Made by a program: the position numbers and the translations under genes. A DNA stretch of 64,000 nt from Portulaca oleracea (Eukaryota > Streptophyta > Magnoliopsida > Caryophyllales > Portulacaceae): the NCBI GenBank assembly GCA_029582165.1, contig CM055885.1, positions 10,228,729-10,292,728 of the forward strand. Direction: 5' to 3'. Below, piece by piece: positions 1 through 64,000 of the stretch; within the stretch, counting starts at the first letter, position 1; the number at the start of each line of letters is the position of its first letter. The notes beneath the pieces are model-generated. The model saw only the letters and a list, made by a program, of their open reading frames with translations, had not been told where the DNA came from and ran no database searches.

Positions 1-680
<680 letters not shown>

Positions 681-738
681 GTTTTGAATGCGTAAAAGTA
701 TAACCATTCATTTAATAAGGAAAATCAATGATACAACC

Positions 739-1230
739 CTATCTACATAATAATTCTATACAATGTTTAAACTTTTGTGAACGATTTGCTATGAAAAGAG
801 TTCTATCACGAAGAATAGTTCTGATTGTATGGGGTACAGTATGGGAAGGTGTCCTGCAGTTTTTGAAACAAACCAAGTTTCTTACAGCCCATATGTTACA
901 AATGTAGCTGGTGATGCAAGCCATGGATAGAGATCTCCTCTATTACGGGGCTTTCCAAGTTAAAATCCTTTTACACCAATGCTCAAAATTGTGGCCATTT
1001 GTGGTGGGTACCAAAGTTGCAATCTCCTTTCTGACTTGTCTTGCACATGAGCATGTGAAGAGAAGATGATTTATGGTTTCTTGAGCCATGTGCCCTGTTC
1101 GATGTGTCACACCCCCATCCCCTATATCTAATCTCGTCCCACCATCGTCACCCTCGTCCAGCGACACACAACAGATTGAACAATGGAATGTAGCATACTT
1201 ACTTGGTATGTGACTCCTCGTCGGCGACAT
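739..1230 (-). pseudogene. LINE-B 3' end, unit 1 (zf-RVT tail), broken
   Basis: Minus-strand 3' end of an L1-type LINE. The region reads as a zf-RVT remnant with the motif HLLFTCSCARQVRKE followed by the C-terminal tail ending IELLCR-stop. It matches the C-terminal end of the full LINE at 7374-10697 residue by residue in spirit (ICNIWAVRN against IYNIWHARN, LRDRTLFI against LRDRTLFL). This copy is split into two reading frames near 925-943. It is a dead fragment that lacks the reverse transcriptase. Confidence 0.8.
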
Positions 1231-1793
1231 TGTCGGAATTATTCTCCTCTGTGCTTATCCCCTGTAACAAAGTATCAACAACACATGAACATCACTTTAA
1301 ATTCACCGTAAAATCACATTGGAGCTATGAAATTGGTGAACAATCAACCACAAAGAGGATTGTCACTCACCGACTTCATCCTTGCCGTCGATGTTGCTGA
1401 ATGTGTATGGTAAAAAAAATCGGCGATGCTTTATTTGAGAACCCCGGTGTGGTTGAGCAAGTTTGTCGACAAAACCCTAGAATATGCCGAATGGTCTGCT
1501 CGAATTCCTTGAAAAACCCTAGAACAAGACTAAAGTTTGCAGTGTGCTTGAGTACCGATATGGAAAAGTTTCAAAACTAGGGTTTTTCCTTGCTTGCACT
1601 TTCTCTCACCAAATCCCACAAATCCCGCGACATAATTAAATAAGCTGACATTTTTCTTCTTTTTTTTCCCACACGTGTGCAGGAATTTCAGTGGGGATGG
1701 TGGTTTTAATCTCAGCCGTTGGATCAAATTTGGAGGGCCAAGATCTTCTCTTCTCACCTTCTCACCTAAAGTTCCTTCTCACTGGATCCATTC

Positions 1794-1828
<35 letters not shown>

Positions 1829-1883
1829 TTGAATGCGTAAAAGTATAACCATTCATTTAATAAGGAAAATCAATGATACAACC

Positions 1884-2373
1884 CTATCTACATAATAATT
1901 CTATACAATGTTTAAACTTTTGTGAACGATTTGTTATGAAAAGAGTTTTATCACGAAGAATAGTTCTGATAGAATAGGGTACAAAATGGGAAGGTGTCCT
2001 GCAGTTTTTGAAACAAACCAAGTTTCTTACAGCCCATATGTTACAAATGTAGCTGGTGATGCAAGCCATGGATAGAGATCTCCTCTATTGTGGGGCTTTC
2101 CAAGTTAAAATCCTTTTACACCAATGCTCAAAAATGTGGCCATTTGTGGTGGGTACCAAAGTTGCAATCTCCTTTCTAACTTGTCTTGCACATGAGAATG
2201 TGAAGAGAAGATGATTTATGGTTTCTTGAGCCATGTGCCCTGTTCGATGTGTCACACCCCCATCCCCTATATCTAATCTCGTCCCACCATCGTCACCCTC
2301 GTCCAGCTACACACAACAGATTGAACAATGGAATGTAGCATACTTACTTGGTATGTGACTCCTCGTCGGCGAC
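1884..2373 (-). pseudogene. LINE-B 3' end, unit 2, broken
   Basis: Same LINE 3' end as in the other units. The last 61 codons (1884-2069) are open. The upstream zf-RVT remnant is interrupted by small differences, so the longer chimeric frame seen in units 3, 4, 6 and 7 is not continuous here. Confidence 0.75.
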
Positions 2374-2937
2374 ATTGTCGGAATTATTCTCCTCTGTGCT
2401 TGTCCCCTGTAACAAAGTATCAACAACACATGAACATCACTTTAATTCACCGTAAAATCACATTGGAGCTATGAAATTGGTGAACAATCAACCACAAAGA
2501 GGATTGTCACTCACTGACTTCATCCTTGCCGTCGATGTTGCTGAATGAGTATGGTAAAAAAAATCGGCGATGCTTTATTTGAGAACCCCGGTGTGGTTGA
2601 GCAAGTTTGTCGACAAAACCCTAGAATATGCCGAATGGTCTGCTCGATTTCCTTGAAAAACCCTAGAACAAGACTATAGTTTGCAGTGTGCTTGAGTACC
2701 GATATGGAAAAGTTTCAAAACTAGGGTTTTTCCTTGCTTGCACTTTCTCTCACCAAATCCCACAAATCCCGCGACATAATTAAATAAGCTGACATTTTTC
2801 TTCTTTTTTTTCCCACACGTGTGCAGGAATTTCAGTGGGGATGGTGGTTTTAATCTCAGCCGTTGGATCAGATTTGGAGGGCCAAGATCTTCTCTTCTCA
2901 CCTTCTCACCTAAAGTTCCTTCTCACTGGATCCTTTC

Positions 2938-3076
<139 letters not shown>

Positions 3077-3131
3077 TTGAATGCGTAAAAGTATAACCAT
3101 TCATTTAATAAGGAAAATCAATGATACAACC

Positions 3132-3623
3132 CTATCTACATAATAATTCTATACAATGTTTAAACTTTTGTGAACGATTTGCTATGAAAAGAGTTCTATC
3201 ACGAAGAATAGTTCTGTTAGTATGGGGTACAGTATGGGAAGTTGTCCTGCAGTTTTTGAAACAAACCAAGTTTCTTACAGCCCATATGTTACAAATGTAG
3301 CTGGTGATGCAAGCCATGGATAGAGATCTCTTCCATTGTGAGGCTTTCCAAGTTAAAATCCTTTTACACCAATGCTCTAAATTGTGGCCATTTGTGGTGG
3401 GTACCAAAGTTGCAATCTCCTTTCTGACTTGTCTTGCACATGAGCATGTGAAGAGAAGATGATTTTTGGTTTCTTGAGCCATGTGCCCTGTTCGATGTGT
3501 CACACCCCCATCCCCTATATCTAATCTCGTCCTACCATCGTCACCCTCGTCCAGCGGCACACAACATATTGAACAATGGAATGTAGCATACTTACTTGGT
3601 ATGTGACTCCTCGTCGGCGACAT
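3132..3623 (-). pseudogene. LINE-B 3' end fused to gene-like part, unit 3 (163 aa open)
   Basis: A 163-codon frame runs across the junction. It starts MSPTRSHIPSKY in the gene-like part, passes through a Gly/Asp-rich segment, then enters the LINE zf-RVT remnant and ends IELLCR. The first two zinc ligands of zf-RVT (Cys-Pro-Met-Cys) are lost at the junction and replaced by HMAQET. Expression is unproven. The frame is open in four units, but sequence identity between units alone could explain that. Confidence 0.7.
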
Positions 3624-4192
3624 TGTCGGAATTATTCTCCTCTGTGCTTATCCCCTGTAACAAAGTATCAACAACACATGAACATCACTTCAAATTCACC
3701 GTAAAATCACATTGGAGCTATGAAATTGGTGAACAATCAACCACAAAGAGGATTGTCACTCACCGACTTCATCTTTGCCGTCGATGTTGCTGAATGTGTA
3801 TGGTAAAATAAATCGGCGATGCTTTATTTGAGAACCTCGGTGTGGTTGAGCAAGTTTGTCGACAAAACCCTAGAATATGCCGAATGGTCTGCTCGAATTT
3901 CTTGAAAAACCCTAAAACAAGACTAAAGTTTGCAGTGTGCTTGAGTACCGATATGGAAAAGTTTCAAAACTGAGGTTTTTCCTTGCTTGCACTTTCTCTC
4001 ACCAAATCCCACAAATCCCGCGACATAATTAAATAAGCTGACATTTTTCTTCTTTTTTTTATTCCCACAACACGTGTGCAGGAATTTCAGTGGGGATGGT
4101 GGTTTTAATCTCAGCCGTTGGATCAGATTTGGAGGGCCAAGATCTTCTCTTCTCACCTACTCACCTAAAGTTCCTTCTCACTAGATCCATTC

Positions 4193-4291
<99 letters not shown>

Positions 4292-4346
4292 TTGAATGTG
4301 TAAAAGTATAACCATTCATTTAATAAGGAAAATCAATGATACATTC

Positions 4347-4838
4347 CTATCTACATAATAATTCTATACAATGTTTAAACTTTTGTGAACGATTTGCTAT
4401 GAAAAGAGTTCTATCACGAAGAATAGTTCTGATAGTATGGGGTACAGTATGGGAAGGTGCCCTGCAGTTTTTGAAACAAACCAAGTTTCTTACAGCCCAT
4501 ATGTTACAAATGTAGCTGGTGATGCAAGCCATGGATAGAGATCTCTTCCATTGTGGGGCTTTCCAAGTTAAAATCCTTTTACACCAATGCTCAAAATTGT
4601 GGCCATTTGTGGTGGGTACCAAAGTTGCAATCTCCTTTCTGACTTGTCTTGCACATGAGCATGTGAAGAGAAGATGATTTATGGTTTCTTGAGCCATGTG
4701 CCCTGTTCGATGTGTCACACCCCCATCCCCTATATCTAATCTCGTCCCACCATCGTCACCCTCGTCCAGCGACACACAACAGATTGAACAATGGAATGTA
4801 GCATACTTACTTGGTATGTGACTCCTCGTCGGCGACAT
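4347..4838 (-). pseudogene. LINE-B 3' end fused to gene-like part, unit 4 (163 aa open)
   Basis: Same 163-codon chimeric frame as in unit 3, with only scattered substitutions. It lies between the unit's (TA)n tract (4196-4288) on the left and the gene-like block on the right. Confidence 0.7.
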
Positions 4839-5404
4839 TGTCGGAATTATTCTCCTCTGTGCTTATCCCCTGTAACAAAGTATCAACAACACATGAACCT
4901 CACTTCAAATTCACCGTAAAATCACATTGGAACTATGAAATTGGTGAACAATCAACCACAAAGAGGATTGTCACTCACCGACTTCATCTTTGCCGTCGAT
5001 GTTGCTGAATGTGTATGGTAAAAAAATCGGCGATGCTTTATTTGAGAACCCCGGTGTGGTTGAGCAAGTTTGTCGACAAAACCCTAGAATATGCCGAATG
5101 GTCTGCTCGAATTCCTTGAAAAACCCTAGAACAAGACTAAAGTTTGCAGTGTGCTTGAGTACCGATATGGAAAAGTTTCAAAACTGGGGTTTTTCCTTGC
5201 TTGCACTTTCTCTCACCAAATCCCACAAATCCCGCGACATAATTAAATAAGCTGACATTTTTCTTCTTTTTTTTTCCCACAACACGTGTGCAGGAATTTC
5301 AGTGGGGATGGTGGTTTTAATCTCAGCCGTTGGATCAGATTTGGATGGCCAAGATCTTCTCTTCTCACCTTCTCACCTAAAGTTCCTTCTCACTGGATCC
5401 AGTC

Positions 5405-5475
<71 letters not shown>

Positions 5476-5530
5476 TTGAATGCGTAAAAGTATAACCATT
5501 CATTTAATAAGGAAAATCAATGATACAACC

Positions 5531-6022
5531 CTATCTACATAATAATTCTATACAATGTTTAAACTTTTGTGAACGATTTGCTATGAAAAGAGTTCTATCA
5601 CGAAGAATAGTTCTGATAGTATGGGGTACAGTATGGGAAGGTGTCCTGGAGTTTTTGAAACAAACCAAGTTTCTTACAGCCCATATGTTACAAATGTAGC
5701 TGGTGATGCAAGCCATGGATAGAGATCTCTTCCATTGTGGGGCTTTCTAAGTTAAAATCCTTTTACACCAATGCTCAAAATTGTGGCCATTTGTGGTGGG
5801 TACCAAAGTTGCAATCTCCTTACTGACTTGTCTTGCACATGAGCATGTGAAGAGAAGATGATTTATGGTTTCTTGAGCCATGTGCCCTCTTCGATGTGTC
5901 ACACCCCCATCCCCTATATCTAATCTCGTCCCACCATCGTCACCCTCGTCCAGCGACACACAACATATTGAACAATGGAATGTAGCATACTTACTTGGTA
6001 TGTGACTCCTCGTCGGCGACAT
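5531..6022 (-). pseudogene. LINE-B 3' end, unit 5, broken
   Basis: Same fragment as the other units, with the reading frame broken between 5716 and 5747. The upstream 91 codons and the terminal 61 codons are each open. Confidence 0.75.
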
Positions 6023-6591
6023 TGTCGGAATTATTCTCCTTTGTGCTTATCCCCTATAACAAAGTATCAACAACACATGAACATCACTTCAAATTCACCG
6101 TAAAATCACATTGGAGCTATGAAATTGGTGAACAATCAACCACAAAGAGGATTATCACTCACTGACTTCATCCTTGCCGTCGATGTTGCTGAATGTGTAT
6201 GGTAAAAAAAATCGGCGATGCTTTATTTGAGAACCCCGGTGTGGTTTAGCAAGTTTGTCGACAAAACCCTAGAATATGCCGAATGGTCTGCTCGAATTCC
6301 TTGAAAAACCCTAGAACAAGACTAAAGTTTGCAGTGTGCTTGAGTACCGATATGGAAAAGTTTCAAAACTGGGGTTTTTCCTTGCTTGCACTTTCTCTCA
6401 CCAAATCCAACAAATCCCGCGACATAATTAAATAAGCTGACATTTTTCTTCTTTTTTTTTTTCCCACAACACGTGTGCAGGAATTTCAGTGGGGATGGTG
6501 GTTTTAATCTCAGCCATTGGATCAGATTTGGAGGGCCAAGATCTTCTCTTCTCACCTTCTCACCTAAAGTTCCTTCTCACTGGATCCATTC

Positions 6592-6664
<73 letters not shown>

Positions 6665-6667
<3 letters not shown>

Positions 6668-6742
6668 GAATTCCTTGTATGTAAATATATATCATTGATT
6701 TTCCTTATTAAATGAATGGTTATACTTTTACCCATTCAAAAC
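6665..6742 (+). mobile_element. Inverted LINE-B 3' tail
   Basis: This stretch is the reverse complement of the start of every array unit: ATCATTGATTTTCC at its left, then AATGAATGGTTATAC, ending CCCATTCAAAAC and followed by (AT)n. It is therefore a LINE-B 3' UTR end in the opposite orientation to the array copies, with only about 50 bp of LINE and its (TA)n tail. It shares the variant CCCATT (GAATGGG on the other strand) with the copies at 12047 and 14419, whereas most array A units have GAATGCG. Confidence 0.6.
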
Positions 6743-6760
6743 ATATATATATATATATAT

Positions 6761-7291
6761 AGGATAATTGGATTCTAATAATCCCTACTTTCACCAATTG
6801 GACAATGGTGGACCGTACTTTCACTTTGTATTCTGGTGGTCCAAAAAAAAATAAAATTGGATTGTAGTGGTACCAAATCCACATCCACATTCTTCTTATT
6901 TTTTTCATTCCTACACTATATTGTTTTTGTTTTTTTCATTCCTGCCCCTAGAAAGTTAATGAATTGTAGTTTCTAAAACATTTTTAAAATTATTTTTTTG
7001 AGACTTCGAATAATTATTATGATTTTTTAAAAATAATAAAAGTGAAAAAATCGTAAAAAATAATAAAAAAATTAAAAAAATTTGGGAGAAACGCTGTAAA
7101 TTCATTAAAAATCATTGTAAAGTGTTATACTAAGTTTTGAATCAAATCCAACACAAAATCTATGATTCCCTTGAAAATATCCCACTACAATCCAATTTTA
7201 TTTTATTTTGGACCACCAGAATACAAAGTGAAAGTACCGTCCACCATTGTCCAATTGGTGAAAGTAGGGATTATTAGAATCCAATTATCCT
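6761..7291. mobile_element. Foldback MITE with ~110-bp terminal inverted repeats
   Basis: The left end begins AGGATAATTGGATTCTAAT and the right end is its reverse complement (…ATTAGAATCCAATTATCCT). The match continues about 110 bp (6761-6872 against 7181-7291) with few mismatches. The centre is AT-rich with no coding sequence. The element sits in a TA tract, so the target duplication cannot be resolved. The long TIRs suggest a Mutator-type non-autonomous element; this is inference. Confidence 0.75.
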
Positions 7292-7373
7292 CTATATATA
7301 TATATATTTTTTTTTTTTCTTTTTTGAAAAGATGTGATATAAATTCAAGAAACAGGGAAAATCATATTACAAC

Positions 7374-10300
7374 CTAAATGCACAACATATCTATGTAGTA
7401 TGAGCTCTTTCTTGAGTTTTTTGTAAGGAAAAGCGTTCTATCCCTAAGATGATGTTTAATGGTTTGAAACACACTAATTGGATCCTTCCTAACATTCTTG
7501 AAAGATAATGTATTCCTCGCATGCCATATGTTGTATATGTAAGAAACATAGACGACAAACACAATCTGTTTCCGTATCTTAGTGTTCTTGAGGTTAAGCA
7601 TTTTCCTACCCCAATGATCCCAGCTTGTTGCGTTTGGAAGCTTGATCCACTTGTTCAGTTGCTCTCTGATCTGTTGGGCGTATGTGCATTCATACAGGAG
7701 ATGCTCTATTGTCTCTTCATGGTTACTACACATTGGGCAATTTGGTTGAATGTTAGTAGTGTGCAATCTGGTTTTCACTTTAATTCTTCCATGGAGCGCC
7801 ATCCATGCACAAAAGGAGTGTCTTGGGGTATTGTGTGTGTTCCAAATAATCCTTGCCCAAGGCCATTTGGCAGTTTCTTTGTCTAGTGCTTTGTAACCCA
7901 TGGTCACTGAGTAATGAGTTCTGGGGACATTTGCTTCATTTAGCTGTTCTTTTACATCACAAAGTTTCTTGAAATACCAAGACGTGTCCCCCTTCGGTTG
8001 GTAAGTCCACCAGTCTTGTCTTTGGATGTATTTTTCATGAATCCATTTGACCCAAAGGCTTTCTTTTTGATCGGCGATTGTCATAATTTGCTTGGCAATC
8101 AAGGCCGTGTTCCAGATCTTCAGATTTTTAATGCCCAGTCCTCCAAAAGATTTTGGCCTGCAGATTGTGGCCCAGCTAATTGGGGGGATCTTAGAATAAT
8201 GGATATCGGCCCCCCAGAGAAAATTACGGCAGATCCTTGTGATTTGATCAATGACATGTTGTGGGATGATCAGAATAGATGCCCAGTAAGAGTAAACACC
8301 CATAAGTACTGTGTTGATGAGAGTAACCCTTCCAGCATAGGAGATATTTGCTGTTCTCCATGTTTTGATTCTCGCTGTGAGTTTTTCTACCAGTTTTTGA
8401 CAATCCATCTTGCTCAACCGACCATCAGTAATCGGCATACCAAGGTAGTAAAAAGGGAGATCTCCTTCTTCGAAATTTGTAATCCGTAGGATATGCTCTT
8501 TGATGCATTGTGTTGTACCACTAATCATGACCTTGGATTTGTTTGCGTTGGAGGTAAGCCCAGAGACATGTGCAAAATGAGACAGGATGTTTACTATTCT
8601 CTGAACTGTAGAAGGATCTGCCGCTGAGAATATCATCAAATCATCCGCAAAGATCAGATGTGTAATATTTAATTTCTTACATCGAGGGAAGAATTTGAAA
8701 TATGTCTCTTTAGCTGTTGCACTCAGGCTCCTTGAGAGATATTCCATAGTAAGGACAAAGAGGAGCGGGGATATCGGATCCCCTTGTCTTAATCCTTTGG
8801 ATCCTTTGAAGTAACCATGTGTGCCTCCGTTTATCTGAACTGTATAATAGGTGGAAGAGATGCATATCATGATCCACTGAACAAATTGTGGGGGAAATTT
8901 ATACCCAAGCAGAGTTTCTTGGATAAATCCCCAGTTGACACTGTCAAATGCCTTTGGATCCTTTGAAAATGCATTTTGCCTTGGACACTTTCCTGCGAAA
9001 ACCTCGGGATAGTTCATGGCACATTAGAACATTATGAAGGAGTTCTCTCCCTGGGATGAATGTCGTTTGACTTTCATTGATTAGATGAGGAAGGACTGCC
9101 TTCATTCTTGAAGCTATCAATTTAGAAACTGTCTTGTAAAAGGTGTTGCAGCAAGAGATTGGCCTGAAGTCAGCTACCGTAGATGGGTTGTCTGTTTTGG
9201 GAATGAGAGCAAGGGTTGTAGAGTTCAGTGCAGGCATCATCCGTCCTATCTCAAAGAATTCATTAATTGCTGCACAGAATAATTCTTCTAGCTGGGGCCA
9301 AGCATTTTTGTAAAAACCACTAGAGTACCCGTCAGGACCAGGAGATTTAGTATTCGGGATCGAGAAAAGGGCTTCCTTAATATCCCTCTTACTGAAAGGT
9401 ATGTACAAGCTGATTTGTTGTTGTGGAGAAAAAAACGTTCCTGGTTGGATGATGGATTGGTCAATGTGATGTGAGTGATCAATGTTCGCACCCAGGAGGG
9501 TTTGGAAATATTGAGCAAGGTGATCACCAACATTTTGAAACCCAGTAATAATTTGACCATTCTGATTGGAAATCGAATGCACTGTTGAAGTGTTTTTTCC
9601 TCTTCTTCATCTTGCTGAAAAAGAAAGCAGAACATGTATCACCAAGTGCGATATTATCTATCTTGCTTTGCTGTGAAATAAGCTGCTGAGCAGATTTTAG
9701 GATGGTTTTGTAGTGTTCCTTGGCCGCATTTTCTTCTCTATGGAGTTGTTGACAGTTTGGTGCTGTGATAAGCGTGGTTTGCAGGTGTAGAAGAGCTTCC
9801 CTGGCTGCCTTACATTGTTGATGTATGTCAGCATACTTGTGTCTATTTAGAGCTTTAAGAGCAGGTTTGAGTGATTTTTGCATATGATAGAGAGCGTGCA
9901 TTGGGGATCCAGGTTTGACATTCTGTAGAGCAGTTTCAATAATGTCGCCGTAAGTTGGGTCATTTACCCACATATCACAAAAACGGAAGCTTGCTTGCAC
10001 TTCTGGTCCCTCCATAAATTCCACTAAAATTTGTTTATGATCAGAGAGGCTTTGTGGAAGATAAGAAGCAGTCACCAGATCAGTAGCAATTAACCAATTT
10101 TCATTGTGAAAAATCCTATCAATCTTGGATTGAACATGACTGTTGGACCATGTGTGTGTTGCACCATGACAATGTATCTCGATCGGTGATAATCCACACA
10201 AGTTTGGAAATCCTGAGTTTCAAAATGATGCACAGGGTGCCATTGATTCTGTCATCGCGATGTAAGATGGAGTTGAAATCTCCCAAAACACACCAAGCTC

Positions 10301-10697
10301 CATCAACACTTTCAGAAATATGTCTTAGGTTTTCCCAAAGGCTTAATCTTTCCTCCATTCGATTAACACCATAGAAAAAAGTGTAAAAAATTTTGGTGTC
10401 TCTACTGAGGTCATGTATCTGGCAGTGAATATATTGAACATTTGTTTGAATAAGCTGCACGTGCACTTTGTTTTGTCGCCAGGCAAGATAGATTCTACCC
10501 CCTAAATGAGTATTGAAATTACTGATTGAAGACCATGTCTTAAACATACCTTGAGACAGTACAGATTCATTGTGAGCCTTCACCTTGGTTTCAAGCAAAC
10601 AGACTACAGAAGGTTGTATATCATGCAAGAAGTACAACACGTCTTCTTGCTTTCTGGGGTCATTGAGACCCCTTACATTCCATATGAGGAACTTCAT
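7374..10697 (-). pseudogene. LINE-A ORF2: endonuclease-reverse transcriptase, frameshifted
   Basis: ORF2 starts at 10697 with MKFLIWNVRG. The APE-type endonuclease shows WNVRG, LETK, GDFN and, after a frame change near 10200, the terminal SDH motif. The reverse transcriptase has KSPGPDG, ALIPK, FRPISCCN, then after a one-base frame change near 8970 KAFDSVNW, the block GLRQGDPISPLLF, and the catalytic FADD. A zf-RVT finger (CPMC…HLLYEC) and a short C-terminal tail ending DMLCI follow. Frame changes near 10200, 9590 and 8970 break the protein. It would copy its RNA at a nicked genomic target (target-primed reverse transcription). The active-site aspartates are retained, so loss of function comes from the frame breaks. 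Confidence 0.88.
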
Positions 10698-11923
10698 TAC
10701 TGGTCTTTAGCAGACCCACTGGAACTTTTATCCATGACAGTGCCTTCATCTCCTTCATTCATTGCTTGTTCTTGTGTATCATCATCTCTATCCTCCTCAT
10801 TTGATTCAAGGGTAGTGAACCTGTTTTTGATTGGTGTCTGCTCTTTGCTAGGTGCTGCTTTGCTTGGAAATTGCCTGGATGTAATTTTTGATTGCATAAT
10901 AAAGCCGTTTCCATCGACCTGTCTTTGATATTGCTTCTTTACCTTCCATATTTGCCTCTGATTCTGTCTCGCAGGTGTGTTTAAAATGTTTTCCTCTTTC
11001 TTCTTGTATTCGTCAGTCTGATGCCCCATCATATGACAGTTTGAGCATTTAATTGGCTTCCAATCATACTCAACCTTCTGTGAGACAACAATATCATTCT
11101 CATTGAGGAATTTGATCTCATCCGGTAGTTGTGTATCTATTTTCACCTCAATCAGAACTCTTGCAGCAGTTAGAATTGTCCTGTCCCTAGTTGCTTTGTC
11201 TGTTTTGATGGGCACTCCCACCAAACTTGCTAAACTCCCCAGATTCTGTTTGCTCCAATATTGAATGTCTAAATGCAGGAACTTGACCCAAACTGGTAGA
11301 GTTTTAATGGCATCCAGATCAATTTTCTGGGAAGGAGTCCATGGTTTCACAACTAGGGGTTTATTGTCAAAGAAGAAAATTCCCCTATTGATTACCTCTT
11401 TTCGGTGTTCTTCCTTCTCAAATCTGACCAAGAACAAACCTTTCCTAATTGTTGCGATTTTGTTGATGCTGTAGCAGCCCCAAATTCTTCTTAGGAATCC
11501 ATCAATAATCGGGAATGGCGGGTTAGCTCCAATCACACAGCAGAGGATAGAATTTTGCCAGTATTCTACCTCTTTTTCCACTTCAATTTTTTCGATCTTT
11601 GCTAGATGCACCCCATCAACGATTTCGGCTTACTTGAATTCCAGTGAGGTGCCTTCATCTGGGTCGACCAGAGAGGCGTATGAGGTTGCAATTTGCAGAT
11701 CATTTGATTTTTCGATCTGATGAATAACATTCGATTTTTCGGAGCTTCAATTTTGGTCGCTAGATCTTATTCGTTGCCCTTCCTGAAACTCTCCTTGAAC
11801 TGCATGTGTGTCATTTGTGAGCTGCTGAGTTTTTGTGCTTTCGATCTGATGAATAACATTAGATCGTGTGTTTATACGTTTGTTGTTTCCAGATTGATGC
11901 AAGTTCTTCTTTGTCTTTGCCAT
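10697..11923 (-). pseudogene. LINE-A ORF1: DUF4283 / zinc-knuckle protein, with internal stops
   Basis: The likely start is the ATG at 11923 (MAKTKKNLHQ), whose frame stops at 11747. A second stop lies near 11630. From about 11611 the frame is open for 304 codons: a DUF4283 domain (VEYWQNSILCCVIG … GLFLVRFEKEEHRKEV … PLVVKPW), then a zinc knuckle CSNCHMMGHQTDEY in which the last Cys of CX2CX4HX4C is Tyr, then a basic, acidic-ended tail. ORF1 proteins of plant L1s bind their own RNA. A nearly identical ~19-bp stretch (TTATTCATCAGATCGAAA) is present twice at the 5' end, suggesting a small duplication that disturbed the frame. Confidence 0.82.
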
Positions 11924-11984
11924 TGCAGGGGTCGGTGAGAGCTTCTCTCTCAACCCTAGACAGAGAAAATCTTTTTTTTGTCTT

Positions 11985-12049
<65 letters not shown>

Positions 12050-12104
12050 TTGAATGGGTAAAAGTATAACCATTCATTTAATAAGGAAAATCAATGATAC
12101 AACC

Positions 12105-12650
12105 CTATCTACATAATAATTCTAAACAATGTTTAAACTTTTGTGAACGATTTGCTATGAAAAGAGTTCTATCACGAAGAATAGTTCTGATAGTATGGGG
12201 TACAGTATGGGAAGGTGTCCTGTAGTTTTTGAAACAAACCAAGTTTCTTACAGCCCATATGTTACAAATGTAGCTGGTGATGCAAGCCATGGATAGAGAT
12301 CTCTTCCATTGTAGGGCTTTCCAAGTTAAAATCCTTTTACACCAATGCTCAAAATTGTGGCCATTTGTGGTGGGTACCAAAGTTGCAATCTCCTTTCTGA
12401 CTTGTCTTGCACATGAGCATGTGAAGAGAAGATGATTTATGGTTTCTTGAGCCATGTGCCCTGTTCGATGTGTCACACCCCCATCCCCTATATCTAATCT
12501 CGTCCCACCATCGTCACCCTCGTCCAGCGACACACAACAGATTGAACAATGGAATGTAGCATGCATACTTGGTATGTGACTCCTCGTCGGCGACATTGTC
12601 AGAATTATTCTCCTCTGTGCTTGTCCCCTGTAACAAAGTATCAACAACAC
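12105..12650 (-). pseudogene. LINE-B 3' end fused to gene-like part, unit 6 (181 aa open)
   Basis: The chimeric frame is open for 181 codons here, 18 codons longer at the N-terminus than in units 3, 4 and 7 (MLLILCYRGQ precedes MSPTRS). It ends LELLCR. The content is otherwise the same zf-RVT remnant. Confidence 0.7.
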
Positions 12651-13159
12651 ATGAACATCACTTTAAATTCACCGTAAAATCACATTGGAGCTATGAAATT
12701 GGTGAACAATCAACCACAAAGAGGATTGTCACTCACCGACTTCATCCTTGCCGTCGATGTTGCTGAATGTGTATGGTAAAAAAAATCGGCGATGCTTTAT
12801 TTGAGAACCCCGGTGTGGTTGAGCAAGTTTGTCGACAAAACCCTAGAATATGCCGAATGGTCTGCTCGAATTCCTTGAAAAACCCTAGAACAAGACTATA
12901 GTTTGCAGTGTGCTTGAGTACCGACATGGAAAAGTTTCAAAACTAGGGTTTTTCCTTGCTTGCACTTTCTCTCACCAAATCCCACAAATCCCGCGACATA
13001 ATTAAATAAGCTGACATTTTTCTTCTTTTTTTTCCCACACGTGTGCAGGAATTTCAGTGGGGATGGTGGTTTAAATCTCAGCCGTTGGATCAGATTTGGA
13101 GGGCCAAGATCTTCTCTTCTCACCTTCTCACCTAAAGTTCCTTCTCACTGGATCCATTC

Positions 13160-13260
<101 letters not shown>

Positions 13261-13315
13261 TTGAATGCGTAAAAGTATAACCATTCATTTAATAAGGAAA
13301 ATCAATGATACAACC

Positions 13316-13807
13316 CTATCTACATAATAATTCTATACAATGTTTAAACTTTTGTGAACGATTTGCTATGAAAAGAGTTCTATCACGAAGAATAGTTCTG
13401 ATAGTATGGGGTACAGTTTGGGAAGGTGTCCTGCAGTTTTTGAAACAAACCAAGTTTCTTACAGCCCATATGTTACAAATGTAGCTGGTGATGCAAGCCA
13501 TGGATAGAGATCTCTTCCATTGTGGGGCTTTCCAAGTTAAAATCCTTTTACACCAATGCTCAAAATTGTGGCCATTTGTGGTGGGTACCAAAGTTGCAAT
13601 CTCCTTTCTGACTTGTCTTGCACATGAGCATGTGAAGAGAAGATGATTTATGGTTTCTTGAGCCATGTGCCCTGTTCGATGTGTCACACCCCCATCCCCT
13701 ATATCTAATCTCGTCCCACCATCGTCATCCTCGTCCAGCGACACACAACATATTGAACAATGGAATGTAGCATACTTACTTGGTATGTGACTCCTCGTCG
13801 GTGACAT
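13316..13807 (-). pseudogene. LINE-B 3' end fused to gene-like part, unit 7 (163 aa open)
   Basis: Same 163-codon chimeric frame as units 3 and 4, with minor substitutions. Confidence 0.7.
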
Positions 13808-14370
13808 TGTCGGAATTATTCTCCTCTGTGCTTATCCCCTGTAACAAAGTATCAACAACACATGAACATCACTTCAAATTCACCGTAAAATCACATTGGA
13901 GCTATGAAATTGGTGAACAATCAACCACAAAGAGGATTGTCACTCACCGACTTCATCCTTGCCGTCGATGTTGCTGAATGTGTATGGTAAAAAAAATCGG
14001 CGATGCTTTATTTGAGAACCCCGGTGTGGTTGAGCAAGTTTGTCGACAAAACCCTAGAATATGCCGAATGGTCTGCTCGAATTCCTTGAAAAACACTAGA
14101 ATAAGACTAAAGTTTGTAGTGTGCTTGAGTACCGATATGGAAAAGTTTCAAAACTGGGGTTTTTCCTTGCTTGCACTTTCTCTCACCAAATCCCACAAAT
14201 CCCGCGACATAATTAAATAAGCTGACATTTTTCTTCTTTTTTTTCCCACACGTGTGCAGGAATTTCAGTGGGGATGGTTGTTTTAATCTCAGCCGTTGGA
14301 TCAGATTTGGAGGGCCAAGATCTTCTCTTCTGACCTTCTCACCTAAATTTCCTTTTCACTGGATCCATTC

Positions 14371-14418
<48 letters not shown>

Positions 14419-14476
14419 GTTTTGAATGGGTAAAAGTATAACCATTCATTTAATAAGGAAAATCAATGATACAACC

Positions 14477-14920
14477 CTATCTACATAATTATTCTATACA
14501 ATGTTTAAACTTTTGTGAACGATTTGCTATGAAAAGAGTTCTATCACGAAGAATAGTTCCGATAGTATTGGGTACAGTATGGGAAGGTGTCGTTTAGTTT
14601 TTGAAACAAACCAAGTTTCTTACAGCCCATATGTTATAAATGTAGCTGGTGATGCAAGCCATGGATAGAGATCTCTTCCATTGTGGGGCTTTCCAAGTTA
14701 AAATCCTTTTACACCAATGCTCAAAATTGTGGCCATTTATGGTGGGTACCAAAGTTGCAATCTCCTTTCTGACTTGTCTTGCAAATGAGCATGTGAAGAG
14801 AAGATGATATATGGTTTCTTCCTCATTATGACACATGGGGCAGGTTGGGTTAATGTGTTGTGAGTATCGGTGGAGTCTCGAATTGGTTTGAAGTCTACCA
14901 TGTAAGGCAATGCAGGCTTA
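14477..14920 (-). pseudogene. LINE-B 3' end, unit 8: longest copy, retains zf-RVT ligands
   Basis: Unlike the array copies, this one continues upstream through MCHNEEETIYHLLFTC and then, in the same frame, through the cysteine pair CPMC and ALHGRLQTNSRLH to about 14900. This matches LINE-A (ALHGRIKVKTRLH … CPMCSNHEETIEHLLYEC). It shows directly that the array units derive from a LINE truncated inside zf-RVT and joined there to unrelated DNA. Confidence 0.8.
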
Positions 14921-15483
14921 TGATGCGTAGCTTTATCCTCTTGTTTTTATTTTGAAGTTCCATCATAATGCAACTATTATGGTTTTAGAGTCTTTTGTCC
15001 CAAGTTGCTGCTTTAAGGAAGTTTTGCCCTCTATATCTACCTCACTTAGTTTCTGCATGTTGATAGAAAATCTATCAGATTCTTTTTTCTTTTTTTTATC
15101 TTCGCTAATGAAATATTTCTTATAGCCATCGAGGGAGCGACGGGGTTTAATATGGTTTTGGAACATCAATAAGATAGTTTGGCTTCCATAAGCTACCTTA
15201 AGCGAAATATCATAGTTTTGTTATCCGACTCCTTCAAAGTTACTAATATCTATAAAACCTCCAACATGCTTAGATTGTGCGGCTAAGAATCCTTTTTTGG
15301 CGTCATTGGGACATCCTTTTTCGAGAGGGGTCATTGAGATGTATTTATTTTGCAAGAACTTTGTATATGTTTGGTAAACATGTACCATTCCGAATGACAA
15401 AATGTATGAAATAATTACCATCTATAATATTTTTGCAATGAACACTTTACTCGTTGATACAGTTGCAGTGAACAGCTAAAATT

Positions 15484-15485
<2 letters not shown>
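14921..15485. other. Unassigned AT-rich spacer
   Basis: I see no gene, transposon motif or repeat here. Short reading frames (for example 14963-15169 and 15221-15421, minus) have low-complexity content and no recognisable motif. Confidence 0.4.

Positions 15486-15534
<49 letters not shown>
15486..15534. repeat. (TA)n microsatellite
   Basis: About 24 TA dinucleotides directly adjoin the truncated end of the LTR that starts at 15535. Confidence 0.95.
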
Positions 15535-15536
<2 letters not shown>

Positions 15537-16019
15537 CCAGCAGTTGTCGCGGGCGTTACATGACTTGTCCCGGCGCGACTTCACTTGTAATGGGTGCTAC
15601 AAAGTTCTGTCCGCTGGTAAAGTTCTCCTCTCCCTGGCAGGTCGCGGGCGTGACGGATGGCGTCGCGGGTGCGACGGTTGCCTTGCTGATGTCTTGACGC
15701 GGCAACAGCATGTCACGAGCGCGACCATCAGTGACTCGGGTGCAACGCCCCACTGCCTCTTTCCCCTATTTTGCCTCAAATTTGAGAAGGGGTTCCCGGT
15801 TTGGTCTCGCCTTGGTTCTCGGCTCGACACGAGTCGGTTTGGGTCGCTCAGGAAATCACTCGGAATTCCCTAAAAAGCCTCAATTAACCCCAATTTTCTT
15901 CTAACTCTTTATTTTCCTACAAAACATGAACTCATCATATCTAATATACAAATCCGGGACTTGAACAACCAAAAATACCCTAAAAATGATAATAATTCTG
16001 CTCGGAACGAGACCGAACA
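15535..16019 (-). repeat. 3' LTR, first ~485 bp only
   Basis: The minus-strand start is TGTTCGGTCTC at 16019. The LTR then runs through the GC-rich U3 with repeated GTCGCG/CGCGAC motifs and is cut off at the TA tract at 15534. The part after that, including the TATA box present in the other LTR, is missing. Confidence 0.7.
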
Positions 16020-16702
16020 ACACTCCCACACAAGGGTTTGCTCACCCCGAGCAAACTAAATAAAGAAAGGGAAAAAGAAACTAACTACTCTAACTCACTT
16101 TCGCAGGAATCACGGATGGATTTAGCACATGCATCAAGCCCTTTAAACCCCTTGGCAGCTCAAGTGGACGAGGAAGGTCTTGTGAGGGTTTGTAGAAGCT
16201 ATACCCACAAAAGCCAAAGAAAAGGAGTGAGGGAAAGTGAAAAATAAAACAAGCTTTGAAAAGAAAGAAAAGAAGAACTACTTGCTTTTAGGAATCATGC
16301 AATGGCCGCAAGGAAAACAATACTAATCAACCAAAAGGAACCATTATGAGCACATCAAATCACCTAACTCAAGATATTGTCAATCTTTAAGGTTTTTGAG
16401 TCCTAACATCTCCTACAAAATAAGATCCTATGTGCTCAAGTGCAAGTGTTATTCTAATAGAATCTGATGGATCTAGAGCAAACCACAATCCAAGCTTGTT
16501 TCAAAGCAAAAGATTATTTAAGTGTCGTTCCCCCTCGCTTGTGCCGCCCTTGGCTTGGTGAGGGTCGCCGGAGACACAAGGAAAGACTTCACATTTATTA
16601 CGATTCTCTTTGGTGTTGGGTTTTAGAATTTAATGGTCCAACAACTTTAACTTAACTCAACAAGATTTGGTGTTGGTTTTTTCAGGAATTGCACGGCCCA
16701 TA

Positions 16703-16915
16703 ACAGGGTTTGCCCTCCCAACACGGGCTTCTCCATACGCAAACGATGTGCATATGGGGTAAGAGCGTCGCTTCGCTCATACCGGTCCCGTGTAGGTATA
16801 CTAACTTAACATTACACTTTAAAGGTCTACCCTCCCAACACGAACTACTCCATTCGCAAACAAAGTGCTTAAGGGGCGTGAGTACCGCCCACTCACATCG
16901 GCCCGTGTAGGGTTA
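16703..16915. repeat. Imperfect tandem duplication, ~110-bp period
   Basis: Two diverged copies share CCCTCCCAACACG, ACTCCATTCGCAAAC-like and CCCGTGTAGG blocks at corresponding positions (16703-16803 and 16822-16915). The sequence lies in the non-coding 3' part of the Athila/Tat-like element. Confidence 0.6.
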
Positions 16916-17299
16916 GCCGGCAAATAACCAATTAATTCAATTTAATTAGATTTCACTTTTTCAACAAGCTCGGAAGTGATCTACTAAAGTCTCACAATTT
17001 CAAATAGAACGTGAAAGAATCAATGATCTTTATTAAGCATTTAATGAAGGGAATCTACATAAGTAAGTCATGACAATACTTGAACTAAGGACGATAATAC
17101 TAATACGGGATGCTTTCAAGGAGATTAAGAAAGTCTTCTAAGCTTTAATTACACTTATCCTAAAGACAAAGCAAAAACAAAAGAAAAACGAAAACTTTTA
17201 AAGGTTTTTCAATTCCTTTTTTCTCCTTTTTGCACACAAAATTTTTCAGATTTTAGCAAAAACTACGAAAAACAAAATCAAAATACTAGGTTGTCTACC

Positions 17300-18125
17300 C
17301 ATGAACATGAAAAATATCACCCCCACTCCAACAAAAAAGATCACAATGTCCCCATTGTGAGAAGGGTGTCACAAGTAAGGTAGAGAACCTAAGAAAAGCA
17401 TATATACAAAACACTTATCACATAAAAAGAAATGGTGACTCGAGCCCACACGGCTCCAACAACAAGATAATCCCAACATTCACACTCAAGGGGTTCACCA
17501 CCCAAAAGGAAAAATCAAGCATGCAACATGGATCAAGAATATATATACACTCAAAGAGAGGATGGAAGGAAGTTACCTCAAAATCTTCAATTAAATCCAA
17601 CTCGATCCACGATCAAAAAGCACCAAGCATAAAGTTAGATATACAATTTAAACTCATCTAAATGCTTAAAACTTGGCATGCAAGATTAAAAGAAAAATAA
17701 AAATATATGCAAGACACTACTAACTAAAGAACTAAAGAAAAACCAAAATATTTACAAAATGAATCTCACTCTTTTTTTTTCTTTTCTTTCTTAGACTCAA
17801 AAGCCGGAATGCATACTACCCCCACCCCGCCCCCCACTCCCACAAAAAGAGGTTGCAATGTCCTCATTGGAAACAAAAGTAAGATACGCAAGCACTCCAA
17901 AAGGAAAGAAAAAGAAACACACAAAAAGAAAACAAAAGAAGAAAAGAAAGACCACACAAAAATAAAACTCTCAACAGAAAAGAGAAACACAAGCCGACAT
18001 GCATGTCACCCCATTCCAACACAAAAAGGCTAACAATGTCCTCATTGGAATAGAAATAGAGATAAGCAGGCACCCAAAAGAAATTAAGAAACACACCAAA
18101 AAGAAAATAAAAGAAGGAAAGAAAG
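17300..18125. repeat. Imperfect repeats, 'caatgtcctcattgg' family
   Basis: At least three diverged copies carry CACAATGTCCCCATTG, GCAATGTCCTCATTGG or ACAATGTCCTCATTGG, preceded by a run such as ACCCCCAC and followed by purine-rich DNA (around 17310, 17850 and 18030). Reading frames across them are compositionally skewed (Lys/Thr or Phe/Ser) and not gene-like. Confidence 0.55.
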
Positions 18126-18528
18126 AATACTCACTAACTGTACAAGAAAGGCGGGGAATGATATTACCTGGAAGGTTTCTTATCAATAGACTCACTCCTT
18201 CTCACCTCATGATATCGGGCATCATGTCAAAACCATTCAACGCCAAGAGTAACAAGTCATGCATCGCAGAATGGTGTAGGTAAGAGCACACTCTCAAAAT
18301 TACATCAACAAACATTAGTGTTGTTAATAGTTTATCAAATGCCTTAGAAAAGTCAAAGAAAGGACAGACTTTAGGAATGTACAAGACTTTTCAAGGCACT
18401 TCAAAATGAGATATGAAAAATGATTCCTCCCATTGACTCCTAAATGGAGATTAGGTATGCAAATCAACGGGAGGGGGCAATACAACACATTCCTAAACAT
18501 ACTCATGCAAAGACTTTGATGCAAACAA

Positions 18529-19913
18529 TTACTCAAACTCATTCTCCATGCAATTTTCATCAAACACTGATTTCAAATCACAACTATGATCCAAATAATC
18601 ATCATAATCATCAATGGGTGATAAGGAAAAAGTAGGGTTAGACCACAACATAACACTCCCAACATCACAAACAGGCACATCTTCATCTTCATCAATATCA
18701 GACTCATCAGAAAAACTATCAGTATCAGAAGACAAAGGTGCATCATTCAAAACAACATCAAAAGTGAAACTGGAAGGTTCCGGGTCATAACCCATCGTGA
18801 ATGACTCATAGAGCATAGCATCATCAAAAGCATCATCGTCACAAACCAAGTTCAAACAATTATAATCAATCCCCAAAGAATTAAGCTCATCATCACAAGA
18901 TTCCACATCAATGGATGCACATGAAAGGGTAGCTAATGCCTCACTAATGCAATGATTCTCAATGAAAGTGAATAATTCAGCATCAAGCACACATTCAATC
19001 ACAAGGGATTCTATTTCACTCTCAAGAAAATTATACTCAATTGCATCACAAGTATCATGGCATTCATTAGGCTCAACCTTCTTTTCACATAAAGGCATGG
19101 ATAACGGTATGGACAATGGTTCATCATCAACTATGTTTTCATCAAGTTCTACATCATCACACACAAAATCATCATGTTTCTCATGCTCACTAGGTGCAGC
19201 TAAAGCTAAGGAATTTGCTAAGCCCGAGGCATGGTCTGTTATAGTAGTCATCATCCTCATCATAATCAAACAAAGAAGAGTCAACACGCATTTCAGGACT
19301 CAAAGATGAATGACCTACTTCAACTCTCGAATCAACCATTTGTGAAGAAAAAGCTTCTACCCCATTTTTAATCATGCGTAAAAATTCTTTTGTGTACTCA
19401 TTCATTGTCGCACAAAGGCCAGCTCGAAAATTATCCACTTCAGCTTGGACACAAGAGTTAGAATCATGGTACGAAGATTCACAATATAAGTACAAAGGAT
19501 GTGACTCAACAACATCACACGGGGAAAGGTCATAAGAATTTTCACAATAATCCCCACCATAAGATTGATCATCAAAATACAAGGGGTATTCACATGACTG
19601 TTCAGTTTCGGTCCCGGAGGGTGGTGCATAATAAGAAGATTGGTCACATGGAATAACATTTTTTGCTCAAATTCATAAGAATCCCTAGACAACCATTCAA
19701 GTAATTCTCATGCTTTTTCTTCCCCTAAAGTAGAAAACCCGTAATAATCTAAAAGATTTCGGGTCTGATAATTCACACCCTCATTCATAATTCCCAAAAG
19801 ATTTAATGTACCATAAAAGATACCATACAATTCACATAGAGCACGATAATCATGTAAACTAGCAATCTCCAAAATATTTCATGCTCAAATTGGGGAAATT
19901 GGGGATTATCCAT
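18529..19913 (-). pseudogene. Gag-like region of the Athila/Tat-like element, frameshifted
   Basis: The first ATG after the PBS is at 19913 (MDNPQFPQFEHE). The frame then breaks and continues as overlapping pieces: LSRDSYEFEQKM (around 19690), MYFDDQSYGGDYCENSYDL (19582), and a very acidic 252-codon frame at 18529-19287 rich in Asp, Glu and Ser. I recognise no domain with confidence. Gag is inferred from position just after the PBS. The acidic segment could instead be an additional ORF of this lineage. Confidence 0.45.
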
Positions 19914-20042
19914 AATCTCTATCTTTTTTTTTCTCTTTTTTTCGATATTCAAATTTTTTTTTACAACATTTTCTTGGAAGAATCTAGAAAGCAATAAACT
20001 ATTTACACACAAACCAATAACCTAATCTATCAAATAACGTCA

Positions 20043-20060
20043 TCCCCGAAATCGGCGCCA
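20043..20060 (-). other. Primer-binding site, tRNA-Asp type
   Basis: On the minus strand TGGCGCCGATTTCGGGGA follows the LTR end ACCGAACA after one base. It resembles the Athila/Tat PBS TGGCGCCGTTGCCGGGGA with four internal differences. Confidence 0.7.
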
Positions 20061-20061
20061 T

Positions 20062-21181
20062 TGTTCGGTTCTAGTATTTTTGGGTTTTTATGAATTAAGG
20101 GTTGTCGAATCTATAGGGATGGGTGTAAGGCTTGACAAGGGAATTGGTTTGCGTAGAGGTTTTTCAATGCGGAAAGCGATAAATTATGTAAAGAAAGCGA
20201 TCAAACTAATCTAGACATGGATTCAAAATAACAATCAATACTAAGAAAGCATGAAAGAATAAAGCAATTAGAAAGCAATAAATGACAACTAGAATGAACA
20301 ATGAAATTGGGAACAAAAAATTATACCTCCAAGCACTAAATCTTCACTTGAAGCTTCAACTTCCAATTGGATTTTCCCCCGAACAAAGAAGAAAATTGTG
20401 AATTGGAGTACTAACAATCCCCAAATCCTCACTTGAGAGTATAATTTGTGACCTTTACCCTCCCCCTCACTGAAAGTTGGATTTGAGGTAGCTAGCACTA
20501 GAAAGCTTGAAATCAAAGCATCAATGGAAACCAGAGAGAGAGAGAGAGAGCAAAAGATTTGTAAAATTGCTTGAATGGAATTGCTTGGAAAGAAAGTTGA
20601 ATACAAATTGCAAGAGAGATTAAGGAAAGCTTGAAAAACAATTAAAGACTTGAAGAAATTAAAGCAAGATAAAAGAAAGCAGTTAAACCTAATTCTACTC
20701 TAATCCTACTCGTAACTAAGATACTAAGAATGATAATAGTGCTGAATGTATGTGGGTATTTATAGAAGGAAAGAAAACAAGCCAAAACCCTAGAATTAAT
20801 CTCAGCACGCCGCGCAGCTTTCCGCGGAAGTTGACCCGTCGGAGGCGCGACACCGAGGTCGCGGGCGCGACCACTCTCTGCCACCATTCATCCGTCGATC
20901 ATCCAGCAGTTGTCGCAGGCATTACGTAACTCGTCGCGGGCGCGACATCACTTGTAACGGGCACTACAAAGTTCTGCCCGTAAGCAAAGTTCTCCTCTCC
21001 GTGGCAGGTCGTGGGCGCGACGGCTGCCTGGTTGATGTCTTGATGCGGCATCAGCATGTCATGGGCGCGACCCTCAGTGACTCGGGTGCGACGCCCGACT
21101 GCCTCTTTCCCCTATTTTGCAGTGAAACTTGAGAAGGGGTTCCTGGTTTGGTCTCGCCTCGGTTCTCGGCTCGACTCGGGT
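20062..21181 (-). repeat. 5' LTR, missing its first ~190 bp
   Basis: The minus-strand LTR contains a TATA box (TATAAATACC near 20757), pyrimidine-rich R/U5 with a (CT)n run at about 20530-20548, and ends ACCGAACA next to the PBS. Its outer end is lost at a TG/TA microsatellite (21182-21212). U3 holds several near-palindromes such as GGTCGCGGGCGCGACC around 20857. Complete LTR length inferred from both copies is about 1.3 kb. Confidence 0.7.
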
Positions 21182-21289
21182 GTGTGTGTGTGTCTATATA
21201 TATATATATATGATGAATCTCATGATAAATAACATTATGAACATGAGATTTTAAAGGCGTGGACATGACCCCATGTCGACATTGTGTAT

Positions 21290-22620
21290 TTTTTTTTATA
21301 CAAGGTAAGCAGATAATTTAAGCATCCCTTCTCTCAAGGGTCATTCTCCGTCTATCCTGCTCTAGAACGAGGGAGAGGGAACGAATCGAATCCGCATTCC
21401 AAGCAGTAGAAGAAGTACTACTAAGCCCAGCTTTAGCTAACCAATCAGCAACACTTTTTACTTCCCTAAAAACATGATGAATGCCATAATAGGAGCATTG
21501 AGAAAGGGAAAATTTAATATCTTCGATCACCATCTTGATTGAGTAAGGAATCTCCCAAGCACCTTTAACATCTTCAATAATAATTTTGTTATCACCTTCC
21601 ACAGTGATGTTCTCAAAACCCAAACGAATGGCTTCATGGATATCATTTCTCATTGTCGTTGCTTCCACCACCAAGACAGAGGCAGAGCCCAAGTTGAAAG
21701 ACTGATTGGAAATGCAGGAACCACGCCAATCTGTGACAATGAAACCCCCTGTCGCACCCATTCTAGATTTAGCGCCGTCAAAGTTAATTTTGACCGTGCC
21801 CTTAGGAGGCGCATCCCAAGCCACCATGCGAGAGGTAGGGTGAGAACAGACATAAGGCTCCGGAACATCATCAGCTAAGAAGGCGGCATCCAGGTTCGTT
21901 CTGACTCTCCATTCTAATGCGGCACTTTTAGCTCTCACCAAGATACCAGCCGGGGTAGTCCTGACCTGTTTGAACACAATATCATTTCTAGCTTTCTAAA
22001 TACTCCAGAGGATGCTGACCAGGCGGTCAATATCCTAGGATTTTAAGCAGTTTTTGCAAGAATTGAGTAATTGAAGGACACTCAAACTATCCATAGGGAG
22101 CTGTCCAGGGAGCCAGTTGTGAGTGTAGACCAAATCCCAAATTTCTTTAATTTTATTGCAGGAAATGAATAGATGGTCCTGAGTCTTAGGATGGCAGCCA
22201 CAGAAGGCACAGGCAGTGTCCACAGGGATGCCTCTTCTGGCAATTTCGCTTTTTATGGGGTGAGCTTTATGGCAGAGAAGCCAGAGGAAGGTTTTTAGCT
22301 TGGTTGTATATCCAGGTTCCAAATCCAGCTAAATTCCCACGCATGGAAATTCGATGGGATATCATGAGCAAGCCATGTGACCGATTTTGTGGTGAAGGAT
22401 CCCAAAGAGGACAGACCCCAATAGCACAAATCCTCCATATCATGGTGTGGAATGGGAATGGACCTAATACTTTCGACATAGTCCTCGTTAGCTGGTCTTC
22501 AATGTGGGCATTGTGTATAATATGTTGACATGGCACACGAGACCTTCTCCACATCTTTGAAATTCTCATGTCTTCAATGTTATTTCTCACCTTGTCATAG
22601 AAAATTATTTCACACACACA
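21290..22620 (-). mobile_element. 5'-truncated LINE with zf-RVT and RNase H (LINE-C)
   Basis: A minus-strand LINE 3' end. zf-RVT lies at 22035-22322 (KLKTFLWLLCHKA … CAFCGCHPKTQDHLFISC). It is followed, after a frame break near 21980-22030, by an RVT_3-type RNase H domain at 21318-21977 (KINFDGAK … VVEATTMRNDIHEAI … VEGDNKIII … DWLAKAG). A short poly(A) appears as the T-run at 21290-21299. It differs from LINE-A, which lacks RNase H. Frameshifts make it a pseudogene. Confidence 0.8.
21318..21977 (-). pseudogene. RNase H domain of LINE-C
   Basis: 219 open codons. The RNase H fold is indicated by NFDGA (first acidic residue), the E of VVEATTM (residue ~103), D of VEGDNK and the terminal D of SVADWLAKAG. 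Such domains degrade RNA in RNA-DNA hybrids during LINE copying. The N-terminal 20 residues continue the zf-RVT linker (FKQVRTTPAGILV). Confidence 0.78.
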
Positions 22621-23472
22621 ATGTTATTTCTTATCTTTTCATATAAAATTATAATTAATGAAAATTAAATTATTATATAGATGTTTATGTTCTATAATGA
22701 ATAAGTAAATTAGATGATGTTTATAGTCAATTATTTTCATCAATTAATTTATAATTAACATGTAAATTTTTTAAAATAAATATAAAATCCAGAAGAATCT
22801 ATATAACTAATAAGTTTGTGAATAAAGATACGAACGTAGAATAAGTAACTATAGTAAGTAACTATAGTTTAATATCGAATTAGGATAAAAATATCAAAAT
22901 GAATAAATAGAATAAGGGAAATAAAAAATATCAAAAATAAATAAATAAATAAAATAAGGACAATAAAAAATATAAAAAAATAAATTAAATGGTTTTTGGA
23001 TGCTAATATACTGAACTTTTGGGGTATTAGACAATAATGCATTGAACTTTGACTTTCGACAATAATACACTGTACTTTGGGGGGTGTTGAACAATAATGC
23101 ACTTAGAATAAGTTTAGCACTAACTGACTTGTTGACAACCGTGTCTGCTGGGGTTTTTTGTCGAGTTTTTTTAATAAAATTTTGTAAACATTATTATTAT
23201 TTTTATTATTATTATTTTTATTATTCTTATTATTATTATTATTATTACTATTGTGTTGGAGGTCGTTGATGGTTGTTTGAGAGTGTTTTCTAAAGAGAGA
23301 AACTAGAGAGAAGTTAGAGAGTAAAATTGTGAGGGTTAATGGCGATATTGGAAATTATTATGAAAAAGTGTACGACAATAGTAAAATGAGAGACGAAGAA
23401 TAGTAAACGGGAATATCTAAGTACAATAAAAAGGATTATGAAACTTAATTGCATATAATAGGGAAAAAAAAC
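22621..23472. other. AT-rich spacer with a (TTA)n microsatellite
   Basis: No gene is visible. An irregular TTA/TTTTA tract lies at about 23190-23250. A short phrase (AATAATGCATTGAACTTT and variants) is repeated three times at 22995-23105, possibly the edge of an old MITE. Confidence 0.5.
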
Positions 23473-23737
23473 TACTCCCTTTGTTCCACATTAATTGTCA
23501 TATATTTGCTTGTCACAGTTTTCAATGCATGTCAACTTTTGATAGATAATTTTTTGTATAATGTTATATTAACAATTGAAATATTATACTTTTATGATAA
23601 TATTTTTCATAACGAGTTTAATGGTACTATTCTTATGTAACAAGTCATTGTATATATTGAAAAATTTAGAGTCAAAATTTTTAATATTTGACTACATAAT
23701 TTTCAAAGACAGCGATTGATATGGAACAGATAAAGTA
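23473..23737. mobile_element. Stowaway-like MITE, diverged
   Basis: The left end is TACTCCCTTTGTTCCACAT and the right end, reverse-complemented, TACTTTATCTGTTCCATAT, giving imperfect ~20-bp TIRs with a TA at each edge. The interior is AT-rich without coding sequence. The TACTCCCTYYGTTCC end is typical of plant mariner-type MITEs. Confidence 0.6.
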
Positions 23738-23916
23738 ATAATCAATATATTAACTATATTCTAATACTGACTATATGCTCACAGGTCTCTAGCTTATCAC
23801 ACATATTTATGCTAACTATATTCTATTTGATAATATACAATTTACCTAAGAAAATGTTGGCAATAGTTTTCCATCGTTGCCATTAATAAATAAAAAAATT
23901 TGGTTCCTTTACGTCA

Positions 23917-23925
23917 ATAAATAAA
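23917..23925. other. Left target-site duplication of the giant MULE
   Basis: ATAAATAAA directly precedes the element start GGGTTTATT. An identical 9-mer directly follows the other end at 43568-43576. Nine base pairs is the usual MULE duplication length. Confidence 0.88.
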
Positions 23926-24007
23926 GGGTTTATTACTCTCTAATGTTGGGCTTAAGATTTATTTACAATTTGGTACTTTATTTACTCTCTAGTGTTGCCA
24001 TCAATCA
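23926..24007 (+). repeat. Left TIR of the giant MULE
   Basis: Starts GGGTTTATTACTCTCTA and ends GTTGCCATCAATCA. It holds two copies of TTACTCTCTARTGTTG (23933-23948 and 23982-23997), 49 bp apart. The right TIR has the same two copies at the same spacing. These are candidate transposase-binding sites. Confidence 0.88.
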
Positions 24008-24079
24008 AAATCAATCAAAATGTGCTTTGACTAGAAAAACATTTACAGCAAGGTGTTATTTAGTAGAGCCCAACCTATA

Positions 24080-24166
24080 TGCGTAGGGGCATTCTGGGGA
24101 AATCACTATTTAATAAATAATAGTGCCTTGAGCATAGGGGCATTATGGGGAAAATAATATTTAATA
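24080..24166. repeat. Subterminal direct repeat in the giant MULE
   Basis: Two copies of a ~35-bp phrase (TAGGGGCATTCTGGGG … TATTTAATAAA and TAGGGGCATTATGGGG … TATTTAATAAA) lie just inside the left TIR, upstream of the transposase 5' UTR. A similar pair was not seen near the right end. Confidence 0.6.
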
Positions 24167-24823
24167 AAGTGGGACAATTTTGTAGCGGGAAAACGAAGCT
24201 TGTTGTGGAAAATTAATCAAATCTGAAGCAGTACTGTATTCGTTTGGAAGAGCGAAGAGAAGAGCCGTTGAAGTTGAGGGAGGATTGTCTGGTGGAACCC
24301 TAAATTATTCGAGAACGAAATACGTTGATTCCGAATTTCGCGGCAAAAGTGTAGAAAATTCCAATTCCAGTGGAGGAGAAATAGATTAGTGTAAGTTGTT
24401 CTTAATATCTGGAATATTTGCTGTAGGGTTTCTGGTTTTCACGAAATTTTGTTTTTTGGGATGTCATGGTTGGACTTTATAATGTTAATCTGGTAGAATG
24501 ATAATCGTGTATAATTGTATCGAAAATTGAGGAGGTGAATATGTATGTTTTATTGTGGTGTCGGTTATGGGTTACATTGTTGGAAATGAGGATTTTGATT
24601 GGTAATATAAAAAAAAGATGTTAGTGTGATGTGCGGTTTGTTTGAAGTGTATTGTTATATGGTGCAAAAAGATGTTGATTTAAACAAAATTTTTTGATTA
24701 ACATAGCATGGTCAGCAATAGTAAGTAGTAGATGAATATGTTGTATGCACGTTGTCAATGTATAATTGCTGTTTCATTTATAAATATTTTGATGTATGAA
24801 TGGTTGTCAATTTACAGTGAAAA

Positions 24824-27420
24824 ATGGGTGATGGTGAAGTACAATTTCGGGTGTTGGAAAAACGTGAAATGCCTGTATATGTTCTATATGGTGGTAAAAT
24901 GGGTAGAGTTGGATATGTTGGTGGTGAGAAGGGATGCATTTGGGTGGATGATACGATAGAGGTAGAAGATGTTGTTAAAATGGTTTCTGACTTAATAGAA
25001 CGAAACTTAAATGGGATGGACATATTTTATACTTTGAAGTATGATAGGACAATGATGATTCGGTTCTGCAAGGACGGAGACATGTTAAAAATGTTTAGAG
25101 GAAGCGATGGTGTCGGCTATTTATATGTAACATATCGTTCAGCGTTGAATGATGACGTTTCGGAGTCGCACGCTCTGGAAATCAGAGGGGACAGACATGC
25201 TGCTATATGCATGGAAAATGGGAGTGGTGCTGATATATGCATAGAAACTGAGTGTGATGTAATGGAGGCTGGAACGTCAAAGGAGGTTGAAGTAGTCAAT
25301 GCAAATGATGTGAATCGGTAAGTGTACCATCGCATAATGCATTGTGTTTGTTGAAAGTATTAAATGTTGATGTATGTGATGTTGTATTTTGTTTGAATTT
25401 GTAGGGAAAAAATTGAAAGTTGGTAAAGGAATTTGATCAATTGAATGACGTTAACCATGTTGGCTATATGGATGAGCATCCAGTGTGGGAGGAATGTTAT
25501 GATAATGATATGGATGGGATGGAAGAGGAACGGGAGAATGACGGTGGATGCTTGATGTGGCCGAAGACAGGTGGAAATTGTGAGGCATACAACACCCGAA
25601 TGTGTGCTTGGAAAAATGAGTTGACAGGGAAAGGGCAGTTGTTCCCTAGTCAAGAAGCTTTCCGGGAAAGTGTATTCAAATACTGTTTGGCATATAGGTT
25701 TGGGTATAGGTTTGAACGTAACTACCGACAGAGGATCGTTGTTTGGTGTGTTGCTGATTGTTGTCCGTTTTTTGTATGTGCTAGGGGTAGTGAAAAAAAC
25801 CCAGGCATGTATGTTAAGGAATTTAATGGTGAGCATGAGCACACCGCTGGGGATGAGTGCAACATGGGGATGTGGAAGATGAAACGATTGAGGGCATCTA
25901 TATTAGGGTCATTGATGGATGAGAAGATAAGGATGTCCCCGGATTACTCCCTGGATTCAATACTGAAGGATGTTATGCTGGAGTTTAGTATTAAAGCTAC
26001 ATACCAGCAGTGTTGGCGGGCGAGGGAGTATGTTCGGATGTTAGTTGTTGGGAACGCTGAAGACCAGTACAAGCTACTTCCATGGTTATGTGCATCCATC
26101 AGGAAAGTGAACAAAGGCTCTTATGCGTTTGTTGAGGTTGATGGGAATCTGTTCAGCCGGATGTTTGTGTCTTACTCCCCATCTATGGAGGCGTTTGTTA
26201 CTTGTTGTAGAAAAAATTTGTTCGTTGATGGAACCCATCTCAGTGGCCCATATGGTGGCACATTGCTGTCTGCAGTTGCGTTGGATGCAGACAACCATCT
26301 GTTAGACATTGCATATGTTGTTGTGGGTGGGGAGGACGATAACAACTGGGACTGGTTCCTGAGGAATCTTAGAGAGTGTATTGGGCAGACTGACACGGTT
26401 GTAATGACTGACAGGCATGGATCTTTACTGAAATATGTGCCTAAATATTTTGGGAAAGAGTTCCACTCTTATTGCCTAAGGCATTTGACCGAGAACTTTT
26501 GTCAGTTTATCTCGAAGAAAGGAGAGCGGATGACAGCCGGTAAGGAGAAGGCAAAGGAGATGCTGTCTAGAATAGCTTATGCGACCACAGATGAGGGTTA
26601 CAATTCTGGTAAGTTTCTGATGTGCACTAATAATGTGAAGATGTCAATAAAATGATTATATGTGATGGTAAATGATGGAACTTGTTGTTTTAAATTTGAA
26701 GGGATGGAGAAGTTACGTGCATATAATCCTTTATATTCAAAATGGGTTGAGGACAACGAACCGGCTCAATGGGCGCAAAGCAAATTCAAGAAGGACCGTT
26801 GGGGAAGACTGAACAACAACCCAATTGAAAGCTGGAATAATTGGATGAAAGGTCTGAGAAACATGCACATTCCATGGCTATTGTCTGGTCATTTACAGAA
26901 GGTTGGCCACAAGTATTAGAGGAGGAACGAAGAACTGAACGGGTGGAAAACAGTTGTTGGTCCTAGAATTGATGACAAGTTGAAGGACACAATTGCAAAA
27001 TCTGATTCAGTCAGCCGTGTTCAATCGTTGTCTTCTATCAGGGGTGAATATTGCATTGACATGTCCAACAGCAGGAGGGTTGTTGTCAACATAAAGTCGC
27101 GGACATGCACATGTCAGTGGTTCCAGCTAATAGGGTTGCCTTGCGTATATGCTATGGCTGTGATTCGAAGGGTTGGGCTTCCATTGTATGATTTTGTTAG
27201 TGATTATTACAAGAAGAATACACAGACAATGATGTATGTGGCAGGGATACAACCCATGGTCAGTGACGGATTTCCCTCAGTGGATGCTGCTACAGGGAAA
27301 GTGGTAGGGGGGATGACCTTGATGAAGGATTTTGCAGGGAAATACTTCCCCCACAGAATCCAAGGTAAGCCGGTCGTCCTCGAAAGAGAAGGCATGAGTC
27401 TTAGAGCCAAAATAAGATGA
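24824..27420 (+). pseudogene. MURA-type MULE transposase, three coding exons, disrupted
   Basis: Coding exons are 24824-25317, 25405-26608 and 26702-27420, with GT/AG introns. A 5' UTR intron (24391-24817) precedes the ATG. The N-terminus has a PB1-like fold region (PVYVLYGGKMGRVGYVGG). The central part has a MuDR-type zinc region (FGYRFERNYRQRIVVWC … CCPFFVC … HEH), then the MULE DDE domain with VDGTHL, TDRHG and the C-x2-H motif SYCLRHL. The C-terminal SWIM finger reads CTCQWF…GLPCVYAM, where the usual final His is Tyr. Lesions: the exon 1-2 splice does not keep frame (a stop follows 7 codons into exon 2; net one base missing near 25420), and a TAG at 26917-26919 sits within an otherwise continuous frame. 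It would cut and join element ends in the nucleus; this copy is probably not functional. Confidence 0.87.
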
Positions 27421-28180
27421 AGCATCGTTGCTCAAACTACCATCGTACTGGTCATCATAGGAACACTTGTACCGAGACAAGGGTTCACATGTATGCAGAT
27501 GTCCACGGCGGACAACAGCTTGTCGATGACGAATTTGTTAACGGAGACCAATAGTAATTTGTTCCTGCATTGTGTGTACTAGATGTTGACATTATTATGC
27601 TAACCGATGGCCTTTCAATGATGATTTTTATTGAGACAAAGGAACACAAGGAAATTTTACATTATTTTGTGTCATATGTCAAATTTTCTGTGTGTTTCAT
27701 ATTTCACGGATATCGTATAATGAAGATGTACCAAAGGTTGTTAACAAAAATTGCAGAAAAAGTTTATTAATATTTCAATAACGTTCATGGATTGTGGGCC
27801 CAACATTTGCTGAATGTGGTAACCTAGGACAAGGCCGACGTTGGCAAAAGAGGGCCCAAACTATGTACAATTTATTTTGTATTTGTGTTTGGGCCTAAGA
27901 GGGAAGAAGATGTATGTATGTAATGGCCCAACAACTCCCTTTCCCATATGACGGTTTCATTGATTGGCATTAGTGGTTACCTTTAACCTTTAAAATTAGG
28001 AACCCTACTTTAATGCTTTAAGTTATGAACAAGGAGAGTGCCATCTACCCAACAACCACATTAATTGAGGGATCTTGAATGACATGAACGACCAACTTGT
28101 CTATAAAGTTATTCAACTTGAAGCAGAAGCAGATTTCAAAACTTGGTTCACTTTCCATTATCTTAGCTTTGTCAAGTGAA

Positions 28181-28535
28181 ATGAATCATCCACGGTGCTC
28201 ATGTGGTGTTGAAGCTGTGTTAGTAGAGTCAGGTGGTCTTTACAGGCGTCGATATGCAAAATGTCCAAAAACGGTAAACCATGCATAATATTTGTTGCCA
28301 ATTTATAGGCAATGAGATGAAGTAATTACATACTAAATGCTGCTTAATTTTGATGCAGGGTGAACATGCATGCAATTATTATGCACCATATGATCCCCCT
28401 TACACTAATAGATCAATGAAGGTGATTGAAGAGCTGGACAGTCAGATGCGGGAAGTTCAAGAGACTATTCGTTATGAGCAACAGGAGAATAGGTATAACA
28501 CTGACATTGGTGTTCAACGAATGGAAGCTGCGTGA
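28181..28535 (+). CDS. GRF-type zinc-finger protein, two exons (89 aa)
   Basis: Exon 1 is 28181-28273 and exon 2 28359-28535, with intron GT…TGCAG, phase 0. The protein starts MNHPRCSCGVEAVLV and continues YRRRYAKCPK, then across the intron GEHACNYYAPYDPPY: the C-x-C-G … C … C pattern of the plant GRF zinc finger. A charged helix follows (MKVIEELDSQMREVQETIRYE), as in this family. It is short and ends without the C-terminal membrane helix seen in the broken paralog at 30323-31009, so it may be truncated. It lies inside the giant MULE. GRF fingers are thought to bind nucleic acid; its role here is unknown. Confidence 0.68.
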
Positions 28536-28665
28536 AGGATTGCTTGACTAAGAGGAAGGTGCGGTCATTTGTGTATCGTTTGTTCATTGTCGATTGTTCT
28601 GATGTGTATTTCTTAAAATCCCAGGATGTCTGGATTATGAACCATGTTTGTTTCATGTGCATGGC

Positions 28666-29219
28666 GGGTTTTTTGCATTTTGGACCCCGAACTTTAGGGG
28701 TATTTATATTCTGAACCATTGGTTTTCAACTTTAATTTTTTGGACCCTAAAATTTGTTGAATGAAGAAAAAAGAACCCTAAAGTTTGTGAGTTTAAAAAA
28801 AAGCCCCTGTCTCATTCTTTGTTTTCCTCCAATGTTTGAATTTGTCTCCCGTTTGACGTCAAACTTCAGGATTATGGTTAAAACTGATATTGAAGTTATA
28901 ATACACCTCTCTTATTCATGTTAGGGCTACTTAGACTCCTGAGTACAGGATTTAAGTAACTCCAACATGAATAAGAGAGGTTCATGATAATTTTAATATC
29001 AGTTTTGACCTTAGCTTTGAAGTTTGACGCTAATCGAGAGAGAAATTTAAATATGGAAAGAAAAAGAAAAACGGGAAACAGACTTTCTTTCAACATCACA
29101 AACTTTAGGGTCCTTTTTTTTCTTTCTACAAACTTTAGGGTCCAAAAACTTAATGTTGAAAACAAAGGGTTCAGAATGTAAATACCCCTAAAGCTCAGGG
29201 TCCAAAATGCAAAAAACCC
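28666..29219. mobile_element. Foldback MITE nested in the giant MULE (554 bp)
   Basis: Left end GGGTTTTTTGCATTTTGG and right end its reverse complement. The inverted match continues through GACCCYGARCTTTAGGGG, TTCTGAACC and inner blocks, and the centre again pairs around CTCTCTTATTCATGTT (28910-28980). Possible imperfect flanks are TGCATGGC and TTCATGGC. Long TIRs suggest a Mutator-type or foldback element. Confidence 0.7.
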
Positions 29220-30322
29220 GGTTCATGGCATTAGTGTTTCATGTTTAATTTAAGAATATGAATTTAGGGTTTGAATTTTCAGTACTTCAAGAATGTTGTA
29301 CTATATCTACTATGGTCGATCCTTTCCTTGCATGGTGGGTGCTTTCCATATTTGAGTTCATCTTCAATGTCATTCTATTTGGAAGATTCAATCGTTATCT
29401 ACCATAATATATTCTGGAATAATATACAATATAATATGTAGATATCATTTACAATATATGTCGAGATTATTTAACAGATTTTGAAGATAGTTCCCTAATT
29501 TTTTTTGTTCATCCAAACAAAACTCTCTAGACATACTATTAAGGTTAAATATATGATTTAGGTAATAAACTGATTGGAAACACAGATTATGGTTACAATT
29601 AAATTCATAATGATGCTGTCATGGTGTAGGGATATGTTGGTAGCCCATAGGGGTTATGATGCAAACATAAAGGAGTCAACATAGACACCGATGAACAGTA
29701 AACACACAAAATGTTCATGTTTATGACTGTATTGTTTTGGGTTTAGCTACAATGAAGTTCACCTTCTCCTATCCCATAGTTAGAACATAATCTTTGCATA
29801 ATGAAATGGGTTGGTTACTACTAAAGTAGAAATGCATATGTTATGCTTTATGGCTATCAAGGATGTAGGGTTGACGATGGTAAGATGAAGGAGTTAACAT
29901 GGACAACATTATTCATTAACAGATGAGAAGTGCATGGGATGCAAGTTATGTCTTCGTTAACCACTTTTATTATGTGGGTTTATGCAGTACATAGTTCAGT
30001 GAGTCGTGACTTAAGTAACACTTACAACATAAAGTATGGACAAGGATACTTGGTTAATATTAGTACTTTAGTTAAAAGATCATAATGAATGAATTAGGGT
30101 TTTATTGATGTAACAATCAATCACCTGTTTAGTTGGGTTCAAAACTCCACATTCAATGCGACTAATGTTGGGTTTAATGCAAAACCTCTTTTCCCTTGGA
30201 CGTTACTTCTTTAAATACCCAGTTACCCAACCGTTTTGTCAACCACTGAACAACAACTTGTTTTTTGCATTACAATGAGTTGAATTTCTTGTAGGAAATC
30301 CTAAAACCATAAACACAAACTC
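29220..30322. other. Unassigned AT-rich interior of the giant MULE
   Basis: I see no open gene. A weak recurring phrase (ATGCATATG…GGTTGACGATGGTAAGATGAAGGAGTTAACATGGAC near 29840-29900 and a similar GATGCAAACATAAAGGAGTCAACATAGAC near 29655) hints at an old local duplication. Confidence 0.4.
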
Positions 30323-31009
30323 ATGATGACGAGCGACAGTTCACAAAGCACATTCGGAAGGTATGGCTATTACGAAAGTTTTTTTGAGTCAGATATTGAA
30401 GATGTTGATCTATTAGATCCAGTCATCCGATGCAACCATGGTATGGGGTGCGTCCTTGAGAGTTAAAGCTGAATATGGTCACCGATATTACGTGTGTCCC
30501 ATGGAGGTTAGTAAGCGTTTTTTTAACTGTATTTATGTCACTGGGCATCTCTTGTATTTTTTATGATCAGATTAAAGCTATTTTGCATTGTCATTATGTT
30601 AGTCAACCTATCAACTTCCGCTTTGTTTAGAATGACACGGTGATTCAACAATGGGACAAAGGTGTGTTAGGGATATTATTATGAGTTCATCGGTTATGTA
30701 TTATGTCACTCAACATATGATCAACTTCTACAGGGACCTGGTAGATGTGGCTGCATGATGCCTTACTAGCCAGAATTCACTCCCAGGTCCATAGAGGTCA
30801 TTGAAGATTACAGGATGGAGATAGAAACTTTGGATGTTAGTGTCGAAAGAATGCGAATGACCGAAAACCTAAGTATGTTAACTTAGCGTGACATTCTAAA
30901 CAAAGCGGAAGGTGAACTTGGAAGACTTACAACGTTGCTCAAGTTGTTGGTGGTAGTCCTGTTTATTTTGATGTCATACATTGTCTCCGCAATTATGAAG
31001 GCGTACTAG
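30323..31009 (+). pseudogene. Second GRF-type zinc-finger gene, broken, with membrane helix
   Basis: Exon 1 is 30323-30506 (MMTSDSSQSTFGRYGYYE … IRCNHGMGCVLE, then one base out of frame, KAEYGHRYYVCPME) and exon 2 30734-31009 (GPGRCGCMMPY-stop-PEF). The order is cysteine pair, C, C, then PRSIEVIEDYRMEIETLD, parallel to NRSMKVIEELDSQMREVQ in the gene at 28181. The C-terminus is a hydrophobic helix LLKLLVVVLFILMSYIV, usual for GRF proteins. One frameshift in exon 1 and two TAG stops in exon 2 (near 30767 and 30885) disable it. Confidence 0.65.
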
Positions 31010-32194
31010 TGTAACTACATGAACCTAAACTACTGGTTGCACCTGATATTAGTTAAAAATGACATTCATGTGATTAATTCCGGGTTTGATTTTGTCATAT
31101 GGTTTTAGTTGTTTTAAGCGTCAATGTGGTAAGTGAAGTGCTTGCAACTTTGTTAATGGGCTGCAATTAGTAGTTGTAAGTTTATCTCCATGAACCTTAG
31201 TACTGTATCTCATTTCACATTTTACAGTTGGTTTTTCAACTTCAACCGTATCAATGAGTGACTCAGATAACATCAAATGAAACTTTTGTTCCCATGTTAA
31301 GTGCATTAAATAGTAAATAACTTTTCTTAACCACAAAATGATTATACAAAACATATTGCGTTATTTAATGTCAATGTAACCTTTATCATCGACTATGTGG
31401 TGCATGCTATCAATTTTAAAAGGCAAACATTTCCCTATGACGTCCCCACCACGAAACATTAATTAAATATGATTTGACATGGTTTACACTGACTGTATTT
31501 ATTTATTAAAGATGAGTTTTGCATTTATTTATATGTTAAAAATAAATATTTGTATGAAGAAATTTTGACCTCCTTTTTGTGATTGAAGTTCCCAACAGTT
31601 AACTGATGACGTCCAAAATTAATTGATGAATACATAAACCATTGATAATTAATAAATAAATTGTTAATATCTTTAATGGTGGAATAACAAGGAAACAATT
31701 ACTTTTTTCAACAGACAAAGATACTTAAACTGTCAATTAATTTGTTACATATAATATTGAAAACTTTTCATGATAGCAATATTTGTCCCCAACGTATTGG
31801 TTGAAAAAATTCTGACACTAATTTCACAATTTCCAAAGATGACAGTTAATAGGGCAAATCCTACATGAAGTACGAAAGCCTTATTTGATACAACCTAAGG
31901 AAAAAATGCAAAATGACACAAACAAAATTGCTGCATCTTTCTATTCATCATGATAGGTTCAGAGAACTTAAATTAAACCAAATATGGAAGAAAATGTTGA
32001 ACATAGTCAAAGTTTACCCACATTTCTGGACGTGACAATCAAAGTGGCTAAATGGGATTAGCATAGTACATTCATATTACATCTTCTAATTCCGGACAAA
32101 TATAACAAAATCACCCGGTCATTGTTCGCCTGCTTCCCGGGGTTATGTAAGAACATCAGTGGACATTGAAGTTTGTCACAGGATCCCTACGAGT

Positions 32195-32198
<4 letters not shown>
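31010..32198. other. Unassigned AT-rich interior of the giant MULE
   Basis: No coding sequence or repeat structure that I can support. Confidence 0.4.
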
Positions 32199-32293
<95 letters not shown>

Positions 32294-32298
32294 GTATA
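32199..32298. repeat. (TA)n microsatellite with TG interruptions
   Basis: About 100 bp of alternating TA with four G substitutions (TATG). It lies just downstream (minus sense) of the chimeric endonuclease frame. Confidence 0.95.
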
Positions 32299-32346
32299 TG
32301 TTTATGGTTATTATAGAGAAATATTGAACTTCAATTTGATTAACAG

Positions 32347-33189
32347 TTAATCCTCATTTACCTTAACAACAAAGCAAACCTCTGTGTCATCTGAAACAGT
32401 AACCGCAACATATACTTTTGCCGGATCCCAAATTATTGCCACACCACCCACAAATCCAATCGCATTCACATAATAGAAGTCAATGCTTTTAATACTACTT
32501 ATTAATTCAACTACGTTAGAACCACTAACCCTTGTTTCAGTGTGCAAGTTAGGCCTAAAAGATATACGGGCCAGACCTCTGCAATTCCATACAAAAATTG
32601 GAACTTGGGAACAATAAATCTGGCGTTTATCCTTTGGTAAATCGCCAGATGAAGGAACCATTTTGCCTCTGACATTGTACACTACACCATTAAGTTGCTC
32701 ATTGGGGATGAGGGAAATTCCAAACTCACCCATACTGCGGCCAGGTGGGAGATAGAACATGTATGTGTTGTCTATCCATCCGTTGTAGTTAACTTCCTGG
32801 TAGGAAGAATTAAGTGTCATCCTCAAATGAGGAATATATATGACCGTTGGGACCGGATCAATATCAAACGCTTCCACCATGGCTTGTTCCTCAAAAACAT
32901 GTTCTAGCCGGAAGCACCGCCGGCCAGCCTCGAAACAGGCCTCTGTTATGGACGAAGACCACTTCTCATTGAATTCAATAACAAGTGGTATTTGACCAGG
33001 CACAATTCTACCAGAAGGCAACTGACATTTGAGATTGATAAACCTTTCCCGATCTGAATCACTGAAATCAGACCAAAAGCGACATGGAAAATCCATAAAT
33101 ACTTTGAACATTAAATTGTCAAGTGGGTAAAATGTAGAAGCTACAACCCACCCAACTGAGATGTATGTATGATTTTGTGGTACATCCAT
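32347..33189 (-). CDS. Chimeric ORF: unknown N-terminus fused to a shortened LINE endonuclease
   Basis: 280 open codons. The first ~190 residues (starting MDVPQNHTYISVGWVV) match nothing I recognise; a B3-like fold is possible but weak. From about residue 197 the sequence is LINE endonuclease-like: PIFVWNCRGLARISF, ETRVSGSNVVELI, then GFVGGVAIIWDPAKVYVAV. The stretch normally between WNCRG and ETKVSG is shortened by roughly 20-30 residues, and the frame stops at ~90 residues of endonuclease, before GDFN and SDH motifs, so it cannot be a working nuclease. It lies inside the giant MULE on the strand opposite its neighbours. Either the MULE captured it or a LINE landed in a gene. Confidence 0.6.
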   Translation of the reverse strand: MDVPQNHTYISVGWVVASTFYPLDNLMFKVFMDFPCRFWSDFSDSDRERFINLKCQLPSGRIVPGQIPLVIEFNEKWSSSITEACFEAGRRCFRLEHVFEEQAMVEAFDIDPVPTVIYIPHLRMTLNSSYQEVNYNGWIDNTYMFYLPPGRSMGEFGISLIPNEQLNGVVYNVRGKMVPSSGDLPKDKRQIYCSQVPIFVWNCRGLARISFRPNLHTETRVSGSNVVELISSIKSIDFYYVNAIGFVGGVAIIWDPAKVYVAVTVSDDTEVCFVVKVNED

Positions 33190-33660
33190 AATGTATCAAG
33201 AAAGAGTGGTGGTTTTCTAATGTTTTGTGTCAACAGGTACATATTAAAAGGAGGAACCATATGGTCCAGTTGGAATGGTATGTCAGCAAAGTCAACAGCA
33301 TTGCATGACCTCCACGTGTTATTTTCCGGAAAGTCAATCTGTTTAATTTTGTATCAGGTTCATTTCGTTATGATCATAAAATATTTTCAGTTGCTAACTA
33401 TATTATGTGAAAATAAAGTGTTTAATTAACACGCATAATTTTGAGTTTATTGTAATATAAATTTAAACGTCAATCAATTTAAACTCCCTCAAAAAAACCC
33501 CAATTGATGGGACTGTCATAATGCATGTCATTTCATGCACAACATGTGCCACGCCCAACCCTATTCCTACCCTATCGTTACTTTCTTCTGGAACAGTTCC
33601 TTCAGAAGTTATCCATAATATATCATTTTCAACGGTTTATATTCTGATTTTTACTCAACC
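33190..33660. other. Spacer between divergent cargo genes
   Basis: No coding sequence supported. It separates the minus-strand chimera from the plus-strand gene at 33738 and probably holds both promoters. Confidence 0.4.
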
Positions 33661-33675
33661 CTAAACCTTCAGCGC

Positions 33676-33683
33676 TTTATAAA
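33676..33683 (+). promoter_or_regulatory. TATA box of cargo gene A
   Basis: TATAAATA lies 62 bp upstream of the ATG at 33738 and only 29 bp upstream of an in-frame ATG at 33705, which favours 33738 as the start. Confidence 0.5.
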
Positions 33684-33737
33684 TACCGAAAAACAATAGT
33701 GAGTATGAATCAGAATTGTTCCCTATCCTCTTCATCA

Positions 33738-34376
33738 ATGGCAAACCAAAATTCCAGCGCGTCTCGTACCGGTGTTCATCAAATCCAAATGAATGGTCAT
33801 GTCGAACCAATGTCACTTCTACCAATTGAGTGGCGCCTATACGTCCCTTCCCTAAACGAAGACCATACAGCGGAGGATGCCGAAAACATGGGTGATCCTT
33901 ACCACCTCTTGATAATGTTTTATGAACATGTTGTCTCACAAGCCCGCAAACACAAGTTGGTGGAAGAGGGACCAGTTCTCGATGATATTATTTTTTGTAT
34001 ACATGGAAGACATTGGGTGTACATGAGAGGTTGGTTTGAAGGGTTGAGGCTACCATTATTACGTGCTCAACTGGAATTTGAAATTGACTGGGATCCGATA
34101 AGGCCGTCGAAGCCGCTTTTAAGTGACTGGGCATCAATATGCCCCCATTTCGATTCGTCCACTTTCAACAACATAGTTGTGAGGAACAACAGAGGTTTGA
34201 TTGTTGAGATGATGTTCGTCATCAGAACACTCGGGGTGGCTCTTCGGCATAAGTTGGTCACACATGATTCCGCACATGACATGGCAACTAAAGTCGCCAA
34301 CGGTGACTTCTACCGTGCTGACATTTGGATTGACAATATTAAGCATGTCCTACAGGAGGCGGTCATGAACCATTGA
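33738..34376 (+). CDS. MULE cargo gene A: unknown family, 'WR-Y-P' type (213 aa)
   Basis: Single open exon. I chose the ATG at 33738 (MANQNSSASR) because the TATA box at 33676 places transcription start near the upstream in-frame ATG at 33705. A Ser/Asn-rich leader precedes a domain starting LPIEWRLYVPSLNE. Conserved positions shared with cargo gene B: W-R-x-Y-x-P, NM-x-D, MFY, A-x-K, D-x-x-F, L-L-x-x-Q-L-E, ICP-x-F-D, V-x-MMF-x-I, LG-x-x-LR, H-x-x-A. No known domain, signal peptide or membrane segment. It is probably alpha-helical. No stops or frameshifts, unlike the transposase. Function is unknown; location inside the MULE suggests a role for the element or captured cargo. Confidence 0.68.
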   Translation: MANQNSSASRTGVHQIQMNGHVEPMSLLPIEWRLYVPSLNEDHTAEDAENMGDPYHLLIMFYEHVVSQARKHKLVEEGPVLDDIIFCIHGRHWVYMRGWFEGLRLPLLRAQLEFEIDWDPIRPSKPLLSDWASICPHFDSSTFNNIVVRNNRGLIVEMMFVIRTLGVALRHKLVTHDSAHDMATKVANGDFYRADIWIDNIKHVLQEAVMNH

Positions 34377-35640
34377 AAGTTTTAAAAATGTTTGTCATCA
34401 TGTTTTTGTTTAGTTTAAAGCGAATGGATTTTATTACGTTATGTTATGTATGTTGAACTTCTTGATGTTTGGATTATGTGTGGATTTGGTATGTATTAAC
34501 TACTTTTGTTAATAACAACTGATTTCCCAATATATGAAGTGTTTTGTTATGTAATTTGACACCAAAAATTTGTCTTATCTGTCAATTGTTATGCACTGTA
34601 ACTAACGTTATAACCCTAATCATTAACTGCTAAACATGAACACCATCAATGGTTAACCCAGAAGAACTCCATGTTAATCAGGATATGCCTTGATAAACAA
34701 CATGATTCGTCTTGGTTAACCTTGAATGAATATGACCCACTGATAACTAAACCCTTAACATACAGTTTTCAATAGTGAATTTGTTTGGTTAGGTATTGCA
34801 ATACATTTAAATAAGATGCTAACATGTGGTACTAAACATGGACAACTTCTACTGTTAACCAAGATATACTTGATGTTAACCAAGTCATATACATTAACCG
34901 ATGTGTTATACTTGGTTAACCGTCATGAAGTATTGAGAAGTTAACCCAAACATACTTCATGTCATACTGAATGAGTGTTTAATTGTGACAATATCAGTGT
35001 CGGTTTAAGCTTCTACACATTTGTAGGCCTTCATTAACTGGAAAAAAAAAATTTTACAGGTCACACAAATAAAAAGATTATGAATGATGTTTGCTAATTT
35101 ACTGGAATAAAAATAATTATCAGTTTTCAGTAAATGCATATCATATATTTGTACAGATAAAACAAAAGTAAATTCATTAACAGGAAAATCACTGCAAAGA
35201 AAAAAAAATTATAAATAAAAAAGAATCAAAACGAATGAAAAATTTCTTGGTTAATTTGGGGGAGATATAATGTTGGATGGGTGACCTTCGAATAGTGACG
35301 ATAAACCCTAAAGAACTGAAACAAAACAAAAAAAATTAATTTATCAAAATGAAGTAATAAATTATGTGTCAGGCGGTGGGGCCCTCACAGTGACGTGATG
35401 ACTCTATTCCCAACTACGGGCAAAGATAATTTTTTCTTGTGTTTAGGGTTTTGGGTTAGTCCTAGTATCTAATTGACCAATTTCCCAAGACATTTCCGAT
35501 ATTAACTCCAAAAACCGTCGACTACTTTATGTAGGGGGGTTGTATTATGTGTAAAATTATTATTTTTTTTGGCTTTATTACTTTCTGCAAATGAAGCACT
35601 ACTTAATTGTTAAATGCAACATGTTTAATGTCACTCATTT
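34377..35640. other. Spacer with GTTAAC-rich diverged repeats
   Basis: No gene visible. 34620-35000 contains several diverged phrases around GGTTAACC and AACCAAG with ACATGAAC, similar in style to the tandem repeats at 37088-38012. Confidence 0.45.
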
Positions 35641-35662
35641 TCCAGATGGTTCTCTTGCCCTC

Positions 35663-35670
35663 TATATAAC
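35663..35670 (+). promoter_or_regulatory. TATA box of cargo gene B
   Basis: CTATATAAC lies about 125 bp upstream of the ATG at 35793, followed by a C-rich leader (CACCCCTTCCTTTCC) typical of plant 5' leaders. Confidence 0.5.
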
Positions 35671-35792
35671 GACCCTTCCACTCCAAATCCTGCCAACACA
35701 TTAACGAGTGTAACCAATTTCATTCCATACCCCAACACCCCTTCCTTTCCTTCACCTAAACACAAACCAACTCCTTGCAACCAACAAAAAAA

Positions 35793-36359
35793 ATGAACAA
35801 TCTTCCTTATGATTGGAGGATGTATGCCCCATTGCTGGACGAAAAATGGATGAAGGAAGAGGCGAAAAATATGAACGATCGCCTGTTCATGGTAGACATG
35901 TTCTACTCAGACCTCATTAATGAAGCCCAGAAATTCAACCTCATTAATGACACAATCGCCGGAGACATGACGGACGTCCTGTTCAGGAGGGAGTGGGAAG
36001 TACCATATGGGTTTTTCATGAGTGTGAAATTTCAACTTCTAAAGTGCCAACTGGAAGCCCTCCCAGATTATGAACCACCGACATCGCTATTGCCACTACC
36101 GGATGACCGGGATTTAATTTGTCCCATGTTCGACCGGTACAGATTCGAAAGCATTGCAAATGGTGTTGGAAAACCTTGGATAGTTCCGATGATGTTTCTC
36201 ATTTACTGCCTGGGCGACGGACTCCGCCTTGGGATGCTCAGTCATGCAGCTGCGGAAGAGATGACCACTTGTGTTACAGACTACAAGTTCAACACCGCCC
36301 AATGGTGGGTGCAGAACAGAAAGTGGTCACTGAAATCAGCCAACAACGTCGATCTTTAA
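35793..36359 (+). CDS. MULE cargo gene B: paralog of gene A (188 aa)
   Basis: Single open exon starting MNNLPYDWRMYAPLLDE, in A-rich start context (ACAAAAAAAATGA). It aligns with cargo gene A over nearly its whole length without large gaps: WRMY against WRLY, KNMNDR against ENMGDP, MFY in both, LLKCQLE against LLRAQLE, ICPMFD against ICPHFD, PMMFLIYCLGDGLRL against EMMFVIRTLGVALRH, HAAAEEM against HDSAHDM. Identity is perhaps a quarter to a third by eye, so the duplication is old, yet both frames remain open, which hints at selection. No recognised domain. It lacks the Ser-rich leader of gene A. Confidence 0.68.
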   Translation: MNNLPYDWRMYAPLLDEKWMKEEAKNMNDRLFMVDMFYSDLINEAQKFNLINDTIAGDMTDVLFRREWEVPYGFFMSVKFQLLKCQLEALPDYEPPTSLLPLPDDRDLICPMFDRYRFESIANGVGKPWIVPMMFLIYCLGDGLRLGMLSHAAAEEMTTCVTDYKFNTAQWWVQNRKWSLKSANNVDL

Positions 36360-37087
36360 GGGGAATCCAAGGTGTGGCGGGGTGTTTTTGTGGTTTGTAC
36401 ATGGAGGCGGCGGTAACGTTTGCTCATAGTGTTGGTGGTTAATATTTTGCTGTCAGTGTTAGTGGTTAATATTCACTTTCGCCCTTGTTTGTAGTTTGTA
36501 TGTTGCATATTTTGGGGGAACATATAACTATCAATGCTATCAACTAATCTGGTACTGTAGAAATGATGTAAGTACTTTTATGTGTGAAATGAAATGATTA
36601 GTATTATCTTGTTTTGGTACTGTTTAAATTAACATTCACATGCGTAAGTAGACTAGAAAATAATCAAAACCTCACATATCAAAATGAAATGCTTTGTCGT
36701 TCTGAAGAAAACCTCACATATCAACTGGATTATGATAAATATTGTGTTGTTTGTTTAGAAGCCATACTTAGGTATACTTTGCTGTTCACTTTTCACAATT
36801 GGAACCCTACAAATTATGAAAATAAATTACATCACAACACATGTTTCCCCTGCCCTATTAATGCCAACAATTACGTTTCCCCTTCCCTATTAATGACAAC
36901 AATTATAACTTATCTTGTTTTCGTACTCTTTAAATTAACACATGTTGTACTTAAATAAGTACGAAAGAAAATAGTAAATTATATGTTGAAAATACGGTTG
37001 GTTGAAGGAAACCCCAATGAAACCCTTATAATAATGGATGGTTTACCCATATAAGTTGCTCGGTTAACCCTGTAGTTACCAAATTAA
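36360..37087. other. Spacer downstream of cargo gene B
   Basis: Likely the 3' UTR of gene B followed by AT-rich DNA. A reading frame at 36614-36958 has no recognisable motif and I do not call it. Confidence 0.4.
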
Positions 37088-38012
37088 CTTGCTAACACAT
37101 TTCATTGTGCATACCAACATGAAAGGCGTAGTGAACCCAGACATTAATTGGTTAACATGGTCGTTTTGATGGTTAACATCTGTTTAAGTTCATGTTAAGT
37201 GCTTCAACTAAACCCAGAAACCAAAATGGGCTACATTCATTCAGCACACCATGATAAAAGGCATAGTTAACCCAGAAATAGCTTGGTTAACTTGGTTTTC
37301 TTTGTGGTTAACGTTCGTTCAAGTTCATGTCCAGTGCTCCAAGTTAACCCAGAAACCCAGATCTCATACATTGATAACCCTAAAACGTTTAATTTTGTTG
37401 GTTACACATTTGATTATGCATACCAACATGAAAGGCGTCGTTAACCTAGACATGACTTAGTTGACATTGTTTTTTTCCGGGTTAACATGCGTTGTAGTTC
37501 ATGTTCAGTGCTCAAAGTTAACCCAGGTGGCATACATTGATAACAAAAAAAACGTTAATTTACTTGCTAACACATTTCATTGTGCAAACCAACATGAAAG
37601 GCGTAGTGAACCAAGACAGTAATTGGTTAACATGGTCGTTTTGATTGTTAACAGTTGTTTAAGTCATGTTAAGTGCTTCAACTAAACCCAGAAACAAAAA
37701 AGGGCTACATTCATTCAGCACACCAAGATAAAAGGCATAGTTAACACAGAAATAGCTTGGTTAACTTGGTTTTCTTCGTGGTTAACGTTCGTTCAAGTTC
37801 ATGTTCAGTGCTCCAAGTTAACGCAGAAACCCAGATGTCGTACATTGATAACCCTAAAACGTTTAATTTTGTTGGTTACACATTTGATTATGGAAATGCG
37901 GCGTTAACCCAGACATGAGTTGGTTAACATGGTTTTTTTCCGGGTTAACGCGTTTGTTGTTCATGTTCAGTGCTCCAAGTTAAACCAGAAACCCACGTGT
38001 TATAGTTTTCGT
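37088..38012. repeat. 475-bp tandem duplication built of ~120-170-bp subrepeats
   Basis: The phrase ACTTGCTAACACATTTCATT recurs at 37087 and 37562, giving a period of 475 bp; the second copy has small deletions. Each copy contains about three subrepeats with AAAGGCGTAGTTAACCCAGA, TTGGTTAAC and CAAGTTCATGTTCAGTGCT. GTTAAC occurs many times. No coding potential. Confidence 0.75.
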
Positions 38013-38601
38013 GTTGCGGTTAATGATCCTAAATCACTACTTACATTATACCATGGTAGTTAATTACTAACGAAGCATAATTATGGAACCCAAACCATGT
38101 TAAATTATTACTGGGCCTCATTACATGGGCTAACATTCAAACCACACTCAATGGAATGACTTTGAGTTAATTGTTGTAATAATTTGTATACTAGTAAAAT
38201 CGGCCCAAAAAAATGGGCCAGTATTAATGAGCCCAACCACGCATTTCTGCATGTGTACCAGTTACATTCCCAACGCCTACTATTTATAACCCAAACATAT
38301 GATAGTTTTAGCATGCCAGCACATGTACACCCTAAACACACTTCATCGACGAACAACAATATACTTAACATTCTTGCAACGAATTTTAATCTTCTGTACT
38401 TATAAATTTGTCGTTCCATAATATACAACAAATATGACATTACACAAAGATCTTCCATACAATATCGGGTGCATACGTATTACATACATGAGCCCAATGT
38501 CTAACAGTCAACCCTCTAATATACATTACGTAAACATCCGCTTACATAATTTCATGTAATCTACATCCACCCAGGAAGTGAAATATGTATGACTCCATGT
38601 T

Positions 38602-41600
38602 TCACCCTTTTTGTTCTGGAATTGAAGTCCCGTGTGGGAAATGAAGCATCTTCCCCTTCAATATTGACAACAAGCATTTGTCGCGATACAGGTCGACATA
38701 ATCTTGACAGAATTCAACTGTCTCTCCACGAATTGTCAATAGATCTATGCACCCCATGATGAACACCCCACAGTCATGGCCACTGTACATGACATTGTAG
38801 ACACGTATATTAGTATGTTATGTACCTATAAATAGTTACCTAAACTATACACATTAACATACATACTTACTTTACTTGCTCCTTGCATGGCCCATTTATG
38901 ACTTCCCACTCGTCCACATTGTCCTTCACTCCAACGTCCTTCATACCCCGTGCCATCATTTTTTTCTGGTTGGAAACTCAACACCGGTTAAAAATGGTTT
39001 TATTAACAACAAACTCTTCAATCTACCAATAATATGATACACTACATACCGTCAACTCGTAAACTTTCATTGTCTCGTCATCCCTGTGTGGGGGTAATGA
39101 GTCAAAAAGTATGAACTTGTCATCCACAAGGTCCTCCACTAACATGAAATAATAGCACATGCGTTCATCATACATCATTTGGACAACCTGCAACCATAAC
39201 CATTTCATCAATTTACGTTTATATCTCAAGAGTTGTGCAATGATCACCGACACTCACATATCTCAGGGTGTTCAAACTCTGACTCTGCTTCTCCTTTTCC
39301 AAAGTTCTACTTATGCATGCCTCAGCACCAGTATCTACCCCCTCCTTGTTCTGTACGTCAGATAACCAACTCCTTTAATCAGTTGGAAATAACTTGGAAA
39401 ATTATCACGTTAAACATTTAAGGGAATGGGAACCACTTACAAATTTTGCTAAAATTGGGAAGATTGCCCGCCAACACATGTCAGGGTACTCGATTGCCCG
39501 ATTCAACAATAGCGTTGTGTAATGCTGAAGGACAGTGTTGGATATGTTGTACTGGCCCGGTTTCGATGTAGCTCCAAAACGGGTCACTTTCAACAGCAAT
39601 CCCCTCATCCACTCCCCCTCCATCGGCCATCCCTGACACTCAGGAATAACATTCGACCTGCATTCAACGTAAAATTCTTTACCATCATTCCAATTTCCCA
39701 CTATAACATATTGTCATTCTAAAGCACCTTACCATTCTGCACTGCCTGACTTTAACGCCTTGAACCTATCCCTCACCGTTTCTAATAGTGACTCCTCATC
39801 ATTGGAAAGGGGGGCCTTGAGGTAACTCATAACATCCTGCAAATGTATGTAACAATAATACGTCAACTTAAACACTTAAACGTTGTCAAAAGTAAAGTAA
39901 ATTTAGTGATGGCAATACCTCAACCGACATCCACTTCTGAGTTCGACCAATGACTGCTTCTTGAGGGTTATCTCGTGGAGGACACGTGGTTTTCTTGACC
40001 TCGAGTGTCAGTTCAGTGGAATTCTGACAGCTCTCAACTATGACATCGCCACTGGACAGTACATACGCTTGCCTCCTTTATTTCGCAGCGACCCAAGGAG
40101 ATTTGTTCAACGGTCCAACTTTCCTCTTCCTTGGCCATCCTTTGACATTCTTAGCAATGCATGATCCACTACTGCCATGAACTGGTTCTGTGATGTCTTC
40201 GGGGAAACTGCCACTTGCCACCAATTCTATGACAACCTCTGCATTAGGGATGTCAATGGGGCGGGGAATCCCCGAACCCGTCGGGGCCCCGCCCCGCTCT
40301 GGGGAAAAATCCCCGCCCCCATTGGGGATGGGGACAGGGACGGGGACGATTTTCCAAAATCCGCTCGGGGACTAGGCGGGGATGGGGACAAAATTTTCCC
40401 CATCCCCGTCCCCATTTTCCCCGCCGGGGTGAATTCCCCATCCCCATCCCCGAATCCCCATCCCCGAAAATGTTAAAATTACCAAATAACCTTTATTCTA
40501 ATTTAATATATATATTAATGGGAAGGACAAAGTAGTAATTTTCCAATTTATTCTCACTTGTTGATGTATTATTATTTGATTTTGATGTATTATTACTTGA
40601 GCAAGTTAAATATGTTGTATTTTGAACATGTTAAAAACCGGGTTCGATTAAAAACCGGATCCGATTAAAATTTAGCTAAATTTACGATAGTTTTAAAAAA
40701 TCCCCGTCGGATCCCCGTTGGGGATGGGGAATCCGCGGGGATGGGGATAGGGCAAGAATCATTCCCCGATGCGGGGATGGGGACAGGGATGGGGATGAGT
40801 TTTGGGAGCGGGGATGGGGACGGGGGTATACTCCCCCATCCCCGATCCGCCCCGTTGCCATCCCTACTCTATATCCACATGCTCAATGTCACGTTCAGGG
40901 GAGTCACACATTGTAACTTCTGTTTCATTCTCACTCACACTTCTCAAAATGTCATCCGCATTTGCTGAAGATTGGCATCCATGTTTCACCGATTCATCCA
41001 GCCTGGGTGTCTCATCCCTGCCAAACCTAACCCTTCTTTCCATCTCCAAACACTTTGCCTTCCAATACTCTTTCCTACCTTCAAGGAACGAGTTCCTCTC
41101 TTCAAGTTCAACAATCCGCCTCTGAAGGTTTTCAAAACGTATCTCAACGGGCTCCCCTGCCTATGTTAAGTTAAAGTAATCTCAGCACAAAATAATAGTC
41201 ATTACCAATGATTACTACTCAACATATTTTTCGCTTCTGAACTTCATGTTAATGTCCAACAAAACTAAAAGTTGAACTCTACTTGAATACCGAACAAAAA
41301 CATGTTACAAATTAATCGATTCTCACGTAGCCATTACCTCCAAATCATTAACGTATTTCTTGTAGGCTTCTGTATTTGTCATTGCATGAACTACTTCAAT
41401 GCTACTCTCATCAACAGTCACAACAAGTACTTTGCTCACCTGCATTTGGCACATACACATGTTCACTTTATTCAAATTGTCCTTAGTAATGGCTAAACTA
41501 ATTTAACAACACATCTACCTTATATTCATAAAGCCCTCTTATTACGGCATTAAATTCCCTCTTCTTAGGGATGTCAACCGTTTCCCAACTTGACAACCTG

Positions 41601-43172
41601 GGAAATCTATGCATATCATAACTCTCCATTATTCTTGTGTGCTCAAAGAACCAAACCAAACATTATAAAACAGTCAGTTCTTTTACCCATTTGAACGAAT
41701 GTACTTCCCACAACAAAATTGTAAACAAATAAATCAACTTAATACGAAAAAGCTGCAATTTACCTGTATCAGGTGACCAAACCCACTCATCTGCACCTCC
41801 ATTTGCCCTCGACTTAACTTCACATTTGCTTCATTTATTGATCCCACAAGGAAGTCCCATACAGCCTCACACCAGTTATACTGACCTAGAGTCGAAACAC
41901 TCTCAGCATACTTCACTACAGTCCAACAAGCACCCCCCGGTGATTTCGGAAACAGAACCGCACTCATTATAAACCAGCAGTACAACTGCATCCACACATC
42001 CAGTTCACCTTGCTCTTTATTGTCTTTCAATAGATGAATCATTGTACCTAAATAGTTCCTGTACAACCTTTTCCTCCCATCTTCGCCCCCGGCCCTCCCC
42101 CACCAACACCATCAACAACTCCCCTAACCATTCCCACCAATCTACTTGACTCTCCCCCACCCTCATAGTCAACTTTCATTCCTGTGCACGGCAGACCCGT
42201 TAGAAGACATACGTCATACACCGTAAAAGGAACAAACATTTTACCTAATCTAAAACCTTTAAATCTCGGTACCCATGAAGCAACCAACACTCCTGTCAGC
42301 TTCCTATTCAATTCAATCTTTCTGTACTTAAGACATGCACCGAAACATGTCCTTTCCACTACCGTACGTTGGTATTGCTCCAACTCACCATTCACCTCAC
42401 ATACTTTTTGAAGGTAACTCCGTCCCCTAACACCAAATTCTGCAGTTGATCCCACCATGTTATATACCCCACGACTGCAATCCCTTTCTCTCCTAACACT
42501 GCACCCCTCCATTTGTACATAATCAACGCCATCTAACCTAAGGTTGTCTACGTCCACCGAATTCTCCGAAACAAGAGAAGTTGAAAGGTCACTCTCAACT
42601 ACCTCCCGACCATCAAAATCATAATCACTACCACTACTAGCATCAAAATTATATACACTTGCAATGTCTGCCCTTTTTGCATACCCCTCACTTGGGGTAT
42701 ACTCTGATGAAATACTTTCACTGGTTGCAACCTGCATTTACAGTTATCACATTTAATTCACTTTGCAACAAAAACTTCCATCATTCAATTCCTTCCTATT
42801 GTCCTTCGTCATTGTTTACCCGATAATTTATTGTCGTTAACTACCTAAATTGTGGGTTAACACCAACATCTTCCGAATTTGCTTCTAAAGGATTGCACAG
42901 AAACAGTATTTGTCAACTTGCTATCATTGACGGATTCATTGAAACCCTAAACACTATAACCTAAACCATAAACACCATCTAATATAGGTTAACTACGATA
43001 TCTTCACTTTCAAAAGTTTAACATCTACAACGTCATTTTTAACATTCAAACATACCCTAAACCCAAAAAAAAAACACATCTTCACGAAACATTAAACCCT
43101 ATTCATCACGAAATCAACCTAATTAAACAATCAAAATTATGCAATACCAACCTTTCCACGTTTGGGTGCCAT
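38602..43172 (-). pseudogene. ULP1-like cysteine protease gene of the giant MULE, 11 exons, disrupted
   Basis: Exons in minus order: 43152-43172 (MAPKRGK), 41764-42731, 41519-~41655, 41338-41439, 39919-41160 (interrupted by a MITE at 40245-40866), 39733-39836, 39441-39657, 39258-39350, 39050-39187, 38871-38965, 38602-38782. Nearly all junctions have GT/AG and keep phase. The N-terminal part has a plant mobile-type region (FRLGKMFVPFTVYDVCLLTGLPC). A coiled coil follows (VEIRFENLQRRIVELEERN), then the C-terminal ULP1 fold with LFDS (Asp), CKEQV (Gln) and GHDCGVF (catalytic Cys). The expected catalytic His is in MCYYFML, where Tyr is found. Exon 2 is 968 bp, one base short of frame (near 42095). 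A TAA interrupts exon 5 (near 40080). ULP1 proteases cut SUMO or its precursors. This copy looks inactive. Confidence 0.85.
40245..40866. mobile_element. hAT-type GC-rich MITE inserted in ULP1 exon 5 (622 bp)
   Basis: Ends TAGGGATGTCAATGGGGCGG and, on the other strand, TAGGGATGGCAACGGGGCGG. Both arms are runs of CCCCATCCCCG. Flanks are CTCTGCAT (40237-40244) and CTCTATAT (40867-40874), an imperfect 8-bp duplication as expected for hAT. Removing the insert and one flank restores the surrounding exon frame (…HVDIE then VVIELV…), which confirms the boundaries. Confidence 0.82.
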
Positions 43173-43485
43173 TTTTCAGAAATTTTTCTTTTTCTATGCT
43201 ACTTTCCACGATCTACTGATGAAGACAACTACCTCAACTCGAACAGTTCGACCACCTCCAAATGTTATCCCAGTTGCAGAATCGATGTTCCCGGCAAACA
43301 CACCTTTCGTCTTTCTCAAATTCGAATGACATAAACTATTCAGTCAATACCAAACGCAGCGTTTGGACCTCATTTACAAAAAAAAATAACTAAATAATAT
43401 TACATCAGACATGTCAATCAACTACAGCAACCCTACTAACTTTTCCAAAATTTGAATCAAAATTAATTTCCTGGCGAAAGTGGGC

Positions 43486-43567
43486 TGATTGATGGCAACA
43501 CTAGAGAGTAAAAAAATATACCTTTGGTTAGCAAATCTTAAGCTCAACACTAGAGAGTAATAAACCC
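43486..43567 (-). repeat. Right TIR of the giant MULE
   Basis: The reverse complement begins GGGTTTATTACTCTCTAG and ends GTTGCCATCAATCA. Motif copies lie at 43545-43560 and 43496-43511 (49-bp spacing, as on the left). The ULP1 start codon lies 395 bp inside this end. Confidence 0.88.
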
Positions 43568-43576
43568 ATAAATAAA
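43568..43576. other. Right target-site duplication of the giant MULE
   Basis: ATAAATAAA, identical to 23917-23925. Confidence 0.88.
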
Positions 43577-43839
43577 ACGTAGTCTCAAGTTGCAAACAAA
43601 AAATGTTGTAATATTTGACACTTAAACATGACCATTACCTCAATGAAAAATTTTCAGGTAGTCAAATTTTTTTTTTCAATTACGATAATCAGTATAAACT
43701 GTTAATCTATTGAAAATTAATCTAGACCGTTAAATATTTAATTTTTTTCATCATAATAAAATCTTTTTAAAATCTTTTAAATATTCTTTCTATATTCATT
43801 AAAACAATAAGTTATATTTTATATTTGTGTATAGGAAGA

Positions 43840-44484
43840 TTATCCTTGACCTTTCATAAAAAAATCCTCGGTACCATGGACAGCTGCTATTAGCTCCCAA
43901 TTCATCACCATCGTCAAAAGCAAAACCTCCGTCATGTATCTCTTATGGCCAGATCTCGGGTTGCCGCCGGTGGCTCCTTTTGCGATTGAGGCATTCACTA
44001 CTGCGATGTGTGTATAATTAACTGTAAAATGGTTCACCGAATTTATTGTCCAGCAATTTGTCCTGCAGGCTGCCATTTTTCATCAATTCGTAGACCAAAA
44101 TTAAGCTTCCTCTCCACTCTGGATGAAAACCCCAGAACTGACACCGGAAACTACGGCGACAGCGCATGGGACCCAATCGCCGGCGATGGAGTCGCGGAGA
44201 TGATTCTAGAAGCGAGGGCGACCCTGTTCGAGGCGGAGAAGGAGGAGGTGGCTTTGTGGAGGAGAGAGAATGGGGCCGCAGCTTCGAATAAGAGGTTCAT
44301 CTTCCGCCGGCAACGGCGGCGTTGGAGTTGTGCGGCTGCGGGTGAGCTTCCGGTAGAGGACGGCGACTATAATCGGACGAAACGCGAACGATGAACGATG
44401 GCGTTTGACATCGGCCGAAAGATGAACGAGGGAGGACGCATTCACTACTACCGCGTGTGTATAATTAACTGTAGATGCAAAATG
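43840..44484. other. GC-rich gene-like fragment between direct repeats
   Basis: 44080-44394 is unusually GC-rich for this region and open on the plus strand with a protein-like composition (LSFLSTLDENPRTDTG … GVAEMILEARATLFEAEKEEVALWRREN). It is bracketed by a ~40-bp direct repeat starting GCATTCACTACT and containing GTGTATAATTAACTGTA (43991-44030 and 44438-44476). 43840-43985 also reads on the minus strand as a short acidic/basic peptide. I do not recognise the source. A captured exon in a small transposon is one explanation. Confidence 0.4.
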
Positions 44485-44552
44485 TCAAAACAAATATACT
44501 ATGGTTCATCTCGTCACGGGTTCAAGTCTCCATTGTTGCATTGTAAACATAA

Positions 44553-44865
44553 TACTATCTCCGTTTTTATTTATGTCATTAGATTCGTAATAAGAAATAC
44601 TATCGAAAAAGTATAAATTATTATTTTTATAAAAATTATATATTAAAAATTATTGATTAAAAATTGACACTGAGAACTGTAAATGACAGATAAAAAAAAA
44701 AACAGAGGAAGTAGTTGCCTTTGTCAAAAAATATTAAATTGCTTTTTTATCACAAATATATTTCTCTCCCACTAAAATCAACATAAAATGATGCCTTAAA
44801 CAATGTTCTCTAAATGATTTTCATTTCTTTGGAAGACTATCGATTGTTATAGGACAGAGGGAGTA
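44553..44865. mobile_element. Stowaway-like MITE
   Basis: Left end TACTATCTCCGTTTTTATTT; right end, reverse-complemented, TACTCCCTCTGTCCTATAAC. A TA lies at both edges and the interior is AT-rich. These ends are typical of plant mariner-type MITEs. Confidence 0.65.
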
Positions 44866-45279
44866 TATATCGAAGTTACCGTTCACATTTAATGTAAAAA
44901 GTAAAAACAAACTACTTATTTTATTTAAGGAAATACAATACAAATAATAATTTGTTTTTTTATAAGTAATAACCTTTATCATAAATTAAATCATTATATA
45001 GATGTTTATATTCCATATGAAATGAGTGAAAAATTGATAATAATAAAGAATTATTTACATCAATTAATTTATAATGACAAGTAAAATTTTGAAAATAATT
45101 ATAATTTTTTTTACACCATGACTAGCTCCTAAGGAGAAGGCTGCCTATATCTGGACCCTCAAACCGCACTTAAATGTGTTTTCTCCAGTAGATTATTCTT
45201 GTTGTAATTTTAAAATTTATAAGAGTTTATTCTGTTCTTATTGTTATGAATGATATAAAAATTTTAATTGTTTCCCATA
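44866..45279. other. Unassigned AT-rich spacer
   Basis: No gene or repeat supported, apart from a short GC-richer stretch (45120-45180) of unknown origin. Confidence 0.4.
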
Positions 45280-45428
45280 AAAAGTAGGAAAATTTGAAAA
45301 ATTAAATCAAACCCAAGAGTAAAAATTAAAAAGTGTACTCAGCAAAAATAAATTTTGAAGAATCAAACTCATGACCAATTTTATAAACTATAAGACATAA
45401 CCATTAGGCCAAGATTTAGTTTTGAGCC
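45280..45428 (-). mobile_element. tRNA-derived SINE, diverged
   Basis: The minus strand shows an A-box-like TGGCCTAATGGTTATG (about 45398-45413) and, about 35 nt on, a B-box-like GGTCATGAGTTTGATTC (about 45360-45376), the usual internal RNA polymerase III promoter of plant SINEs, followed by an AT-rich tail. No cloverleaf can be drawn, so it is not a tRNA gene. Confidence 0.5.
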
Positions 45429-46719
45429 TTTTTTCTCAAGTTAATAAATATATCACTTTTGAATTTTATTATTTACATAAAGCACAGGAAAAATGAAATC
45501 ATTTTTAATTTAGAAAGATTCTCAAAAACATATTAGGAATATAAAATATTCGCTTATGATTACATTACCAAAATTAATATATTATAGTATTAAAATTATT
45601 TATTTAAATCAATGACTAAGATTGTTTTATCCATAATCAACGGCTATTATTTAATTTAACTACGAAAGTTAGAAAAAACGTTGACTACCATAGACCTTCC
45701 CTACACCAATTAATTATTTTCAACTTTACAAGGAAGCAATGCTACTTATCAATGGTCGCAACAGAAAAAGAACTTTCCAACAATTTGTAAACAAATATGC
45801 AAAATTAGTAAATTAATATCGTACATGATTAGCGAGATCTTGTCTGAAAAAACCAAGATATTGTCAAAAAAAAAATGCCATGTCCCGCTAATATTCTAGG
45901 TTGCCAGAAAAAAATAGAGGTCGAGGTTACAGGAAAAATAAAAAAAAAATGGAGGTTGTCACAAAACATAACGCTGAAATCACTGGGAAAATGATCCATG
46001 AGGGTTGAATTTGTAATTATCGATTAAAAATTATATGGTGGATAAAAATAATCAATGGGAACCAGAGACATGTTAAGAAATTTTTTCTTTTTTTGCATTT
46101 TATTACGATATACTTTATGTATTCCTAAAATATAAATTAATTAGGTTACATAAAAATTAAATAAATTAACGGGTATGATCTAATCATGCCAAATATACGG
46201 TTTATATTGTGGTAATTATTATAATTCCCGTAATTCCGAACACATGCAAATCACCTTACCATTTGTGTAAACAACATGACCTTAGTATCAATATTTATAA
46301 GTAGGTTGACCTTTTGAATTAAGCATAACTTCGGATCTAGCTAGCAATTTGTTTTCTATGTTATTTTTCCAAAACTTTTATAAACTCAAATGTTTAAGCT
46401 TTGAATAATAATAAAAGAAACTAATTAATATTATTGCCACAATTATGAGAAACTAATCAACATTACATAATCAATGTCATTATATAACTAAGCCAACCCA
46501 TCTAACTACTCTCCTAATCACTATCACAGCCCAACATTAAAATTAAAATGAATAGAAACATGTTTCCCTACCATTAAAACAAAAAGATAATACATAATGG
46601 CCGGCCAATGAGAGACTTTGACCAATGATTGATGACCCCATCACCGCAAAAATATTGGCCGGCGATATTAATCAACGTGCACCACCCTCTAATGGACATC
46701 AAAAGTCATAATTATTTGC
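45429..46719. other. Unassigned AT-rich intergenic DNA upstream of TIP1
   Basis: Nothing recognisable on either strand. The last several hundred bases probably belong to the aquaporin promoter. Confidence 0.4.
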
Positions 46720-46725
46720 CACGTG
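46720..46725 (+). promoter_or_regulatory. G-box upstream of TIP1
   Basis: CACGTG in the context GCCACGTGTC, about 330 bp upstream of the ATG. Such sites are bound by bZIP/bHLH factors and often confer ABA or light response; the role here is not shown. Confidence 0.4.
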
Positions 46726-46935
46726 TCTAAACGGGAGCGTTCTGGAGGCCCCGACTATTATCTCTTACATACAAAATTGTAGTCCCACACCTCCAACCCA
46801 AAAAGGCCCTACTCACATTCACATGTTTATTTTATTGCTCAAAAATTATGAGCCATTAATTGATATCTAAGACCAGAAGAAGCCAACAAATGAACAGCTA
46901 ACTTTCGGTTTCAATGATGCTCGATCAATATCCAC

Positions 46936-46945
46936 TATATATAAA
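46936..46945 (+). promoter_or_regulatory. TATA box of the TIP1 gene
   Basis: TATATATAAA lies about 105 bp upstream of the ATG at 47051, a usual plant distance that leaves a 70-75-nt leader. Confidence 0.6.
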
Positions 46946-47050
46946 TCACTCACAAGGCCTTGTGCTATTCACCAAGCTAGAACTAGAGCAAACACATTCA
47001 AGAGCAAGAAAAACTAGCTATAGCAAATAACCAATTTGTTGAACTCGAAG

Positions 47051-48313
47051 ATGGGCATCCCAAGGATCGCAATTGGCTCTCCGGCTGAGGCTGGTCACCC
47101 TGATGCCCTTAGGGCTGCATTGGCTGAATTCATCTCCATGCTCATCTTTGTTTTTGCCGGAGAAGGCTCTGGAATGGCCTTTAGTAAGTTAAATATAACT
47201 TGTTATCATCGAATAGTACTAAATACTACATTTGACTTGGATGTGTCTACTTATTTTATTATTTATTTAACCTTGTTTGTTACTTGATTGGTGCAGGCAA
47301 GCTTACAAATGATGGCGCTTCAACCCCAGCTGGTTTAGTAGCAGCTGCATTGTCTCATGCATTCGCCCTTTTTGTTGCGGTCTCAGTGGGTGCTAACATC
47401 TCTGGTGGACATGTTAACCCAGCAGTTACCTTTGGTGCCTTCCTTGGTGGCAAGATTTCCTTTTTCAGGAGTGTCATCTACTGGATTGCCCAATGCCTTG
47501 GTGCAGTTGTTGCTTGCCTTCTCCTCAAGTTCTCCACTGGTGGCCTCGTAAGTATTTGGATATTAATATGTGGTTTGGATGTCAACTCTTTCTTAGTACT
47601 ACTGTTTAGTTTATGAAATGAAACACTGAGAAAATCATACAACTTAATTATAACCAAAGCATATAAGTTAAGCAAAAATTGGGTAGCGCAATGATCCATC
47701 AATATTTGTTGTAACTGAAGACTAGTTCACATACTTATAAATAAATATAATGTCGGGTAATATAGGATACGAGACTATTCCAAAATAAGTTGAGCCACGC
47801 AACAAAGTGAAACCATTTGAAGTTATATAACCTTGACAAACATGATCCAATACTTTTTTTTATCACAAAAATATGATGCAGTACTAAACAGACATGTGAT
47901 AAATCTTGTGGCTAAGACGTTGCCTTGTTGTTATGCAGCCCACAGCCGCATTCGGACTGTCCTCAGGAGTGAGCGTGTGGAACGCGGTGGTGTTTGAGAT
48001 CGTGATGACCTTCGGACTGGTGTACACAGTCTACGCCACAGCGGTGGACCCCAAGAAGGGTGACATCGGGATCATAGCACCCATTGCCATTGGTTTCATT
48101 GTTGGCGCCAACATCTTGGCTGGTGGTGCCTTTGACGGAGCCTCCATGAACCCAGCTGTGTCCTTCGGCCCCGCTGTTGTGAGCTGGACATGGGCCAACC
48201 ACTGGGTCTACTGGCTCGGCCCATTTGCTGGTGCTGCTATTGCTGCCCTTGTCTACCACATCATCTTCATTCAGTCTGACACCGACTACGAGCAGCTCCC
48301 ATCAAGTGTTTAA
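47051..48313 (+). CDS. TIP1: Tonoplast intrinsic protein, TIP1 class, closest to TIP1;3 (252 aa)
   Basis: Exons 47051-47183, 47297-47547 and 47939-48313; introns have GT/AG ends and phases 1 and 0. The start [11 protein letters not shown] was chosen over an in-frame ATG five codons upstream because TIP1 proteins begin here. Six membrane helices are evident. The two NPA boxes are in [10 protein letters not shown] (residues 85-87) and [10 protein letters not shown] (199-201). His65 and Val202 fit the TIP1 selectivity filter (His-Ile-Ala-Val). TIP1 channels pass water and small solutes such as urea and peroxide across the vacuolar membrane. [25 protein letters not shown] and [14 protein letters not shown] resemble Arabidopsis TIP1;3, a pollen-type isoform; expression here is unknown. 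Length equals TIP1;3. The gene is intact and the only clear host gene in the window. Confidence 0.95.
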
Positions 48314-48959
48314 CCACATCATCAATCTTTGAGGTTGCTTGACCATTTTTTTCAAAGGCATCTTGATCCCTGTTTTTATTGGATGATTTGAGTGTCTTTT
48401 CTTTCCTTTGTTTTTCATGATTTGGTAAGGTTTATCACAATGTTGAATATATTATCAACCCTAGTGAAAGTTTCCTTTTTCTTTGTTTATCTCAATGGGA
48501 ATCGTTTTTAATTTATTCCATGTTAGTACAGTGGATTGATCAAGATGTTGCACATTATCTCCAACACGCTTTACAAGTTCCAAACTGGAAATAACACAAG
48601 TCAATACGAACCACAAGTAACAACCATGTTTTTTTTATATATATTGTTAACAACCTATTTTCAGTAGACAAGTTAGAATATAAAATAGCCTCGCAAAAAT
48701 TTGCGTCTCGGTAAATTTGAGTTGATTAATTTATGTCAAAATTGGACAATATAGACAATAGAATAAAAGGGAAAGGTTGTGTCTGAAGATTCTGTCAATG
48801 TTAAACTCGGGTTTGCACCAAACTTGATTTTTTCCCCGGATCAGACAAATTCGAGAATTCGGGTCAGAAAAAATTGTGCCAGCTCTCATATAAAATTATT
48901 TCCAAATGTTGATCAGATATTATATCCCAGCCACCACAATCCATTGTGTGTATACAAGC
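48314..48959. other. 3' UTR of TIP1 and spacer
   Basis: T-rich 3' UTR to roughly 48550, then AT-rich DNA that probably contains the far end of the second MULE; I could not find its TIR. Confidence 0.4.
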
Positions 48960-49603
48960 CGTCAAATTTTCCAAAACCCATGTCCAACTTGAACTGTTTT
49001 CAGCTTTAACTACATCCCATGATGGTAGATTTGGTTGTTCCTATCGAAGCCTATGGAAGTCAATAGAAGTCCTCAAAGGAAAGTGTCAAGGAATGTAGTA
49101 TCAATGAATTGGACAAGTCTACAATTTCTAAGCATATCATTCCTCAACCGATCAAAAGATTCAAAACATATGAAAAACCTTTGAAAAACAAGAATTTCCT
49201 TTTGAATGTTTAGGGTTAGTTTGTAGGATGAAGTGCTTGTAGTATTTGGCCTCATGAGCTCCTCAATATAACATCCAACCTTACTATATTGCTCTCAAAT
49301 GGACCCATGTTACAATCTCCCAGCAGCCTGCTTAATTTTGTAAGAAACCCAATTTGTTATGCAAATACCAAACTCGGATTTAACTGAGGCTTGGATTTCC
49401 ATCACAGACAAGTGGGATTTCTCCTTGAATGTTAATAGAAAGATGATGCTACCCACGAGGGTTTTAACTAGCTATTATTAGTTATGTCCCAATTGCATTT
49501 GTTAGTGTTATCAACTATCTTAACTAAGTTGTTGTTTTCTTGTCCTAAGAGCAACAAACATTAAATGGGCAACCATTCTTGTAGATAACATGCATCTTCC
49601 TCC
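48960..49603 (-). pseudogene. MULE-2 transposase pseudogene, downstream half
   Basis: The minus strand continues the gene interrupted at 58303: a cysteine region (MHVIYKNGCPFNVCC), HNCNWDITNN-like spacing, then around 49255-49080 FQRFFICFESFDRLRNDMLRN…LVQFIDTTFL, which matches the start of the MULE DDE domain (FQRFYVCF … GVDGCFLKG) with the first Asp retained but context decayed. Many stops and frame changes. It fades out near 48960. Confidence 0.7.
49599..49603. other. Target-site duplication of the copia element (left)
   Basis: CCTCC directly before TGTTAGG; an identical CCTCC follows the other LTR at 58303-58307. Confidence 0.85.
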
Positions 49604-50441
49604 TGTTAGGTTTTAGGTTATCTATTTCCTAAACAGATACAGATTAATTGGCGGAATATTATAATAGTTATAAACAATCAATCAACACAACTGCAGAGGC
49701 TTTAGTAATTATACCTGATCGCTAATTCCTGCTGAAGAAGATGTTGACCTTCCAGATTCTAACGCTGAAACCCTCTACTGAAAAGTCCACGCAGCACTCC
49801 GGGAACCCGATTGCTAGATCGACCCGATCGAGACGAATCTCAATCTAAGATGTATGTGAGATTGTTTCGAGAAACAGAGAATATTTCCTGAAACTAGAAC
49901 TGCAAACTAAAAGAGAGAGGAACTCAGGAAATCACCCTGATATCTCTCTAAGAGTCTTAGGCAGTTGGTGGTGAAATAATCTCTCCCAGACACCCCTTTA
50001 TATAGTGTTTAGAAAACCTAAGGAAAGGGTTCAGAAACCCTAAAGGGCCGAATTAAAACAACGACGCCTTTTTGGGCCTAACACGGTCCGTGTTGGACTC
50101 CAGAAGGTTCAATTATTCGGCCCATGGACACCACGGCCCGTGCTGTCTCAACACGGACCGTGTTGGGTCAACACGACCCGTGTTGAACCCAATTCGGTCC
50201 GTGTTGGGCTGATTTCTCACAGAAATCAATTTCCAACTTTTCTAAACGTAATACAATATCATTTAGGTTACATACATTGTTCCAGGGCACTGACTTGTGT
50301 GAACCAGTAGGACCAAATAATATAGTTGTAATTAAACATATTTAATTACTAATTATAGAGGTCTCTAGCAAGACATATAATTACTATATTACTTTGGTTT
50401 AATCTCCGTGTATATCGAACATTGTCGGGACATTCCCAAAA
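49604..50441 (-). repeat. 3' LTR of the copia element (838 bp)
   Basis: On the plus strand it runs TGTTAGGTTTTAGG … ATTCCCAAAA; the other LTR ends CCCAACA, so the last bases are mutated here. It contains five copies of a palindrome like AACACGGTCCGTGTT (50080-50204), a TATA-like TTTATATAGTG near 49998, and a polyadenylation-like AT-rich part. Confidence 0.9.
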
Positions 50442-50452
50442 ATCTCCCACTT
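50442..50452 (-). other. Polypurine tract of the copia element
   Basis: The minus strand reads AAGTGGGAGAT immediately before the 3' LTR start, the usual plus-strand primer of plant copia elements. Confidence 0.75.
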
Positions 50453-51349
50453 GTCCCACAAGTGTTCGATTCCTTGAATTCCCTTGTAACTTACTGTCTC
50501 ATGTTCGGATAAGGTAAGCTGATGTCATCCTTATGTAAGGTTCGAAACGTTCCTCGATCTCCGAGTTTAGACTTTGAAAAACAGATGATCAACTATTGAT
50601 TCAACTGAGCTCGGCCAAGCATTTTCACTCCAATCTCACCGAGTGGCCAAAAGAAAATTGTCCCTAATAGGGAGGACAATGCCATCTTGTTCAGACACAC
50701 ATTCTCACATGATCCAACTGTAACCCAGACACCGCCTTTATAGCCTACTGTTACGAAAGGCGTTTGACGCGCTCCAAAGTCACAGCAGACCCATGTAGTC
50801 TATGTATTGAACTCAGGATTTAGGAATTTTGAGTAGTGAGAGCTCTTATGACATTCCTAACTTAAAGAGCTCCCACTATGGGTCAGTTCGGTAGTTATTC
50901 TCAACAATACCATGTGATTGATTTATGATGTCATCACATCACTATGATCACGAAACTTGATCATCACCTCAATCCTACATGCTAATTGTGATGATATTAT
51001 CAGTGTTCCTATGTGATAATACAATTAGGAACAAGGTCGACTGTCGACCAAGACTAGCGTTATCAAGTTCACTAATGGGGTTTCAGAAATCGGACCTCAT
51101 CCAATTTCCCATTTTGAATGCGCTAACCTTTTTGGACATTTACATAATTCTAAACGACAATTGATGTAAATTTTGGAATCTTTTATTCTTAATGATGAAT
51201 CAGCAAGGGCATAATTCATGAACAATTCATGTAAATTTGACTTGTTAATATTCCAGAATGTGTTTAATACCTATTGCCCATGCATGACTATCATACTATA
51301 ACTACAACAAGGGTTTAGTACATAATACTTGCAATGAACCTCGTACATA

Positions 51350-54000
51350 TACCATCTTACTAATGACATTTCATACATGAAGATATTTCCGGAACACATG
51401 TTTGGATTCATACTGAGCTTTAGTTCCTTTGCTTGAGTGATGGCTCAAACAAGGATCCATTTCTCTCGCAAGGCTAGAAACTTTACCTAGTTGTAAAAAT
51501 GAACTTCGCAATCCTAACAGTTTCTGCCACAACTTCTAAAGCTGTGCCATACTTGTCTTATTTGTAGAATTAACTGCATGTCATGTTAGGAACTTCTTCC
51601 AGTTTACCTTAATACCACTCTAAACAGATCGTATAATTTTATCTGACCTTTCAGATAATCAGATTTCTCTGCATGAGTGTAGCATCAATGCAACTCTTCA
51701 CACTTAGCTTTTATCAACCACTTTAGACTTAGGACACATCCTTAGTTTTGCTTATACATATACAATGTATATGTTATGTTGGACTTTGAACATCTCATGG
51801 CATACATTAATCTCACGCCTGAAGCATGCGTTATATGTCTCATCCTTCTTAGAACTTCTGATTGTTTTCAGACAATCAAATTCCGTAAGGATATGCCATG
51901 ATTTTGGAAATTAATCCATTCTCGAAGTGAGTTGAACTATTCAACACCTAGTTAACTTTTATTCAAACAATCAAAATCTTTAATCTATCATTATAGATCT
52001 TTTTTCCAATAAAATTCTTAGCCCCACCAATCCTTCACTTTGAAAATTATTTCCAAGTCAACCTCAGTAGAAGCAACATTGGAATATTCTTCTCAGTAGG
52101 CAGTATGTCAATCACATACAATATCAGAAAACGCATTGCTCCCACTGAACTGCTTGTAAACACAATATTATCTTTGACGCTTCACAGTATGCCAAACCTT
52201 TTTGATATCCTGGTCAAGAAGGTCAATGAGTCCAACTCCTTGAAGCTTCCTTAAGACCACAGATGGTCTCTTGAAGTTTACAAGTATTCCAACAAAAAAC
52301 CACTCAGTTGTGCCAAGTACACACCTTTCTTCAAAATCTAATTTTGAAGTTAGTCTTTATGTCTATCTTAATGAACCCATGTTTTGCCTTAAAACCCTCC
52401 TATGCCTGATGGCTCACACCTTCAGACAAATCAACCAAGGTCTAAACTTGGTTGAATACATGGAATCCATTTTAGACTTGGTTGCATGGAGTCTTGATTT
52501 ACTTAAAGCTTCTTTGATGTAGGTAGAGTCATTACTTTCTAAAAGTAACATCTCACGTTCATCCATAGAAGATCGATATCTTTGTCGCTGACGGAGTTGT
52601 TTACCTGACCTTGCTTGGAGTAATGTTCATGACACCCTCTCCTCAACGTTTTGAGAAACTTCAACTGCCTCAACCTTGTTCTTAATTTTCCGACAAATAG
52701 GAAAATTTGAACTAGGATCAAGTAGCGGAGTTTCATGTGATGATTATAGTGTTTTGTGTCTCTCGAACTTCGGTAAGTTCAAAATCTCTCCCACACTGTT
52801 TTTTAGAGAATAACATATTCTCTAAGAAGAAAGTATTTTGAGACACAAACACTTTCCTCTACAACAGTTTGTAGAAGTGATACTCCTTTCTTTCAGAAGA
52901 CGGTTCAAGAACCTCTCTTCTCCATATCATATATGGTGTCTTCTCTAATGCTTCAGATAATCTTTATTCAGTAATTAGAGCTATGGTTAATTGCGTGTAT
53001 CCCCAAAAGGTAATCGGCAATGTTGACTCAACCATCATTGATCACACCATATCTAATAAGGTGTGATTCCTGCTCTTAGATACGTCATTGAGATGTCGTA
53101 TTCTTAGAGGAGAGAGTCATGAAACAATTCCATATTCTCTGGAATGGTCAATGAAATCTTTGGTTCAAATACTCACCTCCTCAACCTAATTGAAGGGTTT
53201 TGATTTTCTTGCCAAGTTGGTTTTATACTTCACTTTGAAACTCTTTGAACATTTTCAAAGGATTTGGACTTGTGGCGTATTAAGTAGATATACCCATATC
53301 TACTAAAAAATCGTAACTAAAAGTGATCATAGGCCCACATACATCAGTATGTATGCATCCTAATAAGTCATTAGCTTGTTCACCAATTCCAATAAGAGGT
53401 GATTTTAGTCATCTTACTCATCAGACATGCTTTGCAAACATTGAAATTTTCAAAGTTTAGGTTTTCCAAAATCCTGCACTATGCAGTTTCTGAATACATT
53501 TCTGATTAATATGACTTAAGCTTATAGTGCCAAAATTATGTTTCATTTGAGTCATTTGTTCAAACTCTTGGCTCAACCATTAGCATCCTTTCGATCTTAT
53601 CTAGGTGCTCTTCATTGTTTCGCCAAGACTACTTCATTTTTGAAATCTTTAAACTATTTTAACATTCCAACTTCAGATGAATCTCACAGACATGAATCAC
53701 CATGTGTTATTTTATTCATCTTTGAAGATTTGAAGTAATCCATCTCTTGTACTTGTGCTCAATTGGACTACATACATCCATATGCATGAGTGTTTGTTGG
53801 CACGTTCACCCTTTCTTGTAAAAGATATAGTCATGCTTTGCAAACATCACATGTTTCAAAGTCTTATCATTCAAAAGTCTATCAATGTGACGCTTCTAAA
53901 TGCGCTCTCATTTGCATGACTTAATAGATAGTTACAAGTTTTATGTTTGAACATGAGTTATTCCTTTTTAAACCATTTGGTTGCGATGTATTGGGTGTGT
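51350..54000 (-). pseudogene. Copia pol remnants (integrase, RT, RNase H)
   Basis: Translated on the minus strand with frame jumps, this region follows copia pol: GEQANDLLGCIHTDVCGP (integrase start), SYDF..DMGIS, ICGLKEASRSW then a decayed palm region, then ASGVRLMYAMRC and AITQAKELK. No frame longer than about 80 codons survives. The integrase start is present twice (about 53300-53400 and 53750-53850), pointing to an internal rearrangement or nested fragment. Confidence 0.7.
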
Positions 54001-57000
54001 TTATCCGAGATTCTCTCTCTCTCTCATTGAGAGCAATAAATCCAATTTCTACTTATAATGAGAACATAGAATCACCTATAAATTTCTCTTATAAGTCTTG
54101 AGGGAATGGATAAACAACCAACTCTTCATAAGGAACTACAACTAATTGCATGTTCCTATTTGTAGGTTGACTCTCATCCTTTTAAAGCACATCTACTTTG
54201 CTGTAGATACTGCACATTTGCATAAATGCGAGTTTCACAGCCGGTATCTTATACTCAAAGTGAGTTTAATAAGGGTAGTGTGTATCATATACGCATTTGC
54301 CTAGAATTGAAATCATATCTCAAGTCTTTCTTATAGTTATTCACGCTCCCAGTGTCATATATATAGGATCTGGTTGTTAACCGGTTGCTGTCATTGGTTT
54401 GGTATGTACAACTGTTTGTCTTTACCTTTCCTTTGAGTTCTTGTCTTTGATAGATTTCTTAAATCTTATTTTCCCTTTCACTAAAAGACTATCTTTGGTT
54501 GCCAATCTTTTGGCTAAATGGGATCTAAGGTTTCTCATGTTTTTAAAATAGTCAAATTATTTCAGAACATGAGCACCAACAATTGGCTCTTATCTAGCTC
54601 AACCGAGACTATCTAGTTATTGATTTCATATTTATCAAGTCTAACTAGTTCAATGAACTTGGTTTTGAGTTGGTAATATTGAAATCTTCCTCTAATCTTC
54701 AAACATTTTGAAGTTAAAATTGTATGAATACTATGACATTACATGTATTCATTTGGCTTGATTGACCTCTTAATATTGATGCCTAGCTCAATGTTATATC
54801 AAAGACATGTTTCTTTTTAATCGCCTTCAAGACAATCTTGCGATGGCAATGCCAATTAAGGAATTGGTGTTTATTGTTTTTCTCTTTCTCAAGGAGAAAA
54901 CAATATTTTATTAGTGGTGGATGTTTGAGTGAAAAGACATAAATAATTCTACGAGACAAGTTGGTTCATTTTAGTTATTATTCATCAAAAGAAATTAAAC
55001 TAATTTTAATTTCAAATCAAAACACTTTATTAACTCTCACTTAGTGTTTTAATTTAACCAAGACCCACAAGACCCATGGGCTCAAGTGGACTTTGGCCCA
55101 ACAAAACTCGAGCCCATGTTACCTTTGGTGGATCATCTTATGATCGATCATTCAAAATGACTCTTGGCAAGAAATTTGTATCGAATACAATATTTTTCTT
55201 CCTCTGCTCTTGGCCCAAATCTATTTTGATAGCCAATTTGAATTGACCTAGCTCCCACCCTACTTATTAATGATGGACAAATAATTCGCTTTGGCTTTCT
55301 TTATTTATCCATCTAAGTGGTGTTTCGATAGGTTGAGCAATAATTCATTTTGAGAGTAGGTTTTATTATCCTAAGCATGCAATTCTAGGTGAACTCTTTC
55401 GAAAAGTATAAAAAGAATAATAAAACATGCAATAACGAATTTAAAGCATAAATAAAACCCTAGTATGGCCACCTAGACTTAATCAAACTAATTTAACTAA
55501 GTCTTGATAGTCTTCAAGAAAATCTTCTTAGGTCTTGCAACTTCCTTGGATGGGCTCCCACTCGAATCGACACCTCCATTGCTGTTGGGCTCCCACTCAA
55601 CTTGTTGTCTCTAATTACAACAAATTTACAAAGTGTACCTCACAATTGAGGCCTTACATGAATTAAAAAATAAACTTAACTAAAAATTAAATTTAAGAAT
55701 TAATTAACGACGGTACGCAGACCGTATTTCACCCAACCCGGTACGCAGACCGGTAAAACCGACTATCTATGGCCATACTAGAAGCACATGCAAACATGTA
55801 ATATTGCAATAATTATATCAAATATAACACATGCTTAAATAACAAATTATAAAGGGATATATATAATTCCAATATAACACATAAGGAAATAAATATTAAA
55901 TAAAATTTCCTAAAAGGTTTGCATGATTAATATAATAAACAAAATCCAAATTTTATCTTAGTTACCTAAACAGATTTAGGATTTTATACCTATACATACA
56001 AAATACTTGACTTTCCTAAAATCAAGGAGTCTAAAAGATACTATATCTTTCAAAGATATTGTAAGTTTCCTAAACTTTACAAAATAATAGATTTTATGCC
56101 CATTATCTGATTTAGTAGTAATAGAATTTAATAATTAATTTTTAAAATTAATTACAAACCCTAAAAAATACGATTTGACAAAAACATCTGGCAACACGGT
56201 CCGCGTTGGATCAAAATGGTCCGTGTTGCTTCCCAGTTTCGGTTAATTCCGTAAACAAAAAAAAAACTTAAATAAAATATCATAACTTATCAAATTAAAA
56301 GATTTCATATCATAGTGTTATCTAATAACCCAAATATGAATATTTTCCAGAATTTTAACAATTTCTAAAAGATTGTTAAAATTTAGGGAATTAAACCTTT
56401 TAATTCTCCGTTTAAGAGGAAAATAAATAATAATAGTCCATAAGTTTAAAAATAAAATTTTATAATTTTTCCATACAGTAGGTTCATCCAATATGCTAGT
56501 GTAAAAATTTCAGATTTTTATCAAATTTCGAAAATTAGAATAAAATTCAGAAAAAAAACAATTATACTTTTATGTTAATCTGAAAATTAAAGGAAAATTA
56601 GTAAACGATTTCGAAAATTCACGAAACTTTTATCCATAACAGAATGGTTACCAATAACCTACTGTAAAATGTTTAGAAACTTTGCAAATTTCTATAAATA
56701 TACAAAATTCAGAGAAGCAACGAATTTATTTCTCTGAGATCTGAAAATCTAAATTAAAAAATATAATTTGATCGGATAAATTAACGGAAAAGTTTTTCCC
56801 TAAAAGAATGGTTACCCGGTAACCTACTGTAAACATTTCAGAAGTTTTACAAATTTCTACAAATTTATAAATTTCAGAGAATTAAACGAATTTTAATTCA
56901 CTTCAGATCTGAAAACTCAATTAAAAAACCATTTTAATTGGGAAAAATCTACAAATTTATGGAAAGTCCAGAACACTTCCAGACACCTCCAATAAAAATT

Positions 57001-57431
57001 TCAGAAATGTTCGAGTTCGTTTGATATTTTATTTCGATTGTTCATATTTACCGTAAATAAACTAAATTAGAAAATTAATTCTACAAAACCCTATTTTGCG
57101 AAATTAGACCTATTTCATGTATTGCCTACTGTTTAACAATATTAAACATGATTGTTTCTAAAACATTCAAAATTTAAACGAGTTTATGTTATATTTAACA
57201 ATTAAACAAACATAAAATCGATTAATTAAAGGCAATAAGAAACAAATAATAACAAAGCATGAAATTTTACAATAAAATTCCAGATTTACTATCATGAACA
57301 TTAAAGATTAAAACTTTCATAAAGATTTCAAAATTTTAGGCATAAATCTACTCTAGCATATTCATAATATAATTCAACTATTGACGAAATTAATTATGAA
57401 TACAAGTACAATACTTTAGCATGCAATTGGT

Positions 57432-57444
57432 GGCTCTGATACCA
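57432..57444 (-). other. Primer-binding site, initiator tRNA-Met
   Basis: Minus-strand TGGTATCAGAGCC, one base after the 5' LTR end (…CCTAACA). This is the standard plant copia PBS. Confidence 0.9.
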
Positions 57445-57445
57445 C

Positions 57446-58302
57446 TGTTAGGTTTTAGGTTATCTATTTCCTAACCAGATACAGATTAATTGGCGGAATA
57501 TTATAACAGTTATAAACAATTAATCAACACAACTGCAGAGGCTTTAGTAATTATACCTGATCGCTAATTCCTGCTGAAGAAGATGTTGACCTTCCAGATT
57601 CCAACGCTGAAACCCTCTATTGAAAAGTCCAGCAGCACTCCGGGAACCCGATTGCTAGATCGACCCGATCGAGACGAATCTCAATCTAAGATGTATGTGA
57701 GATTGTTTCGGGAAACAGAGAATATTTCCTGAAACTAGAACTGCAAACTAAAAGAGAGAGGAACTCAGGAAATCACCCTGGTATTTCTCTAAGAGTCTTA
57801 GGCAATTGGTGGTCAAATAATCTCTCCCAGAGACCCCTTTATATAGTGTTTAGAAAACCTAAGGAAAGGGTTCAGAAACCCTAAAGGGCCGAATTAAAAC
57901 AACGGCGCCTTTCTGGGCCCAACACGGTCCGTGTTGGACTCCAGAAGGTTCAATTATTCGGCCCATGGATACCACGGCCCGTGGTGTCTCAACACGGACC
58001 GTGTTGGGTCAACACGGACCGTGTTAGGTCAACACGACCCGTGTTGAACCCAATTCGGTCAGTGTTGGGCTGATTTCTCACAGAAATCAATTTCCAACTT
58101 TTCTAAACGTGATACAATATCATTTAGGTTACATACATTGTTCCAAGGCACTGACTTGTGTGAACCAGTAGGACCAAATAATATAGTTGTAATTAAACAT
58201 ATTTAATTACTAATTATAGAGGTCTCTAGTAAGACATATAATTACTATATTACTTTGGTTTAATCTCCCTGTATATCGAACATTGTCGGGACATTCCCAA
58301 CA
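57446..58302 (-). repeat. 5' LTR of the copia element (857 bp)
   Basis: Near-identical to 49604-50441; by eye only a few per cent of positions differ. It carries six instead of five copies of the AACACGGNCCGTGTT palindrome (one extra near 58010). The minus-strand start is TGTTGGGAATGTCCC. Confidence 0.9.
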
Positions 58303-59649
58303 CCTCCTTTTTTGTATCTAACACTTTATAGCTCAAGTTGTATCCTTGCAAAAGAGCATACCTTTTGACATCATCTTTGAACTTATTAGAAGTACCAAAT
58401 GACATTCTAATCACCCATTTTAGCTTTTTGAAGTCTATTCTACATTCCACAGTTTGTGATCTCCTTCTCCTCCTAAGGAATATGTTACCCTCGCCCTCAT
58501 CACTGGAAGCAACACTCAAAATTTCATTGTCAAAGTCCTCACACTCATAGGATGGTCACGTTTTTCAGTAACTTTAAACCACTCATCATCAGTTGTGGCC
58601 ACATCGTCCACATATGTATCAACAATAGGGACCTTATCCTCCCCATCACCCTCTATAAAGTCCTTAGCCTTTGTTTTCCCCTTGTGTGCATCATCAACTA
58701 TTGCTTCATAATAACTGTCTTTATCATCCATGTATGATGGAATGTACTCTTTGTTTGAATCATGGCTCATGTTAGACATTTGAAGCAACACATACAATGA
58801 AATTGGTGAGTCCGACCAATAATCCTCCCAATCATCAACAATGTCCTCTTTTCCCTTTTGGTGAACTTAATTTTTTGCACTTTGGACCTTCATTATGGAT
58901 TGCTTCACTTAGGATTTACTTTATGCTACCTCATTGCCTTTAGGTAAAGTGAAGACTTTTTTTGTTTGGCCTGTTTCAATGTTGGGCTTAGGCACAGTAT
59001 GACCATCTTGTTTGGTAGTTTTGTTGGATGAAATGGGTTTGGGCATAACTGTAGTTCGGCCATGTCGCTTGGATTTGGTGCGTGATCTAGGTTTGGGCTC
59101 AAGTGAAGTCAGCCTAGATTGTTTAGTGTCTGCGGCGGGTGAACTTGATTTAGGATTACGGACCTTGGCCCAGTTCACTGGTTTGATTTAGCGAGTGAAT
59201 TGGGTGTTGGTTTTTATTGGCCTTCTGGTGGACTTTTCATACCAAAAAGCTCCTTCGATTGTTGCTGCTGACCTTCTTCTTGTTGAGTCCCACCAACATC
59301 ATCAACATCAGTTAAGGGCTAAGGCACCAATTCAGGCTAATGAAATACATGAATGGTTCAAATATACACCTCCTAATGACCCCTCACTCAACGCATTATT
59401 ACTTTGTATTCATCATTAGTGGTGACCTTTAGCTAACCATAACTAAAATTTGTCCTAGGAATCAAGTAATATAACTCATCAGCGTTGCCATACCCCATTT
59501 GTCGTACTATCCCTTTCAACTCCCAATATGAGAACTTGTCCAATTCAATAAAATCTATAGTCTTCAGCCCACCTTCTATATACCTCAATTTTTTTGGTAG
59601 AATTAAACTGCCCTCCATGATGAAGACGGATAATTATTTCATCATCCAT
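58303..59649 (-). pseudogene. MULE-2 transposase pseudogene, upstream half
   Basis: Start at 59649 (MDDEIIIRLHHGGQF), a typical plant MULE N-terminus. After a frameshift it continues LRYIEGGLKTIDFIELDKF, YWELKGIVRQMGY, DELYYLIPRTN, then a Lys/Pro/Ser-rich linker (58921-59178), an acidic stretch (DDKDSYYEAIVDD), and the MuDR-type domain CRIDFKKLKWVIRMSFGTS … YNLSYKVLDTKKE at 58308-58450. The copia element interrupts the next codons, with the gene resuming at 49603. Several stops show it was already decaying or has decayed since. Confidence 0.75.
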
Positions 59650-60699
59650 ATCTACAAAATCAATAAAATAACATATGTAAGTATTATACTAAACTCAAAA
59701 TTTTTGACATTTCTTTAAATACCATAGCAAGCCCTAAATTTTCGACATTCCCTCAAATCATATCAATTCCTGCCTATACCATACAACATAAACAAACCTA
59801 AGTTACTCCAAACTTATTCCACCCAAATCCGAAACCCCACTCTATATCAATTTTCCAGAAAATTTCTAAAAAAGGGGGAAACTCATGACATTCTCAAGCC
59901 CAAAGCATAATGAATAGTATATAGATAATACCCATCAATGATCGTACGTAATAAAAAGAGAGAGAGGTTCCCTCTCTGGCCGCCTGCCCTTCCCTTGCCC
60001 CCTACCTTTTCTATTGTTGTTTCCCGTCTCCAATCGTCGCCTTCGTTACATTTGATGTTTCTCAACGTTTCTTATAGCCTGCTATTGTTTGATCTGTGTT
60101 TCTGGTCGGTGTTTGCTCCTTCGTGTTCTTCCAGGTATGTTTTATTCCCTTTTTCTTTCTCTTTCTATGCGACGCTTAGTTTTCGTCGACTCCTTTCTTT
60201 GCGTCATGATGTTCTACATTAAACATCCTTTCAATTCTATCCTCATGTAAGGCCCTAAAGATCACATTCATTTTTTGATCCAAAGTTTCTATGTGAGATT
60301 GTATTTGGTTCATCATGGCAAAGAGTAGGTCTATAAAGGAACTTTTTCGTTCACCATATTCTCTTTCTTACGCCTCCTTCCGTGGCTAAGGGCTGGATTT
60401 AATCTATCTTCTCAGTTGGAGGAAATCGTGAAACACCTTGAGCAGTTCTAAACTTCTTCCATGATAAGTTGCGCTAATGTCGTTGTTTGACTCCATGAAC
60501 CGAAGTGAGTCCCAATCCCATGTGTTGACTGACAAACACAAGGATCTTGCTTTCTATTTTGAGCAGGTCTCATTGAATGTTTGACATTTTATTATGATTA
60601 TCGCTGCTTTCATCTTCGTTAGGGATGTTCAGCTCATTGTTCATTCTTGCTAAAGTATGGATGATTTCCCCTGTGTTCTTATCCTATTGAGTAGCTACA
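59650..60699. other. Unassigned region upstream of MULE-2
   Basis: Probably 5' sequence and end of MULE-2, but no TIR could be defined. 59938-60222 is open on the plus strand with pyrimidine-rich, Ser/Phe/Leu-biased content and no motif. 60240-60690 has no recognisable feature. Confidence 0.4.
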
Positions 60700-61871
60700 T
60701 GTTCGGTCCCATTTCGAGCCGAATCGATACCTTTAATAAAGTGTTTTGCGTGTTTTAGTCCCTTAATTATCAATTAGTTATGTTGATTTTTGTGTTTTTG
60801 TAGGTTAATCTAGGAGAAGGAAAAAAAGGGGTTAAAAGGCTAAAAAACCCAGCACCCAGATAGGTAGAGGACGCTACAACCGGTGTAGCACCCACGAACA
60901 AAGCAGCGAGGAAGCCAAAATTTTTCTGCCAAAAGCGTAGCGCCCGTGACGAGCTGAATAGAAAGTCGTGGCACCCGTGACCGAAGTGGTAGCACCTACA
61001 ACGTCAGTGGTAGCGCCCGCGACCACGCTCGGTAATTCAACAAGAATTTTTCCACCGAAAGCATAGGGCTCGCGGTATCGGTGGTAGCGCCCGCGACCAG
61101 TTGGACAAAAGCTTGTGACACCCGCGACGCCAGGCGTAGCGCCTACAACAACCTAGAAATTCGCGATTAATGAAGCGACAGTGGGATTAGGGTTTTTGCT
61201 ATTATTTTTTATTATGCCCCTTCTTAAGTTTTATTATACATGGAGGAACAATTAGCCTTAGAAATCGAGGGAGTTTTAATTTAGAATAGTTCATTAGTTA
61301 TAGGTTTAAGTTTTCTTTAGTTTTCTCTCAATGCATCGATTGTAATTCACTCTTTCTAGAAGTTAATTGAAGTTAATTCCATTTCCTCGATTCTTCTTGC
61401 TCTCATTCTTAGTTGTTTTTAATGTCTGCTAATTCAATCTTGTTAGATTTAGTTTCAACCCAAAAATCTAATTTTTAGTGAAGAGGAGGATTAAGGTTCC
61501 CCGAATTCTCCCTTCGAGTGAGGATTTAGGCAGTCTTAGTAATCCAAATCACGTTTTCTTGTTCGTTCGGGAAAAGATTTGTGTTCAAGATTTAAGGGTG
61601 AGGATTGACATAGAACAACGTTTTCCAGGTTAATGGTTCCTTTCCTTGATTTTAGTATCCAATTCAGTTCTAGATTATTATTTATTGCTTCAATTGCGTT
61701 CTTAGTTATGAATTTTCTTTGTAGTTTAATTCCCTTCATGTTTAGTTAGTTTAATTGATTTTCATTATTTATTGCTTTCGAATTTGAACTCTACCAAACC
61801 AACTTCCTGAACCTAACACACTATCCCTGCGGATATGACATACTTATAAATCCCAAATACACAACCGAATA
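60700..61871 (+). repeat. Athila/Tat-like LTR (1,172 bp)
   Basis: Starts TGTTCGGTCCC and ends ACCGAATA (related element: ACCGAACA), directly before the PBS. The middle holds many CGCCCGCGACC-type motifs (60870-61150). The LTR resembles in ends and style the one at 20062-21181 but is diverged. The partner LTR is outside the window. Confidence 0.75.
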
Positions 61872-61872
61872 A

Positions 61873-61890
61873 TGGCGTCGTTGCCAAGGA
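61873..61890 (+). other. Primer-binding site, tRNA-Asp type
   Basis: TGGCGTCGTTGCCAAGGA follows the LTR after one base; canonical Athila/Tat PBS is TGGCGCCGTTGCCGGGGA. The sequence after it (TTGCGTTATTTGGTAGATTAGG) matches that after the PBS at 20043, so the two elements are relatives. Confidence 0.75.
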
Positions 61891-61999
61891 TTGCGTTATT
61901 TGGTAGATTAGGTTATTGGTTTTGTGAATAGTTTACTGCTTTCTTAGATTATATATAAAAACAAACAAAAACAAACAAAAAAAATTAAAAAATTGAGAA

Positions 62000-62263
62000 A
62001 CCACGAGAAAAACGAAGGACACAACAACCTGAGGTTTGGGTTCATAGTCCTTGTAGTAATAGATTGGTTAGGAAAGAGGAACCTTCAGTCGAATCGCCTA
62101 AAAAGATGGTCGAAGAAGCACCTAGAGTGACACTGAATGACCAACAATACCCTTCTTATGACCCACCACCTTCATGTTTTGTGTTATCCAACCTGCCTAT
62201 AGGAGTGACTTTTGACCCTAGGCAGTACCACACCCAGAACCTCCCATTCTTCACGGGTGTTTA
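62000..62263 (+). pseudogene. Start of gag of the second Athila/Tat-like element, interrupted
   Basis: Frame 62064-62263 reads EEPSVESPKKMVEEAPRV, then PSYDPPPSCFVLSNLPIG and NLPFFTGV, then a stop at the junction with the LTR-like sequence beginning at 62258. Upstream codons (DTTT-rich, around 62000-62060) contain stops. Gag is inferred from position after the PBS. Confidence 0.5.
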
Positions 62264-62629
62264 GGCCCATTTTTAGGCCTAAATAACGCTCTTGGACTTG
62301 GTCTTTTGGCTCGATTCTGGTTTACTTTTATGGTTTTTACTTGGATTTTGATTCTTTTGTAGGTTTCTTGCGTTCATGGAAGAAATCAAAGCATAGGAGC
62401 CATTTTGAGGCTTTTTAGTGGGTCTCAAAGGATTTCCCGGGCCAACCCGAACCGAAGAACGAGTGGAAAACAAAGTTGGAGCAAAAAAACCTTCTTAAGC
62501 AGCAAACCACAAGCCATATCACCCGCTACCAGCTTTATAGCGGGCACGATAAATCCATTTGTGCATTTCCAGTTGATCGCCCCCGCTACAGTTTTGTAGC
62601 GGGCGCCATGCTCAAGGGAAATTCCTCTA

Positions 62630-62850
62630 GGAGGTTGTCGCGGCTGCGATAACTGTGGTGGCGCCTGAGACGTCAGTTGGAGAAAACTCAAGAAGAAAGC
62701 TTCCAAGAGGTCATCGCGCCCGTGACACAAGAGGTGACGCCCACGACGTCAGTTGGAGAAAACTCAAGAAGAAACCTTCCAGGAGGTCGTCGCGCCCGCG
62801 ACACCAGTTGGGAACTTCCAAGAAGAAAACTTCCCTTAGGAAGGTCGCAC
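62630..62850. repeat. ~75-bp tandem repeat in the LTR-like U3
   Basis: Three diverged copies each contain GACGTCAGTTGGAGAAAAC-like sequence, AAGAAGAAA and CTTCCAAGAGGTC, together with a GTCGCGCCCGCGAC near-palindrome. Confidence 0.7.
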
Positions 62851-63361
62851 TCGCGACAAGCATCGTAGCGGCCTCGACCTCACGCTGTTAGAGAATCGCC
62901 CATAGTTTTCGCTTCATCGCGCCCGCAACGACCTGCTTTTTTCACGTATTTTGCCGGCTGAAACGACTACTTTTATGCAACCTCCTAGCTTTGTATATAT
63001 AGGATTTGTGACAAATTTTTGAAGGAGAACTTTTAGAGTGAGAATTGGAGAGTTTTCTACTGTTCATCTTAGGTAATTACGCAGATATTGGTGAGTGATT
63101 AGTGAATTTCTACTTGGATTCTTGATTGGATTGAAGTTTCTATTGAATATTGAAGTTATTTTCTGCATTGGAATGTAAAGTTCATCTTTATTATTAACCA
63201 TCCTTGGTTCCTATTCCTCTGCTAAGTATTCCTTGCCCCTTTATCTCTTTCAATTAGTGTTAATTACTAGTTTGATCATCAATTTGTGATTGATTGCTCT
63301 TTGATTATTGTATTTGCTAGTTTATTGTCTTGCTAGTGTGATCATGAGTTGCTTTGTGATT

Positions 63362-63713
63362 CAAAAAATTACTCGGAGGTACACCAATATTTGGGAAAAC
63401 TATTTCTTGGTACCCCAAATTTTCAAAACTTATTTTGAGGTACCCTTACTTTTTGGGTTAGTAATTATTTGGTGCTTTTCCGGCCATCAATTTTATTAAG
63501 TGACCGAAATACCCATATTCTTCTTCTTTAAAGATTTTTCGTAAAAAAAAGGAAGAACAAGGGTATTTCGGTCACTTAACTAAATTGATGAACGAAAAAG
63601 TACCTAATAATTTCTAACCCAAAATGTAAGGGTACCCCAAAATTAGTTTTGAAAAGTTGGGGTACCTAAAAAACATTTCACCAAAAGTTAGGGTAACTCT
63701 GAGTAATTTTTTG
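63362..63713. mobile_element. Mutator-type MITE with 9-bp target duplication (352 bp)
   Basis: The ends are CAAAAAATTACTC and its inverse GAGTAATTTTTTG, flanked on both sides by TTTGTGATT (63353-63361 and 63714-63722), a perfect 9-bp duplication. The arms pair over about 165 bp (AGGTACCCTTAC, TTTTGGGTTAG, AAGTGACCGAAATACCC), so most of the element is one long hairpin. Confidence 0.85.
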
Positions 63714-64000
63714 TTTGTGATTGATGTTGTTAGTTTAATAATTAGCATGATTAGTGGCCAGAACCCTATGGGTTAGGGGATAATTAGGGATGTGGGTAGG
63801 AGATTAGGAATTTGTTAGCACTTTAGTGAGTAATTAAGTGGAAAATCACTTTCCCACTCCAATCCTTCCCTCAAGTGCGATGTATTTGGGTCCGAAAGTT
63901 CCCAAATGTATCGAACAGTTGTCATAGAAGGTTGGAGAGGGGATGGCTAATTCTCGTTCATGAAAATGGGAAGGAGATAGCTAGGAAATTTCGTTTCATT

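Follow-up and report, generated by a model that had tools for sequence, protein, structure and literature searches.

A decayed multi-gene Mutator-like element in Portulaca oleracea, its accessory gene module and its GGTTAAC arrays

Introduction

Members of the Mutator superfamily (MULEs) are recognised by a MULE-type DDE transposase, target-site duplications (TSDs) of 8–11 bp, typically 9, and, in TIR-MULEs, long terminal inverted repeats (TIRs). MuDR of maize has TIRs and a 9-bp TSD. Transposon escape from silencing is known mainly from the VANDAL elements of Arabidopsis. Pack-MULEs lack a transposase and carry captured host pieces. Most described MULEs contain one to three genes: MuDR has two, oppositely transcribed, and Abermu of barley (> 8 kb) has three ORFs, the transposase plus extra ORFs that include the antisense ORFR, which its authors call not previously reported (PMC9168764). 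A transposase is combined with an Ulp1-domain gene in the KI-MULE/Kaonashi (KIU) elements of Arabidopsis and in ULP1 MULEs of melon, rice and grapevine (PMC2528002, PMC13317346); KI-MULEs are described as non-TIR elements with the ULP (C48) domain in reverse orientation (PMC2528002), and a review gives the Kaonashi group three coding genes. According to Dupeyron et al. 2019, MUDR/MDR-clade elements have a MuDR-type transposase with SWIM, a 9-bp TSD and, in most members, an antisense PMD (PMC6446971). An anti-silencing use of captured PMD has already been proposed (PMC5418596). Finally, VANDAL elements (Hiun) couple an accessory gene to a short word, YAGTATTAY or AGTTGTCC/AC, that is repeated in non-coding tandem arrays (PMC5735166, PMC10398659).

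Here, we analysed 64,000 nucleotides of Portulaca oleracea (the window). Its sequence contains a degraded member of a multi-gene MULE family with non-coding GGTTAAC tandem arrays. The family form is ~ 21.8 kb long and contains nine genes: a MuDR-type transposase, three GRF-like genes, three paralogs (PAR: PA, PB and PC), a chimeric gene (CHI) and a convergent PMD-Ulp1 gene. It resembles MuDR and Abermu in its oppositely oriented genes and KI-MULEs in the Ulp1 (C48) gene opposite to the transposase, but has 82-bp TIRs, a PMD–C48 fusion and seven further genes. The transposase type, TSD length and antisense PMD are those of the MUDR/MDR clade, whereas the fusion to C48 sets the family apart and the GRF/PAR/CHI module and the arrays go unmentioned in the available part of PMC6446971. 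A convergent ULP1 gene in a MULE is thus not new. Compared with VANDAL/VANC, the family has clear TIRs, a different word, no DUF1985 match and only a putative reader protein; unlike Pack-MULEs, it has retained a transposase of its own together with a conserved module.

Results

The first-pass annotation had proposed a 19.6-kb MULE with further genes, 82-bp TIRs, a perfect 9-bp duplication, and transposase and ULP1 genes running inward from the two ends. All of this was borne out, the two genes by profile matches. The large element (23926–43567) is a defective copy with the following features (coordinates, strand, description):

23917..23925, no strand, left TSD ATAAATAAA
23926..24007, +, left TIR, 82 bp, with 14-bp repeats at 23935-23948 and 23984-23997
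24824..27555, +, MuDR-type transposase gene (DBD_Tnp_Mut, MULE, SWIM) from profile matches; last exon boundary uncertain
28181..28616, +, GRF1-like gene of two exons, with a hydrophobic tail at the C-terminus (E 0.69 for Pfam GRF, which is short of the cut-off)
28665..29220, no strand, nested MITE-like palindromic insertion, missing in all five other copies spanning this stretch
30323..31009, +, GRF2-like gene of two exons, with a hydrophobic tail at the C-terminus (E 0.023 for Pfam GRF, which is short of the cut-off)
31496..31500, no strand, deletion junction, ~ 3.8 kb lost relative to copy c18b (alignment to other copies)
32347..33189, −, chimeric gene CHI, 280 aa here and 293 aa in the family consensus
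33705..34376, +, paralog PA, intact ORF
35793..36359, +, paralog PB, intact ORF (dN/dS 0.33 between copies)
37060..37980, no strand, tandem array 2, units about 135–166 bp, holding the majority of the GGTTAAC words in the element
38602..43172, −, PMD-Ulp1 (C48) gene, for which the family model has 11 exons
40245..40866, no strand, nested hAT-like insertion within the ULP1 gene, missing in all five other copies aligned here (copy c2a does not cover it)
43486..43567, −, right TIR, 82 bp, with 14-bp repeats at 43496-43509 and 43545-43558
43568..43576, no strand, right TSD ATAAATAAA

The TIRs are 82 nt each, 83% complementary and separated by 19,478 nt, and ATAAATAAA stands on both sides as a perfect 9-bp duplication. 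Each TIR contains ACTCTCTARTGTTG twice at a spacing of 49 bp, giving four matches in the window against 0.05 expected. With its DDE transposase, 9-bp TSDs and 82-bp TIRs, the family has the structural features that define MULEs.

The 1.13-Gb host genome contains many relatives of this element. Ends were paired among 40 listed of 428 left and 40 listed of 337 right first-look candidates. Among ten elements with both ends (the window copy and nine others), seven TSDs were perfect 9-bp duplications, one matched at 8/9 and one at 7/9 positions, and the long copy c1 had none; leaving out the window copy, 6/9 were perfect, 2/9 near and 1/9 absent. The first-pass annotation had let its reading depend on other loci with the same TIRs around the same genes, and four of six other copies examined had both ends and the cargo genes. 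These four lie on C1, C3 and C16 and at another place on C18; each of three has its own TSD, perfect or near. The fifth has the cargo, with its right end not seen in the stretch examined, and the sixth has an internal deletion. The transposase was found in the window copy and in five others. Because one set of genes and one DNA word recur across copies, they look more like a kit that serves the element itself than like cargo picked up by accident.

The possibility that an assembly error or unrelated nested insertions had joined two ends gains a little from the two nested insertions and the internal deletion of the window copy. Since the same ends flank the same genes in the four independent copies, we rejected an assembly chimera, whose probability we regard as close to nil.

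The transposase of the window copy matched MULE (E 1.6e-14) and DBD_Tnp_Mut (1.1e-10), and the family consensus matched the Pfam profiles MULE (3.3e-15) and Transposase_mut (1.4e-07). A zinc knuckle was located by eye near 27420-27465. The spliced family consensus of the ULP1 gene matched PMD (8e-11) and Peptidase_C48 (3e-6), and the His, Asp and Cys (DCG) positions are retained, as judged by eye. A Pfam search at E up to 10 gave only PMD and C48 and no VANC-type DUF1985 match, and DUF1985/VANC homology of this protein was therefore rejected. In the window copy, the transposase gene has stops and an indel, both GRF-like genes are broken, and the ULP1 gene, interrupted by the hAT-like insertion, also has a frameshift and a stop, and the position of its catalytic His is altered. 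The lost ~ 3.8 kb held GRF3, PC and tandem array 1.

The cargo had been described as two GRF zinc-finger genes, a pair of paralogs and an endonuclease chimera, all of which were found in the window copy as two GRF-like genes, two paralogs and a chimeric ORF. The family, however, has three GRF-like genes and a trio of paralogs, PC having been lost from the window copy by deletion. The GRF assignments are weak: two of the GRF-like family proteins scored 15.2 and 10.5 bits against a Pfam GRF cut-off of 25.9, and the third had no Pfam match. CHI consists of a conserved N-terminal part and a WNCRG...ETR...GG segment, which we take to resemble the first third of a LINE endonuclease; by these motifs, CHI would presumably hold just the first part of that domain. 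The C-terminal part had no endonuclease profile match in Pfam or PDB, and an endonuclease function was rejected on this ground. To obtain a plant LINE endonuclease for comparison, all DNA analysed was scanned, along with six more long-copy stretches used for this purpose alone; the scan returned CHI itself and nothing else. Homologs of CHI elsewhere have the same fusion (32–45% identity over 58–96%), and some of them come from saguaro (Carnegiea). Protein searches with PAR returned no relative, either from one sequence (32 candidates) or from the three-paralog alignment (7653 candidates); the database appears to contain some plant proteins, in uncertain number, so this result does not show a restricted family. 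PA and PC differ by a dN of 0.34 and a dS of 0.92. Structure models were too poor for use (mean pLDDT 41 for PB and 37 for CHI).

Between copies, dN/dS was 0.33 (0.22–0.53) for PB, 0.47 (0.30–0.76) for PC, 0.47 (0.29–0.77) for CHI, 0.55 (0.43–0.74) for ULP and 0.67 (0.47–0.93) for the transposase; the intervals of GRF1, GRF2, GRF3 and PA span 1. PB, PC, CHI and ULP1 are under purifying selection. PAR and CHI were both present at 30 of 49 PAR/CHI places, with CHI opposite to PAR in all 30, and their pairing persists down to ~ 50% protein identity. A related transposase lay upstream on the same strand at 23 of these 30 places and none matched nearby at seven. Conversely, the module was absent downstream of 12 of 41 related transposases, and it occurred at none of the 12 distant transposases included (42–54% identity). 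These counts rest on 96 of 119 PAR, 34 of 54 CHI and 53 of 109 transposase matches; the omitted PAR and CHI matches are further pieces of places already counted, and those omitted for the transposase comprise additional pieces plus 22 distant places with 24–46% identity.

Whether the cargo occurs in all copies had been left as a check, and short relatives were found to be without it. The non-autonomous relatives c8s and c1s have the same ends and near-identical ORFs. The c8s ORF matches an RNA-binding domain of the host, APO (E 2.4e-40), which shows that host DNA is captured in this family; two other ORFs searched had no match. A compact relative (c12s) has matches only to the transposase, the array and ULP1. 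These observations favour passive capture as in Pack-MULEs, in which the cargo would be hitchhikers without function for the element. On the other hand, the point estimates for PB, PC and CHI fall below that of the transposase, and together with the PAR/CHI co-occurrence this selection argues for a stable accessory set. We rejected passive capture as the main account and consider it very improbable; the accessory genes very probably form a kept, co-inherited module.

GGTTAAC ranked first among all 7-mers in five of six elements examined and in neither flank. It occurs 25–50 times per long element and 54–63 times in non-autonomous ones, against about 1.5–4 expected, and was enriched in all ten examined elements sharing the ends. 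In c18b, the transposase, GRF, PAR and CHI spans contain none; the arrays occupy intergenic parts of the interior, and fewer words are grouped on the 5′ side of ULP1. Of the 30 words in the window copy, one falls within an exon of the transposase (25450-25456). The words occur on both strands (21:17 in c18b, 32:31 in c8s), and their core is palindromic, with GGTTAACC present 29 times in c8s. The non-autonomous relatives, which have no transposase match, have ~ 200 bp of ends in common with the long elements and a different repeat unit in which GGTTAAC is again dominant; because their repeat units are similar, the three count as one independent set. Genome-wide, GGTTAACCN{8,20}GGTTAAC gave 1352 forward matches against 29 for a control. 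Of about 100 places listed, many have another context (GGTTAACCGC...GCGGTTAACC) and do not derive from the element arrays. The word is thus not exclusive to these elements but is also present in other repeats. Its arrays in both element types are a new observation and resemble the VANC-target repeats of Arabidopsis VANDAL.

Discussion

The explanation that we favour, at a probability of about 0.6, is that of a decayed multi-gene MULE copy with a kept module and a proposed counter-silencing via the arrays. The transposase is predicted, on good grounds, to act on the repeated 14-bp sites of the TIRs and to make the 9-bp duplications. Equally well supported, it would mobilise in trans both defective copies, such as that in the window, and non-autonomous relatives sharing only the ends. 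By analogy with VANC at VANDAL repeats, an element-encoded protein, most likely PMD-Ulp1, might read the GGTTAAC arrays and locally lift silencing, possibly by cutting SUMO from silencing factors; we put this step at somewhat below even odds. Every GGTTAAC-bearing element, autonomous or not, would then be released. GRF, PAR and CHI would be expected to have putative roles within the same counter-silencing or mobilisation kit. The fullest version is a counter-silencing kit addressed by sequence, which would comprise eight accessory genes, among them the SUMO-protease-like PMD-Ulp1 as likely reader or effector. Its address, GGTTAAC, would also be borne in bulk, in another repeat unit, by non-autonomous relatives whose interiors are unrelated, through convergence or descent that kept only the word. 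We offer this version as doubtful.

Trihelix GT-1 binds a GGTTAA-type site. The arrays might accordingly be enhancers for a host transcription factor that drives the element genes, with no element reader and no anti-silencing, and the abundance of the word outside these arrays and its palindromic core would suit such a role. Yet the c18b arrays lie mainly between genes, and the densest arrays (54–63 words) are found in non-autonomous elements, which need no expression of a transposase; we regard enhancers as unlikely. The arrays of these same elements would also be explained if they were internal sites for the transposase or an accessory protein that help distant ends to pair, an architectural role with which mixed strands and enrichment in all ten elements would also agree. 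The TIRs, however, bear a different repeated 14-bp word, and no MULE is known to us to require arrays in its interior, which makes assistance in pairing rather improbable.

If counter-silencing through the arrays is correct, it would represent a second VANC-like system, in TIR-bearing elements, whose address is preserved even by the parasites of the parasite. A MULE with nine genes, some of which form a co-inherited module, indicates that plant cut-and-paste elements are able to keep a real accessory genome, and GGTTAAC arrays common to autonomous and non-autonomous elements may provide a testable handle on transposon escape from plant silencing.

Copies of the element

The Mutator-like element (MULE) that the first-pass annotation had placed at 23926–43567 has inverted ends of 82 bp (83% complementary) and is flanked by a perfect 9-bp duplication. 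Each terminal inverted repeat holds a 14-bp word twice, the copies lying 49 bp apart. We searched the genome (1.13 Gb, 63 contigs; a plant genome, judging by the genes in the window) with a 201-bp left-end query and with a right-end query, for which 40 scored matches each were listed from 428 and 337 candidates, respectively. A right partner in the correct orientation lay within 80 kb of 31 of the 40 listed left ends. The paired-end spans were 19.6–26.5 kb (12 pairs), 6.2–14.7 kb (11) or 30–70 kb (8); the long ones are possibly spurious.

Six other long copies were fetched (c3, c16, c1, c18b, c2a and c2b). In c3, c16, c1 and c18b the same genes lie within both ends, mostly at 91–96% identity to the window copy. 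The gene set is also present in c2a, with no right end seen in the stretch examined, and c2b carries an internal deletion. Target-site duplications were compared in ten elements with both ends (the window copy, five long copies and four short relatives): the duplication was perfect in seven, 8/9 in one and 7/9 in one, and none was found for c1.

Gene content and decay of the window copy

The order of features in c18b (21,844 bp) is as follows.

Transposase (+)
GRF1, GRF2 and GRF3, GRF-like genes (each +)
PC, paralog family PAR (+)
Array 1, non-coding tandem array
CHI, chimeric gene (−)
PA and PB, paralog family PAR (each +)
Array 2, non-coding tandem array
PMD-Ulp1 gene, ULP1 (−)

In Pfam, the transposase consensus matched DBD_Tnp_Mut, MULE and SWIM, and the ULP1 consensus matched PMD (residues 143–365) and Peptidase_C48 (743–864); the nearest solved sequences to the ULP1 protein were yeast Ulp1 and SENP1, both weak (E 0.23–0.58). 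GRF1 and GRF2 matched the Pfam GRF zinc finger below the cut-off only, and GRF3 did not match it. PA and PB had no Pfam match, and PC had a weak, below-cut-off match to DUF1539 (E 0.12). Identities among the paralogs were 116/204 (PA–PC) and 78/185 (PC–PB), with dN 0.34 and dS 0.92 between PA and PC. Nine CHI homologs, four of them named saguaro proteins, showed 32–45% identity across 58–96% of CHI length. WNCRG occurs in all nine and the GG part in eight, P0004 stopping short of it. We take the WNCRG...GG segment to resemble the initial third of LINE endonucleases from plants; the first-pass annotation had called CHI an endonuclease chimera, and no endonuclease profile (Pfam, PDB profiles) matched the segment.

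Compared with c18b, the window copy lacks ≈ 3.8 kb; the missing stretch starts ahead of GRF3 and ends shortly beyond array 1, and the deletion junction shows a few bases of homology. Of the genes left in this copy, the transposase, GRF1, GRF2 and ULP1 are broken; PA, PB and CHI have open frames, CHI with an in-frame gap. The ULP1 gene of c1 has no stops or gaps, its insert being excluded from the alignment. The window copy also bears two insertions, both absent in other copies spanning the point.

28665–29220, MITE-like palindromic insertion with GGGTTTTTTGCATTTTGG ends, nested
40245–40866, hAT-like insertion inside the ULP1 gene, imperfect 8-bp duplication

GC skew (window 23001–43000) is +0.46 at the left of the element and −0.44 at the right, a sign change that mirrors the convergent gene layout. 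Elsewhere in the window, positions 1–15700 hold a tandem satellite array of at least eight units of ≈ 1.15–1.25 kb (92–99% identity across the compared 300 bp), each with an (AT)n run; the array is broken between ≈ 6.6 and 12 kb. Right of the element, at 50132–50185 and 57973–58045, are two short tandem repeats built from similar 20-bp units (CACGGCCCGTGTTGGCTCAA and CACGGACCGTGGTGGCTCAA).

Selection and the PAR–CHI module

Pairwise mean dN/dS between copies (bootstrap intervals in parentheses) was 0.67 (0.47–0.93) for the transposase, 0.64 (0.37–1.27), 0.64 (0.30–1.28) and 0.63 (0.36–1.21) for GRF1, GRF2 and GRF3, 0.64 (0.38–1.20), 0.33 (0.22–0.53) and 0.47 (0.30–0.76) for PA, PB and PC, 0.47 (0.29–0.77) for CHI and 0.55 (0.43–0.74) for ULP1; these values are rough because pairs have a common history and most copies bear lesions. 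PB, PC, CHI and ULP1 have lower point estimates than the transposase; the intervals overlap.

The genome-wide survey of the module (PAR plus CHI) covered PAR, CHI and transposase, and 96 of 119, 34 of 54 and 53 of 109 match rows, respectively, were used in the counts. Of 49 places, 30 held both genes, 17 PAR only and two CHI only. CHI was opposite to PAR at all 30, at CHI identities of 52–100%; the most divergent of these places have one PAR and one CHI without the full set. A related transposase on the same strand lay no more than 50 kb upstream at 23/30 places with both genes, 6/17 with PAR only and 0/2 with CHI only. Conversely, the module was downstream of 29 of 41 transposases with at least 58% identity and of none of the 12 counted at 42–54%. 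We infer that the module is old and a property of one MULE clade.

Short relatives and the GGTTAAC arrays

The short relative c12s (11.5 kb) has only transposase, a large array and ULP1. The others, c13s, c8s and c1s (12.9–14.7 kb), have perfect target-site duplications, have only ≈ 200 bp per end in common with the long form and gave no tblastn match to any of the nine family proteins (E 1e-3). One of three c8s ORFs queried matched the host APO RNA-binding domain; by eye, a near-identical ORF is present in c1s. These three look like non-autonomous elements mobilised in trans; they form one set because their repeat units are similar.

The window contains 32 GGTTAAC words (whole-window shuffle mean 9.1), 30 of them within the element and one of these in a transposase exon. 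Long elements have 25–50 (c2b, 8), c12s has 35, c13s 54, and c8s and c1s 63 each; 0.8–4.2 are expected per element, versus 8–63 observed. Outside elements there were two in 49 kb of flanks of other copies and two in the 44 kb of the rest of the window. Among 7-mers GGTTAAC ranks first in c18b, c12s, c13s, c8s and c1s and second, after ATATATA, in the window element; it is missing from the left flank and does not stand out in the right one. In c18b no copy of the word falls within the transposase, GRF, PAR or CHI spans; the ULP1 span contains three, all beyond position 21,000, the site of the first ULP1 intron.

Tandem units are ≈ 135–166 bp in the long form (window) and ≈ 195–208 bp in the non-autonomous elements, where the word recurs every ≈ 21–22 bp. 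A blastn search of the long-form arrays against c13s, c8s and c1s gave no match (E < 1e-3), and comparison of whole interiors gave fragments only (E 0.017 or worse); the common feature is therefore the word itself. A genome-wide search for paired words returned 1352 matches versus 29 for the control. Many of those listed lie in another context, which counts against exclusivity of the word. Part of the listed matches carry a second repeat class, GGTTAACCGC...GCGGTTAACC, which is absent from the arrays studied.

Relation to known systems

ULP1, PMD and extra ORFs have each been described in MULEs before. A MULE from barley, > 8 kb long and carrying three ORFs, was termed previously unreported (PMC9168764), and none of ≈ 21.8 kb is mentioned in the available portion of a review on giant transposons (PMC6431247). 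Among the titles and abstract openings listed from the open-licence PMC literature (Repbase being outside its scope), we found no MULE with ULP1, PMD and GRF cargo of this kind.

Arabidopsis VANC proteins are described as binding short words in non-coding tandem repeats of the VANDAL elements to which they belong, causing loss of methylation at those repeats (PMC5735166, PMC10398659). Some VANC genes bear a Ulp1 domain, according to a 2026 review (PMC13317346), and anti-silencing has been proposed as the purpose of PMD capture (PMC5418596). By analogy, a PMD-Ulp1 gene together with arrays that keep GGTTAAC on two repeat backgrounds would fit a VANC-like system.
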